A stretch of DNA of 64,000 nt from an uncultured Pelagibacteraceae bacterium (GTDB lineage Bacteria > Pseudomonadota > Alphaproteobacteria > Pelagibacterales > Pelagibacteraceae): assembly GCA_902558835.1 (NCBI GenBank), contig CACEFK010000002.1, positions 62,001 to 126,000 of the forward strand. The letters run 5' to 3'. The translations under genes were made by a program, and so were the position numbers. Position 1 is the first letter of the stretch, and each line of letters opens with the position of its first letter. Positions 1 to 64,000 of this stretch are shown here, one piece after another. The notes under the pieces were generated by a model. It saw nothing but the letters and a program-made list of their open reading frames with translations, was not told the origin of the DNA and did not search any database.

Positions 1-239
1 CTTATTATATTACAAAAGTATTTTTATGCCTTTATGAAAACATTTTTTTGGCTGATTGAAAACATATAATTTAAATATGTTTTATTAATGCATTGGATTT
101 CAATCCTTTTCTATCGTATTCCGCTATTTTTATTATCTCCCTTGTTGCGTAATTCGAATAAACAGAAAAGGGTTGAGTCTATAACCAACTATAAACTTTT
201 AACCCTCAAAAAATCAATCAACAATAGGAGTTCTAATAT

Positions 240-425
240 ATGGAGATAGGCCGTGTCTGTAAGTACTGTCACGTGAGTGCTTACGTTGCTTATGACAACT
301 GTGACCCAGTTTATAAAAAAACATTTAAGTTCGAAATTTTACCAGGTGAACACAACAGTTTAGTCTGGGACAAGATAATCAAAATATTTACCAAAAATGG
401 ATACAAAGTGGAGCTTAAATCATGA
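240..425 (+). CDS. Hypothetical 61-residue protein with Cys-x-x-Cys
   Basis: I do not recognise this protein. AGGAG at 226-230 lies 9 bases before the ATG, which supports real translation. Cys7 and Cys10 form a Cys-x-x-Cys pair and Cys21 follows, so a small metal site is possible but unproven. There is no signal peptide and no membrane segment. The stop overlaps the next start by 4 bases (ATGA), so it is probably co-translated with the secreted protein downstream. The upstream 239 bases (1-239) hold no gene that I can support. Its position next to a tRNA-Thr fragment suggests it is cargo of an integrated element. Confidence 0.55.
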   Translation: MEIGRVCKYCHVSAYVAYDNCDPVYKKTFKFEILPGEHNSLVWDKIIKIFTKNGYKVELKS

Positions 426-988
426 AAAGAGTTTTACTTATTATTTTATTACACTTATCTCTATTTTTTATTGTCTTTGCTTACCATGCGCAAGCTGAAG
501 AAGATGAAATGTGGACAATTGATAAATACGAAAGTTTAACATTTGCAAGAGTATATGGAGAAGTAATTCATGGAGACAGTTTAAATTTCTTTATTCAATC
601 AAAAGATAACTGTGAAAAAGTTTGGCATAATTTCACTTTTTACACATATGAGCAGCCTGGAGATATAAAACAACTATTAAACAGAAATATACCAATAAAA
701 ATTAATGAAGAAGAAGTTACTGCTTATGTAGATCATATACAGCCATTTTTAATGGGTTACAGAGTTTTATTATCCTTAGGATCGTTTCCAATTAAAGAAT
801 ATATTTATAAATTAAATAATTTTTATATTGAGGAACAAAGATTTGAGATTGAAATAATTGATGGGATTGATTTTAAGGCAAGTAAATATTTTGATATATC
901 AATAAATAGATGGAATTTAGATAAACTCGTACCATCTGTTTTAGAAGCACATAAAAGGTGTAAAGAAATTAAAAATACTGACTCTTAA
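422..988 (+). CDS. Hypothetical secreted protein, 188 residues
   Basis: Unrecognised. The N-terminus is a clear Sec signal peptide: MKR, a hydrophobic core over residues 4-20, and a likely cleavage after the AQA at residues 23-25. The mature part of about 163 residues is rich in Asn, Ile, Lys and Glu and contains only two Cys, one in the first third and one near the C-terminus, so a single disulfide is possible. It has no further membrane segment, so it is predicted to be periplasmic or exported. It overlaps the upstream 61-residue gene by 4 bases. The pair appears to be a two-gene accessory cassette. Function unknown. Confidence 0.6.
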   Translation: MKRVLLIILLHLSLFFIVFAYHAQAEEDEMWTIDKYESLTFARVYGEVIHGDSLNFFIQSKDNCEKVWHNFTFYTYEQPGDIKQLLNRNIPIKINEEEVTAYVDHIQPFLMGYRVLLSLGSFPIKEYIYKLNNFYIEEQRFEIEIIDGIDFKASKYFDISINRWNLDKLVPSVLEAHKRCKEIKNTDS

Positions 989-1001
989 ATAAAGTTTTAG
1001 T

Positions 1002-1023
1002 GAAGTGAATTTGAAGTGAATTT
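1002..1023. repeat. Two tandem copies of an 11-base unit
   Basis: GAAGTGAATTT occurs twice back to back (1002-1012 and 1013-1023) just after the 188-residue gene. TTGAAGT (1011-1017) can also pair with ACTTCAA (1029-1035), giving a weak 7-bp hairpin with no T-tract. It could be a degenerate 3' end or a protein site; nothing decides it. Confidence 0.4.
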
Positions 1024-1096
1024 TAAAAACTTCAATAGACAGGACTCAATTAGTTAAGTATTATCAATGTTAATGAAAGGAAAAATAATTAACTTT

Positions 1097-1123
1097 ATTG
1101 ATTTGTAATCAATAGGTCTGCAG
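1097..1123 (+). pseudogene. tRNA-Thr(UGU) anticodon-arm fragment, possible att remnant
   Basis: ATTGA (1097-1101), the 7-base loop TTTGTAA with anticodon TGT (1104-1106), and TCAAT (1109-1113) form a perfect 5-bp, 7-loop anticodon arm with T33. It is followed by AGGTC (a typical 5-base variable loop) and TGCAG, which looks like the first strand of a T stem. Before and after these 27 bases nothing resembles a tRNA: there is no D arm, no T loop and no acceptor stem. I read it as the leftover half of a tRNA-Thr split by an integrating element. The intact gene would then lie left of this window. This is inference from pattern only. Confidence 0.45.
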
Positions 1124-1132
1124 ATATAAATT

Positions 1133-1270
1133 TTACCAGGCTGTTAATTTCCAGCATTCATTGGCGTCTTCAATACGAACGTAACAACCAAGAAAAGACA
1201 TAATTTTAAATGCACAAAAACCTCCAACTAAAATAATGACTACGAACATTATTGGATTAATTTTTTTCAT
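1133..1270 (-). CDS. Small membrane protein, 45 residues
   Basis: This short frame starts with ATG only 4 bases after the nadK stop codon on the same strand. It encodes a Lys-Lys start, a hydrophobic segment over about residues 6-25 (single transmembrane helix, N-in by the positive-inside rule), then a short polar tail with Cys residues and a C-terminal Trp. No strong ribosome site is visible, so expression would rely on coupling to nadK. The hydrophobic-then-polar pattern and tight spacing make it plausible. The family is unknown. Confidence 0.4.
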   Translation of the reverse strand: MKKINPIMFVVIILVGGFCAFKIMSFLGCYVRIEDANECWKLTAW

Positions 1271-1274
1271 TTAT

Positions 1275-2045
1275 CTAACTAGTCTCTCTTCTTATTTGTT
1301 CAATTTTAATCTTTTTTTGTAGACTTCTGTTTTTATCATAAAGAAGATTAAACTTTATTTTATTATTAGTTTTTACTGTAATTGATTTAGCATTTCTTAC
1401 TTCTAAGTTATCTGCAACAGCACTGATAGGTCTCTTAGTTGGGTTTAAGTTAGTTATAACTATTTTAGTTTTATCATTAACAATTTTACCCTTCCATCTT
1501 CTTGGCCTAAATGCGCTTATAGGTGATATTGATAATTTTTTTGAATGTAAACTTAAAATAGGTCCATGAACAGAAAGATTGTAGGCCGTACTTCCTGCTG
1601 GTGTTGATACTAACACACCGTCAGACACTAATTTTTTAATTATTTGTTTTGAACCTTGCTTAATAGATAATGAAGCAGCCTGCCTACTTTGTCTAAGCAC
1701 AGATACTTCATTTATTGCTATAGATCTTTTGGTTTGATTGTTTTTATTTTTAACAATCATCTCTAAAGGAGAAATTGAAAGTAAATTTGCTTTTAACAAG
1801 CTTTTTAAAATATCTTTTGAGGAAAATTTATTCATAAGAAAACCATAATTTCCAGAGTTAATCCCATAAAAATGTTTTTTAGAGTTTCTATTCTTTTTTA
1901 GTGTTTGAAGCATAAAACCATCTCCACCGATTACAATGATGAGGTTTTCTTTTTTAAACTGGTTAGATTTAATTTTTTTTAATAATAAATTTTTTATCTT
2001 AGAAGATTTTTTATTTTTATCTGAAATGATTTGAAGTTTACTCAT
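1275..2045 (-). CDS. nadK: NAD kinase
   Basis: Phosphorylates NAD to NADP with ATP in the cytoplasm. The diagnostic GGDG nucleotide motif is at residues 40-43, NE at 112-113, and the GSTAY signature at 151-155. At 256 residues it has the compact alphaproteobacterial length. Its start is separated from the tRNA-Leu 3' end by only a few bases, and the tiny membrane-protein gene follows it. It lies just outside the tRNA-Leu island, so it belongs to the core chromosome. The C-terminal third is Lys/Asn-rich, as expected at this A+T level. Confidence 0.93.
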   Translation of the reverse strand: MSKLQIISDKNKKSSKIKNLLLKKIKSNQFKKENLIIVIGGDGFMLQTLKKNRNSKKHFYGINSGNYGFLMNKFSSKDILKSLLKANLLSISPLEMIVKNKNNQTKRSIAINEVSVLRQSRQAASLSIKQGSKQIIKKLVSDGVLVSTPAGSTAYNLSVHGPILSLHSKKLSISPISAFRPRRWKGKIVNDKTKIVITNLNPTKRPISAVADNLEVRNAKSITVKTNNKIKFNLLYDKNRSLQKKIKIEQIRRETS

Positions 2046-2049
2046 TTAG

Positions 2050-2135
2050 TGGTGCCCTCGGCCAGACTCGAACTGGCACTCCGCAAGCGGCAAGGATTTT
2101 AAGTCCTTTGTGTCTACCAATTTCACCACGAGGGC
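2050..2135 (-). tRNA. tRNA-Leu(UAA)
   Basis: Intact class II tRNA read on the minus strand. The acceptor stem GCCCTCG (2135 downward) pairs with CGAGGGC (2060-2054), followed by discriminator A and an encoded CCA (2052-2050). The anticodon arm AAGGA-loop-TCCTT has the loop CTTAAAA, giving anticodon UAA. A long variable arm and a T arm with GTTCGAG follow. Length is 86 bases including CCA. Its 5' half and promoter are repeated exactly at 3951-4037, marking it as an integration site. Confidence 0.96.
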
Positions 2136-2183
2136 ATTAATGAATTTCATGAGTATTTATGCTAATATTTATAATTGAACAAG
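2097..2183. repeat. 87-base direct repeat, copy 1 (tRNA-Leu 5' half plus promoter)
   Basis: Identical at all 87 positions to 3951-4037. It runs from the anticodon loop of the intact tRNA-Leu, through its 5' end, to the base just upstream of the -35 box. Similarity fades after 2183. This is the expected structure of one attachment junction of a tRNA-targeted element. Confidence 0.93.
2154..2182 (-). promoter_or_regulatory. Promoter of tRNA-Leu
   Basis: On the minus strand, TTGTTC (2182-2177) and TAAATA (2159-2154) are separated by exactly 17 bases, a good sigma-70 pair, with about 18 bases from the -10 box to the mature 5' end. The 87-base duplication ends one base beyond this -35 box. Confidence 0.7.
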
Positions 2184-2207
2184 AGAAATAAGTAAATTTT
2201 TTTTATT

Positions 2208-2239
2208 TTATCTCTCAATGTGCTGGTCTTGTGCTGGTT
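2208..2239. repeat. 32-base direct repeat, copy 1
   Basis: It matches 3793-3824 at 31 of 32 positions in the same orientation. It contains TGTGCTGGT twice, 11 bases apart. Candidate integrase arm site inside the island's left end. Confidence 0.8.
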
Positions 2240-2240
2240 G

Positions 2241-2252
2241 TCCTATAAAATC
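2241..2252. repeat. 12-base inverted repeat, left arm
   Basis: TCCTATAAAATC is the exact reverse complement of 3885-3896. A second TCCTATAA directly follows at 2251-2258. Likely a protein-binding arm of the island. Confidence 0.5.
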
Positions 2253-2269
2253 CTATAAGTTTTTTCATT

Positions 2270-2704
2270 TTAACTAGTTATAAATTTTTGTAAGTGATCT
2301 ATGAGATCTTTTTGTTCTTTAATCATAATTTTTAAAACATCACCAATTGAAATAATACCAACAACTTTTTTATTTTCTAATATTGGTAGATGTCTTATTC
2401 TATGCTCAATCATTAACCCCATACACTGATCAACTTTAAAATCTCTAGTAACAGTAACTAATTCTTTGGTCATTACTTCGTCTAATAATGTATCTTTGCT
2501 ATTCTTGCCTTTTAAAATAACTTTTCTTGCATAATCTCTTTCTGAAAAAATACCTATAGGAAAATCATTATTATCAATAATGATGATTGCACCTATATTC
2601 TTTTCTGACATTAAAATAAGTGCTTGCATTACATTTTGGTCTTTTGAAATAGTCCAAATTTGTCTTTTTTTATTATGTTTTAAAAAATCTTCTAAATATG
2701 TCAA
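2270..2704 (-). CDS. CBS-domain pair protein
   Basis: A stand-alone Bateman module of 144 residues. The first CBS domain spans about residues 12-65, with GIFSERDYAR at 51-60; the second spans about 76-133, with GIISIGDVLK at 116-125. Such modules bind adenine nucleotides (AMP, ATP, NADH) and act as energy-sensing regulators. No effector domain is attached, so its target is unknown. The first codon is TTG (2704-2702), two codons after the upstream YdcH-like stop, so translation is probably coupled. It lies inside the tRNA-Leu island and may be either cargo or displaced core sequence. Confidence 0.85.
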   Translation of the reverse strand: MTYLEDFLKHNKKRQIWTISKDQNVMQALILMSEKNIGAIIIIDNNDFPIGIFSERDYARKVILKGKNSKDTLLDEVMTKELVTVTRDFKVDQCMGLMIEHRIRHLPILENKKVVGIISIGDVLKIMIKEQKDLIDHLQKFITS

Positions 2705-2707
2705 ATG

Positions 2708-2878
2708 TTATCTCTTAAAATTAGAAACTAGTTCTTTTAGTTTTAATTTTTCTTTTTTCAAGGTTCTTAACTTTTCCCATGAAGAAAAGGCTCGGTCATT
2801 AAGTCTTAATTTAGTTAAATGATTTATTTGTAACTCTATTTTTTTATGTTTTTTTATGAGCTCTTTAAACTCTTTCAT
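2708..2878 (-). CDS. YdcH/DUF465-like small helical protein
   Basis: A 56-residue protein from the ATG at 2878; a GTG at 2896 would add six residues. The pattern is that of the YdcH family: a KKHKKIELQI helix resembling the family's E-H-x-x-L-D-x-x-I motif, a short linker, then LKKEKLKLKE. It is predicted to be a two-helix hairpin. Function of the family is poorly known. The stop is 3 bases before the TTG of the CBS-pair gene, so the two form an operon. Assignment rests on pattern, without a search. Confidence 0.55.
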   Translation of the reverse strand: MKEFKELIKKHKKIELQINHLTKLRLNDRAFSSWEKLRTLKKEKLKLKELVSNFKR

Positions 2879-2984
2879 TAATTTAAAACATATCACATTT
2901 TAAATATAAAGATTATTTAAATTAAAATTTTTTTGGTTTTTAGAAAAATAAAAAAAGATTCACTTAATTTAATAAGTAAAAAAA

Positions 2985-3054
2985 GCTGAATTATATTTTT
3001 TGCTTTTATATTTCTTGTGCGATATGATCTATCTGAGTCCCGCTCTAATTCAGC
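2985..3054. repeat. 9-base inverted repeat around a 52-base loop
   Basis: GCTGAATTA (2985-2993) is the exact complement of TAATTCAGC (3046-3054). The loop is non-coding and lies in the divergent gap between the YdcH-like gene (minus) and the 49-residue gene (plus). It may be an operator pair or a structured leader. The rest of the 2897-3104 gap shows only A/T tracts. Confidence 0.35.
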
Positions 3055-3104
3055 CTTGTGCTGACAATCAATATTAAAAATTAACAATTTAAAGTGTCAA
3101 AATT

Positions 3105-3254
3105 ATGATTTTGAAATTGATAAAACTACTGTGTTTTTTGGGCATACATAACTACAAAACCATAAATATTGAATATGGCTTTAATCCAACCGATAGAGTT
3201 ACAACCCTTGAATGTAAAAATTGTCGTTTCACTAAAATTAAATCTGGTGGGTAA
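3105..3254 (+). CDS. Small Cys-x-x-Cys protein (DUF1660-like), 49 residues
   Basis: A short open frame ATG to TAA. The N-terminus (LKLIKLLCFLGIHNYK) and a C-terminal CKNC pair resemble small prophage proteins of the DUF1660 type, which carry LLC-x-x-x-G-H near the start and Cys-x-x-Cys near the end and are thought to bind zinc. Twelve bases separate its stop from the next start, so the two are probably co-transcribed. Expression is supported only by composition and context. The phage-like resemblance fits its place inside an island. Confidence 0.5.
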   Translation: MILKLIKLLCFLGIHNYKTINIEYGFNPTDRVTTLECKNCRFTKIKSGG

Positions 3255-3265
3255 AACTTATATTA

Positions 3266-3784
3266 ATGAAAAATATTCGAAAAAATATTGAGATAAGAAG
3301 ATTTTTAGAATGGTCAAAAATAGTAAGGGGAAAACCAATTCAAATAAGATTGTATGAATTAATATATTTTGAACTACTAGAATTATGGCTTCAGTTAAAC
3401 AAACCACCATTAAGAAGATTGATATATGAAACAATTAATTCAGATGATTATAATGATAAATTTATTAGAGGAAAAATATTTCAAGAATATATAGATGAAA
3501 TATTAGAAACACCCTGTGAAGATAAATCTGGATACTACAATCCAGACTCTAGAGAAATATTAAGCGAAGTTAATATTAAAGAATTATATGATGTAAAATA
3601 CCTGATAAAAAGTGAGTTAAATACAGTGATTATGATTGATAGATATAATGCTATTTATACTTTTTGTAGACTGTATGAGGAATGGTGCTTAAAAAAGAAA
3701 TCTGAACAAATTGAAGATGTGACTAAAAAAGAAAGATTTGATGTAACAAAAGATTTACCATTAAAGATTTCCCTTCAAAAATAA
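3266..3784 (+). CDS. Hypothetical protein, 172 residues, island cargo
   Basis: Unrecognised. A soluble, helix-rich, strongly charged protein with no signal peptide or membrane segment. The N-terminal 60 residues carry Arg and Lys clusters and a Leu-rich stretch; the middle is acidic (DDYNDKF, CEDKSGY); the tail is again basic. No catalytic motif stands out. It follows the 49-residue Cys-pair protein by 11 bases and ends 8 bases before the inner 32-base repeat, so the pair looks like the variable payload of the element. A defence, regulatory or phage-derived role would be a guess. Confidence 0.6.
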   Translation: MKNIRKNIEIRRFLEWSKIVRGKPIQIRLYELIYFELLELWLQLNKPPLRRLIYETINSDDYNDKFIRGKIFQEYIDEILETPCEDKSGYYNPDSREILSEVNIKELYDVKYLIKSELNTVIMIDRYNAIYTFCRLYEEWCLKKKSEQIEDVTKKERFDVTKDLPLKISLQK

Positions 3785-3792
3785 ATTTCTAC

Positions 3793-3824
3793 TTATCTCT
3801 CTATGTGCTGGTCTTGTGCTGGTT
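3793..3824. repeat. 32-base direct repeat, copy 2
   Basis: One mismatch to 2208-2239, same orientation. It carries the same duplicated TGTGCTGGT core and lies at the inner right end of the island, 8 bases after the 172-residue gene. Confidence 0.8.
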
Positions 3825-3884
3825 TACACAAATTAATTAGATCTTATTTTCTAATCTTAATTGATAGCTAAATTAAAGTTATGT

Positions 3885-3896
3885 GATTTTATAGGA
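3885..3896. repeat. 12-base inverted repeat, right arm
   Basis: GATTTTATAGGA is the exact reverse complement of 2241-2252, facing it across the island. Confidence 0.5.
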
Positions 3897-3902
3897 TGTT
3901 TT

Positions 3903-3928
3903 AGACTACCTTGGACTACTATGGACTG
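3903..3928. repeat. Three GACT units at 10-base spacing
   Basis: GACTA, GACTA and GACTG start at 3904, 3914 and 3924, so they fall on one face of the helix, 15 bases from the truncated tRNA-Leu. They could be accessory-protein or integrase sites of the right attachment region. The remaining sequence of the 3785-4060 gap is A/T-rich with no gene. Confidence 0.4.
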
Positions 3929-3942
3929 ACTAAAAAGTGAAT

Positions 3943-3989
3943 CCCTCGGCTTTTAAGTCCTTTGTGTCTACCAATTTCACCACGAGGGC
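3943..3989 (-). pseudogene. Truncated tRNA-Leu(UAA) with internal deletion
   Basis: Read on minus: the 5' half of tRNA-Leu, from GCCCTCG at 3989 to the anticodon loop at 3951, is followed directly by GCCGAGGG (3950-3943). That octamer equals the acceptor-stem 3' strand of the intact gene (2062-2055). Compared with the intact tRNA, 34 bases (2063-2096) are missing: the 3' side of the anticodon arm, the variable arm and the T arm. Six acceptor pairs could still form. Its promoter is complete (-35 at 4036-4031, -10 at 4013-4008), so a short RNA may be made. Confidence 0.7.
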
Positions 3990-4037
3990 ATTAATGAATT
4001 TCATGAGTATTTATGCTAATATTTATAATTGAACAAG
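3951..4037. repeat. 87-base direct repeat, copy 2 (right attachment junction)
   Basis: Identical to 2097-2183. It ends one base past the -35 box of the duplicated tRNA promoter. This copy lies next to the core gene at 4061, so it is probably the original chromosomal half. Confidence 0.93.
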
Positions 4038-4060
4038 TCTAATAATTAAATTTTTTTTAA

Positions 4061-4465
4061 TCAAGACCCCTTTAAACCTTTTTTAAGATATTTTTCGTTT
4101 AACTTGCAATCTCTATATCCTCTCTTAACTACATTTAAATATCTTTCAGTTGGAAATTTGAATGGTGATTTTTTTACCATTGTATAAGTCATGATTTTTT
4201 TTCCATAATAATAAAAATAATATTTTTTATAAAGAATTGGAAAATCTTCATACAAGTCTAATTTTTTTTCATCACTTTTAGAAATTTCAAATAATGCGCC
4301 TGGAACAATAGAGTTTTTTTTGGGTTCAATATCAGCAGCTCTATACTTGCTTCTAAATGTTAGTCTGAAATCTTTCAAATTTATTTTTTTTAAAAAAATA
4401 CTGTCTTTACATCTGCGCTTCATTTGAAAATGATTAAGATTACTTCCATAAGCAAAATAAAGCAT
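4061..4465 (-). CDS. Gamma-glutamylcyclotransferase-family protein
   Basis: A 134-residue GGCT-like fold. The YGSNL substrate loop is at residues 6-10 and a Glu at the catalytic position is in LYEDFP (Glu73). Family members release 5-oxoproline from gamma-glutamyl amines or peptides; the exact substrate cannot be read from sequence. The start overlaps the stop of the CinA-like gene by one base (TAATG), so the two are translated in tandem. It was probably the upstream neighbour of tRNA-Leu before the island arrived. Confidence 0.85.
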   Translation of the reverse strand: MLYFAYGSNLNHFQMKRRCKDSIFLKKINLKDFRLTFRSKYRAADIEPKKNSIVPGALFEISKSDEKKLDLYEDFPILYKKYYFYYYGKKIMTYTMVKKSPFKFPTERYLNVVKRGYRDCKLNEKYLKKGLKGS

Positions 4466-5214
4466 TATCTATCAACCACCTCAATTTTTTTTTCATTAAC
4501 AAATTTCAAAATTTGAGAATTACAATTATCTATTTTACTTTGATCTTCTGATCTTATTACTATTGAGACTCCTAATTTACCTGCATGAAAAAAAGGGTAA
4601 CTTCCTATCTCAACATCTTTATTATTATTTTGAACTTTTGTTAAAGAGTGAGCTATTTCACTTTCAACAGTTCTTAAACTAATCGTAAGACTTTTAATTG
4701 GTTCACCCCCTACTATACTATTAGTTAAGCCACCTAACATTGATTTCAAAATTGAAGGAACTCCTGGTAAAGAAAATACATTTTCAACATTAAAACCTGG
4801 TGCGCCACTTGTTGGATTTAAAATTAATTTTGCATTCTCTGGCATCCAAGCCATTTTTTGTCTTCCTTCATTAAATTCACCAGGTTGGTAATAAGCTTCT
4901 AAAATTTTAAATGCTTCCTTGTGAACTTCGTATTTAATTCCAAATGCTTTTGAAACCGCTTGAGCGGTAATATCGTCATGAGTAGGCCCAATACCACCAG
5001 TTGTAAAAACATAATCGTATGTTGATCTAAGAAAATTTAAAGTTTCAACAATAGTCTCCTCAACATCAGGGATTACTCTAACTTCTTCAACATTAACACC
5101 AATTGAATTAAGCCAAATTGCTAAGGTTGATGTATTTGTGTCTTGAGTTCTGCCAGATAAAATTTCATTACCAATAATTAAAATCGATGCATTAACTTTT
5201 ACTTTTTTATCCAT
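4465..5214 (-). CDS. CinA-like molybdopterin-binding-domain protein
   Basis: 249 residues with the MoaB/Mog-type fold: GNEILSG at 15-21 and TTGGIGPTHDD at 71-81. It matches the N-terminal half of CinA; the C-terminal nicotinamide-nucleotide amidase domain of full CinA is absent. In characterised CinA this half is an ADP-ribose/NMN-related pyrophosphatase-like domain, so a nucleotide-metabolite role is more likely than DNA uptake. Twenty bases separate it from the divergent sfsA. Confidence 0.85.
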   Translation of the reverse strand: MDKKVKVNASILIIGNEILSGRTQDTNTSTLAIWLNSIGVNVEEVRVIPDVEETIVETLNFLRSTYDYVFTTGGIGPTHDDITAQAVSKAFGIKYEVHKEAFKILEAYYQPGEFNEGRQKMAWMPENAKLILNPTSGAPGFNVENVFSLPGVPSILKSMLGGLTNSIVGGEPIKSLTISLRTVESEIAHSLTKVQNNNKDVEIGSYPFFHAGKLGVSIVIRSEDQSKIDNCNSQILKFVNEKKIEVVDR

Positions 5215-5234
5215 ATGAAATATATAATTTAGTT

Positions 5235-5933
5235 ATGGAATTTACCAAGTCTTTAATTAAAGGCAAACTAATCAAACGTTATAAAAGGTTTTTTACTGAC
5301 GTTAAGCTCGATAAAGAAATTGTCACAGCTCATTGTCCTAATACAGGATCAATGAAAGGTTTATTAGATGAAGGTAATGAAGTTTATTTGCTTTCTAATA
5401 ATGACCCAAAACGAAAGCTTAAATATGGATTAGAGATTATTAAATCTAGAAAAAATTTAGTTGGGGTAAATACTCATATGGCAAATAGAATAGTTGATCA
5501 TGGACTTAAAAATAATTTAATAAATGAACTCAAGAACAATGAAATCATAAAACCAGAAGTTTTTTTTAATAAGAAAACAAGATTTGATTTTTTATTAGAG
5601 AAAAAGGGTCAAAAAATGTTTGTTGAAGTTAAAAATGTTACTTTATTTAGAAATAAGGATACTGCTGAATTTCCAGATGCACCAACAGCAAGGGGAACTA
5701 AGCATTTATTAACCCTTATTGATGCCATAAAAAAAAGTTATAAAACCTACTTAATATTTTTAGTTCAAATTCAAAATATGAAATATTTTAAAATAGCTAA
5801 AGATATAGATGAAGAATATTACAACGCATACCTAAAAGCCAAAAAAGCTGGTGTTAATTTTTTGGCTTATAGATGTGATATAAGTTCTAAGAAAATTTTT
5901 ATAGATAAAAAATTAAAAATTATAGATGACTGA
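5235..5933 (+). CDS. sfsA: SfsA family protein
   Basis: 232 residues with AHCPNTGSM (32-40) in the N-terminal OB-like domain and a nuclease-like C-terminal half carrying RFDFLL (117-122) and VEVKN (131-135). The E. coli homologue was named for stimulation of maltose use and binds DNA; the true reaction is uncertain, and the second motif set resembles a metal-dependent nuclease centre. It is first in the sfsA-map-purine run and overlaps map by 8 bases. Confidence 0.9.
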   Translation: MEFTKSLIKGKLIKRYKRFFTDVKLDKEIVTAHCPNTGSMKGLLDEGNEVYLLSNNDPKRKLKYGLEIIKSRKNLVGVNTHMANRIVDHGLKNNLINELKNNEIIKPEVFFNKKTRFDFLLEKKGQKMFVEVKNVTLFRNKDTAEFPDAPTARGTKHLLTLIDAIKKSYKTYLIFLVQIQNMKYFKIAKDIDEEYYNAYLKAKKAGVNFLAYRCDISSKKIFIDKKLKIIDD

Positions 5934-6696
5934 TTATAAAGAAAAATTTGAAAAAATGAGAATCGCTGGAAGACTGGCTGCAAGAACTCTAGATATGTTA
6001 ACTGAAAATATCAAAGAAGGTGTTTCAACAGATTACATCGACAAGTTAGGATATGAGTTTATTAGAGATAATGGTGGTTATTCAGCTCCACTATATTACA
6101 GGGGATTTACAAAATCTTTATGTACGTCTTTAAATCATATTGTATGTCACGGAATACCATCTGATAGAATTTTACAAGAAGGTGATGCAATTAATGTAGA
6201 TATAACTGCAATTGTAGATGAGCACTACGGTGATACAAGTAGAATGTTTTGTGTTGGAAAAACTCCGGTTAAGTTAAACAATCTTATAGATGCTACTTAT
6301 GAATCTATGATGAGAGCTATTAAAATTTTAAAACCTGGCATTAAATTAGGAGATATTGGTTATGAAATTCAATCATTTGTAGAAGAAAAAGGATTTTCAG
6401 TTGTTAGAGACTTTTGTGGTCACGGAATAAGCACAACATTTCATGAGCCACCAAATATTTTACACTACGGTAAAAAAAATACAGGCATGGAATTAAGACC
6501 TGGTATGACATTTACGATAGAACCAATGATAAATGCAGGTAAATATGATGTAAAAATGTTGAATGATGGTTGGACAGCTGTTACAAAAGATAAATCTTTA
6601 TCTGCACAATTTGAACATACGTTAGGAATTACTGAAAATGGTTATGAAATCTTTACAGAATCTGCTAAAGGTTATTCAAAGCCCCCATACTTATAA
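5926..6696 (+). CDS. map: Methionine aminopeptidase, type I
   Basis: Removes the initiator Met from new proteins, using a dinuclear metal site. All ligands are visible: Asp92, Asp103, His166, Glu199 and the Glu in AQFEHTLG; the substrate His75 is in HGIPSD. At 256 residues it is the short type Ia form with no N-terminal extension. It overlaps sfsA by 8 bases and is followed 3 bases later by purB, so it shares the purine transcript. Confidence 0.96.
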   Translation: MTDYKEKFEKMRIAGRLAARTLDMLTENIKEGVSTDYIDKLGYEFIRDNGGYSAPLYYRGFTKSLCTSLNHIVCHGIPSDRILQEGDAINVDITAIVDEHYGDTSRMFCVGKTPVKLNNLIDATYESMMRAIKILKPGIKLGDIGYEIQSFVEEKGFSVVRDFCGHGISTTFHEPPNILHYGKKNTGMELRPGMTFTIEPMINAGKYDVKMLNDGWTAVTKDKSLSAQFEHTLGITENGYEIFTESAKGYSKPPYL

Positions 6697-6699
6697 TTA

Positions 6700-7992
6700 A
6701 TGATTAAAAGATACTCGCGAAAAGAATTAACTGATATTTGGTCAGAAGAAAATAAATATAAAATCTGGTTAAATGTAGAAGTTGCAGCTGCTGAGGCAAT
6801 GGAAAAACTTGAACAAATTCCAAGAGGTGTTGCTTCAGTTGTAAGAAAAAAAGCTAGAATTAATGTAAGCAGAATTCACAAAATAGAATCTGAGGTAAAA
6901 CACGATGTAATAGCTTTTCTAACTTCTGTTACTGAAAAAGCTGGAATTAAAGCTAGATACCTTCATCAGGGTATGACCTCATCTGATGTTCTAGATACTA
7001 GTTTTAATATTCAATTGGTCCAATCAGGTAAAATCATTTTAAAAGATATAGATCAAATTTTAAAAGTTTTAAAAAAACAAGCCAAAAAATATAAATTTAC
7101 ACCGTGTATGGGAAGAAGCCACGGTATCCATGCTGAGCCAATTACTTTTGGTTTAAAATTGGCTTCGTTCTATGAGGAATTTAAAAGAAATAGAAAAAGA
7201 CTAAAAGATGCTATTGAGGAGGTATCAACTTGTGCAATTTCAGGGGCTGTTGGTACATTTGCCAACATTAATCCAAACGTTGAAAAACATGTTGCCAAAA
7301 AATTAGGTCTAAAAGTTGAGCCAATATCTACGCAAGTAATTCCAAGAGATAGACATGCATTTTATTTTTCAGTTTTAGGAATTATTGCAGGTTCAATAGA
7401 AAGAGTAGCAGTTGAAATAAGACATTTACAAAGAACTGAGGTTTATGAACTACAAGAATATTTCTCTAAAAATCAAAAAGGATCCTCCGCAATGCCTCAT
7501 AAAAAAAATCCTATCTTAAGTGAGAATCTTACCGGTTTAGCTAGAATGGTTAGAAGTTCAGTTGTGCCAGCACTTGAAAACATTGCTCTTTGGCATGAAA
7601 GAGATATTTCTCATTCAAGTGTTGAAAGAAATATTGGACCAGATGCTAATATAACAACAGATTTTGCATTAGTTAGACTTACAAATATTTTAGATAATAT
7701 GATTGTTTATCCGAAAAAAATGCTAGAAAACTTAAATTTAACAAAAGGTTTAATTTTTTCTCAAGAAGTTATGTTGGAATTAACTAAAACAGGATTAAGT
7801 AGAGAAAAATCTTACAGATTGGTTCAATCTTATGCAAAAAAATGTTTTGCGGAAAATTTAAATTTAATTGACGTCATTTCATCTGATAAATTTATAAAAA
7901 GTAAAATTTCACCAAAAAAACTAAAATCTATATTTAATTATTCTAAACACTTTAAAAATGTAAATTTTATCTTTAGAAGAGTTTTTAAATAA
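6700..7992 (+). CDS. purB: Adenylosuccinate lyase
   Basis: Cleaves SAICAR to AICAR plus fumarate, and adenylosuccinate to AMP plus fumarate. The fumarase-superfamily signature [11 protein letters not shown] is at 261-271, TSSD at 93-96 and GRSHG with the catalytic His at 138-142. At 430 residues it matches the usual length. Its stop overlaps the purC start (TAATG). Confidence 0.96.
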
Positions 7993-8777
7993 TGAAAAAA
8001 GGTAAAAAATTATACGAAGGAAAAGCTAAAATCATTTATGCAACAAATGATAAAAACTTAGTTATTCAATATTTTAAAGATGATGCAACTGCATTTAATA
8101 ATCAAAAAAAAACTACAATTGAGGGTAAAGGTGTTCTGAACAATAGAATTTCAGAACATATACTTTCTAACCTCTCTCAAATAGGAATTAAAAATCATTT
8201 AGTTAAAAGATTAAATATGCGCGAGCAAATTATAAAGCTTGTAGAAATAATTCCGATAGAATTTATTGTGAGAAATGTTGCAACAGGTTCAATTACTAAA
8301 AGATTGGGCATTGAGGATGGTACTGTTTTAAAAGAACCTCTAATTGAATACTGCTTAAAAGATGACAAGCTTGGAGATCCATTAATATCTGAAGAGCATA
8401 TTTTAGCATTTGATTGGGCATCAAAAATAGAAATAGATAAAATTAAAAAAATGATTTTAAGAATTAATGATTTTATGATTGGGATGTTTAGAGGTGTTGG
8501 AATTAAACTTATCGATTTTAAATTAGAATTTGGGAGAGTTAAAATTGATGGAAAAAATGAAGTTATTTTGGCAGATGAAATTAGTCCTGATACTTGCAGA
8601 TTGTGGGACAGTATTACAGAAAAAAAATTAGATAAAGATCGATTTAGGAAAGATCTGGGTGATTTAATTCCAGCATATACTGAAGTTGCTAAAAGATTGG
8701 GTATACTTCATGAACAATCTAATGTTTCAGCAGTAAATGTAACTAAATTATCTTCAGTTAAAAGAAAGAAAAAATGA
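7992..8777 (+). CDS. purC: Phosphoribosylaminoimidazole-succinocarboxamide synthase
   Basis: Joins CAIR with aspartate using ATP to give SAICAR, the step before PurB. The N-terminal LYEGKAK nucleotide loop is at 7-13 and [13 protein letters not shown] carries the family Asp/Ser-Pro-Asp signature. The 261-residue length is typical of bacterial single-domain enzymes with a short basic C-terminal tail. It overlaps purB by one base and purS by four. Confidence 0.95.
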
Positions 8778-9016
8778 AAATTTCTGTAATCATCACTCTT
8801 AAGAAGGATGTACTTGATCCACAAGGAAAAGTTATTCATCAAACATTAGATGGAATGGGTTTCAATGATGTTAAAGAAGTAAGACAAGGAAAGTATTTTG
8901 AAATAGATACAAAAGAAACTAATAACGACAAAGCAAAAGCAAAAGTTGAAGAAATGTGTAAAAAACTTTTGGCAAATCTTGTAATAGAAAATTATAAAAT
9001 TATTGATCCAAAGTAA
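8774..9016 (+). CDS. purS: Phosphoribosylformylglycinamidine synthase subunit PurS
   Basis: An 80-residue alpha/beta protein that bridges PurQ and small PurL in the FGAM synthetase complex. It shows the family pattern of an N-terminal strand, LDPQG, and [10 protein letters not shown]. It starts inside the purC stop (ATGA) and is followed 3 bases later by purQ. The separate S, Q and L subunits fit the alphaproteobacterial three-part enzyme. Confidence 0.95.
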
Positions 9017-9019
9017 TTA

Positions 9020-9703
9020 ATGAAATCATCAGTTATTACTTTTCCAGGTTCAAATTGTGACAGAGACATGGATGTTGCTCTAAAAAAATTTGGATTTAAA
9101 AATAAAATGGTTTGGCATGCTGATGCTGAATTACCAAAAAGTGATTTGGTTGTATTGCCAGGTGGTTTTTCATATGGGGACTACTTAAGATGTGGAAGTA
9201 TGGCATCTAAATCAAAAATAATGCAGTCAGTAATTAATTTTGCAAATTCAGGAGGTATGGTTATGGGTATCTGTAATGGATTTCAAATATTGGTAGAAAC
9301 TGGTTTAGTTCCAGGTGTTTTACTTAGAAACAAATATTTAGAGTTTATTTGTAAAAACGTTTTTGTAAAAATTAATGATAAAAAAAATAAATATTTTAAA
9401 AATGTTGATAACGATGTTTTAGAACTTCATATAGCTCATAATGAAGGTAATTATTTTTGTACCGACGATCAATTAAAAGAAATTAAAGATAATAATCAAA
9501 TAGCTATCAATTATTGTGATGAAAATGGAAAAATAGAGGATCAATTTAACCCTAATGGATCTTTAAAAAATATTGCAGGTATATTTAATAAAGAAAAAAA
9601 TGTTCTAGGAATGATGCCCCACCCTGAAAGAATGATTGATACATCTTTATCAGGTGAGGATGGATCATTATTTTTTAAAAACTTAATAAACAACTTAAAA
9701 TGA
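9020..9703 (+). CDS. purQ: Phosphoribosylformylglycinamidine synthase glutaminase subunit
   Basis: Class I glutaminase supplying ammonia to PurL. Nucleophile Cys85 lies in GICNGFQIL, and His201 with Glu203 lie in PHPER. PGGFSYGDYLR near residue 50 is the oxyanion-loop region typical of PurQ. 227 residues. It overlaps purL by 4 bases. Confidence 0.96.
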   Translation: MKSSVITFPGSNCDRDMDVALKKFGFKNKMVWHADAELPKSDLVVLPGGFSYGDYLRCGSMASKSKIMQSVINFANSGGMVMGICNGFQILVETGLVPGVLLRNKYLEFICKNVFVKINDKKNKYFKNVDNDVLELHIAHNEGNYFCTDDQLKEIKDNNQIAINYCDENGKIEDQFNPNGSLKNIAGIFNKEKNVLGMMPHPERMIDTSLSGEDGSLFFKNLINNLK

Positions 9704-11892
9704 TTGTAAACGAACAAGTAGCAGTTGATCACGGTTTAAAGAAAGATGAATACGCTAAAATTTGTGAGCTATTAAAGAGAACTCCCAACATCACAGAGCT
9801 AGGTATTTTTTCTGCAATGTGGAATGAACATTGTTCTTATAAATCATCAAGATTACACCTAAAAAAACTACCTACTAAAGGAAAGAAAGTTATTCAAGGT
9901 CCTGGAGAAAACGCTGGTGTTATCGATATTGAGGATAATGATGCGATAGTTTTTAAAATAGAAAGTCACAATCACCCTTCATTTATTGAACCATATCAAG
10001 GTGCTGCTACCGGTGTTGGAGGAATAATGAGAGATGTATTTACAATGGGCGCAAGACCAATAGCTAACTTGAACTCCATTCATTTTGGGTCACCACAAAA
10101 TAAAAAAACAAAAAATTTATTAAGAGGTGTTGTTCATGGCATAGGTGGTTATGGAAACTGCATGGGTGTTCCAACAATAGCTGGCCAAACAAGCTTTGAT
10201 AGCTCGTATAACGGAAATATTTTGGTTAACGCTATGACATTGGGATTAGTCAAAAAAGATAAGATTTTTTATTCTAAAGCTGCTGGTTTAAATAAACCTG
10301 TGATTTATGTTGGATCTAAAACTGGGAGAGACGGAATACATGGAGCAAGTATGGCTTCAGCTAGTTTTGATGAAAAAATTGAGGAAAAAAAGCCAACAGT
10401 TCAAGTTGGTGATCCATTTACTGAAAAACTATTACTTGAAGCTTGTCTAGAGTTAATGGCAGGAGACTCAATTATAGCTATACAGGATATGGGTGCCGCT
10501 GGTTTAACATCATCAAGTATTGAAATGGCATCTAAAGGAAACCTTGGAATTGAAATCAATTTAAACAAAGTGCCATGCAGAGAAACTAAAATGACACCTT
10601 ACGAAATTATGCTCTCTGAGAGCCAAGAAAGAATGTTGATTGTTTTAGAAAACGGCAAAGAAGAACAAGCAAAAAAAATATTTGATAAATGGAACTTAGA
10701 TTTTGCAGTGATTGGAAAAACTACTAAGTCAAAAAAAATAGAACTTTATTTTGATGAAGAAAAAGTTGCAGACATACCTGTTAATACATTGGTTGAAAAC
10801 TCTCCTATGTATGATCGAAAATGGAAAAAAGCAAAGTTACCAAAAAAAAATAAAATTAAAAAAGAAGATCTTAAGCATTTAAAAATTATTGATGTTTTAA
10901 AAAAAATTTTAGCAAACCCAAATGTATGCAGCAAAGAATGGATTTGGCAACAATATGATCATACTGTAATGGGAGACACTATACAGAAGCCAGGCGGAGA
11001 CTCAGGGGTTGTAAGAGTTCATGGTACAGATAAAGCTGTTGCTGCTTCGGTAGATTCCTCTGCAGTTTATTGTTGGGCTCACCCTATAACTGGTGGAAAG
11101 CAAGTAGTTTGTGAAAGTTTTAGAAATCTTATATCTGTTGGCGCAAAACCTATTGCTATCACGAATTGTTTAAATTTTGGTAGTCCTGAAAATGAAGAAA
11201 ACATGGGTGAGTTTGTTGAATGTGTTCAAGGTATTGGTGAAGCGAGCGAATATTTAAAATTCCCAGTAGTTTCTGGAAATGTATCTTTCTACAACCAAAC
11301 AAAAGAGGAAGGTATAAAACCTACGCCTGCAATTGGTGGGGTTGGGTTAATCAAGAATTATCAGAATATGATCACTATGGATTTTAAAGAAGTTGATAAT
11401 TTAGTTTTAGTGATTGGAAAAACCGAAGGACATATTGATCAAAGTTTATTTGCAAGAAATATTTTAGATGAAAAAAATGGACCTCCACCTGAGGTAAATC
11501 TATTTAATGAAAAAAATAATGGAGAAACTTTACTCAAATTAATTGATAATAATTTAATAAAAAGTGCTCATGATGTTTCTTTAGGAGGCATAATTACTGC
11601 GGTATCAAAAATGTGTATTAAAGGAAAAAAAGGAATAAATATTAAAAAACCCAAATATCTAATTCATGAAATTGAATACTTTTTTGCTGAAGATCAAGGT
11701 AGATATATTATAGAAATAAACAAAAAAGATTTTAAAAAAGTAGCTGATATATTGCATAAAAATGCAGTCCATTTCGATGAACTTGGTACAATTAATGAAA
11801 ATGAACTATATATTAATGATAAGACAAAAGTTACAATTGACGAATTATCAACTTCTAATAAAAGTTGGCTTACAGACTATATGAGTAAATAA
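9700..11892 (+). CDS. purL: Phosphoribosylformylglycinamidine synthase, small PurL
   Basis: Converts FGAR, ATP and ammonia to FGAM. It is the 730-residue small form, which needs the PurS and PurQ encoded directly upstream. IESHNHPS near residue 90 and the paired AIRS-type domains (about 60-370 and 420-700) are recognisable. Its stop overlaps the BolA start by one base, extending the transcript into redox genes. Confidence 0.97.
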   Translation: MIVNEQVAVDHGLKKDEYAKICELLKRTPNITELGIFSAMWNEHCSYKSSRLHLKKLPTKGKKVIQGPGENAGVIDIEDNDAIVFKIESHNHPSFIEPYQGAATGVGGIMRDVFTMGARPIANLNSIHFGSPQNKKTKNLLRGVVHGIGGYGNCMGVPTIAGQTSFDSSYNGNILVNAMTLGLVKKDKIFYSKAAGLNKPVIYVGSKTGRDGIHGASMASASFDEKIEEKKPTVQVGDPFTEKLLLEACLELMAGDSIIAIQDMGAAGLTSSSIEMASKGNLGIEINLNKVPCRETKMTPYEIMLSESQERMLIVLENGKEEQAKKIFDKWNLDFAVIGKTTKSKKIELYFDEEKVADIPVNTLVENSPMYDRKWKKAKLPKKNKIKKEDLKHLKIIDVLKKILANPNVCSKEWIWQQYDHTVMGDTIQKPGGDSGVVRVHGTDKAVAASVDSSAVYCWAHPITGGKQVVCESFRNLISVGAKPIAITNCLNFGSPENEENMGEFVECVQGIGEASEYLKFPVVSGNVSFYNQTKEEGIKPTPAIGGVGLIKNYQNMITMDFKEVDNLVLVIGKTEGHIDQSLFARNILDEKNGPPPEVNLFNEKNNGETLLKLIDNNLIKSAHDVSLGGIITAVSKMCIKGKKGINIKKPKYLIHEIEYFFAEDQGRYIIEINKKDFKKVADILHKNAVHFDELGTINENELYINDKTKVTIDELSTSNKSWLTDYMSK

Positions 11893-12122
11893 TGGCGATG
11901 GATTTAAAAGAAATTGAGAATTTTATAAAAGAGGCAATGCCAGATGCAATTGTTGAAATACAAGATTTAGCAGGTGATGGAAATCATTATTCAGCTACCG
12001 TTACCTCGTCTCAATTTTCAGGAAAAAGTAAAATTGAGCAACATAAAATGGTTTATAATTCATTAAAAGGTAGAATGGGCAATGAACTGCATGCATTAGC
12101 AATTAAAACAAAGGAGAGTTAA
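11892..12122 (+). CDS. BolA/IbaG-family protein
   Basis: 76 residues with the BolA fold: an N-terminal helix (EIENFIKEAMPDA), the class II-like GDGNHY loop and the conserved SKIEQHKMVY helix. BolA proteins pair with CGFS glutaredoxins through a shared [2Fe-2S] cluster. Its partner grxD follows one base later, so the two very likely function as a complex in iron-sulfur handling or iron sensing. Confidence 0.93.
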   Translation: MAMDLKEIENFIKEAMPDAIVEIQDLAGDGNHYSATVTSSQFSGKSKIEQHKMVYNSLKGRMGNELHALAIKTKES

Positions 12123-12123
12123 A

Positions 12124-12462
12124 ATGGATCAACAAACAAATGATTTAATAAAAAATGAAATTGAAAACAACGAAGTATGTTTGTTTATGAAAGGTACACC
12201 TGACGCTCCACAATGTGGATTTTCAATGGCAACTTCAAATATTTTAAAAATCCTAGAAGTAAATTTTAAAGGTATAAATGTTTTAGAAAATCAAAATTTA
12301 AGAGAAGGTATTAAAATTTTTAGTGACTGGCCAACAATCCCGCAACTTTATGTTAAAAATGAATTTATTGGTGGATGCGATATTGTTAAAGAAATGTATG
12401 AAAGTGGTGAATTGGCAAAACTTTTTGAAAGCAAAAATATAAATTTTAAGGCTAAAAGTTAA
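12124..12462 (+). CDS. grxD: Monothiol glutaredoxin (CGFS type)
   Basis: 112 residues with the active site CGFS at 31-34, the WPTIPQLYV glutathione-binding cis-Pro motif and GGCDI in the final third. Monothiol CGFS glutaredoxins carry and transfer [2Fe-2S] clusters rather than reduce disulfides. It follows the BolA gene within the purine operon, and its stop abuts the convergent rpsD stop, with no visible terminator hairpin. Confidence 0.95.
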   Translation: MDQQTNDLIKNEIENNEVCLFMKGTPDAPQCGFSMATSNILKILEVNFKGINVLENQNLREGIKIFSDWPTIPQLYVKNEFIGGCDIVKEMYESGELAKLFESKNINFKAKS

Positions 12463-13080
12463 TTATCTAGAATAATATTCAATCACCAGATTAGGCTCCA
12501 TAACAATTGGATATGGAACTTCTTCAAACTTTGGAACTCTAACAAATTTTAATTTTTTGTTTTTTTCATCCATCTGAATATATTCTGGAGTTTCTCTTTC
12601 CTTATTTGCAAGTGCAATATCGATTATTGCAAGTTGTTTAGATTTATCTCTTATCTCAATTGAATCTTCTTCTCTAACTAAATAGCTTCCAATATTTACT
12701 TTTTTACCATTTACTTTTACATGGCCATGATTGATTAATTGTCTAGCTGAAAAAATTGTTGTTGCAAATTTTGCTCTGTAAATCACAGCATCTAATCTTC
12801 TTTCAAGAAGACCAATTAGATTTTCTCCAGTATCACCTTTAAGCATTACTGCTTTTTTGTAAATATTTCTAAATTGTCTCTCATTAATGTTGCCATAATA
12901 TGCTTTTAATTTTTGTTTAGCTTGAAGCTGTATTCCAAAATCAGATGGCTTTGATGTTTTTGTTTGACCATGTTGTCCTGGTCCATAAGCTCTAGTATTA
13001 AAAGGACTTTTGGGTCTTCCCCAAAGGTTAACTTTTAATCTTCTGTCTACTTTATGTTTAGAGTTTAATCTTTTTGTCAT
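12463..13080 (-). CDS. rpsD: 30S ribosomal protein S4
   Basis: Primary 16S rRNA-binding protein of the small subunit. The N-terminal [15 protein letters not shown] and GPGQHGQ pattern and the S4 RNA-binding domain ([11 protein letters not shown] through [18 protein letters not shown], about 86-145) are clear. 205 residues. It stands alone rather than in an alpha operon, as in many alphaproteobacteria. No leader structure is evident in the 40 bases upstream. Confidence 0.98.
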
Positions 13081-13120
13081 TTAATAGTGGGCTTTATAAA
13101 CTTACTCATCATTTTGTCAA

Positions 13121-13834
13121 TCAACGTTTTTTACCTAAACTTGCAAATACACCTGATAAAATACGTGTTTCTTTGGTTGATAGTTCCATCCTGTAAAAAA
13201 TATTCCTCAAGTTTTCAAGCATTATTGGTTTCTTCTCTTTTGATTTAAAGAAATTAATCTCTTCAAGATTCTGTATACAAAGATTTGCCATAGCAACTAT
13301 TTCTTTTTTAGATGCTGATTTAACTTTATTTGATTTCTTAAAAGATGATGCTTTTGAATTAATTATGCTTGATAGATATTGAGCAATTATTATTAAGCTA
13401 TGAGATAGATTTAATGATTTAAAATCAGGATTAGTCGGAATTTGAAGAGTATAATTTGCATAGCTAATTTCATTGTTTGATAAACCAGATGCTTCTGAAC
13501 CAAATAAAAAAGCTACTTTTTTTTTATAATTAATTTTTTTTAAATCTTCTAATTGAATGTGTTTAATATTTTTATTTCTAAATCGTGCTGATGTTGCAAT
13601 TACAATATCAATATTTTTTAAAGATTTTTCTAAATTTTCAAAATTCTTTACTTTGCTGATTATGTTTTTTGCGCCAACAGAGGTTGCTAAAATTTTATCA
13701 TTAGGAAATATTGGTTTAGGATCAACAACAATAAGTTTATTAAAATTAAAATTCTTCATTCCTCTTGCACATGCTCCAATATTTTCTGAGAGTTGAGGTT
13801 TGTGTAAAATGAAAGAAATATTATTAACAGACAT
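13121..13834 (-). CDS. trmJ: tRNA (Cm32/Um32) methyltransferase, TrmJ family
   Basis: A SpoU/SPOUT methyltransferase. Motif 1 is PQLSENIGACARGM (13-26), motif 2 is FGSEASGLSN (111-120) and motif 3 is SLNLSHSLII (140-149). The C-terminal helical extension of about 80 residues is typical of TrmJ, which 2'-O-methylates position 32 of the anticodon loop. It overlaps the DUF1989 gene by one base and ends the cysS-cimA-DUF1989-trmJ run. A related LasT-type specificity cannot be excluded. Confidence 0.85.
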   Translation of the reverse strand: MSVNNISFILHKPQLSENIGACARGMKNFNFNKLIVVDPKPIFPNDKILATSVGAKNIISKVKNFENLEKSLKNIDIVIATSARFRNKNIKHIQLEDLKKINYKKKVAFLFGSEASGLSNNEISYANYTLQIPTNPDFKSLNLSHSLIIIAQYLSSIINSKASSFKKSNKVKSASKKEIVAMANLCIQNLEEINFFKSKEKKPIMLENLRNIFYRMELSTKETRILSGVFASLGKKR

Positions 13835-14697
13835 TAATCTATGCCATGATTTCTGTTATAATTTGAAATAGCTGATGGTTTAATATCATTTAAATATTTT
13901 GGATCTACTGTCCAAATAGAAACTTTTAATGGATAACATTTTGAAGAATCAGATGAGTGTTCAGATCCGCAATCACCGCCTGGACAAGCAGAAAGAGCAC
14001 CCAATAAATCTGTTTCAGCAAAAAATTCTAAATAATCACCAGGTCTAACTGGACTTGCTTTCATAAAGTATTGTTTAGTATCATTGGTAAATCCAGTTAA
14101 CATAAAAACATTTAATACATCATGAACTATTTTTTCTGCGTGGTCTAATTGAACATTTTTTTCTTTGACCAAAGCTCTTGTTAAATTTGAATGACAACAA
14201 TAATGATAATCGTTATCACTCAAAAGTTTTGATGTATACGGATCACATCTGGTACCAATTACATCATGAACAGATCCTCCATCTTTATCATAATCATACC
14301 AATCCAAAGTATCCCAAGTTATTGTTGCTAAAGATCTTAGATAGGGAAAACTACTAAACATTTTATCTCCAACAGAAAGATGGGTTCCATAGAGTGCTCT
14401 TGTTTTTCCTGAATAAAATTTTTCATCTAAATTATTTAAATTAAATAAATTTAAATCACCTACTTGAGGTCCCTCTACACTTTCAATTCTAAAAAACTCT
14501 CCAAATTTAACTTCAAACGTTTTTGCATCTCTTGGGGGTATTATAACTTCCTCTTTTTTAACCAAGTGTTGTCGAGCAGAATGTAAAATATTTAAATTTT
14601 TTTCTTCAATATTGGTATTTGGGTAACAAACTATTGGTTTAGCTCCTATTCTATCTTTTAGATCAGATGGTTTTTCTGAAAATTTTTTAATTTTCAT
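13834..14697 (-). CDS. DUF1989 (urea carboxylase-associated) family protein
   Basis: 287 residues. Hallmarks are EGPQVGDLN (75-83), SGKTR (96-100), IGTRCDPY (147-154) and CCHSN (167-171), with a late SACPGGDC segment. The many conserved Cys and His suggest metal binding. Relatives often sit beside urea carboxylase or amino-acid genes, but the reaction is not established. Here it is two bases after cimA and overlaps trmJ, so a link to one-carbon or amino-acid metabolism is only inference. Confidence 0.85.
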   Translation of the reverse strand: MKIKKFSEKPSDLKDRIGAKPIVCYPNTNIEEKNLNILHSARQHLVKKEEVIIPPRDAKTFEVKFGEFFRIESVEGPQVGDLNLFNLNNLDEKFYSGKTRALYGTHLSVGDKMFSSFPYLRSLATITWDTLDWYDYDKDGGSVHDVIGTRCDPYTSKLLSDNDYHYCCHSNLTRALVKEKNVQLDHAEKIVHDVLNVFMLTGFTNDTKQYFMKASPVRPGDYLEFFAETDLLGALSACPGGDCGSEHSSDSSKCYPLKVSIWTVDPKYLNDIKPSAISNYNRNHGID

Positions 14698-14699
14698 TC

Positions 14700-16301
14700 T
14701 TACGAACTTCCAGGAGCCTTATCCTTAAATAACTTATAATCTAAACTATCAACAAGAGCTTTGAAAGATGCATCAATGATATTTGGTGATACTCCAATAG
14801 TAAACCAATTAACACCCTTCGAATCTGTACTTTCAATACTAACTCTTGTTACAGCTTCTGTACCAGTGTTTAAAATCCTAACTTTGTAATCAACTAGTCT
14901 TAAATCTTTTAAATATTCTGAATATTTAGCAAGCTTGTTAACATTCTTTCTAATTGCATTATCTAGAGCATTAACGGGTCCGTTTCCTTGTCCTTCACAC
15001 AAAATTTTATCTCCATCTACTTCTAATTGAGCTTTTGCATATGAAACTATTTCCCCTGCATTATCTTTCTTTACCGAAACATTATATTGATTAATAGAAA
15101 TATATCTTGGTATCTCCCCCATTAATCTTCGAGCTAACAACTCAAAGGATGCGTCAGCACCATCATAACTATAACCAATAAATTCTCGATCTTTAACTTC
15201 ATCTAAAAGTTTTTTAATTTTTGGATCACTTTTCTCAACTTTAATTCCTATTGAATTCAATCTCGACATTATATTTGATTGTCCCGATTGATCTGAAACA
15301 ACTATATTTCTAGAGTTTCCAACTTCTTCTGGATTTATGTGCTCATAGGTTTTAGGATCTTTTTGAACAGCCGAAACATGCATTCCACCCTTGTGAGAAA
15401 AAGCAGAAGCTCCAACATAAGGTAAATGCTTATTGGGTTTTCTATTTAATATCTCATCTAATAATCTTGAGCATTGAGTTAAGTTTTTTAAATTTTCTCT
15501 TTTAATACTTAATTCAAACTTTTCTGAAAAATCTTTCTTTAAAAAAAATGAGGGAATTAATGACATTAAATTAGCATTTCCACATCTTTCCCCTAAACCA
15601 TTGATTGTGCCCTGGACTTGTCTAACACCTGCTTGAACTGCTGCAAGACTATTAGCTACAGCATTTTCGGTATCATTATGAGCGTGTATTCCTAAATTTT
15701 TTCCAGGGATTTTCTTACTTACTTTAGATACAATTTCTGTTATCTCGTGTGGGAGTGTACCACCGTTGGTATCACATAAAACAATCCATCTAGCACCATT
15801 ATCAAAAGCAGCTTTTAAACATGACATTGCATATTCTGGATTAGCTTTATATCCATCAAAAAAATGTTCAGCATCAAACATGAACTCTTTTCCAGATTTA
15901 ACGATATGTTTTGTACTTTCACTTATATTAGTTAAATTCTGCTCATTACTTATTCCTAATGCGACTTCCACTTGAAAATCCCATGATTTTCCAAACAAGC
16001 AAACAGAAGAACTTTTTGAATTAATTAATGAAGAAAGCATAGGGTCATTTTCTGCGCTGTGTTCAGATTTTTTAGTCATTCCAAATGCAGTTAATTTCGT
16101 TGTTTTAAAATTATGATCCTTATTGAAAAACTCAGTATCAGTTGGGTTTGCACCTGGCCAACCTCCTTCAACATAATCCACACCTAATTTATCTAAAGCT
16201 GATGAGATTTTTTCCTTGTCATCAATTGAAAAATCTACACCTTGTGTTTGTGCTCCATCACGCAGTGTTGTGTCAAATATATAAAGTTGTTCCTTGCTCA
16301 T
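14700..16301 (-). CDS. cimA: (R)-citramalate synthase
   Basis: Condenses pyruvate with acetyl-CoA to citramalate, the entry to threonine-independent isoleucine synthesis. The HMGL-like TIM barrel spans about residues 1-275, with DTTLRDG at 10-16 and metal-binding HAHND; the LeuA-type allosteric dimer domain spans about 400-525. The GVDYVEGGWPGANPTD segment is typical of the CimA type rather than LeuA. It overlaps cysS by 4 bases. Substrate choice is inferred from family pattern. Confidence 0.9.
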   Translation of the reverse strand: MSKEQLYIFDTTLRDGAQTQGVDFSIDDKEKISSALDKLGVDYVEGGWPGANPTDTEFFNKDHNFKTTKLTAFGMTKKSEHSAENDPMLSSLINSKSSSVCLFGKSWDFQVEVALGISNEQNLTNISESTKHIVKSGKEFMFDAEHFFDGYKANPEYAMSCLKAAFDNGARWIVLCDTNGGTLPHEITEIVSKVSKKIPGKNLGIHAHNDTENAVANSLAAVQAGVRQVQGTINGLGERCGNANLMSLIPSFFLKKDFSEKFELSIKRENLKNLTQCSRLLDEILNRKPNKHLPYVGASAFSHKGGMHVSAVQKDPKTYEHINPEEVGNSRNIVVSDQSGQSNIMSRLNSIGIKVEKSDPKIKKLLDEVKDREFIGYSYDGADASFELLARRLMGEIPRYISINQYNVSVKKDNAGEIVSYAKAQLEVDGDKILCEGQGNGPVNALDNAIRKNVNKLAKYSEYLKDLRLVDYKVRILNTGTEAVTRVSIESTDSKGVNWFTIGVSPNIIDASFKALVDSLDYKLFKDKAPGSS

Positions 16302-17653
16302 TTAAATTTCCAAGTCGTTTTACCATCTTTATCTTCTATTAAAACACCTTTATCTAAAAGCTCTTTTCTAATTTTATCAGCTTCTTCGTAATTTTTGTTC
16401 TCTCTAGACTTATTTCTTTCCTGAATTTTTTGTAAAATTTCTTTTTCAGAAATTAAAGCTTTGCTAATTTTAAATTTAAGCCAATTTTCTTTACTTTCAT
16501 TTAATAGTCCTACAAATCGACAAGCAGAAACAAATAAAGATTTTTCCTCATCGTTACCTTTTTGAGCTTTGTCATATAATTGATGTAAATTAGCAATATA
16601 TCCAGGGGTGTTTAAATCATCATAAAGTGGCTGAAGAATTTCATCAGAAACTTCAGGATTATTTTCAATATCTAAATATGAATTGTACCATTTATTTATC
16701 GTATTTTGACAATCGTCCAGAAGTTTATCATTCCAATCCAATGGTTGTTTATAATGCGCACTCAACAAAGCCAATCTCAAAACTTGACCGCTTATATTAT
16801 TTCTAAAATCTTTTATTTTTAAAATATTTCCCTGAGACTTAGCCATCTTTTCATTAGACATAGTGATGAATGCATTATGCATCCAAAATTTTGCAAATAT
16901 TTTTGTGTCATTTGCGCATCTTGATTGAGCTATTTCATTTTCATGATGAGGAAATAACAAATCTATACCACCTCCATGAACATCAAACTCATCTCCTAAA
17001 AATTTCTTTGACATTACTGAACACTCTAGATGCCATCCTGGCCTTCCTTGCCCCCATGGGGAATCCCATGATGGTTCATCATCTTCTGAAGGTTTCCATA
17101 AAACAAAATCTTCTGAATTTTTTTTATTTTCACTGACTTCTATTCTTGAACCAGCAATAAGTTCTTCTAATTTTTTATTAGATAGTTGACCATAATCCTT
17201 GAATTTTTTAACCTCAAAATAAACATGCTTATTATTTTCATAAGCAAATCCTTTTTTTATTAATTCAGAAATCATTTCAATCATTAAATCTATATTTTCA
17301 GTTGCTTTAGGTTGATGGGTTGGCTCTTCACAATTTAAATAATTACAATCTTCACTAAAACTTTTAATTACTTTGCTTGTTAATTCTGAAATTGAAATAT
17401 TATTTTCTTTTGAAGATTTAATAATTTTATCATCTACATCTGTAATATTTCGCACATATGTTACTTTTGGATAATTTTTTTTAAAAATTTTAAACAGAAT
17501 ATCAAATACAACTATTGGTCTTGCATTTCCAATATGCGGATCATCATAAACAGTTGGACCACAAACATACATTCTAATATTACTTTTATCTAACGGAACA
17601 AACTTCTCTTTTTTATTTGTTAGATTGTTTGTTAAAAAAATATCTTTACTCAT
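16298..17653 (-). CDS. cysS: Cysteinyl-tRNA synthetase
   Basis: Class I synthetase. HIGN (40-43) is the HIGH box and KMAKSQGN (269-276) the KMSKS box. Zinc ligands Cys31, Cys211, His236 and Glu240 are all present. 451 residues, within the normal range. First gene of a minus-strand run that continues with cimA, DUF1989 and trmJ through overlapping starts and stops. Confidence 0.97.
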   Translation of the reverse strand: MSKDIFLTNNLTNKKEKFVPLDKSNIRMYVCGPTVYDDPHIGNARPIVVFDILFKIFKKNYPKVTYVRNITDVDDKIIKSSKENNISISELTSKVIKSFSEDCNYLNCEEPTHQPKATENIDLMIEMISELIKKGFAYENNKHVYFEVKKFKDYGQLSNKKLEELIAGSRIEVSENKKNSEDFVLWKPSEDDEPSWDSPWGQGRPGWHLECSVMSKKFLGDEFDVHGGGIDLLFPHHENEIAQSRCANDTKIFAKFWMHNAFITMSNEKMAKSQGNILKIKDFRNNISGQVLRLALLSAHYKQPLDWNDKLLDDCQNTINKWYNSYLDIENNPEVSDEILQPLYDDLNTPGYIANLHQLYDKAQKGNDEEKSLFVSACRFVGLLNESKENWLKFKISKALISEKEILQKIQERNKSRENKNYEEADKIRKELLDKGVLIEDKDGKTTWKFK

Positions 17654-17698
17654 TGTTTTAGGAATATACTTAAAAAATAGATTTGTGAATCTATTTGA

Positions 17699-18436
17699 TT
17701 AATTTGGAATTTTGCATACAGGAATTGGCTCCATTTTATGCAAATTTTGTTTTCTAATAGTTTCGTATTTAGCTCGATTAGCTGAATTAGGATTGTCCAT
17801 AGCTTCTTCTAATTCTTCATATTTTAGTCCAAGTTGACCTTCATCAGTTCTTCCATCGTCCCATAAACCATCTGTAGGGGCCGCATCTATAATTTCTTTT
17901 AAAATTCCAAGCTCTTTTCCAAGCTCCCAAACTTCAGTTTTATTACAATCAGCTATAGGAGATATATCTACCCCACCATCTCCATATTTTGTGTAAAACC
18001 CAACACCAAAATCTTCAACTTTATTTCCTGTTCCAACTACTATTCCTTTATTTGCTGCAGCAACTTGATAAAGTGTTGTCATTCTCAATCTAGCCCTTGA
18101 ATTCGCCATTCCATGTTCATTGTCAAAATTTGATAAACTGGAACTAAAAGCCAAAAATAACTCATCTAAATTGATAGTATGTGCCTCAACATTTTTAAAA
18201 TTTTTAACTAACCAATCTTGATGTTTTAAACTTAAATCATGTTGAAGTGATTTCTGTTTGATTGGCATTGACAAAACAATAGTTTTTAAACCTGTCATTG
18301 CGCTTAATGTGCTAGAAACTGATGAGTCTATTCCTCCAGAAATTCCTATAACCAATGACTCTGCCTTGCTTGGCATATTATTTACATAATCCTTAATCCA
18401 GTTAGAAATAAAATTTACTTTTTCTGAAGCATTCAT
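17699..18436 (-). CDS. nadE: NAD synthase, ammonia-type
   Basis: Amidates nicotinate adenine dinucleotide to NAD. The PP-loop GISGGIDSS is at 31-39. At 245 residues it has the synthetase domain only and lacks the N-terminal glutaminase (nitrilase) domain, so it should use free ammonia. Together with nadK (1275-2045) two of the last NAD(P) steps are in this window. Confidence 0.93.
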   Translation of the reverse strand: MNASEKVNFISNWIKDYVNNMPSKAESLVIGISGGIDSSVSSTLSAMTGLKTIVLSMPIKQKSLQHDLSLKHQDWLVKNFKNVEAHTINLDELFLAFSSSLSNFDNEHGMANSRARLRMTTLYQVAAANKGIVVGTGNKVEDFGVGFYTKYGDGGVDISPIADCNKTEVWELGKELGILKEIIDAAPTDGLWDDGRTDEGQLGLKYEELEEAMDNPNSANRAKYETIRKQNLHKMEPIPVCKIPN

Positions 18437-18474
18437 GATTTTAAAGTATTAGATATTTAAAATTTTACAATGTC

Positions 18475-19860
18475 TTAAGATGCCGCTCTATCTGCATTTT
18501 TAGAATAAGAGCTATTCTTTTTAATCTCATCTGAAATCAAGAAAGCTAATTCTAAAGCTTGGTTTGCATTTAGTCTTGGGTCACAATGCGTGTGATATCT
18601 TGACGATAAGTCTTTTTCGGATATCTTTTGTGCGCCACCAATACACTCAGTTACATCTTGACCAGTTAATTCTATATGTAAACCACCAGCATAACTTCCT
18701 TCGCTTTGGTGACATGCAAAAACATTTTTAACTTCTTTTAAAACACTGTTAAATGGTCTTGTTTTAAATCCTGTTGCAGCTTTTACTGTATTTCCATGAC
18801 AAGGATCGCACGACCAAATTACATTTAAACCTTCTTTTTTTATTGCCCTAATTAATTTTGGTAAAAATTTTGAAACATTATCCGCACCAAATCTTGATAT
18901 TAGTGTGATTTTGCCTTTTTCATTTTTAGGGTTTATTCTATTACAAAGATCAATTAAATCATCAGCTTTTAAAGTAGGGCCACATTTAATTCCTATTGGA
19001 TTTTCTATACCTCTACAAAATTCAACATGGCCACCATCCAGTTGTCTTGTTCTATCTCCAATCCAAACAAAGTGAGCAGATGTGTCATGATTTTCTCCTG
19101 TAGTAGAGTCTGTTCTTGTCATAGTTTCTTCAAAAGGAAGTAGTAATGCTTCATGTGATGTCCAGAAGTTAACAGTTTTTAATCTTCTGTTAAAATCTGA
19201 ATTAATTCCACAGGCATCCATAAAAGCTAATGCATTTGCAATATTATCTTCTAATTCTTTAAATCTCTTTAATTCAGGCGAATTTTTGATGAAACCTAAA
19301 TTCCAATTGTGAACATTTTTAAGATCAGCAAAACCTCCATGACAAAATGCTCTTATTAAGTTTAAAGTTGCAGCTGATTGTGAGTATGCCTTGAATAATC
19401 TTTTAGGATCTGGAACTCTAGCCTTTTCAGTAAATTCCATAGCATTTATGTTGTCACCTAAATAACTTGGAAGCTCTACCCCATCTTTTATTTCTGTTGG
19501 TGCACTTCTAGGTTTTGAAAATTGTCCAGCTATTCTTCCAACTTTTACTACTGGTAATGAAGCTGAGTAAGTTAAAACTAATGACATTTGCAACATTAGT
19601 TTAAAAGTGTCTCTTATATTATCTGGATTAAATTCTGCAAAACTTTCAGCACAATCTCCACCCTGAAGTAAAAATGCTTTTCCATCAACTACATCAGCTA
19701 ACTGACTTTTAAGATGTCTTGTTTCTCCAGCAAATACTAACGGAGGGAATGATCCTATCTTATCCAAAACTTTATCCAGTTCTTTTCTATCTGGATATTC
19801 TGGAATATGTTTTACAGGATATTTTCTCCAACTATTTTTTTTCCAATTTTTCATATTCAA
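18475..19860 (-). CDS. Class II DAHP synthase
   Basis: First step of the shikimate pathway: erythrose 4-phosphate plus PEP to DAHP. The plant-type (class II) features are clear: GGDCAESF, GRIAGQFSKPRS, WIGDRTRQLDGGHVEFCRG and a Cys/His/Glu/Asp metal set. 461 residues from a TTG at 19860. An ATG two codons later (19854) has AGG six bases upstream and is the likelier start. The next upstream gene, glmS, is 29 bases away on the same strand. Confidence 0.93.
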   Translation of the reverse strand: MNMKNWKKNSWRKYPVKHIPEYPDRKELDKVLDKIGSFPPLVFAGETRHLKSQLADVVDGKAFLLQGGDCAESFAEFNPDNIRDTFKLMLQMSLVLTYSASLPVVKVGRIAGQFSKPRSAPTEIKDGVELPSYLGDNINAMEFTEKARVPDPKRLFKAYSQSAATLNLIRAFCHGGFADLKNVHNWNLGFIKNSPELKRFKELEDNIANALAFMDACGINSDFNRRLKTVNFWTSHEALLLPFEETMTRTDSTTGENHDTSAHFVWIGDRTRQLDGGHVEFCRGIENPIGIKCGPTLKADDLIDLCNRINPKNEKGKITLISRFGADNVSKFLPKLIRAIKKEGLNVIWSCDPCHGNTVKAATGFKTRPFNSVLKEVKNVFACHQSEGSYAGGLHIELTGQDVTECIGGAQKISEKDLSSRYHTHCDPRLNANQALELAFLISDEIKKNSSYSKNADRAAS

Positions 19861-19889
19861 CCTAGGGGTGTTTTAGCAGAGTTTAAACT

Positions 19890-21710
19890 TTATTCAACAG
19901 TTACCGATTTAGCTAGGTTTCTTGGTTTATCAATATCATAACCTTTTTTAAGAGCAGAGTAATAAGCAAGTTTTTGAAGTGGAATAGTTAAAAGGAATGG
20001 AAGCAAATCATCATTTGTATTCTCAACTTCAATAGTTTCCCAAATATTTTCTGATACAACTTCATCTTTACTTTTATTGGTTATCAATAACACCTTTGCC
20101 CCTCTAGCAATAACTTCCTGCATGTTAGAAATTGTTTTTTTATAATAATTATCTCTAGGAGCCAAAACCACAACTGGCATTCCCTCCTCAATTAATGCTA
20201 ATGGCCCATGTTTCATTTCACCAGCTGGATATCCCTCAGCATGAACGTATGAAAGTTCTTTAAGTTTTAGTGCACCCTCTAAAGCTATTGGATATGAAAA
20301 GCCTCTTCCTAAAAACATTGAACCTTTGGCTTCATTAAATGTTGAGGATATCTTCTGGATGTCATTATCATGTAATAAAGTTTTTTCTATTAATTCCGGT
20401 AAATCTTTTAAATCTTTAATCTTTTCTTGATATTCTTTTTTTTCAATTTCCTTTCTTAATGATCCAAGTTTTAAGGCTAAAATATACAAAACTAGAATTT
20501 GACCTAGAAATGCTTTTGTCGATGCTACTCCTATTTCAGGACCACAATGAATTGGTAAAACAAAGTTAGCGTCTCTTGCAATTGAGCTTTCAATTACATT
20601 AACAACAGCGCATGTTTTCATCTTATTTTTATTACAAAGATCTAGAGCTGCATAAGTATCTGCTGTTTCTCCTGATTGTGAAACAAAGACATATAGAGCA
20701 TCTTTTTTAAACCTATTTTTTCTGTATCTAAATTCTGATGCTATATCTATATTAACATCCAAGTTTGTAAGTTCCTCAAACCAATATTTAGCCATTAAAC
20801 AAGAATGATATGCAGTACCGCAACCAATTAAAGATACTGAATTAATCTCTTCTATTTTCCATGGAAAATTAAAAATATTTACCTCTTTGTTGACATTATC
20901 TACGTATTCTTTTATTCCAGTTTTAATTGTTGTTGGCTGTTCTTCAATTTCTTTTGCCATGAAATGTTTGAAATCACCTTTGTCATAACTTGCTTCATCT
21001 GATGACAATTCTAATATTTTTTTATTAACTTTTTTTCCTTCTTCATTAAGAAAAACAACTTGATCTTTTTTCAAAATGCAAAATTCACCATCATCAAGAT
21101 AAGTAATTTTATTTGTCATAGATTTTAAAGCATAAGAATCTGATCCTAGATAGTTTTCGTTTGGACCATAACCAACAGCTAGAGGTGACCCTCTTCTAGC
21201 ACCAACTATTAAATCTGGCATATCTTTAAAAACAATTCCAAGAGCAAAACTACCATGGAGTTGTTTTAAAGTTTTTGTGATGGCTTCTTCTAATTCTGAA
21301 GTTTTTAAATGTTCTGTTATTAAATGAACTATTACTTCTGTATCTGTCTGAGATTTAAAGTTGTGACCTTTGTTAATTAAATGTTTTTTTAATATTGTTG
21401 AGTTTTCAATAATCCCATTGTGAACTACTGATACATTTTTAGAGGAATGAGGATGTGCATTTAAACTATTTGGAATTCCATGAGTAGCCCATCTTACATG
21501 CCCTATGCCAATATTTCCTCTTAAGTTATTTAAATCAAAATTATTTTCTAAATTATCAACTCTTCCTTCTGATTTTACTTCATTGATTTTACCATCTGAA
21601 AGTGTAGCTATACCTGCTGAATCATATCCTCTGTATTCTAATTTTTTAAGTGAATTAATTATATTCGCAGAAACAGGTTTGTTGCTAGATATTCCAATAA
21701 TTCCACACAT
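19890..21710 (-). CDS. glmS: Glucosamine-6-phosphate synthase
   Basis: Makes glucosamine 6-phosphate from fructose 6-phosphate and glutamine for cell-wall precursors. Nucleophile Cys2 is in MCGIIGI; the N-terminal glutaminase spans 1-220, two SIS isomerase domains span about 285-430 and 455-590, and the C-terminal DKPRNLAKSVTVE is diagnostic. 606 residues. It lies 3 bases after the short glmU, so two amino-sugar steps are coupled. No glmS ribozyme is seen upstream. Confidence 0.98.
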   Translation of the reverse strand: MCGIIGISSNKPVSANIINSLKKLEYRGYDSAGIATLSDGKINEVKSEGRVDNLENNFDLNNLRGNIGIGHVRWATHGIPNSLNAHPHSSKNVSVVHNGIIENSTILKKHLINKGHNFKSQTDTEVIVHLITEHLKTSELEEAITKTLKQLHGSFALGIVFKDMPDLIVGARRGSPLAVGYGPNENYLGSDSYALKSMTNKITYLDDGEFCILKKDQVVFLNEEGKKVNKKILELSSDEASYDKGDFKHFMAKEIEEQPTTIKTGIKEYVDNVNKEVNIFNFPWKIEEINSVSLIGCGTAYHSCLMAKYWFEELTNLDVNIDIASEFRYRKNRFKKDALYVFVSQSGETADTYAALDLCNKNKMKTCAVVNVIESSIARDANFVLPIHCGPEIGVASTKAFLGQILVLYILALKLGSLRKEIEKKEYQEKIKDLKDLPELIEKTLLHDNDIQKISSTFNEAKGSMFLGRGFSYPIALEGALKLKELSYVHAEGYPAGEMKHGPLALIEEGMPVVVLAPRDNYYKKTISNMQEVIARGAKVLLITNKSKDEVVSENIWETIEVENTNDDLLPFLLTIPLQKLAYYSALKKGYDIDKPRNLAKSVTVE

Positions 21711-21713
21711 AAA

Positions 21714-22334
21714 TTATTTTTTCTTTCTTTTGTAATTCTTAACTTCTAATTGTGGCGATCTTGTTAATGCTAAAGATTTTGTTCTAACTTTCTTAGTAAT
21801 TACTGATCCAGCTCCAACAATACTATCTTTGTTTATGGTTATTGGAGCAATTAAAGATGAGTTTGAGCCTATAAATACTTTATCTTTAATTATTGTCTTA
21901 TATTTATTTACACCATCATAATTACAAGTAATTGTGCCTGCACCTATATTTACTGATTTTCCAATTTGTGAATCTCCTACATAAGATAAATGGTTAACTT
22001 TAGATTTATCTCCTAAAGTACTTTTTTTAATCTCTACAAAATTACCTACTTTAGATCCTGATTTTAAAATTGTATTGGGTCTTATTCTAGCATATGGACC
22101 AATCTCAACTTTATTTTCAATTTTACACGACTCTAAATGTGAAAAAGATTTTATAATTACATTATCCCCAATTTTAACCTTAGAGCCGATAACGACATAA
22201 GGTTCTATGGTTACTTTCTTTCCAATCTTTGTATCTTTCGAAAAAAAAATAGTTTCAGGACCAATCATCTTAACTCCTAATTTTATAAATTTCTCTCTAA
22301 GTTTTTTTTGAATTGAGTCTTTCATTTTGATCAT
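21714..22334 (-). CDS. glmU: GlmU acetyltransferase domain only
   Basis: 206 residues of left-handed beta-helix matching the C-terminal half of GlmU, which acetylates glucosamine 1-phosphate. Diagnostic segments are GPYARIRPNT (79-88), VGNFVEIKKS (96-105), catalytic His115 in NHLSYVGD, and NIGAGTITCNYDG (129-141). The N-terminal uridylyltransferase domain of about 230 residues is absent. No frameshifted remnant is visible upstream: only 60 bases separate it from the divergent gph. So this is a split enzyme, not a fresh truncation. Confidence 0.9.
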   Translation of the reverse strand: MIKMKDSIQKKLREKFIKLGVKMIGPETIFFSKDTKIGKKVTIEPYVVIGSKVKIGDNVIIKSFSHLESCKIENKVEIGPYARIRPNTILKSGSKVGNFVEIKKSTLGDKSKVNHLSYVGDSQIGKSVNIGAGTITCNYDGVNKYKTIIKDKVFIGSNSSLIAPITINKDSIVGAGSVITKKVRTKSLALTRSPQLEVKNYKRKKK

Positions 22335-22394
22335 ATTTATATTAAGTATATTGTTTGATTAATTCACAATTTATTTCTTTAAAATACTTTAATA

Positions 22395-23060
22395 ATGAAA
22401 CAAAAATTTACAATTTTATTTGATTTAGACGGCACATTAGTAGATACAGCTCCAGATTTAATACGTGCGCATAACCATGTAATGAAAAAATTTGGTTACC
22501 CTACAAAAACTTTAGGGGAATTAAAAAATGCTGTTGGCAAAGGAGCAAAAGCTATGATGGCAAAGGCTAATGGTCAGTGGAAATGGTTTGATGAAAAAAT
22601 TCAAAATGAAATGACTGATGAATTTCTGTCTTATTATGGAAAAAATATTTTACACGAAAGTAAATTAATCAATGGCGTAAAAGAATTTTTAGATTGGAGT
22701 AAAAATCAAAATATTTCTATGGGAGTGTGCACTAATAAAACTGAACACTTAGCAGTTGATCTTTTAAAAAAAATTGGGATTTATGATTATTTTGAATATG
22801 TTGCAGGTTACAATACCTTTGAATATTGCAAACCAGACCCTCGACATTTAACAACCACAATTGAAATTTTAGATGGCGATAAAAATAAATCGATTATGAT
22901 TGGTGACAGCGAGACAGATGCTAATGCTGCTAAGGCCGCTGAAATTCCAATAATTTTACTAAAATATGGATATACAGAAAAAAGATCTGAAGAAATTTAT
23001 CATAATCACATAATAAAAGACTTTATAGGTATTGAGAAAATAATATCTGAATATCTTTAA
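22395..23060 (+). CDS. gph: Phosphoglycolate phosphatase-like HAD hydrolase
   Basis: 221-residue HAD family I protein. The nucleophile motif DLDGTLVDT starts at residue 10, motif II Thr-Asn is in CTNKTEH, the Lys is in KPDPRH, and motif IV is MIGDSETDANAA. The alpha-helical cap domain spans about 18-85. Phosphoglycolate is the usual substrate for this subgroup, but HAD specificity cannot be fixed from motifs. It stands alone before the prp operon. Confidence 0.85.
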   Translation: MKQKFTILFDLDGTLVDTAPDLIRAHNHVMKKFGYPTKTLGELKNAVGKGAKAMMAKANGQWKWFDEKIQNEMTDEFLSYYGKNILHESKLINGVKEFLDWSKNQNISMGVCTNKTEHLAVDLLKKIGIYDYFEYVAGYNTFEYCKPDPRHLTTTIEILDGDKNKSIMIGDSETDANAAKAAEIPIILLKYGYTEKRSEEIYHNHIIKDFIGIEKIISEYL

Positions 23061-23113
23061 TATTGATTAATTTATTTTAACTATTAAAACAAAATCTCAA
23101 TTTAGGAGTTATT

Positions 23114-24616
23114 TTGTTATTACATACAGTAAAGGTATATCCGTCAAAAATTAATCTTCCAAAGAAGAAACAGCTTGCATGGAAAATTGCAGAGATAGCA
23201 AGTGATAATGCTAAGCTAAATAAAGATGCTATTGAAATGGTTGTAAATAGAATTATTGATAATGCTTCTGTTGCTATAGCTTCTTTAAATAGAAAACCAG
23301 TAATTTCATCTAGAGAAATGGCTTTAAGACACTCCAGAAAAAATGGTGCAACTCTTTTTGGTATTAATTCAAATTTAAAATTTGATTGTGAATGGGCAGC
23401 ATGGTCTAACGGAACTGCTGTTAGGGAATTAGATTTTCATGATACTTTTTTAGCAGCTGATTATAGTCATCCAGGTGACAACATCCCGCCTCTTATAAGT
23501 GTTGCGCAACAAAATAAAAGAAGCGGATTGGATTTATTAAGAGGGATTATTACTGCATATGAAGTTCAGGTAAATTTAGTTAAAGGTATTTGCTTGCATA
23601 AGCATAAAGTTGATCACATTGCTCATTTAGGACCTAGTGTGGCTGCTGGATTAGGAACAATGTTAAAATTAAATACCGAAACTATTTATCAGGCTGTTCA
23701 ACAGGCACTACATACAACAATTTCTACAAGACAATCAAGAAAAGGAGAAATTTCAAGTTGGAAAGCTTATGCTCCAGCACATGCAGGCAAGCTTGCTATC
23801 GAAGCTGTAGATAGAGCTATGAGAGGTGAAGGCGCTCCAAGTCCAATTTACGAAGGTGAAGATAGTGTAATAGCAAGAATATTAGATGGAAAAAAAGCAA
23901 AATATAAAGTCCCCTTGCCTAAAAAAGGTGAAAGTAAAAAAGCTATTTTAGAGACCTATACAAAAGAATATTCTGCAGAATATCAATCGCAAGCTTTAAT
24001 AGATTTAGCAAAAAAAATAAAAACAAAAATCCCCAATTTAAATCAAATTAAAAAAATTGATATTTTTACGAGCCATCATACTCATTATGTTATTGGGACA
24101 GGTGCTAATGACCCACAAAAAATGGACCCTAATGCCAGTAGAGAAACTCTTGATCATTCTATCATGTATATTTTTGCTGTTGCATTAGAAGATGGGGACT
24201 GGCATCACGTTAAATCTTATACAAAAACTCGAGCTAATAGAAAAAGTACACTTAAAATTTGGAGATCGATAAAAACATATGAAGATAAAAAATGGACAAG
24301 AAAATATCATGATCCTAACCCAAAAAATAAATCATTTGGAGCTAAAGTTGTTGTAACTCTTAACAATGGAAAAAAAATAGTAGAAGAATTAGATAGAGCA
24401 GATGCTCATCCATATGGAGCTAGGCCATTTAAGAGACAAAATTATATAAATAAATTTTTGACTTTAACCGAAGGTATTTTGGATAAAAAGGAAAGTAATC
24501 GTTTTTTAAAAACAGTCCAAAATTTAAGAAATCTAAAATCAGGTCAACTTCATAAATTAAATATTGAAGTAAGAAAAAATAAATTAAAACGAAATAATAA
24601 AAAAGGAATTTTTTAA
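23114..24616 (+). CDS. prpD: 2-Methylcitrate dehydratase
   Basis: MmgE/PrpD family, 500 residues. Dehydrates 2-methylcitrate to 2-methylaconitate in propionate breakdown. It has the family's N-terminal all-helical domain, with [20 protein letters not shown] and a [16 protein letters not shown] segment. Start is TTG at 23114, with AGGAG at 23104-23108 five bases upstream, a good match. It is first in the prpD-prpB-prpC operon, with TAATG-type overlaps. Confidence 0.93.
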
Positions 24617-25512
24617 TGCACTTTGTAGAAAAAGAACCAAGTCAAAAAAGATTAGATTTTGACCAGAAATTAAAATCAAATAAAATATTAAGAGTTCCTG
24701 GTGCGTATAATCCTCTTACAGCAAAACTTATAGAAGAAATTGGATATGATGCAGTTTATGTGTCCGGCGGAGTAATGGCTAATGATCTTGGTTTTCCCGA
24801 TATTGGCTTAACAACACTACAAGATGTTAGTACAAGATCTTATTTAATTTCTAGAGTTACTAATCTACCAACAATAGTTGATATCGATACAGGATTTAAA
24901 TCTTGTAAAGAAACTATAGAAACATTTGAAGAATTTGGAATAACAGGAGTTCATTTAGAGGATCAGATTGAAAGAAAAAGATGTGGACATCTTGATAATA
25001 AAGAACTCATTTCAACTGATGCTATGGTTAAAAAAATTAAAGAATGTGTTGCTACTAAAAAAGATCAAAAATTTAAAATTATAGCTCGTTCAGATGCTAA
25101 GAGTGTTGAAGGTATCGATAAAATGATTGAAAGATGCAAAGCTTATATTGATGCTGGTGCTGAAATAATATTTCCAGAAGCTCTTAAAGATGAAAAAGAT
25201 TTTGAAAAAGTCCGTAAAGAATTATCTGGTTATTTATTAGCTAATATGACTGAATTTGGTAAATCGAAATTATTTAATTACAAAGAATTAGAAAATTTTG
25301 GATATAATATTGTTATTTATCCTGTAACAACACAAAGATTGGCAATGAAAAATGTAGAAGATGGATTAAGAGACATTTATGCAAATGGACATCAAAACAA
25401 TTTTATTGATAGGATGCAAACTAGAAAAAGACTTTACGAATTAGTTGATTATGAAAAATATAATTCATTAGATGAAAAAATTTATAATTTTAGTACGGAA
25501 GGACATGAATAA
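24616..25512 (+). CDS. prpB: 2-Methylisocitrate lyase
   Basis: Splits 2-methylisocitrate into pyruvate and succinate. Isocitrate-lyase/PEP-mutase fold with VPGAYNPLTA, the metal-binding DIDTG segment and the active-site KRCGH motif. 298 residues, which is PrpB-sized and not the larger isocitrate lyase. It overlaps both neighbours by one base. Confidence 0.95.
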   Translation: MHFVEKEPSQKRLDFDQKLKSNKILRVPGAYNPLTAKLIEEIGYDAVYVSGGVMANDLGFPDIGLTTLQDVSTRSYLISRVTNLPTIVDIDTGFKSCKETIETFEEFGITGVHLEDQIERKRCGHLDNKELISTDAMVKKIKECVATKKDQKFKIIARSDAKSVEGIDKMIERCKAYIDAGAEIIFPEALKDEKDFEKVRKELSGYLLANMTEFGKSKLFNYKELENFGYNIVIYPVTTQRLAMKNVEDGLRDIYANGHQNNFIDRMQTRKRLYELVDYEKYNSLDEKIYNFSTEGHE

Positions 25513-26636
25513 TGAGTGATGATATTAAAAAAGGCTTACTAGGTATAGTTGTTGATGAAACTGAAGTTTCAAAAGTAATGCCAGAAATAAATTCTCTTAC
25601 TTATAGAGGTTATGCTGCTCAAGATTTATGTGAATATTGCAGATTTGAAGAAGTGGCTTATTTAATTTTAAACAAAGACTTACCTAATACGTTGCAATTA
25701 AGAAAATTTGAAAAGGAAGAGAGAAATAATAGAGAATTAACTAAAAATTTATATGAAATTATAAAACATATGCCTAAAAAATCTCACCCAATGGATGTAG
25801 CAAGAACAGCAGTAAGTGTTATGGGGCTGGAAGATAAAGAGACCACAGACTCTTCACCAGAAGCAAATATGAGGAAAGCTCTAAGAATTTTTGCCAAAAC
25901 CCCAACTGCGTTAGCTGCTTTTTATAGAATTAGAAAAGGTAAAAAAATTATTAAACCTAAAAAAACATTAACGTTTGCTGAAAACTTTTTTTATATGTGT
26001 TTTGGTAAAGTACCTCAAAAAGAAATAGTAAAAGCATTTGATGTATCTTTAATTTTATATGCTGAACATAGTTTTAATGTTTCAACTTTTACTGCGAGAA
26101 CAATTACAAGTAGTTTGTCAGATATTCACGGAGCAATCACAGGAGCCATCGCGAGCTTGAAAGGCCCACTTCATGGTGGTGCCAATGAAGAAGTGATGCA
26201 CATGATGAATAAAATAAAAAAACCAGAAAATGCATTAAAGTGGATTAACAGCGCGTTAAAGAATAAAGAGGTTGTTATGGGGTTTGGTCATAGAGTTTAT
26301 AAATCTGGAGATTCTAGAGTTCCAACTATGAGAGAATATTTCGGCAAAGTTGCTAAAATCAAAAAAGATAAAAAGTTTGAAAAAATTTATGAAATTGTGG
26401 AAAAAGTGATGATTAAAGAAAAAAATATTCATCCAAATGTAGACTATCCTACTGGACCAACTTATCACTTGATGGGATTTGATACTGATTTCTTTACACC
26501 TATTTTTGTAATTTCTAGGATAACTGGTTGGTCAGCTCACATTATGGAACAGCATGCTGCTAACAAACTTATTAGGCCTTTGGCTAGCTACAAAGGTAAC
26601 AAACATAGAAAAGTAATGCAATTAAACCAAAGATAG
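25512..26636 (+). CDS. prpC: 2-Methylcitrate synthase
   Basis: Citrate-synthase family, 374 residues, condensing propionyl-CoA with oxaloacetate. Active-site His residues are in GPLHGGANE and MGFGHRVYK, and the Asp is in the NVDYPTG segment. Placement after prpD and prpB fixes the methylcitrate role over TCA citrate synthase. The three genes give a complete propionate-to-pyruvate cycle apart from aconitase. The operon ends against a convergent gene with a 1-base gap. Confidence 0.93.
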   Translation: MSDDIKKGLLGIVVDETEVSKVMPEINSLTYRGYAAQDLCEYCRFEEVAYLILNKDLPNTLQLRKFEKEERNNRELTKNLYEIIKHMPKKSHPMDVARTAVSVMGLEDKETTDSSPEANMRKALRIFAKTPTALAAFYRIRKGKKIIKPKKTLTFAENFFYMCFGKVPQKEIVKAFDVSLILYAEHSFNVSTFTARTITSSLSDIHGAITGAIASLKGPLHGGANEEVMHMMNKIKKPENALKWINSALKNKEVVMGFGHRVYKSGDSRVPTMREYFGKVAKIKKDKKFEKIYEIVEKVMIKEKNIHPNVDYPTGPTYHLMGFDTDFFTPIFVISRITGWSAHIMEQHAANKLIRPLASYKGNKHRKVMQLNQR

Positions 26637-26637
26637 C

Positions 26638-27267
26638 TTAATTTTTTTCTATTTTAGCAAATCTATTATTACATATTATTGAGCATCTTAAACCATGCTC
26701 TAATGAGAACTCGTCTATAGCTTTCTTTACACCGGGTGCATATGATAAATCGTAATCATCACAAAGAACCGTGCCACCATTAACAATAACTTGTTTGCAG
26801 CAATTTAAGTCATTTTTTACTGTTTGATAATCATGACCTCCATCAAGAAAAACATAATCAATTTTAGACATATCAATTTTTTTTAATATTATGTTTGAAT
26901 TTCCTTTAATTAATGAAGCATTGTCTTTAAATTTTTTTAAAAGATCGTTAACAGCTTCTAGACTGTATGGATTTTGTCTTTTTATATAATTGAAATAAAA
27001 ATTTTTGATAGGATTAGAAAAATTAGTATCAGGTATTACTTCATTTTGATTTTCTAAAGTTTCTGCAAATAAATCTAATCCTACATATTTAAAATCTTGT
27101 CCATGCATTTTGTAAAGTAGCTCACAGACATTTCGAGCAGTAACTCCATGAAAAACACCAACCTCAAGAAATACTTTAGGGTTTTTTTCAGCTACTTCTT
27201 TTAAAAAAAATTCTCCAACACCTTTTTGTTTTAAGCTAGTTTTTCGAAAATATTTTTTGTATCTCAA
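26638..27267 (-). CDS. Class I SAM-dependent methyltransferase-like protein
   Basis: 209 residues of the Methyltransf_24 type: motif I-like FLEVGVFHGVTARN, and KIDYVFLDGGHDYQTVKNDL with the DGGHxY signature. The substrate is unknown; relatives modify sugars, lipids or small metabolites. The start is a TTG directly after the nrdB stop codon (TAATTG), and no in-frame ATG occurs in the first 50 codons, so it relies on translational coupling with nrdB. Confidence 0.75.
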   Translation of the reverse strand: MRYKKYFRKTSLKQKGVGEFFLKEVAEKNPKVFLEVGVFHGVTARNVCELLYKMHGQDFKYVGLDLFAETLENQNEVIPDTNFSNPIKNFYFNYIKRQNPYSLEAVNDLLKKFKDNASLIKGNSNIILKKIDMSKIDYVFLDGGHDYQTVKNDLNCCKQVIVNGGTVLCDDYDLSYAPGVKKAIDEFSLEHGLRCSIICNNRFAKIEKN

Positions 27268-28275
27268 TTAACTAAATGCTTCTGCCCAAGTACCTTGTGT
27301 TGATGCTTTAGAATATTCTGTTGCACGACCTTCAAAGAAATTCATGTGTTCAACAGCATTAAGCATTGTATCTAACCAAGTTAGTGGATTTTTTTGAACA
27401 TCATAAATTGGTTCTAATCCTAATTGAATAAGTCGTCTATTCGCAATGAACCTAATGTAATCTTTAACTTCTTGAGCAGTTAAACCTTCCATTGGACCCA
27501 TTTCAAAAGCTAAATCAATAAAAGCATCTTCATGCTCAACAATTATTCTGCAAGCTTCATAAAGTTCTTTTTTAAGTTTAGGTGTCCAGATTTCAGGATT
27601 TTCTTTTATAAACTCCTTAAAAATTCTGATCATAGAATTACAATGAAGTGTTTCATCTCTTACAGACCAAGTAACTATCTGTCCCATTCCTTTCATTTTA
27701 TTGTGTCTTGGAAAATTCAATAAAATAGCAAAACTAGCAAACAATTGTAATCCTTCTGTAAAAGCACTAAACACCGCAACTGTTTTTGCAATATCCTCTT
27801 TAGAATTTACATTGAAACCCTGCATGTAATCGTACTTGTCTTTCATCTCTTTGTATTTCATGAAAGCTGAGTATTCAGACTCAGGCATACCAATAGTATC
27901 TAAAAGATGAGAATAAGCAGCTACATGAACTGTTTCCATTGCAGCAAATGCTGTCATCATCATTAATACCTCTGTTGGTTTAAATACAGTTGTGTAATGT
28001 CTTAGATAACAATTATTAACTTCTACGTCTGCTTGAGTAAAAAACCTAAAAATTTGTGTTAATAAATTTTTTTCCGGTTGAGACAAGTTTTTTTGCCAAT
28101 CTTTAACATCGTCTCCTAAAGGGACTTCTTCTGGTAACCAATGTATTCTTTGTTGAGTTAACCAGGCATCATAACACCATGGATATCTAAACGGTTTGTA
28201 AACAGGGTTCTCTACTAATAGACCCATTTTTTTTGGTTGAATAATCTCTTTGTTAATTTTTTCTGCTACTGACAT
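27268..28275 (-). CDS. nrdB: Ribonucleotide reductase beta subunit (R2)
   Basis: Holds the radical-generating metal site of class I RNR. In this 335-residue protein Asp83, Glu114 and His117 are the first-half ligands, Tyr121 occupies the radical-tyrosine position (ETVHVAAY), and the second half supplies Glu in AFTEGLQLF and Glu/His in RDETLHCNS. I place the start at the ATG at 28275: GAGGAG at 28289-28284 lies 8 bases before it and covers the alternative GTG. It overlaps the nrdA stop by 10 bases. Confidence 0.95.
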   Translation of the reverse strand: MSVAEKINKEIIQPKKMGLLVENPVYKPFRYPWCYDAWLTQQRIHWLPEEVPLGDDVKDWQKNLSQPEKNLLTQIFRFFTQADVEVNNCYLRHYTTVFKPTEVLMMMTAFAAMETVHVAAYSHLLDTIGMPESEYSAFMKYKEMKDKYDYMQGFNVNSKEDIAKTVAVFSAFTEGLQLFASFAILLNFPRHNKMKGMGQIVTWSVRDETLHCNSMIRIFKEFIKENPEIWTPKLKKELYEACRIIVEHEDAFIDLAFEMGPMEGLTAQEVKDYIRFIANRRLIQLGLEPIYDVQKNPLTWLDTMLNAVEHMNFFEGRATEYSKASTQGTWAEAFS

Positions 28276-30206
28276 GATAAACACTCCTCGTACTCTGGCT
28301 GCTCGTTTGATTGTTGATTTTTAGATTTATAAACATTTGCTGTAATATCAGTTGATTTAGCATCATTAATATTTTCAGCTCTCTGAATTGATTTTGATCT
28401 ACAGTAATAAAGGCTCTTTAAACCTTTCTTCCATGCATCAAAATGAATTTTATGTAATTCTTTTTTATGAACATCTGCTGGTAAAAATAAATTTACTGAT
28501 TGAGCTTGTGAAATATAAGGGGTTCTATCACCACTAAGTTCAATTATCCAATTTTGATTAAGCTCAAATGCTGTTTTAAATACATCTTTTTCTAAATCAG
28601 TTAAGAAATCTAGGTGGCTAACAGATCCTTGATTAGTGGTGATTGTGGACCATGTTTCATCATCATTTTTACCATGACTTTGTAATATTTCTTCCAAATA
28701 TCTATTTCTAACATTGAAAGATCCTGACAAAGTTTTGTGAGTATAACTATTTGCTGCAATAGGTTCTACTCCTGGAGAGGCTCCACCACAAATAATTGAA
28801 ATAGAAGCTGTGGGAGCTATTGCTGTTTTGTTTGAAAATCTTTCCTTATAGCCATACTCAGCTGCATCTGGGCAAGCCCCTCTTTCTTCAGCCAAATCTT
28901 TAGATGCTTGATTTACTTTTTCATCAATGTTTTTAAATATTTTTTTATTCCATGATTTCGCCATTACAGACTCAAGTGGAATTCTATTTTTTTGTAAGAA
29001 TGAGTGAAAGCCCATTACACCTAAACCAACACTTCTTTCTCTTTCTGCTGAATATTTTGCATCTTTAAACTGATCAGGTGCTTTATTAATGAAATCTGAT
29101 AAGACGTTATCCAAAAATCTCATCACATCATTAATCATATCTGGATCATCTTTCCATTCATCATACTTTTCTAAATTTAAAGAAGATAAACAGCATACTG
29201 CTGTTCTATCTCTTCCATCTTTATCAATTCCTGTAGGTAAAGTTATCTCGCTACATAAGTTAGAAGTTTTAACTGTAAGATTTGCTAATTTATGATGCTG
29301 AGGAATTTGTCTATTAACAGTATCAATATAAATAATATAAGGTTCTCCTGTTTCTATTCTTGCAGTTAATAACCTAATCCATAAATTTCTTGCCGAAATA
29401 GTTTGCTGTATAGTTCCATCAGCAGGACTTTTTAATGCCCATTGCTCGTCAGTTTCAACTGCTCTCATAAATGCATCAGATACTAAAACTCCATGATGTA
29501 AATTTAATGCTTTTCTATTTGGATCTCCTCCTGTGGGTCTTCTCATCTCTATAAATTCTTCGATCTCAGGATGATCAATTGGAAGATAACAAGCTGCTGA
29601 TCCTCTTCTTAATGATCCTTGACTAATTGCCATCGTCAATGAGTCCATAACTTTAATAAATGGAATTATTCCTGAAGTTTTTCCAACTTTTCCAATTTTT
29701 TCTCCAATAGATCTTAAGTTGCCCCAATAACTTCCGATACCACCACCCTTAGCAGCAAGCCAAACATTCTCACTCCAAAGATCTAAAATACCACCCAAGC
29801 TGTCTGAAGCTTCATTTAAAAAACATGAAATTGGTAAACCTCTTTTAGTCCCACCATTTGATAAAACTGGTGTAGCAGGCATAAACCAAAGGTTGCTAAT
29901 ATAATTATAAATTCTTTGTGCATGTAAATTGTCATCTGAGTATGTGCTAGCTACTCTTGCAAACAAGTCTTGATAAGATTCATTTGGACCAAGATATCTA
30001 TCTTTCAAAGTTGCTTTTCCAAAATCAGTTAAGTTTGAGTCTTTTGATCTATCAATTTTAATTATGATACCTTTATCGTTTTGAAAAAGTTCTGTTTCAT
30101 TGTTTAACGAAAAAAGATCTGGTCTATTACCTTTTGAGACTTCTTTAACTTCTGGGCTATATTCAGAGACAGCTTTTTTGAGGGCCTGGGAGAGAATCTT
30201 ATTCAT
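28266..30206 (-). CDS. nrdA: Ribonucleotide reductase alpha subunit without ATP cone
   Basis: Reduces ribonucleoside diphosphates to deoxy forms. The catalytic set is complete: Cys128 (PISCFLNEAS), the NLCSE segment with the thiyl-radical Cys, a Cys in AVCCLSSLN, the radical-relay pair in SLYYCRS, and the C-terminal ECLSCQ redox pair. The first active-site Cys is at residue 128 versus 225 in E. coli NrdA, so the N-terminal ATP-cone (about 90 residues) is missing. dATP activity control through that domain should therefore be absent. Confidence 0.95.
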   Translation of the reverse strand: MNKILSQALKKAVSEYSPEVKEVSKGNRPDLFSLNNETELFQNDKGIIIKIDRSKDSNLTDFGKATLKDRYLGPNESYQDLFARVASTYSDDNLHAQRIYNYISNLWFMPATPVLSNGGTKRGLPISCFLNEASDSLGGILDLWSENVWLAAKGGGIGSYWGNLRSIGEKIGKVGKTSGIIPFIKVMDSLTMAISQGSLRRGSAACYLPIDHPEIEEFIEMRRPTGGDPNRKALNLHHGVLVSDAFMRAVETDEQWALKSPADGTIQQTISARNLWIRLLTARIETGEPYIIYIDTVNRQIPQHHKLANLTVKTSNLCSEITLPTGIDKDGRDRTAVCCLSSLNLEKYDEWKDDPDMINDVMRFLDNVLSDFINKAPDQFKDAKYSAERERSVGLGVMGFHSFLQKNRIPLESVMAKSWNKKIFKNIDEKVNQASKDLAEERGACPDAAEYGYKERFSNKTAIAPTASISIICGGASPGVEPIAANSYTHKTLSGSFNVRNRYLEEILQSHGKNDDETWSTITTNQGSVSHLDFLTDLEKDVFKTAFELNQNWIIELSGDRTPYISQAQSVNLFLPADVHKKELHKIHFDAWKKGLKSLYYCRSKSIQRAENINDAKSTDITANVYKSKNQQSNEQPEYEECLSCQ

Positions 30207-30239
30207 AATTTTTAATATATTTTGTTATTTAGGCGAAAA

Positions 30240-30255
30240 CAACTATATGTTGTAG
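30240..30255. promoter_or_regulatory. Candidate NrdR box upstream of nrdA
   Basis: The core CTATATGTTG fits the NrdR box core C-W-A-T-A-T-A-T-W-G at 9 of 10 places and lies about 35 bases before the nrdA start. A weaker match, CTAAATAAAC (30274-30283), is centred 31 bases away, the usual pair spacing. The nrdR gene is not in this window. Confidence 0.5.
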
Positions 30256-30263
30256 GCGCTTTA

Positions 30264-30279
30264 ATTTAGTATACTAAAT
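30264..30279. promoter_or_regulatory. Perfect 16-base palindrome
   Basis: ATTTAGTATACTAAAT is a perfect palindrome in the 179-base divergent gap between nrdA and the phosphohexomutase. It overlaps the second weak NrdR-like half box. It may be the operator of a dimeric regulator; chance occurrence in A/T-rich DNA is possible. Confidence 0.4.
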
Positions 30280-30385
30280 AAACGTTTAATCAATGGAACA
30301 TTTATAGAACGCGACAATATGAATATCAATAAAAAAATTAGAATAATTTCAAGAAATTAACATAAAAAGGTTGAGAAAGTAACAA

Positions 30386-31840
30386 ATGAACAAAAGTATT
30401 AGAATAGATCCCTATGGTTTTAGAGAATATGACGCCCGATGGTTGTATGAGAAAGATATAAACCAATCTGGAATAGAGAATCTTGGAAGAGGGCTTGGAA
30501 CACAGATAAAAATACATACCAAAAAAGATAATCCTAGAGTCATAGTAGGTCATGATTATCGTTCTTATAGTGAGGAAATAAAAACAGCTCTTAAAAAAGG
30601 ATTATTGTCTACAGGATGTAATATAGAAGATATTGGCCTGTCGTTATCACCAATGGTTTATTTTGCGCAATTTAATTTAAATGCAGATGCAGTTGCTATG
30701 GTTACAGCAAGTCATAATGAAAATGGTTGGACTGGTGTGAAAATGGGAATCGCAAAAGGACTAACTCATGCACCTGATGAAATGAAGGAATTAAAAGAAA
30801 TTACCTTAAATGAAAAATTTACAAAAGGTGAAGGTAATGAAAAACAAATAAAAGATTTTGATAAAATCTATAAAGAAGATCTAATTAGTAAAAATAAAAT
30901 TAAAAAAAAAATAAAAGCTGTGGTGGCTTGTGGAAATGGAACAGCAGGTGTTTTTGCCCCGGATATTCTAAGAGGTATTGGATGTGAGGTAATAGAGTTG
31001 GATTGTAACCTAGATTGGAATTTTCCTAAATACAATCCAAATCCAGAGGATCTAGAAATGCTTCACGAAATAGCAAAAGTAGTTAATGAAAACAATGCTG
31101 ATATAGGTTTTGGATTTGATGGTGATGGAGATAGAGTTGGGGTTATTGATGATAAGGGTAATGAAATATTTTCAGATAAAATAGGTCTTCTAATAGCTAG
31201 AAATCTATCAAACAAACATAAAAATTCAAAATTTGTAGTGGATGTAAAATCAACAGGTTTATATTCAAAAGATAAAATTTTATTGGAAAACAATTGTGAA
31301 ACTATTTATTGGAAAACAGGTCATTCACACATTAAAAGAAAAGTAAACACTGAAAAAGCTCTAGCAGGATTTGAGAAAAGTGGACATTTTTTCTTTAATC
31401 AGCCATTAGGTTTTGGATATGACGATGGTATCAATTCAGCAATTCAAGTATGTCACTTATTAAATAATCAAAATAAAAAAATGAGTGAAGTTATTAGTGA
31501 ACTGCCTAACACATTTCAAACACCAACAATGGCACCTTTTTGTAAAGATGAGGAGAAGTATATTGTTGTTGAAGAGCTTGTTAATCAAATTAAAAATTTA
31601 AAAGAAAACAAGACTGAAATAGATGGCCAAATTATTGATGATATTTTAACTGTTAATGGAGTTAGATTTTCATTTGAAGATGGTTCTTGGGGACTTATAA
31701 GAGCATCTTCAAACAAACCATCTTTAGTTATTGTTACTGAAAGCCCAACATCAGATGAAAGAAAGAAAAGAATCTTTGATTTTATTGACAATTTGTTACA
31801 AAAAACAGGTAAGGTTGGTGAGTATGATCAGAAAATTTAA
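30386..31840 (+). CDS. Phosphomannomutase/phosphoglucomutase
   Basis: Alpha-D-phosphohexomutase of 484 residues, four-domain type. Phospho-serine loop TASHN is at 107-111, the metal loop is DGDGDRVG, and a sugar-binding FEKSGH and a late phosphate-binding Arg/Ser segment (RASSNKPS) are present. It interconverts hexose 1- and 6-phosphates for surface sugars. PgmG/AlgC-like rather than GlmM by length and by the FGFDGDGDR spacing, though overlap in use cannot be ruled out. It ends overlapping the convergent gene by 4 bases. Confidence 0.9.
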   Translation: MNKSIRIDPYGFREYDARWLYEKDINQSGIENLGRGLGTQIKIHTKKDNPRVIVGHDYRSYSEEIKTALKKGLLSTGCNIEDIGLSLSPMVYFAQFNLNADAVAMVTASHNENGWTGVKMGIAKGLTHAPDEMKELKEITLNEKFTKGEGNEKQIKDFDKIYKEDLISKNKIKKKIKAVVACGNGTAGVFAPDILRGIGCEVIELDCNLDWNFPKYNPNPEDLEMLHEIAKVVNENNADIGFGFDGDGDRVGVIDDKGNEIFSDKIGLLIARNLSNKHKNSKFVVDVKSTGLYSKDKILLENNCETIYWKTGHSHIKRKVNTEKALAGFEKSGHFFFNQPLGFGYDDGINSAIQVCHLLNNQNKKMSEVISELPNTFQTPTMAPFCKDEEKYIVVEELVNQIKNLKENKTEIDGQIIDDILTVNGVRFSFEDGSWGLIRASSNKPSLVIVTESPTSDERKKRIFDFIDNLLQKTGKVGEYDQKI

Positions 31841-32940
31841 TTTTTTAAATTATCTTCATCATTTTTATTTTCTAAATTATCGTTATCAGCTTTAGTTTCT
31901 AAATTATCGCCATCCTGATTGTTTTCTTGTTCAGGAGTTTCATCGCTATAAAACTTTCTAACTAATTCCTCCTCTTTTAGTCGTTGTTCTTCATCAAATT
32001 TTTTCTCCCATTCTTTCATGCGCCTATTTTCCTCTTCAATTCTCTCTTTTTGAGCTTTTTCAGCTAATCGAATTCTTTCGTTTTCTTCTTCAATTCTTTT
32101 TTGTCTTTCCTCCTCTATTTTCAATTCTCTTTCTCTTTGACGTCTTTCATTTTCTTGATTTACTCTCTCACGTTCTGCTTCTTTAAGTTCTTTTTCTTTA
32201 ATTCTTAATTCCTCTTCCTTGGCTCTTTGCTCAGCCTCTTCTTTTAAAATCTGTCTTTGAATTTCCTGCTGTCTTTCAGTTTCTAGATCTCTTAATCTTT
32301 CTTCCATTTCTTTAAGTTTTTCTTGTTCATATTTCAGCTTCCTAGCTGCTTCTCTTAATCTTTGTTCTTCCTCAAGTCTATTTTTCCTTTCAATTTCTTT
32401 TAATCTTATTTTTTCTTGTCTTTCTTTTTCTTTTTCATCTCTTTTCTTTTGAGCTTCAATTTCTTTATTTTTTAATTCTTCCTCTTTAATTTTAATATTT
32501 TCTTCTCTAATTCTTTGTCTTTCTAACATTTTGAGTCTTAAATCTTCTTCTTTAAGCTTTCTTGCTTCCTCTCTAAGTTTTCTAGTTTCTTCGTCTTTAA
32601 TTTTTTTCTGTTCTATTTTAATTCTCTGAGCTTCTATTTTTTGTCTTTTCTCTTCATTCTTTTTTTCTTGCTTTTCATTTTCAATGATTAATTTTTTTTG
32701 AAATAGAAGTTTTTTTCTTTCTTCTTTTAATTCATCTTGTTTAGCTTTTTTCGCTAATTTTTTTTCTAAAATTAATTCTCTTTTTTTTTCTTTTTCTAAT
32801 TGTTTTTGTAGTGCTTGATCTTTTTTAACTTTATTTTTTTTTATATTATTTAGTAAAGAGGAGAATTTATTTTTTGATTTATCTAATGGATCAAATAAAT
32901 TTTTTTTAATTTTTTTATTAATGTCTTTTATTGAAACCAT
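31837..32940 (-). CDS. Charged single-helix/coiled-coil protein, 367 residues
   Basis: Almost the whole chain from about residue 55 to 325 is made of Glu, Lys, Arg, Gln and Leu, with E4-(R/K)4-like alternation (EEERQKRIEEENERIRLAE and similar). This predicts a very long stable helix or coiled coil of roughly 40 nm if continuous. The N-terminus is basic; the last 40 residues are acidic with three short imperfect repeats of the DNLE(N/T)K type. There is no signal peptide or membrane segment. It could be a spacer, scaffold or nucleoid/envelope linker. No family is recognised. Confidence 0.75.
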   Translation of the reverse strand: MVSIKDINKKIKKNLFDPLDKSKNKFSSLLNNIKKNKVKKDQALQKQLEKEKKRELILEKKLAKKAKQDELKEERKKLLFQKKLIIENEKQEKKNEEKRQKIEAQRIKIEQKKIKDEETRKLREEARKLKEEDLRLKMLERQRIREENIKIKEEELKNKEIEAQKKRDEKEKERQEKIRLKEIERKNRLEEEQRLREAARKLKYEQEKLKEMEERLRDLETERQQEIQRQILKEEAEQRAKEEELRIKEKELKEAERERVNQENERRQRERELKIEEERQKRIEEENERIRLAEKAQKERIEEENRRMKEWEKKFDEEQRLKEEELVRKFYSDETPEQENNQDGDNLETKADNDNLENKNDEDNLKN

Positions 32941-33111
32941 GTTTTAAAGTATCAATTAGTATTTAAACCCTAAATATTATGTATGGCTAAATTGAGTTTT
33001 TCAGTAATCTAAATACAACTTTAGATTGTTAATATTTAAATTAGTTAATAAAATACATTTACAACTATTAAGTGTTAATGAAATTTAAGAGAATCAACTA
33101 ATTTGAAATGT

Positions 33112-33150
33112 GAGGTGATGGAGGGAGACTGAAGTCACCTCTTTTTTTTT
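33112..33150 (+). terminator. Intrinsic terminator with no matching upstream gene
   Basis: GAGGTGA (33112-33118) pairs with TCACCTC (33135-33141) and is followed by nine T. It acts on the plus strand, yet both flanking genes are on minus and the nearest plus gene ends at 31840, beyond a 1.1-kb opposed gene. The 215-base gap 32941-33155 may therefore encode a small plus-strand RNA. Confidence 0.7.
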
Positions 33151-33155
33151 ACTTT

Positions 33156-33941
33156 TTATAATTTTAAGTATTCGTAAAAAAATTTAATCGAAACCACTAA
33201 AAGAAAAATTCCAAAAAACTTACTAATTTTATTCTTATCAATACTGTGTACTGTTTTAGCTCCTATCCTAGCCATAAAAGTTGTAATCGGTATGAAAATT
33301 AAAAAAGCAGGGATATTTATAAAACCAACACTTAGTGGAAGACTTGAATTTAAATAAGTTCCTGAAATTAAAAAGCCTATTGCTCCAAATAAAGCAATTA
33401 AAAAACCTATAGCTGCTGCACTTCCAATGGCTTTATTTATTGAATAACCAAAAAACTTCAGGATAGGAACATTCATTACGGCTCCTCCTATACCCATAGG
33501 AGCTGATATAAACCCAACAAGAAAACCAAGAATTACTTTTAGATGTAATTTCATTTTAACAATTATGTTTTGTTCCTTTTCTTTTATTAACAATAAGTAA
33601 ATTCCTAAAAATAAAATCATAATTGAAAAAAATAAAACTAAAGATTTAGTTTTTAAAGAAGCTGCAAAAGCAGTACCAACAATAACTCCAAGTACAACAA
33701 ACAAACCATAGTTTTTAACAATATCGAAATCAACAGCTTTAAATTTATGATGTGTTAAAACTGAAACTGTAGATGTTGGTATTATGATTGCAAAAGAAGT
33801 TCCAACAGCAAGATGCATAACATATTGAGGATCAATTTCTAAAGAACCAAAAATAAAATATAAAAAAGGAACAGTTATCAACCCTCCACCAATACCAAAT
33901 AATCCAGCAACAAATCCAACTGGTATAGCCGTTAAGGCCAT
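33156..33941 (-). CDS. TauE/SafE-family membrane exporter
   Basis: 261 residues with about seven or eight hydrophobic segments and the family's GxFGIGGGLITVP motif near residue 15, repeated as SAPMGIGGAVMNVP in the second half. Family members export sulfite, sulfoacetate or related anions across the inner membrane. The first ATG falls within the first helix; in-frame codons upstream (LNSILTNEYSYIVLL, from about 33986) extend the helix naturally but offer only CTG or ATT as starts. The real start may be non-standard. Confidence 0.85.
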   Translation of the reverse strand: MALTAIPVGFVAGLFGIGGGLITVPFLYFIFGSLEIDPQYVMHLAVGTSFAIIIPTSTVSVLTHHKFKAVDFDIVKNYGLFVVLGVIVGTAFAASLKTKSLVLFFSIMILFLGIYLLLIKEKEQNIIVKMKLHLKVILGFLVGFISAPMGIGGAVMNVPILKFFGYSINKAIGSAAAIGFLIALFGAIGFLISGTYLNSSLPLSVGFINIPAFLIFIPITTFMARIGAKTVHSIDKNKISKFFGIFLLVVSIKFFYEYLKL

Positions 33942-33981
33942 TAATAAAACAATATAACTGTATTCGTTTGTTAGAATTGAA

Positions 33982-34974
33982 TTAAGCAGACTGTCCTACT
34001 CTAGTATCTACATTGTTGTATTTAATTTTATCCATGATGTGATCAATTTTTTTCACATCAGCATCTCTTACACACATGTTTTCACTTAAATATCTTTTCC
34101 AATAACTTGCACCTGTTTGACCATGAAATAAACCAAGAGTATGTCTCATAATTTGATTCAATCTTGTTCCTTTTTTTAATTCTTCTTTAACATAAGGAAT
34201 AAGTTGTTCAATTACATCTTGTCTGCTTGGTACATCATCATTGTTAAATATTTCTTTTTCAATATCTGCTAATAAATAAGGAGTATGATACGCAGCCCTT
34301 CCTATCATTACACCATCTGTTTTTTCTAAATGAGGTTTTATTTCATCTACTGAAGTTATTCCTCCATTGATAATAATCTCTTCATTTGGAAAATCTTTTT
34401 TTAATTTATAAACATATTCGTATTTTAGAGGAGGAATATTTAAATTTTGCTTAGGTGTAAATTTACCTAACATTGCTTTTCTTGCATGTATGATAAAAGT
34501 TTTAACCCCTGTTGCTTTTAGAGTAGAAATAAAACTATGTAAATTTTCATAATCTTCCACATCATCATAACCAATTCTTGTTTTTATAGTTACTGGTAGT
34601 TTTGTAGCTGATTGCATTTTACTTAAACAATCTGCCACTAAATTTGGCTCTTTCATTAAACAAGCACCAAATCTATTTTTTTCAACTTTTTTACTAGGAC
34701 AACCTAAGTTAAGATTGATTTCATCATAACCAAAATCTTCACCTATTTTAGTGGCTTCAGCTAAAAGTTTTGGAGAAGATCCTCCTAATTGAAGTGCTAC
34801 AGGTTTCTCGTTAATATTAAACTCTAATAACTTTTTTTTATCTCCTCTATTTATGGCTTCATCGACTACCATCTCAGTATAAAGAAGAGTATTTTTAGAT
34901 ATTAATCTAAGAAAAAATCGTTCATGACGATCTGTGCAATCCATCATAGGAGCAACTGATACTTTCCTATTCAT
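33982..34974 (-). CDS. dusA: tRNA-dihydrouridine synthase A
   Basis: FMN- and NADPH-dependent reduction of uridines in the tRNA D-loop. VAPMMDCTDRHERFF near the start and the catalytic Cys in RFGACLM are DusA-type; NLNLGCPS and the C-terminal helical RNA-binding bundle follow. 330 residues. The MLGKFTPKQNLNIPPL stretch is also typical of DusA. It lies 22 bases after rpoZ on the same strand. Confidence 0.93.
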   Translation of the reverse strand: MNRKVSVAPMMDCTDRHERFFLRLISKNTLLYTEMVVDEAINRGDKKKLLEFNINEKPVALQLGGSSPKLLAEATKIGEDFGYDEINLNLGCPSKKVEKNRFGACLMKEPNLVADCLSKMQSATKLPVTIKTRIGYDDVEDYENLHSFISTLKATGVKTFIIHARKAMLGKFTPKQNLNIPPLKYEYVYKLKKDFPNEEIIINGGITSVDEIKPHLEKTDGVMIGRAAYHTPYLLADIEKEIFNNDDVPSRQDVIEQLIPYVKEELKKGTRLNQIMRHTLGLFHGQTGASYWKRYLSENMCVRDADVKKIDHIMDKIKYNNVDTRVGQSA

Positions 34975-34996
34975 GGTATAACTTTATATTATTTTT

Positions 34997-35533
34997 TTAT
35001 GAGTTTGAAGCTTCAGTGTCGTCTGAAGATACGTCTGCTTCTTGGTTTTCTGATTCTGATACTTCATCTAAAGAAACCTCTCCTTGCTCATTCATAGTTT
35101 CTTCGCCTACAGAATTATCAACTTCTGCTGTAGCTGTTTCAGATAGCTCAGCTAAATCTTCTTTTGTTACTTGAATTTTTTCTGGAGTTTTTCTTGCTCT
35201 TTTAGATGGTAAAATTGGGGTACCACTTTTTGAAATTTCACCTTTATATAGATTTTCAAAATCATCACCTATTTCTTCATCATCCTCTGCACTATCATCA
35301 ACTTGTTCAACATGTTTTCTAAGTTTGTAAACAGCGCTATCAGTTAAATCTGAAACTTTAATTTTTTCTTCTGCAATTTCTCTTAATGAAATAACTGTAT
35401 TTTTATCGTTATCTCTATCAATTGTTGGTTCTATTCCTGCATTTAATTGAGTAGCTCTTTCTTTAGCAACTAGTACTAATTCATAAGGACTCTCTACTTT
35501 ATCTATACAATCTTCTACGGTAACTCTAGCCAT
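34997..35533 (-). CDS. rpoZ: RNA polymerase omega subunit with acidic extension
   Basis: Residues 1-65 are standard omega: MARVTVEDC at the start, YELVLVAKERA, and AIREI-like SLREIAEE. Omega helps beta-prime folding and ppGpp response. Family length is about 70-130 residues; here the chain reaches 178. The extra C-terminal ~110 residues are mostly Glu, Asp, Ser and Thr, low in hydrophobics and probably disordered. It is followed by dusA. Confidence 0.9.
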   Translation of the reverse strand: MARVTVEDCIDKVESPYELVLVAKERATQLNAGIEPTIDRDNDKNTVISLREIAEEKIKVSDLTDSAVYKLRKHVEQVDDSAEDDEEIGDDFENLYKGEISKSGTPILPSKRARKTPEKIQVTKEDLAELSETATAEVDNSVGEETMNEQGEVSLDEVSESENQEADVSSDDTEASNS

Positions 35534-35577
35534 GCGGAGTATCTACACAGTGAGTCTTTAAAAATCAAGGGCTATTT

Positions 35578-36783
35578 TTATAAATAATGAGGATTTAACT
35601 TATTTTTAACCAAATAAAGAAGAATAATTGAGCCAAAGATATAAGTTCCTGAAACAACGGCTATGTCTTCAATTGAAAAACCAATATCAATCAGAAAGCC
35701 AAATAGAGCTGTACCAAATGCTGTTGAAAATACCATCAATGCAGTTGTTAAGGCTTTAATGGACCCAATATATTTAACACCATAAATCTCAGCCCAAGTT
35801 GAGGAACCAAGCACGTTTGCCAAACCATTGGTAACACCCACTAAACCAAAAAATACAAAAGAAGACAGCGGTGCATCAAAATAGTAGAGAACTATAGTGC
35901 CAAAAAGAAGTGGGATATTCATATAGATTAATAATTTTCTACTTGAAAATTTATCAATTAAAAAACCAGATATGAAAAGAGTAATCACTGATAAAATTGA
36001 GTAAGCCATAAATGATTGTGCAATCACATAGGGTCCCCACTCTTTAGAAGAAGATATAAAAGACTGATAAACAAAAGATCCTGTTGCAATCCATGGCATT
36101 GCTAACATCGTCATACAAATGATGTAAAATCTATAATCTTTTAAAACTTCTATTCTTTTCCATTGTTTAATTTCTTTATTATTCTCTTCAATTTTAGATT
36201 CTTCTCTAGTATCAAGTTTAATCTCTTTTACTAAAATAAATGTTGCAGCAGGTAAAACTAATATAACCAAAATAGAAATTGAAACCCAAATATCTCTCCA
36301 TTCTATAAAAGTTAATAAAAAAACAATTAAGACTGGCATAACAAATTCGGCTAGTGACAATCCTAACCAACCTGTACTTAAAGCTCTGCCTCTATTTTTT
36401 TCAAAAAAACGAGATATGGTTGTTGTAGCTGTGTGACTTGATAATCCTTGTCCAGCTAAACGCATTAAAAAAATTCCTACAAATAGAAAAATAACTGATG
36501 AAATTTTTGAAAATATAAAACAGGAAGCTGACAAAAAAATTATTACATAAGATGCAAACTTTAATATGTTTACGTCATCAATTTTTTTTCCAATCCAAAC
36601 TAAAACAATACTACTTAATAAAGTAGCTGATGCATAAATTGAGCCAAATTGTCCATGTGTAATTGATAAGGCGTCTCTTATACTAGAATTAAATAGGCCA
36701 AGAAAAAAACTCTGTCCAAAACTTGAAAAAAATGTAAAGATAAAACCAAATACAATTACTTTTAAACTTAAACTTTTAAACAT
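35578..36783 (-). CDS. MFS transporter
   Basis: 401 residues with twelve predicted membrane segments, a central charged loop near residues 195-215, and an MFS motif A-like stretch in loop 2-3 (WIGKKIDDVN). It resembles the oxalate/formate and monocarboxylate branch in overall pattern, but the substrate cannot be read. Start codons of this gene and of the divergent dehydrogenase are only 11 bases apart, so the two probably share a compact control region and may act on the same hydroxy acid. Confidence 0.8.
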   Translation of the reverse strand: MFKSLSLKVIVFGFIFTFFSSFGQSFFLGLFNSSIRDALSITHGQFGSIYASATLLSSIVLVWIGKKIDDVNILKFASYVIIFLSASCFIFSKISSVIFLFVGIFLMRLAGQGLSSHTATTTISRFFEKNRGRALSTGWLGLSLAEFVMPVLIVFLLTFIEWRDIWVSISILVILVLPAATFILVKEIKLDTREESKIEENNKEIKQWKRIEVLKDYRFYIICMTMLAMPWIATGSFVYQSFISSSKEWGPYVIAQSFMAYSILSVITLFISGFLIDKFSSRKLLIYMNIPLLFGTIVLYYFDAPLSSFVFFGLVGVTNGLANVLGSSTWAEIYGVKYIGSIKALTTALMVFSTAFGTALFGFLIDIGFSIEDIAVVSGTYIFGSIILLYLVKNKLNPHYL

Positions 36784-36794
36784 AGAAAAAAATT

Positions 36795-37670
36795 ATGACT
36801 TGTAATGTTGCTTTCATAGGTCTTGGGGTTATGGGCTACCCAATGGCTGGATATATATCAAAAGCCGGACACAATGTAACTGTTTTTAATAGAACTAAAT
36901 CTAAAGCTGAAAAATGGATTGGTGAATATAAAGGTAAAATGGCCAATACACCTGCGGAGGCTGCAGATGGTGCTGATTTCATTTTTACATGTGTTGGTAA
37001 TGATGATGATTTAAGAGAAGTAGCAACTGGAGAAAATGGGTTGTTTAACACAGCAAAAGCTGGGTCTATTTTTATTGATAACTCAACCGTATCTGCAAAA
37101 GTATCAAGAGAATTAAATAAAAAAGCAAATGATAAAGGGTTTAGTTTTTTAGATGCTCCTATATCGGGAGGACAAGCTGGTGCTGAAGGCGGAATACTAA
37201 CAGTAATGGTTGGCGGTGATGAAGAAGTGTTTAAAAAGGCTGAACCTGTAATTGATTGTTACAGTAAAAAAGTAAAATTAATTGGTCCTTGCGGAAGTGG
37301 TCAATTAACAAAAATGATGAACCAGATGTGTATTGCTGGAACAGTCCAAGGTTTATCTGAAGCAATCAATTTTGGAATTAACGCTGGTTTGGATATGGAT
37401 AAAGTTATGGAAACAATATCTAAGGGTGCAGCACAATCTTGGCAAATGGAAAATAGATACAGAACTATGACAGATGATAAGTTTGATTATGGTTTTGCTA
37501 TTGATTGGATGAGAAAAGATTTAAAAATTGCAATCGAGGAAGCAAAAAAAAATGGTTCACCTGTGCCTATAACTGAAATTATTGATGGTTATTATGCTGA
37601 GGTTCAAGAAATGGGTGGAAACCGTTGGGATAGCTCGGGTTTGATTGCTCGATTAAAAAAGAAAAAATAA
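36795..37670 (+). CDS. Beta-hydroxyacid dehydrogenase (3-hydroxyisobutyrate/tartronate-semialdehyde type)
   Basis: 291 residues. N-terminal NAD(P)-binding FIGLGVMGYPMA, followed by Asn-Arg-Thr, which suggests NADP preference; substrate motif DAPISGGQAGAEGG; catalytic Lys in GQLTKMMNQ. The family oxidises 3-hydroxyisobutyrate, reduces tartronate semialdehyde, or reduces succinate semialdehyde; which applies is unclear. It is followed 5 bases later by a flavin-binding-fold protein and a small membrane protein. Confidence 0.88.
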   Translation: MTCNVAFIGLGVMGYPMAGYISKAGHNVTVFNRTKSKAEKWIGEYKGKMANTPAEAADGADFIFTCVGNDDDLREVATGENGLFNTAKAGSIFIDNSTVSAKVSRELNKKANDKGFSFLDAPISGGQAGAEGGILTVMVGGDEEVFKKAEPVIDCYSKKVKLIGPCGSGQLTKMMNQMCIAGTVQGLSEAINFGINAGLDMDKVMETISKGAAQSWQMENRYRTMTDDKFDYGFAIDWMRKDLKIAIEEAKKNGSPVPITEIIDGYYAEVQEMGGNRWDSSGLIARLKKKK

Positions 37671-37675
37671 TATTT

Positions 37676-38281
37676 GTGACGGATACAGTTCCTTATTACG
37701 AGGACTTTGCAGAGATCAAAAAGAAAATTTGGTCAATGCTAGACAATGCTGTGAAAGACAGAGGTTCTCCTTTTCGAATACCAGTGTTTATTTGTGGTAA
37801 TCAATCAGATTTTGATGGGAGAATTGTAGTTCTAAGAAAATCTGATCAATCAAATAATCTTGTCCAATACCATAGTGATATCAGGTCTGATAAAATTGAA
37901 AAATTGAAAGCGAATAAAAACGCTGCAATGTTGTTTTATGATAAAGATGAAAAAATACAGGTAAGATTAAAAGTTGAATGTACAGTTAATCACAATAATG
38001 ATGTAACAAAAGAATCTTGGTCTAAAACCCAACATATTAGTAGAAAATGTTATTTAGTAGATAATGGTCCTGGAACTGAGTCAGATTTACCAACCTCTGG
38101 ACTAAAACCAGAATTAGATAATTTTGATTACACTAAAGAACAAAGTGAGGAAGGTTACAAAAACTTTACTGTTATTCAGTGCAAAATTAAATCTATAGAA
38201 TGGCTTTATTTAGCAGCTAAAGGTCATCGAAGAGCTAAATTTAATTTGGAAAATAATAAAGATTCCTGGTTAGTTCCATAG
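37676..38281 (+). CDS. Pyridoxamine 5'-phosphate oxidase-fold protein
   Basis: 201 residues with the split-barrel flavin-binding fold: IRSDKIEKLKANKNAAMLFYDKDEKIQVRLK resembles the FMN-binding strands of this superfamily, and the C-terminus carries EWLYLAAKGHRRAKF, close to the PNPOx-like end. Start is GTG at 37676; no ATG is near. Substrate and cofactor (FMN or F420-like) are unknown. It follows the dehydrogenase by 5 bases, so it is part of that operon. Confidence 0.75.
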   Translation: MTDTVPYYEDFAEIKKKIWSMLDNAVKDRGSPFRIPVFICGNQSDFDGRIVVLRKSDQSNNLVQYHSDIRSDKIEKLKANKNAAMLFYDKDEKIQVRLKVECTVNHNNDVTKESWSKTQHISRKCYLVDNGPGTESDLPTSGLKPELDNFDYTKEQSEEGYKNFTVIQCKIKSIEWLYLAAKGHRRAKFNLENNKDSWLVP

Positions 38282-38485
38282 ATGGTTACTGGATATATTT
38301 TTACGGCATTTCTTATAATTTTAGGATTGGCTGTAATGAGATTTGGGAGCATTCATTTTAAAAAATTTAAAGAGGGTAAAACCAAAATTAAATCTAAGTT
38401 AAGTGGACAATTATCTTTTTTAATTTTATTCCTAATAATAATTGGATTGATAGTTTATTCGGTCAACGATCTATTATTTAATTAA
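38282..38485 (+). CDS. Small two-helix membrane protein
   Basis: 67 residues, ATG directly after the TAG of the preceding gene. Two hydrophobic segments (about 4-22 and 43-63) are joined by a very basic loop (HFKKFKEGKTKIKSK), predicting a hairpin with both ends outside and the loop in the cytoplasm. No family is recognised. Third member of a small plus-strand operon. Confidence 0.6.
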   Translation: MVTGYIFTAFLIILGLAVMRFGSIHFKKFKEGKTKIKSKLSGQLSFLILFLIIIGLIVYSVNDLLFN

Positions 38486-38498
38486 ATATATTATTTTT

Positions 38499-38789
38499 TC
38501 ATATACCTTTAATAATTATATTTGTACCCTCAGAATTATCTAATCTTATTTGTTTTATTGGTTTATACTCTTCAGAATTATACCATTCTAATGCTTTTTC
38601 ATAAGAGGGAAATTTTAGAATAATAATTCTAGGAAATTTTGTTTCTCCATCAAAAATTTGAAACTCACCAGCTCTTACCAAAAATTCTCCACCATATTTT
38701 TTTACAAGTGGTGTAACCTTTTCAACATATTCCTTATAATTTTCAGGATTAGTTACTTTTAATTGAGCTATTACGTAGCCTGCTGACAT
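38499..38789 (-). CDS. DUF1330 family protein
   Basis: 96 residues of the ferredoxin-like dimeric alpha/beta-barrel type: AQLKVTNPENYKEYVEKVTPLVKKYGGEFLVRAG and FPSYEKALEWYNSEEYKPIKQIR are the family pattern. Function is not established; a role as a small-molecule isomerase or binding protein has been suggested for relatives. It follows the gamma-carbonic-anhydrase gene by 9 bases on the same strand. Confidence 0.88.
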   Translation of the reverse strand: MSAGYVIAQLKVTNPENYKEYVEKVTPLVKKYGGEFLVRAGEFQIFDGETKFPRIIILKFPSYEKALEWYNSEEYKPIKQIRLDNSEGTNIIIKGI

Positions 38790-38798
38790 TTATCTCCT

Positions 38799-39311
38799 TT
38801 AAAAAATAGATTTAGAGTATTTTTTCCAATTATCTTGATAGTGTTTTGTGTTTTCAAACACTGCTTTTTTTTCTTCCTCTGAAACTTCTCTAATTACTTT
38901 ACCTGGTGAGCCAACAACCAAAGAATTGTCAGGTATAACTTTATTTTCTGTAATTAAGGCCTTGGCACCTATTATGCAATTTTTTCCAATATTAGCTTTA
39001 TTTAAGATGACAGCTCCAATTCCAATTAAACTGTTGTCTCCAATGGTGCATCCATGAAGCATAACTAGATGACCAACCGTAACATTTTTTCCTACCTTTA
39101 AAGGACATCCAGGATCTGTGTGCAATACACTTCCATCTTGAACATTTGATCCTTCACCAATATGAATATTTTCAATATCTCCTCTAAGCACAGCATTAAA
39201 CCAAATACTTGTATTTTTTTCCAAAGTAACATCACCTATTATGGTTGCATTAGGAGCTACCCAATTTTCGCCAGAGTTTTTTGGTTTTTTATCTTTTAAA
39301 TCATAAAACAT
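38799..39311 (-). CDS. Gamma-carbonic anhydrase-family hexapeptide protein
   Basis: 170 residues of left-handed beta-helix. GDVTLEKNTSIWFNAVLRGD, a zinc-type His pair in VGHLVMLHGC, and ENKVIPDNSLVVGSPGKVIR are characteristic of the YrdA/PaaY group. Some members hydrate CO2, others are thioesterases or inactive. Nineteen bases separate its start from the divergent redoxin gene. Confidence 0.88.
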   Translation of the reverse strand: MFYDLKDKKPKNSGENWVAPNATIIGDVTLEKNTSIWFNAVLRGDIENIHIGEGSNVQDGSVLHTDPGCPLKVGKNVTVGHLVMLHGCTIGDNSLIGIGAVILNKANIGKNCIIGAKALITENKVIPDNSLVVGSPGKVIREVSEEEKKAVFENTKHYQDNWKKYSKSIF

Positions 39312-39330
39312 AATTTATATATTTTACATT

Positions 39331-39885
39331 ATGCCTATACAAACTCCAATATGTGATTTTGGTCAAAAAGCTATTCCATTTGAATTAAAATCTACTGATA
39401 ATAAAATTCTGTCATTAAATGATATCAAAGGTGAAAATGGAACTTTGATAATGTTCATTTGCAATCATTGTCCATATGTAAAAGCAATTACAAAAGAATT
39501 AGTTGAAGATTGTAGTGAATTAAACAAAATTGGTATCAACTCAGTTGCAATCTGCTCAAATGACTTTGTTAATTATCCAGACGACTCATTTGATAACATG
39601 ATCAAGTTTTCAAATGAAAATCATTTCAATTTTCCTTACTTACATGATGCAACTCAAGAAATTGCTAAAGCATATGATGCTGTATGTACTCCAGATTTCT
39701 TTGGCTACAATAAAAATCTAGAACTTCAATACAGAGGACGATTAAGAGAACTTAAAAAGTTTATTCCAGTTAAAGAAGGAGAAAGTGATCTGCTAACAGC
39801 AATGAGACAAATAGCTGAAACTGGAAAAGGTCCTGAAGATCAAATACCCAGTGCAGGCTGTGGTATTAAATGGAAGTATGATTAA
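39331..39885 (+). CDS. Thioredoxin-fold peroxiredoxin-like protein
   Basis: 184 residues of the PRX-like/TlpA group, with active-site CNHCPY near residue 48 and a late GCGIKWK segment. It is predicted to be a cytoplasmic thiol oxidoreductase; no signal peptide is seen. Relatives are annotated as AhpC/TSA-family redoxins, with physiological partners unknown. Its stop overlaps the glycosyltransferase start by one base. Confidence 0.82.
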   Translation: MPIQTPICDFGQKAIPFELKSTDNKILSLNDIKGENGTLIMFICNHCPYVKAITKELVEDCSELNKIGINSVAICSNDFVNYPDDSFDNMIKFSNENHFNFPYLHDATQEIAKAYDAVCTPDFFGYNKNLELQYRGRLRELKKFIPVKEGESDLLTAMRQIAETGKGPEDQIPSAGCGIKWKYD

Positions 39886-40967
39886 TGTATCTAATTGTAA
39901 CTAGGTCATTCCCACCTGAGCTTGGTGGAATGCAAAATCTAATGTGGGGCCTTTCAAGAGAACTGTCTAAAAACTTTATGATAAAAGTTTTTGCAGATCA
40001 TATGGAAGGTCATAAAGAATTTGATGAGCAAGCCTCTTTTTCAATCGAAAGAGTTGGAGGAATTAAATTACTTAGAAAATATAGAAAAGCACAATTAATT
40101 AATGAATATATCAAAGAAAATAAAATTGGTGGTGTTATTGCTGATCATTGGAAAAGTTTAGAGCTTATTAAAACTTCTAAGAAAAAATACTGTTTAATTC
40201 ATAGTAAAGAAATCAACCATCCAAAAGGTTCTAGTCAAAATAAAAGAGTAATTAGTGTTTTAAATAATGTTGAAAAAGTTATAGCAAATTCTCAGTTTAC
40301 AAAAAATCTAGCAATAGAGCTTGGGGTTAATGCAAATAAAGTAATAGTAATAAATCCAGGTGTGGATCCTGCTGAAGAATTAAATAAAAAAACTTTAGAT
40401 AAAGTAGAAAGTATACTTAAAGTTAAAAATCCAAGACTAATTACAGTTTCAAGATTTGATAAACGTAAAAATCATGAAAAAATAGTAATGGCTTTAAGGA
40501 ATTTAAAACAAATTTATCCTGATATTGTTTACATTTGTGTTGGATATGGAGAAGAAGAGGAAAATATTAAGAAACTGGTAAAAGAACTAGATCTTGAAGC
40601 ACAAGTTATGTTTTTTAAAGATATTAGTAACGATTTAAAAAATGCTTTAGTTTCAAAATCAAATATCTTTGTAATGCCATCCATAATACATAAAAAATCA
40701 GTTGAAGGTTTTGGTATTGCATATGTTGAAGCTGCACAATACGGTATACCATCCATTGGTGGTAAAGATGGTGGTGCCGCAGATGCAATTGATCATGAAA
40801 AAACTGGTTTAATATGTGATGGAAATAATCTTGATGATATTTATTCTTCTATTAATTCATTGCTGGAAAATAAAAAATATTTAAACCTTGGGAAAAATGC
40901 AAAAGAATTTGTGAATAAATTTCACTGGTCAAAAATAATTGAAGAATACAAAAAGATATTAAGTTGA
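39885..40967 (+). CDS. Glycosyltransferase family 4
   Basis: 360-residue GT-B enzyme. N-terminal SFPPELGGMQNLMW is the acceptor-side glycine loop; the donor-binding half carries SRFDKRKNHEKIV and EGFGIAYVEAAQYGIPSIG with the EX7E pair. It transfers a sugar from a nucleotide donor to lipid or a surface glycan; the exact linkage is unknown. It overlaps the following transporter by 4 bases (TTGA). Confidence 0.88.
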   Translation: MYLIVTRSFPPELGGMQNLMWGLSRELSKNFMIKVFADHMEGHKEFDEQASFSIERVGGIKLLRKYRKAQLINEYIKENKIGGVIADHWKSLELIKTSKKKYCLIHSKEINHPKGSSQNKRVISVLNNVEKVIANSQFTKNLAIELGVNANKVIVINPGVDPAEELNKKTLDKVESILKVKNPRLITVSRFDKRKNHEKIVMALRNLKQIYPDIVYICVGYGEEEENIKKLVKELDLEAQVMFFKDISNDLKNALVSKSNIFVMPSIIHKKSVEGFGIAYVEAAQYGIPSIGGKDGGAADAIDHEKTGLICDGNNLDDIYSSINSLLENKKYLNLGKNAKEFVNKFHWSKIIEEYKKILS

Positions 40968-41854
40968 TTTCAAATAATAAATTAGCAATTTTTTTAATTA
41001 TAATCTCAGTTTTTTGTGGAACATTAATGTTAACCTTTTTAAAATTAGCACAAGAAGAAGTTAATGTTTATGTTGCAGGTTTTTTTAGATTTTTATTTGG
41101 TTTCCTAATTATTTTTCCCTATATGCTAAAATCTAATTTTACAGTGTTTAAAACAAATCATCATAAAAAACATTTTCTTAGAGCGGTTTTAAACTTACCT
41201 TCAATGTTATTATATTTCTCAGCCTTAGTAATGATGCCAATTGAAAAAGCTACAGCTATATCTTTTGTGGTTCCTTTCATAGTAACAATATTGGCAGTTT
41301 TATTTCTAGGCGAAAAAATTTACATATACAGGAGTTTTGCACTGGTTTTAGGATTTATAGGAATGTTAATAATTTTAAGACCAGGAATAATTGAAATTTC
41401 TCTTGGAGTATATATGGCACTGGCATCGTCTTTTATGTGGTCAATAGTGATTATAATTACAAAAACTATCGCTAAAGATGATAGTTCGATTACGATTTTA
41501 TCTTATGGATATACGTATATGACAATTTTTAGTTTCATTATTGCGTTGTTTTATTGGCAAACACCTAGTTTTCAAACTTTGATTTATTTATTTTTTGCAG
41601 GTTTATTTGGTACATTGTTGCATCTTTGCATTAATCACGCATACAAATTAGTAGATGTTAGTATGACACAACCATACTCGTTTTTAAGTTTAGTGTTTGC
41701 TTCTTTGATTGGATATTATGTTTTTAGTGAAACACCTGATCTCTTCACTTGGATTGGTGCTAGTGTTATATTTTTAGGTGTTTTAATCATGTCATATCGT
41801 GAAATGAAGCTTGATAAAGAAATCATTAGAAAACGTATAGATATTAAATCTTAA
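40964..41854 (+). CDS. EamA/DMT-family transporter
   Basis: 296 residues with ten predicted membrane helices in two EamA halves (each about 5+5; LVLGFIGMLIILRPG marks the end of the first). Export of amino acids or nucleotide-sugar-like metabolites is typical of the family; the substrate is unknown. The start is TTG inside the TTGA overlap with the glycosyltransferase stop, and no ATG fits. Its end overlaps convergent tctA by 4 bases. Confidence 0.85.
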   Translation: MISNNKLAIFLIIISVFCGTLMLTFLKLAQEEVNVYVAGFFRFLFGFLIIFPYMLKSNFTVFKTNHHKKHFLRAVLNLPSMLLYFSALVMMPIEKATAISFVVPFIVTILAVLFLGEKIYIYRSFALVLGFIGMLIILRPGIIEISLGVYMALASSFMWSIVIIITKTIAKDDSSITILSYGYTYMTIFSFIIALFYWQTPSFQTLIYLFFAGLFGTLLHLCINHAYKLVDVSMTQPYSFLSLVFASLIGYYVFSETPDLFTWIGASVIFLGVLIMSYREMKLDKEIIRKRIDIKS

Positions 41855-43350
41855 TTTTTCTTCTTAAAGGTTTTGTAAATATGCCAAACTACGATTAAAA
41901 TTGTAGTTGCTAGGATACATGCAGTTAATGTTCTGTCCCACAAAAATTCCCATGAACCATTACTTAATAACAAAGACCTTCTAAGATTTTCTTCCATCAA
42001 TCCGCCTAAAACAAAAGCTAATATTAAAGGCGGCATCGGGAAATCATATAATCTTAAAAAAGTTGCAACTACAGCAATCCCAATCATTAAATAAATATCA
42101 AAATTATTAAATGACATTACGTAAATCCCAGTAACAGAGAAAAATAAAATAAGAGGAATTAAATAATTTTTAGGAACAGCAAGAATCCTAGCTATGTAAG
42201 GAATAAGTGGTAAGTTCAATATCAGCAAAATTACCATTCCAATATACATAGACATAATTATTGACCAAAAAATCTCTGGATTAGTCATATAGAGTCTAGG
42301 ACCAGGCTGAACACCAAAACCTAAAAGAGCTCCTAGCATTACAGCTGTAGTTCCGCTCCCAGGAATTCCTAAAGTTAGCATTGGCACAAAAGAACCTGAG
42401 CAAGCAGCATTGTTTGCAGTTTCTGGTGCAGATAAACCATTTACACTGCCTTTACCAAATTTTTCTTTCTCTTCGTCACTAACTACATTCCTTTCCATTC
42501 CATAAGCTAAAAAAGATGCAATTGTTGCACCTGCTCCTGGAAGAACGCCAATTAAAAATCCAATTACTGAGGATCTTGGGATTGTTTTATACATTTTTGT
42601 TCGTTCTTCTTTATTAATTTTAATAGAACCAAGTTCAGTTAAAGAAACTTGTTTAGCAGCACTGGTTGGATCATTTCTTTTTAAAATAATTGTTAATGCT
42701 TCACTCATTGCAAAAGTTGCCATCACAACTAGTACGAAACTAATTCCGTCAGTTAAGTTCATATTATTAAATGTAAATCTTGTAATATCAGACAAACTAT
42801 CTTGGCCAACAGATGCTAACATCAATCCAAGGACTACCATCATCATTGCTTTTAAAAATTGTCCTTTAGAAGAAAAAGCAGCAATCGCTGTTAAACCTAA
42901 AATCATTAAAGCAAAGTAATCTGGTGATCTAAAAGATAAACTTACTTTTGATAAACTTGGTGCCATAAATAATAAATAAATTGCAGATAATGTTCCACCT
43001 GCAAACGAACTCCATGCTGCAATCGCTAAAGCCTTACCTGCTTTACCTTGTTGTGCCATAGGATAACCATCAAATGAAGTTGCAACTGTTCCAGGAACCC
43101 CAGGTGCATTTAATAATATAGAAGAAGTAGAGCCACCAAATACTGCTCCATAATAAACACCAGCCATCAAAATTAATCCTGTTGCAGGATCGAAACCATA
43201 GGTAATTGGTATCATCAATGCGATAGCTGTCATTGGCCCAAGACCAGGGAGCATTCCAATGATTGTTCCAAAAAAACAACCAACCATAACCATTAATATG
43301 TTCTGAAAAGTAAGTGCTGTTGTTAATCCAATTAATATTCCTTCAATCAT
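41851..43350 (-). CDS. tctA: TTT transporter large permease TctA
   Basis: Large membrane subunit of a tripartite tricarboxylate-type importer, 499 residues, about twelve helices. The repeated glycine/proline loops GMLPGLGPMTAIALMIP (N-half) and GVLPGAGATIASFLAYG (C-half) are the family hallmark. It works with a small TctB and the periplasmic binder TctC, using an ion gradient. It follows tctB with a 4-base overlap. Confidence 0.93.
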   Translation of the reverse strand: MIEGILIGLTTALTFQNILMVMVGCFFGTIIGMLPGLGPMTAIALMIPITYGFDPATGLILMAGVYYGAVFGGSTSSILLNAPGVPGTVATSFDGYPMAQQGKAGKALAIAAWSSFAGGTLSAIYLLFMAPSLSKVSLSFRSPDYFALMILGLTAIAAFSSKGQFLKAMMMVVLGLMLASVGQDSLSDITRFTFNNMNLTDGISFVLVVMATFAMSEALTIILKRNDPTSAAKQVSLTELGSIKINKEERTKMYKTIPRSSVIGFLIGVLPGAGATIASFLAYGMERNVVSDEEKEKFGKGSVNGLSAPETANNAACSGSFVPMLTLGIPGSGTTAVMLGALLGFGVQPGPRLYMTNPEIFWSIIMSMYIGMVILLILNLPLIPYIARILAVPKNYLIPLILFFSVTGIYVMSFNNFDIYLMIGIAVVATFLRLYDFPMPPLILAFVLGGLMEENLRRSLLLSNGSWEFLWDRTLTACILATTILIVVWHIYKTFKKKN

Positions 43351-43817
43351 CCCATAACTCCTATTGATTGTAAGAATGGATCCCTCAAATATATATCAAG
43401 AATACCGTGTAGGAGATACATAAAAGCAGCAACAAATGGAAAGGATAATAAAAACATTAAAATCCATCTTCGTTCTCCTAAAAAATAATATGACGCAAAT
43501 AAAAATAAAGACGTAGTTAAAAAATATCCAACTTTTAAAATTGTAGCTCCATAAATAATTGCAATTAGTATAAGTATACCTGTTTTCTTATATTCTAAAT
43601 TTTTATGATCAACTTTAATAGTATTTGGATCTGGTAAAATAAGTTTCAATCCAGAAAAAAATAACCCTGCATAACCTAAATAAATTGGAAACGTTCGTGC
43701 ATTAAATGGTGCATTTTCGTCAAATGCAAAAACTTGAATTTGGTAAGCAGTATATAAATAAAATGCTGAAAAAATAAAAAAGAGCAGTGATATAATTTTG
43801 GTAGTATTTATATTCAC
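43347..43817 (-). CDS. tctB: TTT transporter small permease TctB
   Basis: 156 residues with four hydrophobic segments, typical of TctB: an N-terminal helix with FYLYTAYQ, RTFPIYLGYAG, and a C-terminal FLLSFPFVAAFMYLLHGIL stretch. Encoded between tctC and tctA in the usual C-B-A order, 27 bases after tctC. Confidence 0.9.
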   Translation of the reverse strand: MNINTTKIISLLFFIFSAFYLYTAYQIQVFAFDENAPFNARTFPIYLGYAGLFFSGLKLILPDPNTIKVDHKNLEYKKTGILILIAIIYGATILKVGYFLTTSLFLFASYYFLGERRWILMFLLSFPFVAAFMYLLHGILDIYLRDPFLQSIGVMG

Positions 43818-43844
43818 TGCTCTAATTTCAAATAATCCTAAGGA

Positions 43845-44825
43845 TTATATAACTCCTAGTTTTTTCATAAGAGCTGTCATTTCTTGAGTTTGCTTTTCTA
43901 AGAAAGAAACAAACTTGCCTTCTGGATTATATATATTAACCCAAGCATTTCTTGCTCTGACAGTTTCCCATTCAGGAGTTTTTTGTACATCGCCAAGCAT
44001 TTTTGCAATAGCTGATCTATCAGCATTGCTCATACCTGGAGGGCCAAAGAAACCTCTCCAGTTAACGAATTGTACATCGTATCCTTGTTCTTTAAGAGTT
44101 GGTGCATCTGGTGCATCAGAAACCCTTGAAGGAGCAGTAATACCAATAATTCTCACTTGGTCTCTTGCACCCATCAATTCACCTAGACCAGTTGAAATGA
44201 TTTGAGTTTCTCCAGATAAAAGTCCAGCCAGAGCTTTTCCACCAGCATCATAAGGAATGTATTGAACAGCATTTGGATCTGCACCTGCAGCTTGGAAAGC
44301 TAAAGCGCCAATTAAATGGTCCATACTTCCTCTTACTGATCCACCAGCCATTTTAACTGAATTTGGATCTTTTTTGTAAGCATCAACTACATCTTTAAAA
44401 TTTTTAAAAGACGAACTTTTTGCAACTGCAATAGCACCGTAATCACCAATTACTCCAGCGATCGGTACAACATCTTTATAAGATAAAGTTCCACTTCCTT
44501 TTACATAACCTTTGTGTCTAGTAATTGATCTTAATACTAATGGTGTTGATTGAACTAAAACTGTATTAGCAGGTTTAGTATTAATCATGTAAGCTAAAGC
44601 TTTACCACCACCACCACCTGACATATTTTCAAATGATGCACTACTTAACATACCAGCTTTTGTTAAAGCTTCTCCAGTACCTCTAGCGGTTCCATCCCAA
44701 CCACCACCAGCACCACCACCAATTACAAAGTGCAATTTGTCAATTGCAACTGAGCTTGTAGTTGTTGCTGAGAATAATAGGATTGCTGAGAATAATACTG
44801 AAACTATTTTTTTTAAGTTTTTCAT
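43845..44825 (-). CDS. tctC: TTT periplasmic substrate-binding protein TctC (set 1)
   Basis: 326 residues. Signal peptide of about 27 residues, then the TctC pattern FVIGGGAGGGWDGTARGTGEAL and PYDAGGKALAGLLSGETQ. It captures a carboxylate in the periplasm for TctAB. A purine-rich ribosome site (GAGAGGG) precedes the ATG. The 260-base gap upstream (44826-45085) is A/T-rich and holds its promoter, but no clear box or operator could be singled out. Confidence 0.92.
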   Translation of the reverse strand: MKNLKKIVSVLFSAILLFSATTTSSVAIDKLHFVIGGGAGGGWDGTARGTGEALTKAGMLSSASFENMSGGGGGKALAYMINTKPANTVLVQSTPLVLRSITRHKGYVKGSGTLSYKDVVPIAGVIGDYGAIAVAKSSSFKNFKDVVDAYKKDPNSVKMAGGSVRGSMDHLIGALAFQAAGADPNAVQYIPYDAGGKALAGLLSGETQIISTGLGELMGARDQVRIIGITAPSRVSDAPDAPTLKEQGYDVQFVNWRGFFGPPGMSNADRSAIAKMLGDVQKTPEWETVRARNAWVNIYNPEGKFVSFLEKQTQEMTALMKKLGVI

Positions 44826-45085
44826 TATTTTTCCCTCTCTAATTTAAAAAACATAGTAAATTACAGTATATATATTAATGCAACTTATAATATTATTATT
44901 CAACTATTGATTGAAAGTATTTTCTCAAAAATAATATTAATAAAACTTAGAATTTTATTAATTTTAAAAATTAAATTTTCACTTTATTGACTAATACATT
45001 TTCTATTATCTTTTACATAATAGATGTTAGAAGCTTATGAATGATTAAATATCAAATCAAATAATATCAAATTTTAATATCTAAA

Positions 45086-47092
45086 TTAACTTAACGGCCA
45101 AGGTAATTCTATGTACGACTGTAGTATACCTGGAGGGAAATCCATAACCATAAAATGTGATATTAGAGATAGAAAGATCCAAACTAAAATTCCACTTAAA
45201 ATGCTAAAAACTTTATTTTTCTTAGCAATTTTATTTAAAAAAATAATCACAAAAAAACCAATGGATACAAAGAAGCCAATAAATATTGATAAAAATAATG
45301 GTGAAATAAACCAAAATATAGTTAACCATTGATTTCTAATTTCTCTTTTTCCCTTTACTAAATTTTCTGCATCATGAAATACTTTTGCACCTGTGTTACC
45401 AAAGTACATTTGAATACCTATAGTAAAACAAAATATAATCATAAAAATACCAACACTTATTGGAAAAATTTTTCCCAAGTACTGCAAATGATCTGTAACA
45501 AAAATTGTGTAAATACCTAAAAAAGATAAAATAAAAAGAAATATCCATTGAGGTATTGTTTTTAAGTTTAATAATTTTGATTTTGATTGAGCAATTTCAT
45601 CTTTTCTATTTATAATTTTTATACCTGAGTAAATTGAGAAAATTGAAATTAAAATTAAAATTAAAAATATTGGTCGAGTAAATAATTCAGAAAACTTATA
45701 AAATTGCATTGTCTGATAAAGGTATGTTTCAATACTATCACTAAGGACAAACCCAATCATTAAAGCAACTCTAGAGTAATCAAATCTTTTCATGAATACT
45801 GCCAAAACCCCTATGAATGTTGCAAAAAGTAAATCCCCCCAAGATCTTGTAGAGTTAAAAATCGCGAACAAAATTAATGAAATTAAAAATGGTGCTAAGA
45901 CAGTAAAGTTAATTGTTGTTAATTGAGAAATTGGTCTTGCCATCGCTACACAAATGATTGCACCAAAAATATTTGCAACAGCTAAAGACCATATTATTGT
46001 GTAAATTAAATCAAGCTGTGTATCAACCATTTGGATTCCTGGATCAACACCCAACAAAATTAAACCACCCATTAATATTGCAGTTCCTCCTGAACCTGGA
46101 ATTCCAAACAAAAGAGTTGGGATAAGCGCTCCTCCTTCTTTTGAATTGGAACTAGACTCTGGACCTATGACGCCTCTAATGTCTCCGTTTCCAAAATTTT
46201 CATTATCTTTTACTGTTGTTTTTGCATGACTATAACTTATCCAATCAATACATGACCCACCTATACCAGGTATCAATCCAATAAAACTTCCAATGAAAGA
46301 ACATCTTAAAACTAAAAATTTATTTTTGAGAAAATCTTTTAGACCGATAAGCCATCCTGATTTTTCTAATTCTGCTTTTTCTGAAACTGCTTTATTTGAT
46401 CTAAGTAGTTCAACAATTTCAGGAAATGCAAAGATTGAAATAGCTACTACCATTAAATGAATTCCACCACCTAAATACATTACAATTGGATTCTGTACTT
46501 CTAAAACAGTGCTAAAATCCAATCTATATTCGGAACTTGCTGGTGATATACCAATACAGCCAATAATCATTCCAAGGCATGCTGCAACCAAACCTTTAAA
46601 TATACTTGAGCCTGTAAGTGTACCAACAACTGAAATCCCAAAAATAGCCAGCATCAACATTTCACCTGTACCGAATGCTAAAATAATTGGTTTAGCTATT
46701 TGAATTACTGCAGTTAATAAAACAGCACCAAATAAACCACCAAATAATGATGAAAAGAATGCGGCTGATAAAGCTCTTGCTGCTTGTCCTTTTTTTGCTA
46801 AAGGAAATCCATCCATAACAGTTGCTTGTGCTGAGACTGATCCCGGGACACCAATTAAAACTGCAGGAAATGTATCTGATGTTGCAACTACTGACATCAG
46901 TCCCATCATCATAGCAATGCCTGAAATTGGTTCCATGCCAAAAACAAATGGTAGCAATAGAGATAATCCAACTGTTCCTCCAAAACCGGGAATAACTCCT
47001 ACAACCAATCCAAGCATTACTCCGAGTATCAAAAATATTATTGATGGGCCCGAAACAATAGTTACCAGTGCTGAAAAAAGAGCTTCTAGCAT
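45086..47092 (-). CDS. Fused TctA-TctB permease (set 2)
   Basis: 668 residues. The first ~490 match TctA (VGVIPGFGGTVGLSLLLPF and GLIPGIGGSCIDWISY loops), and residues about 505-665 are TctB-like, with four helices (IPQWIFLFILSFLGIY through the C-terminus). Both membrane subunits are thus one chain, unlike the neighbouring three-gene set. It is downstream of its binder gene across an intrinsic terminator, so it is probably made at lower level. Confidence 0.9.
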   Translation of the reverse strand: MLEALFSALVTIVSGPSIIFLILGVMLGLVVGVIPGFGGTVGLSLLLPFVFGMEPISGIAMMMGLMSVVATSDTFPAVLIGVPGSVSAQATVMDGFPLAKKGQAARALSAAFFSSLFGGLFGAVLLTAVIQIAKPIILAFGTGEMLMLAIFGISVVGTLTGSSIFKGLVAACLGMIIGCIGISPASSEYRLDFSTVLEVQNPIVMYLGGGIHLMVVAISIFAFPEIVELLRSNKAVSEKAELEKSGWLIGLKDFLKNKFLVLRCSFIGSFIGLIPGIGGSCIDWISYSHAKTTVKDNENFGNGDIRGVIGPESSSNSKEGGALIPTLLFGIPGSGGTAILMGGLILLGVDPGIQMVDTQLDLIYTIIWSLAVANIFGAIICVAMARPISQLTTINFTVLAPFLISLILFAIFNSTRSWGDLLFATFIGVLAVFMKRFDYSRVALMIGFVLSDSIETYLYQTMQFYKFSELFTRPIFLILILISIFSIYSGIKIINRKDEIAQSKSKLLNLKTIPQWIFLFILSFLGIYTIFVTDHLQYLGKIFPISVGIFMIIFCFTIGIQMYFGNTGAKVFHDAENLVKGKREIRNQWLTIFWFISPLFLSIFIGFFVSIGFFVIIFLNKIAKKNKVFSILSGILVWIFLSLISHFMVMDFPPGILQSYIELPWPLS

Positions 47093-47105
47093 AAAAATAT
47101 TCTAT

Positions 47106-47137
47106 AAAAAAAAAGGGGGCATTGCCCCCTTTTTTTT
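47106..47137. terminator. Hairpin terminator/attenuator between tctC and tctAB
   Basis: GGGGGC (47115-47120), a 3-base loop, GCCCCC (47124-47129), flanked by nine A and eight T, so it is functional on both strands. In the minus operon it sits after tctC and before the permease gene, fitting partial termination that makes more binder than permease. Confidence 0.85.
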
Positions 47138-47154
47138 AACTAAAGGAAAAATAA

Positions 47155-48216
47155 TTACTTAGTGTTTTTCCACTCTTGTAAAAATTTCTCTGACTTAGAA
47201 TCAACTGAAGTAGCTTTTTTTAATGAAGATTTTAAATTTTTAGATCCAGTTACTTGATCGTATTTACCTAATTTTTTATTTAAAACTTTCATTGCCTCAG
47301 GATCATTTACAATAGCTTCTGCAGCTTTTTGCCAAGCTTTAACAACTTTTTTGGAAGCAGATTTTGGCAACATCACATATTTTTGTGTTGCAAAACCAGC
47401 ATAAAATAAAGCTGTCCAAGATTTAGCCTCTGTTCCTTTGAATTTATTTCCAGTCACTGCCTCATAAACTTCTGGAAATGAAGGTAAATCTGGGAAATTG
47501 GGATCTCTAGCAACTTTTCCATCTATTGGTGCGCCCCATGTCATAACAGCAACCATTTCACCTTTTTCAACTAATGGCTTAACATGTTTTAAGTAAGATG
47601 CTGTTGTTTGGTAATCAATTGTAGTTTCACCTCTTAGAATAGCAGCTCTTCCTGCTTTTCTTCCTTTCATACCATAAACAACATTTACATCTAATCCTAG
47701 CATATCAAATGCAAGGATAGGAACTGCATCTAAAGAAGTTTTACCTTGAGAGCCATAAACAAGTTTTGATCCTTTTAATTTATCAAAATCTTTAATGATA
47801 TCAGTAACTCCCATATCTTTTCTAACATATACAACTCCACCTGTTCCACTTGCAAAAATTGGAACCATGTTTTTGTATTGGTATCTTACTCTTTCATCTT
47901 TAAATATGAACGGTAACTGAACTGATCCTGATGTTCCAAATACAACCGAACCATCTTTATCTTTACCATGTTCAGCAAAGTATTTATTTGATGCACCAAT
48001 TGCTTTACCATCAGTAACATTTTTAACAACAACAGTTGGATTTCCAGGTAAGTTTTTACTGAAAGCTGGACCAATTGCTCTTGCCCAAGTATCAGATCCA
48101 CCACCTGCTTTGAATGGAATCCAAATTGTTACTGTCTTTCCAGAATAATCTACTGCTAAAGCAGAAGACGTAGTTATAATTATTGCAGCTAATGCTGTAA
48201 TTAGTTTTTTAATCAT
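47155..48216 (-). CDS. tctC: TTT periplasmic substrate-binding protein TctC (set 2)
   Basis: 353 residues with a signal peptide ending near residue 21 (ALA-VDY). The TctC core reads IPFKAGGGSDTWARAIGPAFSKNLPG. It closely resembles the paralogue at 50334-51392 in sequence and length. The start has a very strong GGAGGG ribosome site. It is divergent from the tctD regulator across 65 bases carrying TGACAA repeats, and its permease lies downstream, past the hairpin. Confidence 0.93.
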   Translation of the reverse strand: MIKKLITALAAIIITTSSALAVDYSGKTVTIWIPFKAGGGSDTWARAIGPAFSKNLPGNPTVVVKNVTDGKAIGASNKYFAEHGKDKDGSVVFGTSGSVQLPFIFKDERVRYQYKNMVPIFASGTGGVVYVRKDMGVTDIIKDFDKLKGSKLVYGSQGKTSLDAVPILAFDMLGLDVNVVYGMKGRKAGRAAILRGETTIDYQTTASYLKHVKPLVEKGEMVAVMTWGAPIDGKVARDPNFPDLPSFPEVYEAVTGNKFKGTEAKSWTALFYAGFATQKYVMLPKSASKKVVKAWQKAAEAIVNDPEAMKVLNKKLGKYDQVTGSKNLKSSLKKATSVDSKSEKFLQEWKNTK

Positions 48217-48246
48217 TTTTCCCTCCTCTAAAGTTTTAGGTTACTT

Positions 48247-48271
48247 TGACAAGCTGACAAGAAACTGACAA
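48247..48271. promoter_or_regulatory. Candidate TctD operator in tctC-tctD gap
   Basis: TGACAA occurs at 48247, 48255 and 48266. The last two are 11 bases apart, the direct-repeat phasing typical of OmpR-type regulators. The 18-mer CTGACAAGAAACTGACAA (48254-48271) matches 52937-52954 at 15 of 18 bases. It ends 10 bases before tctD. Confidence 0.6.
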
Positions 48272-48281
48272 AATCATTCTT

Positions 48282-48947
48282 ATGAAAGTGCTTATAATTG
48301 AGGATTCTAAGGAGTTTTCTAAATCGTTATTAGATTTTTTTAATTATGATGGTCACAGCACAGACCATGCTTCAAATTTATCTTCAGCCTATGATTATTT
48401 GTCAGTTTCCAAATATGATATAATTTTATTAGATATAATGTTGCCTGATGGAGATGGAAGAGATTTTCTAAAAAAAATAAGAAAACAAAATAAAAACATA
48501 CCTGTAATAGTTATGACAGCTAGATCTGAAGTATCTGATAGAATAGATTTATTAGATGTTGGTGCAGATGATTATATCATTAAACCTTTTGATCTAGCAG
48601 AGCTTGAGGCTAGATGCAGAGCAGTCCTAAGAAGACAGAGTGGACAAAATCAAACTTGTTTGAAATTTAAAAATCTATCTCTTTTTCCACTATTGGCTAA
48701 AATTGAAATCTCAGGGAAACCGACAAGTTTAAGAAATCGAGAATTAAGATTATTGGAAATATTTTTTAATTCTCCAAAAATTTTTTTTACTAAAGAGCAA
48801 TTAACTGATCGTCTATTCTCAATTTCTGAAACTATTTCCGAAAATGCTATTGAAGTTTATATTGCAAGATTAAGAAAAAAAATAAAGAATAGTAAAGCTA
48901 AAATCGAAAATGTTCGAAGTATTGGATATAGATTAATAGAAAAATGA
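48282..48947 (+). CDS. tctD: OmpR-family response regulator TctD
   Basis: 221 residues. Receiver domain 1-118 with acidic pocket Glu/Asp 7-8, phosphoacceptor Asp51 and Lys101; winged-helix DNA-binding domain about 125-219, ending RSIGYRLIEK. In known systems TctD turns on tricarboxylate transport on signal from TctE. It overlaps the kinase by 4 bases and is divergent from tctC; the TGACAA repeats abut its start, suggesting autoregulation. Confidence 0.92.
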   Translation: MKVLIIEDSKEFSKSLLDFFNYDGHSTDHASNLSSAYDYLSVSKYDIILLDIMLPDGDGRDFLKKIRKQNKNIPVIVMTARSEVSDRIDLLDVGADDYIIKPFDLAELEARCRAVLRRQSGQNQTCLKFKNLSLFPLLAKIEISGKPTSLRNRELRLLEIFFNSPKIFFTKEQLTDRLFSISETISENAIEVYIARLRKKIKNSKAKIENVRSIGYRLIEK

Positions 48948-50332
48948 TTTCATTAAAAACAAATAATTTTTCTTTGAAAAATAGATTGCTAATTCAATTA
49001 AGTATAATCGCAGCAATTTTATCAATTATTATATTTGTTGGTATCCGTACTCTTGTTACTCAAACATTGACCACTACACAAGATGGTTTGTTAAAAGCTT
49101 CTGTAAACTCAATAGTAGAAGGTGTGAGAGTTGGAAATAATGATATTTATTTAATCTGGCCATTTGAAACTTTTTCAACACTAGGAAGACTTGGGGAAGA
49201 TCGAATATTTTACAGACTAGATAAAAACAATGAGTTTCTTATTGGTTATAATAAATTTCCAAAATCAAAAATTTATGGAAATTTAAGCAAACCATCATTC
49301 AAAACTATAAACTATAAAGAAAAAAATATCCGAACTGTTTCAGTTAAACATTTATTTACAATTAAAGGTAAACCAACTGAAATTTACATAACAGTCGGAC
49401 AAACTCAAAATTTTCAATTTAATATTTTAAAAGATGTTACAACAAATATATTTGTGATTGTTTTTATTTTTTTTATCATATCTATCTTTTTATCATTTAT
49501 TACAACATCACTTGCACTAAGGCCCGTTAATTTATTAGCAAAAGAAGTTAAAGAACGAGGTCCTCATGATTTACAAGAAGTAAAATATCCATCACCTAAA
49601 GAACTTAAACCATTACTAAATTCTTTGAATGGATTTATTAAAAGATTACAAAATTCACTAAAAAAGACTGAAATTTTTATTGCAGAAGCTGCTCATCATA
49701 TCAAAACTCCACTAACTGTAGTAAAATCAGAAAGTGAATTAGCTCTAAGAAAGTCAAAAACACCTGAAAATAGAGTTCATTTAAGAAATATTATTAGATC
49801 AGTAGATCAGACAAGTAGATCATCAATACAATTACTAGAGCACGCTATGGTTATGTATAGAGCAGAAAAGAAACAGAGAGAGCTTTGTGAAGTCAATCAA
49901 ATAATTAAAAAAATTGCAGATAACTATAAGCCAGCAGCTAATTTAAGAGATATTAATATTAAACTTAATTTATTAACTGATTATAATATTGAGATTTTAT
50001 TAGACAGAATATTGCTTGAAGTAACTTTAAGAAATTTAATAGATAATGCTATTAAGTACTCACCCATTGAAGAAAATATAATTATAAAAAGTATTATAAA
50101 TAATAATAAGTATATAATTTTAATCGAAAATATTTCCTTAAACATGGATAAAATAAATAAAAATCAATTGGTTAAAAGATTTTCACGTGGAAAAAACCAT
50201 AAAAATATAATTGGAACTGGTTTAGGACTTGCGATTGTAACAGAGGCAGTTCAGGCTCTAAAAGGTAAATTTAATATCAAAATTGAAAACAAAAAAAAAT
50301 TAATAACAAGTATTCTTTTGCCTTTAAAATAA
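48944..50332 (+). CDS. tctE: Sensor histidine kinase TctE
   Basis: 462 residues. Helix 1 about 15-36, a periplasmic sensor loop of about 125 residues, helix 2 about 165-190, HAMP-like linker, H-box AAHHIKTPL with His251, N-box NLIDNAIKYSP, and a short G2 GTGLGLAI. The D/F box between them is reduced, as often in the TctE group. It overlaps tctD. The sensed acid is unknown but is probably the transported one. Confidence 0.92.
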   Translation: MISLKTNNFSLKNRLLIQLSIIAAILSIIIFVGIRTLVTQTLTTTQDGLLKASVNSIVEGVRVGNNDIYLIWPFETFSTLGRLGEDRIFYRLDKNNEFLIGYNKFPKSKIYGNLSKPSFKTINYKEKNIRTVSVKHLFTIKGKPTEIYITVGQTQNFQFNILKDVTTNIFVIVFIFFIISIFLSFITTSLALRPVNLLAKEVKERGPHDLQEVKYPSPKELKPLLNSLNGFIKRLQNSLKKTEIFIAEAAHHIKTPLTVVKSESELALRKSKTPENRVHLRNIIRSVDQTSRSSIQLLEHAMVMYRAEKKQRELCEVNQIIKKIADNYKPAANLRDINIKLNLLTDYNIEILLDRILLEVTLRNLIDNAIKYSPIEENIIIKSIINNNKYIILIENISLNMDKINKNQLVKRFSRGKNHKNIIGTGLGLAIVTEAVQALKGKFNIKIENKKKLITSILLPLK

Positions 50333-50333
50333 T

Positions 50334-51392
50334 TTATTGTTTTGTATCCATCCAAGAGGATAAATAAATGTAAGCTGGTTCGTCGAGAGTTGAGGCTTTT
50401 CGAAGAGCGAAAATTAAATTTTCTCCTATAATTTGATCATATTTACCAAGTTTTTTATTAATTATTTTCATTGTATCCAAATCATTTACGATTTGGCCTG
50501 AGGCATTTATCCATGCTGTTACAACGTTGTCAGATGCAGATTTAGGTAAAACTATAAACTTTTGAGTGGCAAAACCTGCGTTGAATAAAACTTGCCAAGC
50601 ATCAAAAGCCTCTTTGTTTTTATTTTTTATTACCTTATCGTATACTTCACTAAATGAAGGTAAATCCGGGAAATTTGGATCTCTTTTTATTTGTCCATTT
50701 ATAACAGATCCCCACGTCATTAATGGTACCATTTCACCATTATCTACAAGTGGTTTAACGTGTTTTAAATATGACGCTGTTGTTTGGTAATCAATTGTAG
50801 TTTCACCTCTAAGGATAGCAGCTCTACCAACTTTTCTACCTTTCATACCATAAACAACATTTACATCTAGCCCAAGCATATCAAATGCTAACACCGGAAC
50901 AGCGTCAAGAGAGTTGACACCTTGTGACCCAAAAACCAAAGAAGTTGATTTTAATTTTTTAAAATCTTTAATTATATTATTTATGCCCATATCTTTTCTG
51001 ATATAGACAACGCCTCCTGTTCCACTACCAAAAACAGGTATCATATTTTTATAATCATATCTCACTCTTTCATCTCTAAATAAATAAGGTAATTGAACAG
51101 AACCAGATGTTCCAAAAACAACTAGTCCATCTTTGTCATTACTGTGTTGAGAAAAATATTTATTTGAAGCACCTAGTATTCCACCTTCTGTTACATTTTG
51201 AACTATAACTTTTGGGTTTCCCGGCAAGTTTTTACTAAACGCTGGACCAATTGCTCTTGCCCATGCATCGGTTCCTCCGCCTGCTTTAAATGGAATCCAA
51301 ATTGTTACTGTCTTTCCAGAATAATCTATAGCGTAAGCTGAGGTTATTGTTGTAAGAACTAGTAATAGTACTGTTAATATTCTATTGATCAT
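50334..51392 (-). CDS. tctC: TTT substrate-binding protein TctC, orphan paralogue
   Basis: 352 residues, signal peptide about 1-21, core IPFKAGGGTDAWARAIGPAF. It is a close duplicate of the 47155-48216 protein: even the DNA for the post-signal region is nearly identical between 51288-51330 and 48114-48156. It has no permease of its own; the partner is probably the fused TctAB. It is co-directional with the TcuA-like gene 27 bases upstream, and presumably brings in that enzyme's substrate. Confidence 0.92.
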   Translation of the reverse strand: MINRILTVLLLVLTTITSAYAIDYSGKTVTIWIPFKAGGGTDAWARAIGPAFSKNLPGNPKVIVQNVTEGGILGASNKYFSQHSNDKDGLVVFGTSGSVQLPYLFRDERVRYDYKNMIPVFGSGTGGVVYIRKDMGINNIIKDFKKLKSTSLVFGSQGVNSLDAVPVLAFDMLGLDVNVVYGMKGRKVGRAAILRGETTIDYQTTASYLKHVKPLVDNGEMVPLMTWGSVINGQIKRDPNFPDLPSFSEVYDKVIKNKNKEAFDAWQVLFNAGFATQKFIVLPKSASDNVVTAWINASGQIVNDLDTMKIINKKLGKYDQIIGENLIFALRKASTLDEPAYIYLSSWMDTKQ

Positions 51393-51419
51393 ATTTAATT
51401 ATTAGCATTAAAAAACAAA

Positions 51420-52922
51420 TTAGGATAATTTAGCAGCATATTTTCCAGCTATTCTTCCGAAAACAGAACCTGACATTAACCCACTACCACCTGGATAATT
51501 TAAGTAAAATATACCACCAACCATTTCACCTGCTGCATACAAGCCTTTGATTGGTTTTTCTTTATTGTCTAATACTTCACACTTATTATTTATTTTTAAA
51601 CCCCCAAAAGTGAAAGTTATTCCACATGTAACTCCAAAAGCATAAAAAGGACTTTTGTCAATTTTATTTGCCCAATTGGATTTATTTATTTTTAAACCTT
51701 TGGTATTTTTTCCATCTTTAATTGTTGGATCGAACTTTACTTTAGTATTTACACTTTGATTGTATTTTAAAATTGTGCTCAGTGCTTTATTTGCATTAAC
51801 ACCTTTGAGTTTTTTGACGAGATCTTCTAAAGAATTTGCTTTTACTTTGGTAGCTGATTTAACATCATATTCATTGTAAAGCATTGGCCTTACTTTTTGA
51901 TCAAAGATTTGCCAAGCAAATTGTTTTGGTTGCTTAATTACTTCTCTACCAAATTTTGCATATGTGTAATTTCGAAGATCCTCACCCTCGTCAACAAATC
52001 TTTCACCATTTGCATTTAAAACAATTCCCCATGGATAACTTATTTTTCTGTATTTAGCCGCAATCTTAAGATCACTAAACTTTGGACCATTAAGGTCATG
52101 AAACACTGCGTGACAACCATTCCACTCACCATAACGAGCTGCATTATGTTCAAAAGCCATGGTTAATCCATCACCTGTATTATGTTTGGTACCTCTTACT
52201 TTAGCTTTATCCCAACCATTTCCAAGATATTTAGATCTCATTTTAGAATTTGCCTCAAAACCACCACAAGCAAGAATAACTGAATTACATAAAATTAATT
52301 CTTTTTTACCTTTGTGTAGAACTCCAATACCTTTTATTTCGTTATTTTTTTTTATTAATTTTTTAGCTGCAACTTCATATTTAATTTTAATTCCATTTTT
52401 TTTGGCTATATTAGTGAGTGATTTTATAAGACCTTCACCTTGATTTTTAACTTCTAAAGTTAAACCACCCCAATATTTAGTTACACCATTAACTACAAAA
52501 GATTGTTTCCCTTTTATTGGCACAAATTTTAATCCTTTCTTACTTAACCAATAAATCACTTCATGACTATCATTTACCAATGTTTTTGTAAGTTTTTTAT
52601 CTGTCTTATTTTTAGTAACTTTGATCATGTCATCATAAAAACTTCTTTTAGGATATTTTCCATAATCAATTTTTTTTGACTGCTTTAATTTGGGAATAAT
52701 TTTTTTTAAATCCGAAAAGTTATTATAAGCAAAACGATAAGAGCCATTTGTATATCTGCTATTTCCGCCAGCTTCTTTTTTGGAAGCTTTTTCTATTATT
52801 AAAACTTTTTTAGCCCCATTATCTCTTGCAGATAATGCAGCACAAAGAGCAGCATTTCCACTACCCACTACAACAACATCATATTTTTCCATATATGATT
52901 TTTTATAAAATTTTAAATTCAT
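51420..52922 (-). CDS. tcuA: FAD-dependent tricarballylate dehydrogenase-like (TcuA)
   Basis: 500 residues of the succinate dehydrogenase/fumarate reductase flavoprotein superfamily. FAD dinucleotide fold VVVVGSGNAALCAALSA (about 17-33), GGNSRYTNGSYR, and the C-terminal GLYAAGEMVGGIFYLNYPGGSGL. TcuA oxidises tricarballylate to cis-aconitate. A second ATG at 52892 begins just before the fold and may be the true start. The electron-transfer partner TcuB is not found nearby. Substrate is inferred from family and tct/prpF context. Confidence 0.85.
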   Translation of the reverse strand: MNLKFYKKSYMEKYDVVVVGSGNAALCAALSARDNGAKKVLIIEKASKKEAGGNSRYTNGSYRFAYNNFSDLKKIIPKLKQSKKIDYGKYPKRSFYDDMIKVTKNKTDKKLTKTLVNDSHEVIYWLSKKGLKFVPIKGKQSFVVNGVTKYWGGLTLEVKNQGEGLIKSLTNIAKKNGIKIKYEVAAKKLIKKNNEIKGIGVLHKGKKELILCNSVILACGGFEANSKMRSKYLGNGWDKAKVRGTKHNTGDGLTMAFEHNAARYGEWNGCHAVFHDLNGPKFSDLKIAAKYRKISYPWGIVLNANGERFVDEGEDLRNYTYAKFGREVIKQPKQFAWQIFDQKVRPMLYNEYDVKSATKVKANSLEDLVKKLKGVNANKALSTILKYNQSVNTKVKFDPTIKDGKNTKGLKINKSNWANKIDKSPFYAFGVTCGITFTFGGLKINNKCEVLDNKEKPIKGLYAAGEMVGGIFYLNYPGGSGLMSGSVFGRIAGKYAAKLS

Positions 52923-52936
52923 TTTAATTTGATATA

Positions 52937-52954
52937 CTTACAAGAAGCTGACAC
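52937..52954. promoter_or_regulatory. Candidate TctD operator in tcuA-abrB gap
   Basis: CTTACAAGAAGCTGACAC: two TKACAM half-sites 11 bases apart, 15 of 18 identical to the repeat before tctD. It sits in the 78-base divergent region serving tcuA-tctC on minus and abrB-prpF on plus. Confidence 0.55.
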
Positions 52955-53000
52955 AAAAAAATAATTTAAAATATAATTTAGTTATAATTTTTTTTTAAAA

Positions 53001-54056
53001 ATGATTGATGAAATTAAAAATATTGTCAAACAGAGCTATTTAGCACTTTTAATTGGCGCAATTGGAGGATTATTTGCATCTACTATCAATATGCCATTGC
53101 CTTGGTTGCTAGGTCCTTTGTTATCAAATTTGCTTTTATCTTTTACAAAAATTAAAATAACTTTTTCAAAAAAACTTCTTAGTCCTATTTTTTTAATAAT
53201 AGGAATTATTATGGGAGGAACCTTAAATGTTTCTTTACTTTATAAAATACATTTATGGATATTTTCATCCTTATCTATGATTGTTTATGTTTTTATCAGC
53301 ACAATTATAATAACTTTTTATTTTTTAAAAGTTTGTAAATTTGAAAAAATGAATGCAATTTTAGCTGCATTACCTGGAGCTTTTGTTCCAATTTCTACTG
53401 CATTATTAGAATTAAAAAACAATAATAACAAAAGAGTTTTGGTTCCTCAGGCTACAAGAGTAATTTTTATTGTGTGTATGCTACCTGTGATTTTTATTTA
53501 TCAAATGGGTAATGCTGAAATACAAGGCTTGGGAAATCAAAACATTTATGATCTTAAATATTTTATTGAAATAGTGCTGGTGTGTTTTGCCTGCTATATT
53601 TTTGCTTTGTTTCTAAAAAAATTTAATATTCCATCCTCTACTCTATTATCAGGTATGATTATTTCAGGAATTTTGTATACACTCGAATTTATTAACGCAA
53701 GATTTCCAGATATTTTTATTAATATATCTTTTATATTTTTGGGTACAGCTTTAGGAAGTAGATTGAATGGTTTAAAGATTAAAGAATTGTTATTTTATAT
53801 TTTTCACGGAGTAATTATCACAATAATTTTAATGACCCTGGCAGCTTTTGCATCTTATTTTCTTGAAATTGCTTTTGGGTTTGATTTTTTACCAACTTTT
53901 TTAAGCTTTGTACCTGGTGGTATACATGAAATGGTTATAATAAGTGTAGCTTACAATATAGATCCTATATTTGTTAGTTATCATCATTTCTTAAGAATAA
54001 TATTAATTGTACTTTTAATTCCATTTATAATAAAAAAATTTAATCATAATGAATGA
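53001..54056 (+). CDS. AbrB-type membrane protein (COG3180)
   Basis: 351 residues with about ten hydrophobic segments in two repeats; INMPLPWLLGPLLSNLL near the start and FVPGGIHEMVIISVAYNIDPIFVSYHHFLRI near the end are the family signatures. Often mislabelled ammonia monooxygenase regulator; it is a putative transporter frequently found beside TTT genes. Here it begins the plus half of the divergent tcuA region and overlaps the PrpF-like gene by 8 bases. Confidence 0.82.
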   Translation: MIDEIKNIVKQSYLALLIGAIGGLFASTINMPLPWLLGPLLSNLLLSFTKIKITFSKKLLSPIFLIIGIIMGGTLNVSLLYKIHLWIFSSLSMIVYVFISTIIITFYFLKVCKFEKMNAILAALPGAFVPISTALLELKNNNNKRVLVPQATRVIFIVCMLPVIFIYQMGNAEIQGLGNQNIYDLKYFIEIVLVCFACYIFALFLKKFNIPSSTLLSGMIISGILYTLEFINARFPDIFINISFIFLGTALGSRLNGLKIKELLFYIFHGVIITIILMTLAAFASYFLEIAFGFDFLPTFLSFVPGGIHEMVIISVAYNIDPIFVSYHHFLRIILIVLLIPFIIKKFNHNE

Positions 54057-55131
54057 TCAAGTTAAAATTCCATGTATGTTTATTAGAGGTGGTACTTCTA
54101 GAGGTCCTTATTTTTTAAAAAGTGATCTCCCTAGTGACATAAACAAAAGAGATAAAATTTTACTAGCAGCTATGGGCTCACCAGATCTAAGGCAAATTGA
54201 TGGACTGGGAGGAGCTGAGCCTGTTAAAAGTAAAGTTGCAATTATAGATAAATCTTCTGAAGAAGGTATTGATATAGATTATTATTTTGCCCAAGTAAAA
54301 ATAGATAAACCTATAGTCGATACCAAACCTTCTTGTGGAAATATTCTTGTGGGAGTTGGTCCTTATGCAATTGAAAAGGGATTGGTTGAGGCAAAAAATG
54401 GTGAAACATCAGTTATTGTTAGAGATAAAAATACAGGCATGAAGATTGAACAAATTGTTCAAACACCAAATAAACAAGTCCAATATGATGGAAATTTCAA
54501 AATTGATGGTGTTCCTACACCAGGATCACCAATTAAACTTAAGTTTTTAGATATAATAGGTTCACAAACAAATAAACTTTTTCCATCAGGAAATAAAATT
54601 GATGAAATAGATAAAATTAAATTTACTCTTATTGATTGCGCAGTTCCAATGGTTATTTTTAAGGCTACAGATTTAGGTTTAAAAGGATCAGAGAGTTTCG
54701 AACAGTTAAATGAAAACAAAACACTTATTGAAAAAATGAATACAATAAGGATTAAAATTGCAAAAAAAGTAGGATTAGGAGATGTAACTAATTCTGTTTT
54801 ACCTAAAACTGCAATTGTTATTAAGCCTGATAAAGCAGACATCAAATCAAGATACTTTATGCCATGGGATTGCCACCCTGCTTATGCAGTAACCGGCTCT
54901 ATGGCTTTGTTGGGTGCTTGTAAATCTAGAGATACAATTTGTTCTGAATTCTATGATAATTATTCTGAGAGTGGTGAATTCGAAATCGAACATCCATCAG
55001 GAAAACTCAAACTTAATTTCAATATAGTTTATGAGAATGAAAATATTAGAGATATTAATGTAATTTCTACAAGAAATGCGAGATTAATAATGTCTGGTGA
55101 TGTTTACATTAAAAAAAGTTTAATAGACTAA
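54049..55131 (+). CDS. PrpF-family isomerase/tautomerase
   Basis: 360 residues, diaminopimelate-epimerase-like fold. CMFIRGGTSRGPYFL near residue 7, AMGSPDLRQIDGLGGA and KPSCGNILVGVGPYA are diagnostic. Members isomerise aconitates (PrpF, trans- or 2-methyl-aconitate) or tautomerise oxalomesaconate (GalD). The prp operon at 23114 already has PrpD, so this copy next to tcuA and tct more likely handles an aconitate isomer. Exact substrate unproven. Confidence 0.87.
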   Translation: MNDQVKIPCMFIRGGTSRGPYFLKSDLPSDINKRDKILLAAMGSPDLRQIDGLGGAEPVKSKVAIIDKSSEEGIDIDYYFAQVKIDKPIVDTKPSCGNILVGVGPYAIEKGLVEAKNGETSVIVRDKNTGMKIEQIVQTPNKQVQYDGNFKIDGVPTPGSPIKLKFLDIIGSQTNKLFPSGNKIDEIDKIKFTLIDCAVPMVIFKATDLGLKGSESFEQLNENKTLIEKMNTIRIKIAKKVGLGDVTNSVLPKTAIVIKPDKADIKSRYFMPWDCHPAYAVTGSMALLGACKSRDTICSEFYDNYSESGEFEIEHPSGKLKLNFNIVYENENIRDINVISTRNARLIMSGDVYIKKSLID

Positions 55132-56069
55132 TTAAGTTTTTCCGATAATTTTTCAAAAACTTTTTCTGCTGAAAGTTTTGATAATTCGGGGGCTTGTATT
55201 GCTTTAAAATTTTCTCTTTCAATACTTACTTTAAAAGGAGTTGTATGAGATCCAAATAAAGCAATTCCTTTTGATCCTAGATGTGCTGTCATGTGAGCAG
55301 GACCTGTATCATTTGCAACTACAAATGAACTATCTTTAATTAATGCTGCTAATTGAGAGATATCTAAAGCTTTGCCATTATCTAAAACACAAAGAGCATT
55401 AATACTTGTTGCATCTTTAATTTCTCCTGGTCCAGGTGCTATAACTACTTTAAATTTATTCTCTAATCTTTTGTTAATCATAGAAATTAAATCATTATAA
55501 TAAGGCCACTTCTTAGAAGTTAAATGAGGAGAGCAAAAAGGAAAAAGAACAATATATTTTTCTAATTGATGGTAATTTTTTATTTGAGTTATATCTGATG
55601 GGCTCCATGAAAAATCAGGGCTTAATGTGTGGTGAGTTGTAATTCCTGAGCTTTTTAACTGATGATCAAATCTTGATAACACTGGGTCTTTATCAAAATC
55701 TTCTTTTGTAGATCCTTCTGGCAATGTGGTTTCAGTAGACGACCATGTATCTCTAGTAGCTTTAGGAAATAATATTCTTTTATAAAATGATGTTCTGCTT
55801 GAGTTTTGTAGGTCATAAACTTTGGAGAATTTGTATTTCTTAATATTCTTCATCAATGAATATAAATAGATCAGATTAAATCTTGGTAATCTCTTATCCA
55901 AAATAACATTAGAAATATGTGGATTTTTTTTAAATAGATCAAAATATGGTTTGGTTGTTAATAAATGAACTTCATCATCTTTGTGATTTTCAGAAATATC
56001 TTGAATTGCCCCACACGCTTGGGCTATATCACCCAAAGAACCGTGTTTAATAATTAAAATATTAGACAT
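55128..56069 (-). CDS. Glycosyltransferase family 9 (heptosyltransferase-like)
   Basis: 313-residue GT-B enzyme. N-terminal ILIIKHGSLGDIAQACGAI is the acceptor loop; FPFCSPHLTSKKWPYYNDL and VVANDTGPAHMTAHLG form the ADP-heptose-type donor site. It probably adds heptose or a related sugar to lipopolysaccharide core. It overlaps prpF convergently by 4 bases. The next gene, DUF6165, is divergent and probably belongs to the same surface-glycan function. Confidence 0.88.
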   Translation of the reverse strand: MSNILIIKHGSLGDIAQACGAIQDISENHKDDEVHLLTTKPYFDLFKKNPHISNVILDKRLPRFNLIYLYSLMKNIKKYKFSKVYDLQNSSRTSFYKRILFPKATRDTWSSTETTLPEGSTKEDFDKDPVLSRFDHQLKSSGITTHHTLSPDFSWSPSDITQIKNYHQLEKYIVLFPFCSPHLTSKKWPYYNDLISMINKRLENKFKVVIAPGPGEIKDATSINALCVLDNGKALDISQLAALIKDSSFVVANDTGPAHMTAHLGSKGIALFGSHTTPFKVSIERENFKAIQAPELSKLSAEKVFEKLSEKLN

Positions 56070-56101
56070 ATTTATAACAACTTAACATAGTATATTTTTT
56101 A

Positions 56102-56491
56102 ATGAATAAAATTCTAGTTGAAGTCTCTGTAGGTGAATTATTAGACAAAATTTCTATTCTAGAAATTAAAAAAGAAAAAATTAAAGATCCTGAAAAACTT
56201 AAATTTATATCTAATGAACATTCGATTCTAAAAGAACAGTTAGAAATAAATGTTAAAACAGATGAAAAAATAAATAAACTATTCCAAGATTTAAAAGAAA
56301 TAAATTCGAGATTATGGATGATAGAAGACGATAAAAGAGATTGTGAAAAAAATAAGGATTTTGGTGAAAAATTTATAAGATTATCTAGAGATGTTCATTT
56401 TTTAAATGATGATCGGGCCAAAATTAAATTAGAGATTAATAATCATACTGGATCAGTTATTAAAGAGATTAAAGAATATACTAGTTACTAA
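56102..56491 (+). CDS. DUF6165 family protein
   Basis: 129 residues, all helical. VEVSVGELLDKISILEIKKEKI at the start and LWMIEDDKRDCEKNKDFGEKFI in the middle are the family pattern; the protein is probably a two-helix hairpin oligomer. Function unknown; such genes commonly sit beside LPS glycosyltransferases, as here (GT9 divergent, 32 bases away). It overlaps the convergent PhyH gene by 11 bases. Confidence 0.85.
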   Translation: MNKILVEVSVGELLDKISILEIKKEKIKDPEKLKFISNEHSILKEQLEINVKTDEKINKLFQDLKEINSRLWMIEDDKRDCEKNKDFGEKFIRLSRDVHFLNDDRAKIKLEINNHTGSVIKEIKEYTSY

Positions 56492-57269
56492 AAATTTTAG
56501 GAAACCAATCTTCTCTCATTAGATCTCCAGTTTTTAAGTTAATGCCATCAAATGGTGGTGAGGTAGGCCCTCCTCTATCAATATACTTTATATCGTCACC
56601 AATAAATCTCATTGAAAATGCTCTTCGAGATTTAGAAGTGTTATTTCCAGTGGAGCCATGAACAGTTTTAAAATTAAACAACACTGCATCACCTAAATTA
56701 AGTTCTGGGATTAAAATATCTTTTTCAAATTCTTCTGATGACGGTAAATCCATAAAAGAACTGTCATCATGATACCAAGATTGATTATTAGACCATTTGG
56801 TAGGTCTAATTAATTTTTGCCATTTATGAGATCCTATAATTAATTTAAGATTATTTTTATTATCAACTTCATCTAATGGTATCCAAAAACTTCCTGTATC
56901 ATTACCATCAACACAGTAATAAGGCATATCTTGGTGCCAAGGTGTTTCTTTTTGAGTGCCTGGTTCCTTTATGAAAATATGTTCGTGAAAAATTTGAGAT
57001 GATTTAGAATTAGTTGCTTCGGCGATAATTTGGGCTCCGGGCGAATTAAAAATACAATCTTTAAACTCTTCTATTCTTTCCCAATTACAATAATCTTCAA
57101 AAAATCTACCATTATTATCATCTACATTCTCTCTTCCATGTTTACTGGGTTTATCCAAAACCTTTTGGAAACCTTTTCTTAATGGCTCTATCCAATCTTT
57201 AAAAATATCTTTAACAATTATCACTCCATTAGTTTGATAATTTTTAATTTGTTTCTCTGATAAAAACAT
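56481..57269 (-). CDS. Phytanoyl-CoA dioxygenase (PhyH) family oxygenase
   Basis: 262 residues of the Fe(II)/2-oxoglutarate type. The iron facial triad is visible: His and Asp in WHQDMPYY and the distal His in FKTVHGSTGNN; the 2-oxoglutarate Arg is in SRRAFSMRF. It hydroxylates an unknown small molecule. It follows the ABC permease gene by 2 bases and is part of its operon, so its substrate may be what the importer delivers (an amino acid or opine-like compound). Confidence 0.87.
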   Translation of the reverse strand: MFLSEKQIKNYQTNGVIIVKDIFKDWIEPLRKGFQKVLDKPSKHGRENVDDNNGRFFEDYCNWERIEEFKDCIFNSPGAQIIAEATNSKSSQIFHEHIFIKEPGTQKETPWHQDMPYYCVDGNDTGSFWIPLDEVDNKNNLKLIIGSHKWQKLIRPTKWSNNQSWYHDDSSFMDLPSSEEFEKDILIPELNLGDAVLFNFKTVHGSTGNNTSKSRRAFSMRFIGDDIKYIDRGGPTSPPFDGINLKTGDLMREDWFPKIFSN

Positions 57270-57271
57270 TT

Positions 57272-57949
57272 TTATTGTTGAAAACTATATTTTTTCTCTA
57301 AGTATTTAATGAGATTATGAATAATAAAGGTCATGAATAAATAAATTCCCCCTGCAACAATAAATACTTCTATTGGTTTAAAGGTTGTTGAAATAATATA
57401 TTTAGCAACACCTGTTAAATCCATTAAAGTAACTGTGCTTGCTAAAGAAGTTCCCTTCATCATTAATATAATTTCATTACCGTAAGCAGGCAATGATTGT
57501 CTAATTGCTATTGGAATTTGGATTTTGTAAAAGATTATTTTGTTTGTTATTCCTAAACTTTTACCAGCTTCAATAATACCTGGCTTTATTGTCTGAAATG
57601 CTGATCTTAATATCTCTGATGTGTATGCGCCTGTATTTAAAGTGAAGGCTATAATTGCACACCAATAAGGCTCTTTTAAAATAACCCATAAAAATGTTGA
57701 TCTTAAATATTCAATTTGTCCTAAACCAAAATAAATAATAAAAATTTGAACCAATAAAGGCGTTCCTCTAAAAACATAAGAATATCCATAAGCAAATTTA
57801 TTAATGAGTATATTTTTATTTAATCTTAAAATTGCAAACAAAAGTCCAAGAAATAAACCAAAGAACAAAGAGACGGATAAAAGTTTTAAAGTAACAACAG
57901 TTGCTCCTAATAACTTGGGGAAACTAGTAAACATTAAATCAAAATCCAT
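57272..57949 (-). CDS. Polar amino-acid ABC permease (HisM/ArtM type)
   Basis: 225 residues, five helices, and the permease EAA-loop EAGKSLGITNKIIFYKIQIPIAIRQSLP. The YVFRGTPLLVQIFIIYFGLGQ segment is typical of the His/Glu/Arg/opine group. One-base overlap with the partner permease. No ATP-binding subunit gene follows; the next gene is PhyH. Confidence 0.92.
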   Translation of the reverse strand: MDFDLMFTSFPKLLGATVVTLKLLSVSLFFGLFLGLLFAILRLNKNILINKFAYGYSYVFRGTPLLVQIFIIYFGLGQIEYLRSTFLWVILKEPYWCAIIAFTLNTGAYTSEILRSAFQTIKPGIIEAGKSLGITNKIIFYKIQIPIAIRQSLPAYGNEIILMMKGTSLASTVTLMDLTGVAKYIISTTFKPIEVFIVAGGIYLFMTFIIHNLIKYLEKKYSFQQ

Positions 57950-58641
57950 TAATAACCCCTGCTATATCTAGCTTCTAACCTATTGATTAGTTTCATACTT
58001 AAATATGTTAACAATAAATATAAAACAGCAGCAAATGAGTAAAAGAATAATGGATCTCTAGTTGAGCCTGCTGCAATATAAGATTGTCTCATGATTTCAA
58101 CCAACCCTGTAACTGAAATTAAAGATGTATCTTTTAAAGTAATTTGCCAAACATTACTCAAATTTGGAATGGCCAGTCTTAACATTTGAGGTAAAATTAT
58201 TTTATAAAACTGTGCAAATTTACCTACACCCAAAACTTTAGCAGCTTCGAACTGACCTTTATCAATTGATTGAATTGCTCCACGAAATACTTCAGTTGAA
58301 TAAGCGCCTGAAATTATTCCAATTGCCATTGATCCAGTAATAAAAGCATTAATCTCTATATATTCAAAATATCCAAAGATTGATGCCACATACATAATTG
58401 CACCACTTCCACCAAAAAAGAAAAGATAGATTACTAAAAGTTCAGGGACACCACGAATAACTGTTGTATAAAAATTTCCAATTAAATTTAAAGATTTATA
58501 TTTTGATAGTTTAAGAGGAGTAAAAATTAGGGCAAAAACAAATCCTATCAACATTGCTGTAACTGAGACAGCAATGGTCATTAGGGTTGCGTAAAATAAC
58601 TCATCCCCCCAACCTGTTTTACCGAATGCGAGAAGTTCCAT
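57949..58641 (-). CDS. Polar amino-acid ABC permease (HisQ type)
   Basis: 230 residues with the same architecture as its partner: TTVIRGVPELLVIYLFFFGG and EAAKVLGVGKFAQFYKIILPQMLRLAIP. The two permeases form a heterodimer around a shared substrate path. The start lies just after a strong hairpin that separates it from the binder gene. Confidence 0.92.
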   Translation of the reverse strand: MELLAFGKTGWGDELFYATLMTIAVSVTAMLIGFVFALIFTPLKLSKYKSLNLIGNFYTTVIRGVPELLVIYLFFFGGSGAIMYVASIFGYFEYIEINAFITGSMAIGIISGAYSTEVFRGAIQSIDKGQFEAAKVLGVGKFAQFYKIILPQMLRLAIPNLSNVWQITLKDTSLISVTGLVEIMRQSYIAAGSTRDPLFFYSFAAVLYLLLTYLSMKLINRLEARYSRGY

Positions 58642-58647
58642 ATAGAT

Positions 58648-58672
58648 TGGCGACTATATATTATAGTCGCCA
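58648..58672 (-). promoter_or_regulatory. 11-bp perfect hairpin between binder and permease genes
   Basis: TGGCGACTATA (58648-58658) pairs exactly with TATAGTCGCCA (58662-58672) around a 3-base loop, after the binder stop and 7 bases before the permease start. There is no T-tract, so it is more likely an mRNA-stabilising or processing element that raises binder over permease than a terminator. Confidence 0.6.
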
Positions 58673-58685
58673 GATCTGAAATGAA

Positions 58686-59537
58686 TTACATAGAAGCGTC
58701 GAAACCAAAGTGCTTAATAGCAAGTTTGCTAATAATTCCTTGTTTTCTAGCTTTATCAATTGCTTTGTTGAAGTCTTTTAAGATTTTGGCATCTCTTTTT
58801 CCAATAGCACTATCGCTAGCTTGTCTGATACCAACACCTACACCATTTCCAAATGCACCACCTGAGAAAGTTGGTCCAACTAATACAACTGGTTTACCTG
58901 ATTTGTCTGCATAATCTGTAAATGCTACTGCTGCAGCTAAAGCAACATCGCATCTTCCAGATGTTAGATCTAGGTTTACCTCATCTTGAGTTTTGTAAGT
59001 TCTTACATTTACACTTCCTACATCACCAGACTCTAAAAAGTTTTGGTGAATTGTTCCTGTTTGAGTACAAACAGTTTTTCCAGCAAGTGCTCCTGTTAAT
59101 GTCTTAAGAGCTTTTTTAACATCAGATCCACCCAATGATAAATTAATACCTTCTGGTGTATCCATGCCCTCTAAGCTTGAACCTTTCATTACCGCAAGAG
59201 AAGCTACTTCATCAGCATAACCTTGTGAAAACGTAATTGTTTTTTGTCTTTCAGCAGTAATTGACATTCCAGCCATTATTGCATCAAACTTTCTCATTAC
59301 TAAAGCAGGTATCATACCGTCCCAGTCTTGTTCAACAATTGTACACTCATACTTCATAATTGTACAAAGTTCTTGAGCAAGCTCGACTTCAAAACCTATT
59401 AGATTACCTGATGCATCTTTTGAATTCCATGGAGGGTAAGCGCCTTCAGTTCCAATTTTTATTTTTTCAGCAGAAACATTTCCGATGATAAATAAAGAAG
59501 CAAGAACTGTTAAAATAGTTTTTTTGAATATATTCAT
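58686..59537 (-). CDS. Polar amino-acid ABC substrate-binding protein
   Basis: 283 residues, SBP family 3. Signal peptide cleaved near NVSA-EK (residue 23). IGTEGAYPPWNSKDASGNLIGFEVEL, AGMSITAERQKTITFS, and a late GVGVGIRQ are the lysine/arginine/ornithine/opine pattern. A strong AGGAG-type site precedes the ATG. It is first gene of the importer operon, so the ATPase is presumably encoded elsewhere and shared. Confidence 0.93.
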   Translation of the reverse strand: MNIFKKTILTVLASLFIIGNVSAEKIKIGTEGAYPPWNSKDASGNLIGFEVELAQELCTIMKYECTIVEQDWDGMIPALVMRKFDAIMAGMSITAERQKTITFSQGYADEVASLAVMKGSSLEGMDTPEGINLSLGGSDVKKALKTLTGALAGKTVCTQTGTIHQNFLESGDVGSVNVRTYKTQDEVNLDLTSGRCDVALAAAVAFTDYADKSGKPVVLVGPTFSGGAFGNGVGVGIRQASDSAIGKRDAKILKDFNKAIDKARKQGIISKLAIKHFGFDASM

Positions 59538-59597
59538 TATTTTCTCCTTTAATTTAAAAAGAATTATTTCACAAATTTTAATAAGAAAAAAGTAAAA

Positions 59598-60638
59598 TTA
59601 ATGATTAATTGATGAAGAAAAATTCCAAGAGCAATCAAAGCTTGGTATATAAACTCTTGCTAATTTTGCGTTTCCAAAATTTTGGTTAAAAACATTCAGC
59701 CAATTTTCAACCTGTTGTGGTTTTTTATCCTGACTCCCTACTTGAGCTGTAATAACTCCCTTCGGTTTTAATATTCTGACTAATGAATCCATATTTTTTG
59801 CAGCTAAATCTATACAAAATTGATCGTCATTTAGATCAACAAAAATATGATCATAAGTATCATCACTTACCGATTTAATACTTTCAAAAGCATCACCCCA
59901 TACACATTTCACTGAATTTTTTTCCGTTGCTTTTTTTCCAATATCTCCAAGATGTTTATTGCAAACATCTACAACTTCAGGATCAAGCTCATACCAATCG
60001 ATAAAGTTAAAATTTTTTGAGATACATTCTCTTGCAACTCCTCCATCTCCACCACCAATAATTGCAGCTCTTTCGTTATCTTTGTTTAAATTTAAACCAG
60101 AACCAACGAAATTAGAGCTATATAAATGTTCGTCAGTAGCAGCAACTTGTATCTCGCCATCTATAAATAAAGACTTACCAAATTGTTCCAAATCTAAAAT
60201 CTCAATATGTTGACCTACTTTAGATTTAAAATCTTCTAAAACATCATTTACTACATATGATTTTTGTAAGCCCGGCGAACTGTAAATATCATGATAAAGA
60301 GATTTTGTGTCTCTATTAAATTCTTTTTTAACTATTCTTTTGTGTTTAAATTCTTTTTTTATTATATCAATTGCAACTGATGGACTTACTTTGCCACAAG
60401 TAAAAAAATCAAAGCTAATAATTCCTTTTTCTGGAAATGTATGAAAGCTAATGTGACTTTCAGCTAATAATGCTAAAATTGTAAAACCTTGGGGTTCAAA
60501 TTTATATTTTGAAATATTTAAAATTGTTACTTTTGCAGCTTTTGCAATATCAAGAATTACTTTTTCAAATACAGATGGATCATACTCTTTAGTTGTTCCA
60601 ATGATGTCTAGAGTAATATGCTCCCCAACTTTAGTCAT
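59598..60638 (-). CDS. Fused S-adenosylmethionine decarboxylase-spermidine synthase
   Basis: 346 residues. The SpeD half is about 1-115: Glu60-Ser61 in AESHISFHTFPE is the self-cleavage site generating the pyruvoyl group, with Cys81 in FTCG. The SpeE half is about 118-346: DGEIQVAATDEHLY, the SAM-type loop GGGDGG (195-200), and ELDPEVVDVC. It decarboxylates SAM and transfers aminopropyl to putrescine, giving spermidine plus methylthioadenosine. The upstream genes in this operon degrade that by-product. Confidence 0.95.
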   Translation of the reverse strand: MTKVGEHITLDIIGTTKEYDPSVFEKVILDIAKAAKVTILNISKYKFEPQGFTILALLAESHISFHTFPEKGIISFDFFTCGKVSPSVAIDIIKKEFKHKRIVKKEFNRDTKSLYHDIYSSPGLQKSYVVNDVLEDFKSKVGQHIEILDLEQFGKSLFIDGEIQVAATDEHLYSSNFVGSGLNLNKDNERAAIIGGGDGGVARECISKNFNFIDWYELDPEVVDVCNKHLGDIGKKATEKNSVKCVWGDAFESIKSVSDDTYDHIFVDLNDDQFCIDLAAKNMDSLVRILKPKGVITAQVGSQDKKPQQVENWLNVFNQNFGNAKLARVYIPSFDCSWNFSSSINH

Positions 60639-60642
60639 ATAA

Positions 60643-61308
60643 CTAACTACTTTTATAATTTTTAACTTTTTCTAAGATTTTTTTCATTTCAGCTAATGAA
60701 AGATTCTTAGGTTCACCCATCTTTAAAGCAATAATATATTGATGGCAAATATTTTCTACCTCTTGAGCAAGCTCGAAAGCTTTAGATAAATTTTCTCCAA
60801 ATGCAACCTGTCCATGGTTAGCCATAAGACATGCCTTCCTATCTTTTAAAGCTTTAATCATATTCACTGACAGTTCATGGGTACCAAAAGTTGCATATTC
60901 AGAGCATCTAATATCTTCACCACCTGCAAGGGCAATCATGTAATGAAATGGTGGGATAGTTTTCCCGTGAGTAGATACTGCTGTAGCATGAGGTGAATGA
61001 GCATGGACTATTGCTTTTGCTTCCCACATGTTTTTATAAATATCTTGGTGAAAACGCCATTCTGATGAGGGATTTTTTCCAGAATTAAACCAAGATAAGA
61101 AGTCTTTTTCCTCGGTTAAAGATAAAAAAACAATATCTTCTGGTTTTAAAGATTCATACTTCTTTCCAGATGGAGTTATAAAAAAACCCTCAATACCATC
61201 TTCAATTCCTCTAACAGAAATATTTCCTGATCTTAAAGGAGATAAATTAGTTGTATTCAGTTTAATTGAATACTCAATTACCTCTTCTCTCTCTTTTAAA
61301 TTTTTCAT
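60643..61308 (-). CDS. FucA-type class II aldolase (probable 5-deoxy-pentulose-phosphate aldolase)
   Basis: 221 residues. Catalytic Glu83 (SSEWRFH), zinc ligands His102, His104 and His165 sit at a constant +10 offset to E. coli FucA (73, 92, 94, 155), and FHYMIALAGG and YATFGTHEL follow it closely. The sequence is FucA-like rather than MtnB-like. Placed after mtnP and mtnA, it most likely splits methylthioribulose 1-phosphate into DHAP and methylthioacetaldehyde, the DHAP-shunt reaction. It overlaps mtnA by 4 bases. Confidence 0.87.
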   Translation of the reverse strand: MKNLKEREEVIEYSIKLNTTNLSPLRSGNISVRGIEDGIEGFFITPSGKKYESLKPEDIVFLSLTEEKDFLSWFNSGKNPSSEWRFHQDIYKNMWEAKAIVHAHSPHATAVSTHGKTIPPFHYMIALAGGEDIRCSEYATFGTHELSVNMIKALKDRKACLMANHGQVAFGENLSKAFELAQEVENICHQYIIALKMGEPKNLSLAEMKKILEKVKNYKSS

Positions 61309-62375
61309 TTAAATAATTTGCTTAATCCATCGAAAGAAGCTTCAGAAATCCCTCTTTCAGTTATTAATCCAGTTACATATTTTGCAGGCGTTACATCAAA
61401 AGCTAAATTCATAGCTTTACTTTTAGAAGGGTAAATCAAAACTTTCTTAATTTCATTATTCTCATCTACACCTTCAACATGAGATAATTCCTCTGAATTT
61501 CTTTCTTCAATGGGAATATCTTTTGCATCTTTAATGTCCCAATCAATTGTTGAGCTTGGAAGAGCCACATAAAAAGGAACGTTATTATCATGAGCAGCTA
61601 ATGCTTTAAGGTAAGTTCCAATTTTATTGCAAACGTCTCCGTTAGATAAAGTTCTATCAGTACCTACAATACACATATCAACTTCACCTCTTTGCATTAA
61701 AATACCCCCTGTATTATCAGCGATAATTGTGTTTGAAATTTCCTCTTCGTTTAATTCGTATGATGTTAAGTTTGCACCTTGATTTCTTGGTCTTGTTTCA
61801 TCTACCCATACATGTACTGGTATTCCTTTTTTATGAGCATGGTAAATTGGCGATGTTGCTGTGCCCCAATTAATAGTTGCTAACCAACCTGCATTACAAT
61901 GTGTTAATATGTTTACTGTATCTTTCTTTTTTTTATAAATTTCTTCAATTATTTTTAATCCATTAATACCGATATTTTCACAAAACTTTTCATCCTCATC
62001 ACATATTTCTTTTGCTTCATTTAAAGCTATACTTAATATTTGATCACTGTTAATTCCTGATAATTTTTTTATCATTCGGTCTACAGCCCATTTTAAATTA
62101 ATAGCAGTAGGTCTTGATTGAATTAATTCTTTTGCACTTTTTTTTATAAATTCTGGATCATTGTTTTCTTGAACTGCCAAAACTAGACCATAGGCAGCTG
62201 TACCTCCAATTAGAGGTGCGCCTCTTACCTCCATTACTTTAATTGCATTTATTGCATCATTTACATTTTTTAGTTCTTTAATTACAAATTGGTGAGGAAG
62301 TTTTGTTTGATCAATAATCTTAACAACACTATTTTCAAACCAAATAGTTCGATATTCTTTTCCCTCTATTCTCAT
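61305..62375 (-). CDS. mtnA: Methylthioribose-1-phosphate isomerase
   Basis: 356 residues. Catalytic Cys160 (ILTHCNAG) and Asp240 (CIVGTD) are both at the numbering of the B. subtilis enzyme. MEVRGAPLIGGTAAYG near residue 48 is also diagnostic. It converts methylthioribose 1-phosphate to methylthioribulose 1-phosphate, or the 5-deoxy analogue. Four-base overlaps on both sides place it between mtnP and the aldolase. Confidence 0.95.
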   Translation of the reverse strand: MRIEGKEYRTIWFENSVVKIIDQTKLPHQFVIKELKNVNDAINAIKVMEVRGAPLIGGTAAYGLVLAVQENNDPEFIKKSAKELIQSRPTAINLKWAVDRMIKKLSGINSDQILSIALNEAKEICDEDEKFCENIGINGLKIIEEIYKKKKDTVNILTHCNAGWLATINWGTATSPIYHAHKKGIPVHVWVDETRPRNQGANLTSYELNEEEISNTIIADNTGGILMQRGEVDMCIVGTDRTLSNGDVCNKIGTYLKALAAHDNNVPFYVALPSSTIDWDIKDAKDIPIEERNSEELSHVEGVDENNEIKKVLIYPSKSKAMNLAFDVTPAKYVTGLITERGISEASFDGLSKLFK

Positions 62376-63244
62376 TTATTTAAAACTCTACCTGCTACAG
62401 TTTTTAATTTATCTATAGTCTTTTTTGTTCTTTTTTCTGGAGCAGTAATAATTGCTACATCTAAACAATTATTTGTTGGATCATTGGGATCAATATAATT
62501 TTCAAAATTATCAATTAAATTTTTAATCATAATTTTGGCTTTTTCAGCATTTCCTAACAAAACTTTTATAACTTGCTGAACATCAACATTTTCATGATCT
62601 GGATGCCAACAATCAAAATCTGTAACCATTGAAACAGATGCATATCTAATTTCAGCTTCTCTTGCTAATTTTGCTTCAGGCATATTTGTCATTCCAATTA
62701 CGTCGGCTTCCCAAGATCTATATAATTTAGATTCTGCTAAGGTAGAAAATTGTGGTCCTTCCATAACAACATAAGTTCCATTTCTTTGATAATCTATGTT
62801 AGATTTTTTAATTGCTTCCTCACATGCATTCATCAATCCACTAGAAGTTGGATGTGCCATTGATACATGTGCAACTATCTCATCTTCAAAAAATGTTTTT
62901 ATTCTTGCGAAAGTTCTATCAATAAATTGATCTACAATTACAAATTTACCTGGAGGTAGTTCCTCTTTTAAAGAACCAACAGCTGAAACTGAAACAATAT
63001 CAGTTACACCTAATTGTTTAAGAGCATCTATATTTGCCCTAAAATTAATATTAGAAGGAGAAATAAAATGTCCTCTTCCATGTCTTGGTAAAAAGTATAC
63101 CTCTTTACCATTATATTTAGTTCTTAATATTCGATCGGATGGATTGCCCCATGGTGTTTGTAAATCAAGTAATTCTCTTTCTTTAAATTCCTCAACATCA
63201 TAGAGACCACTTCCTCCAATTATGGCTAATTTATTTGTTGTCAT
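62372..63244 (-). CDS. mtnP: Methylthioadenosine phosphorylase
   Basis: 290 residues, trimeric purine phosphorylase type. IGGSGLYD near residue 9, PRHGRGHFISPSNINFRANI, VSAVGSLKEELPPGKFVI and MVTDFDCWH define the MTAP/PNP group, and the DFDCWH end is the MTA-specific form. It releases adenine and methylthioribose 1-phosphate. First gene of the operon; 41 bases away is the divergent apt, which salvages the adenine. Confidence 0.95.
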   Translation of the reverse strand: MTTNKLAIIGGSGLYDVEEFKERELLDLQTPWGNPSDRILRTKYNGKEVYFLPRHGRGHFISPSNINFRANIDALKQLGVTDIVSVSAVGSLKEELPPGKFVIVDQFIDRTFARIKTFFEDEIVAHVSMAHPTSSGLMNACEEAIKKSNIDYQRNGTYVVMEGPQFSTLAESKLYRSWEADVIGMTNMPEAKLAREAEIRYASVSMVTDFDCWHPDHENVDVQQVIKVLLGNAEKAKIMIKNLIDNFENYIDPNDPTNNCLDVAIITAPEKRTKKTIDKLKTVAGRVLNK

Positions 63245-63285
63245 ATTAAAATAATTATTTATTTATACTTTCATATTTTGCTTTT

Positions 63286-63813
63286 ATGAACTTAAAAAAT
63301 TTTATTAGATCTATTCCTGATTATCCAAAAAAAGGTATTTTATTTAGGGATATAACTACTTTAATTAAAGATGAAGAAGCATTTGCCGAAACAATAAATC
63401 AAATTGTCGATAGATCAAAAAAATTTGATTTCACCAAAATAGCAGCAATAGAATCTAGAGGTTTTGTATTCGCTTCTGCTGTTTCATATATACTGAATAA
63501 ACCATTTATAATGTTAAGAAAAAAAAACAAATTGCCAGCAGAAGTTTACTCGGTAGATTTTGAATTAGAATATGGAACTGCAACTATTGAAGTGCACAAA
63601 GATTCTTTTACAAAATCTGATAAAGTTCTTGTAATAGATGACTTAATTGCAACTGGAGGCACAGCTGAAGCAGCAGCAAAATTAATAGAAATGTCAAATG
63701 CGAAAGTTGCTGCATTTATATTTGTGATTAATTTATTTGATCTTGGTGGAGATGAGAGATTAAAAAAAAAAAATTATAAAACTTCAAGTTTGCTTGAGTT
63801 TCCAGGCCATTAA
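63286..63813 (+). CDS. apt: Adenine phosphoribosyltransferase
   Basis: 175 residues. N-terminal IPDYPKKGILFRDITTL (10-26) and the PRPP loop VIDDLIATGGTA (116-127) are the Apt signature. It converts adenine plus PRPP to AMP. Divergent from mtnP over 41 bases, so both may share control. It ends overlapping a convergent partial gene by 4 bases. Confidence 0.95.
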   Translation: MNLKNFIRSIPDYPKKGILFRDITTLIKDEEAFAETINQIVDRSKKFDFTKIAAIESRGFVFASAVSYILNKPFIMLRKKNKLPAEVYSVDFELEYGTATIEVHKDSFTKSDKVLVIDDLIATGGTAEAAAKLIEMSNAKVAAFIFVINLFDLGGDERLKKKNYKTSSLLEFPGH

Positions 63814-64000
63814 AGTTTTAAAAATTTTAATATTTTAATAATTGTTAAATTTGGCATTTTTTTACTAGAAGAATTTTCTTTTTTATCATTAAGAGTTGAT
63901 AAATAATAATCATAACACTCTATCAACATTTTTTCATTTGTATAAACAGGTTTCCATTTAATTTTATTTTTTATTCTTTCAGTATCTAATACACAATTTG
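63810..64000 (-). CDS. Partial NAD-dependent sugar epimerase/dehydratase (C-terminus)
   Basis: Only the last 62 codons are inside the window; the gene enters from the right edge. NCVLDTERIKNKIKWKP, followed by a helix with ECYDYYL, is the usual C-terminal signature of extended short-chain epimerases/dehydratases, where a Leu-Asp-x-x-(R/K) strand and a Gly/Lys-Trp-Lys-Pro turn close the fold. The final 25 residues are a basic tail. Substrate unknown. Confidence 0.6.
   Translation of the reverse strand, partial: NCVLDTERIKNKIKWKPVYTNEKMLIECYDYYLSTLNDKKENSSSKKMPNLTIIKILKFLKL

Follow-up and report, generated by a model that had tools for sequence, protein, structure and literature searches.

Organization of the locus

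The window, that is, the whole 64,000-nucleotide stretch of DNA analysed, comes from a genome of the same family as HIMB114 (Pelagibacteraceae, SAR11) that is 87.5% complete. All genes placed at 45086-55131 by a first-pass annotation were recovered there as intact open reading frames, and Pfam and NCBIfam models back the TctA, OmpR-type regulator, 2CSK_N kinase, TcuA, AbrB, and PrpF assignments. An Rfam scan of window positions 38000-60000 at gathering thresholds gave no match. The features are as follows:

41851-44825, minus strand: adjacent separate TTT system, with tctA (41851-43350), tctB (43347-43817), and tctC (43845-44825) (Pfam TctA, TctB, TctC)
45086-47092, minus: tctAB, a TctA permease with a fused TctB-like C-terminal tail, 668 aa (PF01970, hhalign)
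47155-48216, minus: sbp1, a TTT-type periplasmic receptor adjoining tctAB (predicted fold)
48254-48270, plus: putative regulator box CTGACAAGAAACTGACA in the divergent sbp1/tctD intergenic region (pattern search)
48282-48947, plus: tctD-like response regulator of the OmpR family (Pfam, NCBIfam)
48944-50332, plus: tctE-like sensor kinase with a 2CSK_N domain (Pfam PF08521, HisKA, HATPase_c)
50334-51392, minus: sbp2, a second TTT-type receptor (identity to sbp1, tree)
51420-52922, minus: tcuA-like FAD dehydrogenase of a TcuB-less clade (NF006130, tree, R292, fold)
52937-52953, plus: second box copy with 2 mismatches in the divergent tcuA/abrB intergenic region (pattern search)
53001-54056, plus: AbrB-type membrane protein (PF05145, 234.7 bits; TIGR03082)
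54049-55131, plus: PrpF-superfamily isomerase, 4-oxalomesaconate tautomerase/YbhH-like (PF04303, K62 and C96 kept)
48282-54056, both strands: five-gene block of tctD, tctE, sbp2, tcuA, and abrB, missing at the same site in five relatives

Judged by titles and the starts of abstracts, none of the open-licence PMC papers listed treats this locus, and no paper there combines trans-aconitate with SAR11 or HIMB114 with tricarboxylate, absence from this literature being weak evidence.

Transport components

The fusion of TctA and TctB proposed in the first-pass annotation was borne out: the TctA part matches PF01970 with 392 bits, and the tail, for which Pfam gives no match, aligns with TctB in a profile-to-profile comparison (hhalign probability 93, E 2.6e-7). 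The two receptors had both been labelled tctC. Neither matches Pfam TctC or any other Pfam family; what holds is their receptor character. The eleven PDB entries closest to the predicted fold of sbp1 are TTT/Bug-type receptors (Z 23.7-25.7; next entry 14.0), as judged in part from entry titles and alignments, including those of 6otv and 6p3h. On the strength of this predicted fold sbp1 would be a TTT-type receptor, and sbp2 is 69% identical to it. A receptor 90% identical to sbp1 occurs in five Pelagibacteraceae.

Just upstream lies a complete second TTT system (41851-44825), which was left out of the first-pass annotation. It is found in two of the five colinear relatives (L067, L070), and shares the site with the locus but probably stands outside the pathway.

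A TcuA-like dehydrogenase without TcuB

The TcuA-like protein passes the NCBIfam model NF006130 (567.7, cut-off 369), which also accepts relatives from other contexts (L031, L034), and fails TIGR02485 (247.1, cut-off 372.55), which all three classical TcuA rows scanned pass. It shares 33-37% identity with the 15 classical TcuA rows compared, and its fold is related to urocanate/fumarate reductases with Z about 40. In a tree of 60 rows, with the classical rows thinned to 18 of 46, those from receptor loci without TcuB form a single clade (92/84). The original label of a TcuA-like flavoprotein is upheld by NF006130, but the clade is distinct from the one accompanied by TcuB. An arginine at position 292 is present in 9/9 locus-type and 46/46 classical TcuA proteins and in none of 33 other relatives (31 Q, 1 E, 1 K). 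The same position is R in all 20 SAR11 ortholog rows (14 distinct genes) and N in all five paralogs. R326, likewise considered as a marker, was dropped, since several SAR11 orthologs have K there. TcuA-like genes are common (91 of 385 genomes of the class at E 1e-60), and many of the divergent type adjoin quite different genes.

The best 80 named loci carrying a relative of the binding protein were surveyed for accompanying genes. TctAB is present in 76 and the isomerase in 56. Classical TcuA occurs in 41, with TcuB in 39 of these; divergent TcuA occurs in eight, five of them from Pelagibacteraceae, and none has TcuB, this absence being uncertain in L094 and L111, where the divergent tcuA reaches the sequence edge. 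The two TcuA types never share a locus (hypergeometric P 0.002, with kin counted as independent). The lack of TcuB reported in the first-pass annotation was confirmed at the genome level: no match above the cut-off was found in the window's own genome, 87.5% complete (best 36.7 vs 246.6 bits), nor in any of the 19 SAR11 genomes that carry a TcuA-like gene (completeness 65-100%), in a search whose control detected 8/8, the query's own record among them. Because of the co-occurrence counts, the 0/19 result for TcuB, and the shared R292, tricarballylate-type oxidation by the TcuA-like enzyme is well supported at the sequence level, and the TcuB-less state is, by the same comparisons, a recurrent variant rather than a gap.

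A PrpF-superfamily isomerase

The isomerase belongs to the PrpF superfamily (PF04303, 331.8 bits) and keeps the catalytic residues K62 and C96. It fails the PrpF model TIGR02334 by far (205, cut-off 440.55) and the 4-oxalomesaconate tautomerase model NF033377 just barely (430.4, cut-off 440). The first-pass assignment to the PrpF family is therefore valid for the superfamily and not for PrpF proper. The nearest model is 4-oxalomesaconate tautomerase rather than any known aconitate isomerase; by sequence the protein appears closer to 4-oxalomesaconate tautomerase/YbhH than to PrpF, and a role as aconitate isomerase would fit. In PMC5690661, PrpF is described as having aconitate isomerase activity, and the allylic mechanism proposed there requires Lys73 and assigns an important part to Cys107. 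Both equivalent residues are kept in the window's isomerase. TarA and TbrA, of the same superfamily, are reported aconitate isomerases (PMC11495376).

The near-threshold score and the retained LigU-type catalytic pair could also be read as signs of a true 4-oxalomesaconate tautomerase in a gallate/protocatechuate-type route. This is very improbable: no LigB-type ring-cleavage dioxygenase is matched in the window's own genome (87.5% complete), and in Roseivivax and Roseicyclus a second, separate copy is encoded next to CHA aldolase, these two copies grouping apart.

Regulator pair and repeat box

An OmpR-family regulator and a 2CSK_N kinase adjoin the TTT genes in a TctDE-like arrangement. The earlier designation tctDE holds for this arrangement and fails at the equivalog level, TctD being the second-best NCBIfam model for the regulator (174.8, cut-off 337). 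A repeat box is located in both divergent promoters (sbp1/tctD and tcuA/abrB). Its 17-base pattern was derived from the first site, which leaves the second as the independent evidence. A looser pattern returns the same two sites against 0.76 expected, and at least two sites occur in 20 of 100 shuffles. GACA-N7-GACA is found in 13 of 22 regulator-receptor regions and missing from nine; these regions include four Thalassospira and two Celeribacter loci and some coding DNA. This pattern was picked after viewing the promoter regions of 21 loci (three of them empty), most of which the 22-region count reuses, and the shuffle control leaves the effect of this post-hoc choice in place. Twelve of the 13 boxes point to the receptor; the window's box points to tctD.

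Gene neighbourhoods and alternative readings

Across the SAR11 family, 18 of 397 genomes carry TcuA orthologs and 13 carry isomerase orthologs (at least 63%). Five relatives keep receptor, TctAB, and isomerase at the same site without the five-gene block, TcuA lies in another cluster in genome G737, and TctABC of the upstream type adjoins AbrB in other members of the genus (L159-L162, L164). These arrangements would suit two abutting systems, in which receptor, TctAB, and isomerase serve trans-aconitate uptake and isomerisation, TcuA and sbp2 handle some unrelated carboxylate, and AbrB is part of the upstream TTT system. Such a division is improbable, as the box occurs in both divergent promoters, TcuA accompanies the isomerase in 11 of the 13 isomerase-bearing genomes, and the abrB and isomerase genes have 8 bases in common.

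Somewhat less improbable, if still unlikely, is that the same architecture handles a different, related tricarboxylate that is branched, methylated, or hydroxylated (e.g., an isocitrate isomer or a homo- or methyl-analogue), the isomerase then being a generalist for 1,3-allylic shifts. The best 80 loci often add genes for IPMDH-like proteins (29/80), D-2-hydroxyacid dehydrogenases (26), or Ldh_2 (13), and in HIMB114 the cluster also contains MmgE/PrpD and ICL/PEP-mutase-like genes; all these extras, however, are absent from the window's locus. Moreover, each of the three linked SAR11 aconitases scanned is above the cut-off for AcnA but not for AcnD, and the lyase-like gene scores too low for PrpB (185.9, cut-off 354.4). 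A methylcitrate-cycle reading of HIMB114-type clusters was rejected on these AcnD and PrpB failures.

A proposed route for C6 tricarboxylates

We consider it reasonably likely that the locus serves the assimilation of C6 tricarboxylates, with tricarballylate and/or trans-aconitate being imported, made into cis-aconitate, and passed to the TCA cycle via aconitase. The two receptors and the fused TctAB permease would import the acids. The TcuA-like flavoprotein would desaturate tricarballylate to aconitate, its electrons going to an acceptor other than TcuB, and the isomerase would convert trans-aconitate to cis-aconitate by a 1,3-allylic double-bond shift via Lys62/Cys96. The housekeeping aconitase, the only one found in the window's own genome, would then take cis-aconitate into the cycle. 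The TctDE-like pair may sense the acid and act through the box in the two divergent promoters, controlling receptor/permease, tcuA-sbp2, and abrB-isomerase units; AbrB would presumably have a part in the route.

The first-pass annotation had already proposed import, oxidation, and isomerisation. In its favour, the receptor/TctAB/isomerase module and tcuAB occupy one locus in many named bacteria, and in SAR11 the module is found together with AcnA, as in genome G508 (AcnA-isomerase-TctAB-receptor-Ldh-TcuA/AbrB, AcnA above cut-off). PrpF proper does not survive as part of it, and its view of the pairing with AbrB as something unusual finds no support, AbrB being present in 23 of the best 80 receptor loci, in HIMB114, and in five of seven further SAR11 stretches with TcuA.

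A broader proposal, which we regard as tentative and rather doubtful, is that SAR11 harbors a tricarballylate dehydrogenase lineage that dispenses with TcuB and donates its electrons directly to a general acceptor. This lineage would be linked to uptake by TTT and, in the present genome, to a two-component system of its own. If true, C6 tricarboxylates would be an unrecognised carbon source for bacteria that are among the most abundant in the ocean. An island that serves the use of a carbon source and brings its own sensor is notable in streamlined SAR11 genomes, where sensor kinases are few. The locus offers a testable substrate class for proteins labelled merely "tricarboxylate transporter" or "4-oxalomesaconate tautomerase", and predicts a TcuB-independent tricarballylate dehydrogenase, for which R292 is offered as a marker. 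HIMB114, an isolate in culture, carries an orthologous cluster, so that a direct test is possible.

Relation to known systems

The regulator of the Salmonella tcu operon is TcuR. According to PMC10468695, tcuABC is a tricarballylate operon whose TcuA-type dehydrogenase yields cis-aconitate, and the window's locus is alike in having a TcuA-type dehydrogenase that would feed cis-aconitate. Unlike tcuABC, it has neither TcuB nor the TcuC carrier, and features TTT genes, a TctDE-like pair, and a TcuA of a divergent clade. Closer in layout are the alphaproteobacterial TTT-tcuAB loci, exemplified by Paracoccus marcusii pCP157_01 (receptor-TctD-TctE-receptor-TctAB-isomerase-TcuB-TcuA-GntR-AbrB in one run) and Thalassospira marina pCSC3H3, which share the receptor(s), fused-length TctAB, TctDE-like pair, and 4-oxalomesaconate-tautomerase-like isomerase; AbrB is common to the window and pCP157_01. 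They differ by a classical TcuA with TcuB and by a GntR gene. The clusters of HIMB114 and other Pelagibacteraceae have orthologous TcuA (66-72%) and, in several, AbrB, isomerase, and TTT genes, but several contain an IclR-type gene, and linked aconitase, Ldh, and further genes occur; no TctDE-like genes were seen in these TcuA cluster stretches. The trans-aconitate system TarA/TarB/TarR of Bacillus velezensis likewise joins a transporter to a PrpF-superfamily isomerase, whereas, according to PMC11495376, its carrier is of the MFS type and its regulator another; the isomerases are likened at superfamily level. Gene sets for tricarboxylate import and tcu functions are known elsewhere, but the present version is without the usual TcuB partner and adjoins its own sensor genes.

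Genes of the locus

The genes lie intact where the first-pass annotation had placed them, in a genome of 1.09 Mb that is 87.5% complete:

45086-47092 (-), tctAB, permease
47155-48216 (-), sbp1, TTT-type receptor
48282-50332 (+), tctD/tctE-like regulator and kinase
50334-51392 (-), sbp2, second receptor, 69% identical to sbp1
51420-52922 (-), TcuA-like gene
53001-54056 (+), AbrB
54049-55131 (+), isomerase of the PrpF superfamily

Pfam or NCBIfam support was obtained for TctA, the OmpR-type regulator, the 2CSK_N kinase, TcuA, AbrB and the PrpF superfamily; a Pfam search gave no match for either receptor. The AlphaFold2 model of sbp1 (pLDDT 91.2) matches eleven TTT/Bug-type receptor entries of the PDB (an identity that we presume for some of them) at Z 23.7-25.7, the next entry following at 14.0. 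The permease has 668 residues, and its C-terminal tail can be aligned with TctB (hhalign probability 93). For the TcuA-like model (pLDDT 90.8), urocanate reductase and flavocytochrome c3 are matched with Z scores of about 39-41.

A proposed route to cis-aconitate

The core of receptor, TctAB and isomerase would by itself be enough for trans-aconitate, and TcuA would extend it to tricarballylate. The chemistry assumed for the isomerase is conversion of trans- to cis-aconitate by a double-bond shift of the PrpF type; the genome encodes one aconitase. By sequence, the nearest solved structures are YbhH (6otv) and LigU-type enzymes (6p3h, 6p3j, 6p3k), followed by 3-methylitaconate isomerase and PrpF. 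K62 and C96 of the isomerase correspond to LigU K66 and C100 (numbering counted from the alignment), which we take to be catalytic; among isomerases of such loci, the lysine is conserved in 57/57 and the cysteine in 55/57. No LigB match was found in the window's own genome (87.5% complete). In Roseivivax and Roseicyclus, a second isomerase copy adjoins CHA aldolase, and in a quick tree the two CHA-aldolase copies cluster with each other and not with the TTT-locus copies, whose label requires two changes. In these two genomes the TTT-locus copy thus has a different job from the second copy. Within the PrpF superfamily, TarA and TbrA are reported aconitate isomerases (PMC11495376), and PrpF itself also isomerises aconitate and is proposed to act through an allylic rearrangement (PMC5690661).

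A TcuA-like gene by itself says little, since one is present at E 1e-60 in 91/385 genomes of the class and other rows of the divergent type, to which the window's protein belongs, adjoin quite different genes. In a 60-row tree, classical TcuA (the type usually found with TcuB) is separate (support 100/100), and inside the divergent type the nine rows that come from receptor/isomerase loci group as a single clade with moderate support (92/84); near it lie 33 relatives of other contexts, whose label requires two changes. Residue 292 is arginine in 9/9 of these locus rows, in 46/46 classical TcuA and in 20/20 SAR11 ortholog rows (14 distinct genes, some among the nine); the 33 relatives carry Q (31), E (1) or K (1), and SAR11 paralogs at 44-46% carry N in 5/5. 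A positive charge at this position, which true tricarballylate dehydrogenases also have, would suit a third carboxylate. Such a second paralog (44-46%, N at 292) occurs in some SAR11 genomes (L204-L208), and neither a TTT receptor nor an isomerase was recognised in its vicinity.

That TcuB is missing was borne out: the best TIGR02484 match in the window's own genome is sub-threshold (36.7 against 246.6) and lies elsewhere. A TcuB query found 8/8 control records, its own included, and 0/19 SAR11 genomes having a TcuA-like gene, one of which (G527) has only a 47% paralog. Salmonella TcuB is described as an FADH2:quinone oxidoreductase (PMC10468695).

Receptors and a putative regulator box

The second receptor branches outside sbp1 plus HIMB114 (tree support 92/86 and 84/82) and so does not appear to be a recent duplicate of sbp1. 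Because receptors flank TctDE-like genes in five further loci (L089, L117, L119, L123, L133; orientation differing from the window, and the kinase alone recognised in L119 and L123), sbp2 may serve the kinase as a signalling receptor. Two candidate regulator sites were found:

48254, divergent promoter, 17-base box CTGACAAGAAACTGACA, reference site for the pattern
52937, divergent promoter, second copy, two mismatches against the first

At three mismatches these are the only sites in 64 kb, with 0.25 expected for a pattern taken from the first site. The core GACA-N7-GACA, chosen after most regions had been viewed, occurs elsewhere in 13/22 regulator-receptor regions (mean 0.235 and at most 3 in shuffles); the second window box lacks its strict form. 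In Pseudomonas aeruginosa, tricarboxylate uptake via opdH is reported to be under TctD-TctE control (PMC6403454).

Distribution in SAR11 and a variable site

TcuA was found in 0/100 near relatives besides the window's own genome (E 1e-30); the same 100 include one with a receptor (36%) and 18 with AbrB. Across the family, 19/397 genomes have a TcuA match, 18 being orthologs (one partial; own genome counted), and 13/397 have the isomerase at 63% or more, 11 of them together with a TcuA ortholog. SAR11 TcuA clusters carry varying sets of AbrB, IclR, MmgE/PrpD, ICL-like, Ldh_2 and AcnA genes. In HIMB114-type clusters (L046, L195-L200), TcuA accompanies AcnA-family, Ldh_2, MmgE/PrpD, ICL/PEP-mutase-like and AbrB genes, some with an IPMDH-like gene, a set that would make up a larger carboxylate pathway. 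At L195:12200-15966, as in other SAR11 clusters, an AcnA-family enzyme (AcnA passed, AcnD failed) adjoins a long PrpF-type isomerase. Neither the Pelagibacteraceae loci L066-L074 and L094 nor the stretches L195-L203 showed a TctDE-like gene.

The locus occupies a variable site. Five Pelagibacteraceae (L066-L070) are colinear with the window on both flanks and lack 48282-54056, save for cross-matches of sbp2 to sbp1; their isomerase-receptor gap is 150-154 bp in four and 289 bp, by ORF call, in L066. G737 has TctAB, receptor and isomerase at this site, with TcuA and AbrB in a separate cluster, and other genus members (L159-L162) carry TctABC-AbrB, after which comes the same GT9 gene. Between the EamA transporter and the GT9 glycosyltransferase (40964-56069), transporter modules differ between SAR11 genomes. 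A complete separate TTT system upstream (41851-44825) is independently present or absent at the same site in relatives, occurring among L066-L070 in L067 and L070 only.

Comparison with receptor loci of named genomes

Named genomes were scanned with the receptor alignment, and the best 80 of 555 relatives were analysed, gene content being assigned by the best blastp match against reference proteins (E 1e-10); the nine closest are Pelagibacteraceae (SAR11). These best 80 of 555 hold TctAB (76), isomerase (56), classical TcuA (41), TcuB (39), divergent TcuA (8), kinase (33), regulator (32), GntR (32), IPMDH-like (29), D-2-hydroxyacid dehydrogenase (26), Ldh_2 (13) and aconitase (7) genes. TcuB accompanies classical TcuA in 39/41 loci and divergent TcuA in 0/8 (Fisher 1e-7, kin loci treated as independent), five of these eight being from Pelagibacteraceae and the gene running to the end of the stretch in L094 and L111, which limits the absence there. 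The two types occur together in none of the 80 (P of no overlap 0.002, kin likewise treated as independent). In Paracoccus liaowanqingii the receptor and the divergent TcuA are about 13 kb apart, and no gene in the 37-kb stretch inspected is annotated as tcuB. On a Hydrogenophaga plasmid (L034:8941-15507), a TcuA-like gene lies between TTT receptors, a LeuCD-like dehydratase and PrpF, another putative carboxylate route.

The module occurs with tcuAB on plasmids of Thalassospira marina, Pacificitalea, Shinella sp. HZN7 (tcuAB about 17 kb away), Paracoccus marcusii, Roseivivax and Pseudosulfitobacter. From these counts and plasmids, the absence of TcuB is the real variant of the window's locus, and AbrB, whose company with such genes had been thought unusual, is ordinary: it is found in 23 of the best 80 of 555 loci. 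In Paracoccus marcusii, two receptors flank TctDE, followed by TctAB, isomerase, TcuBA and AbrB.
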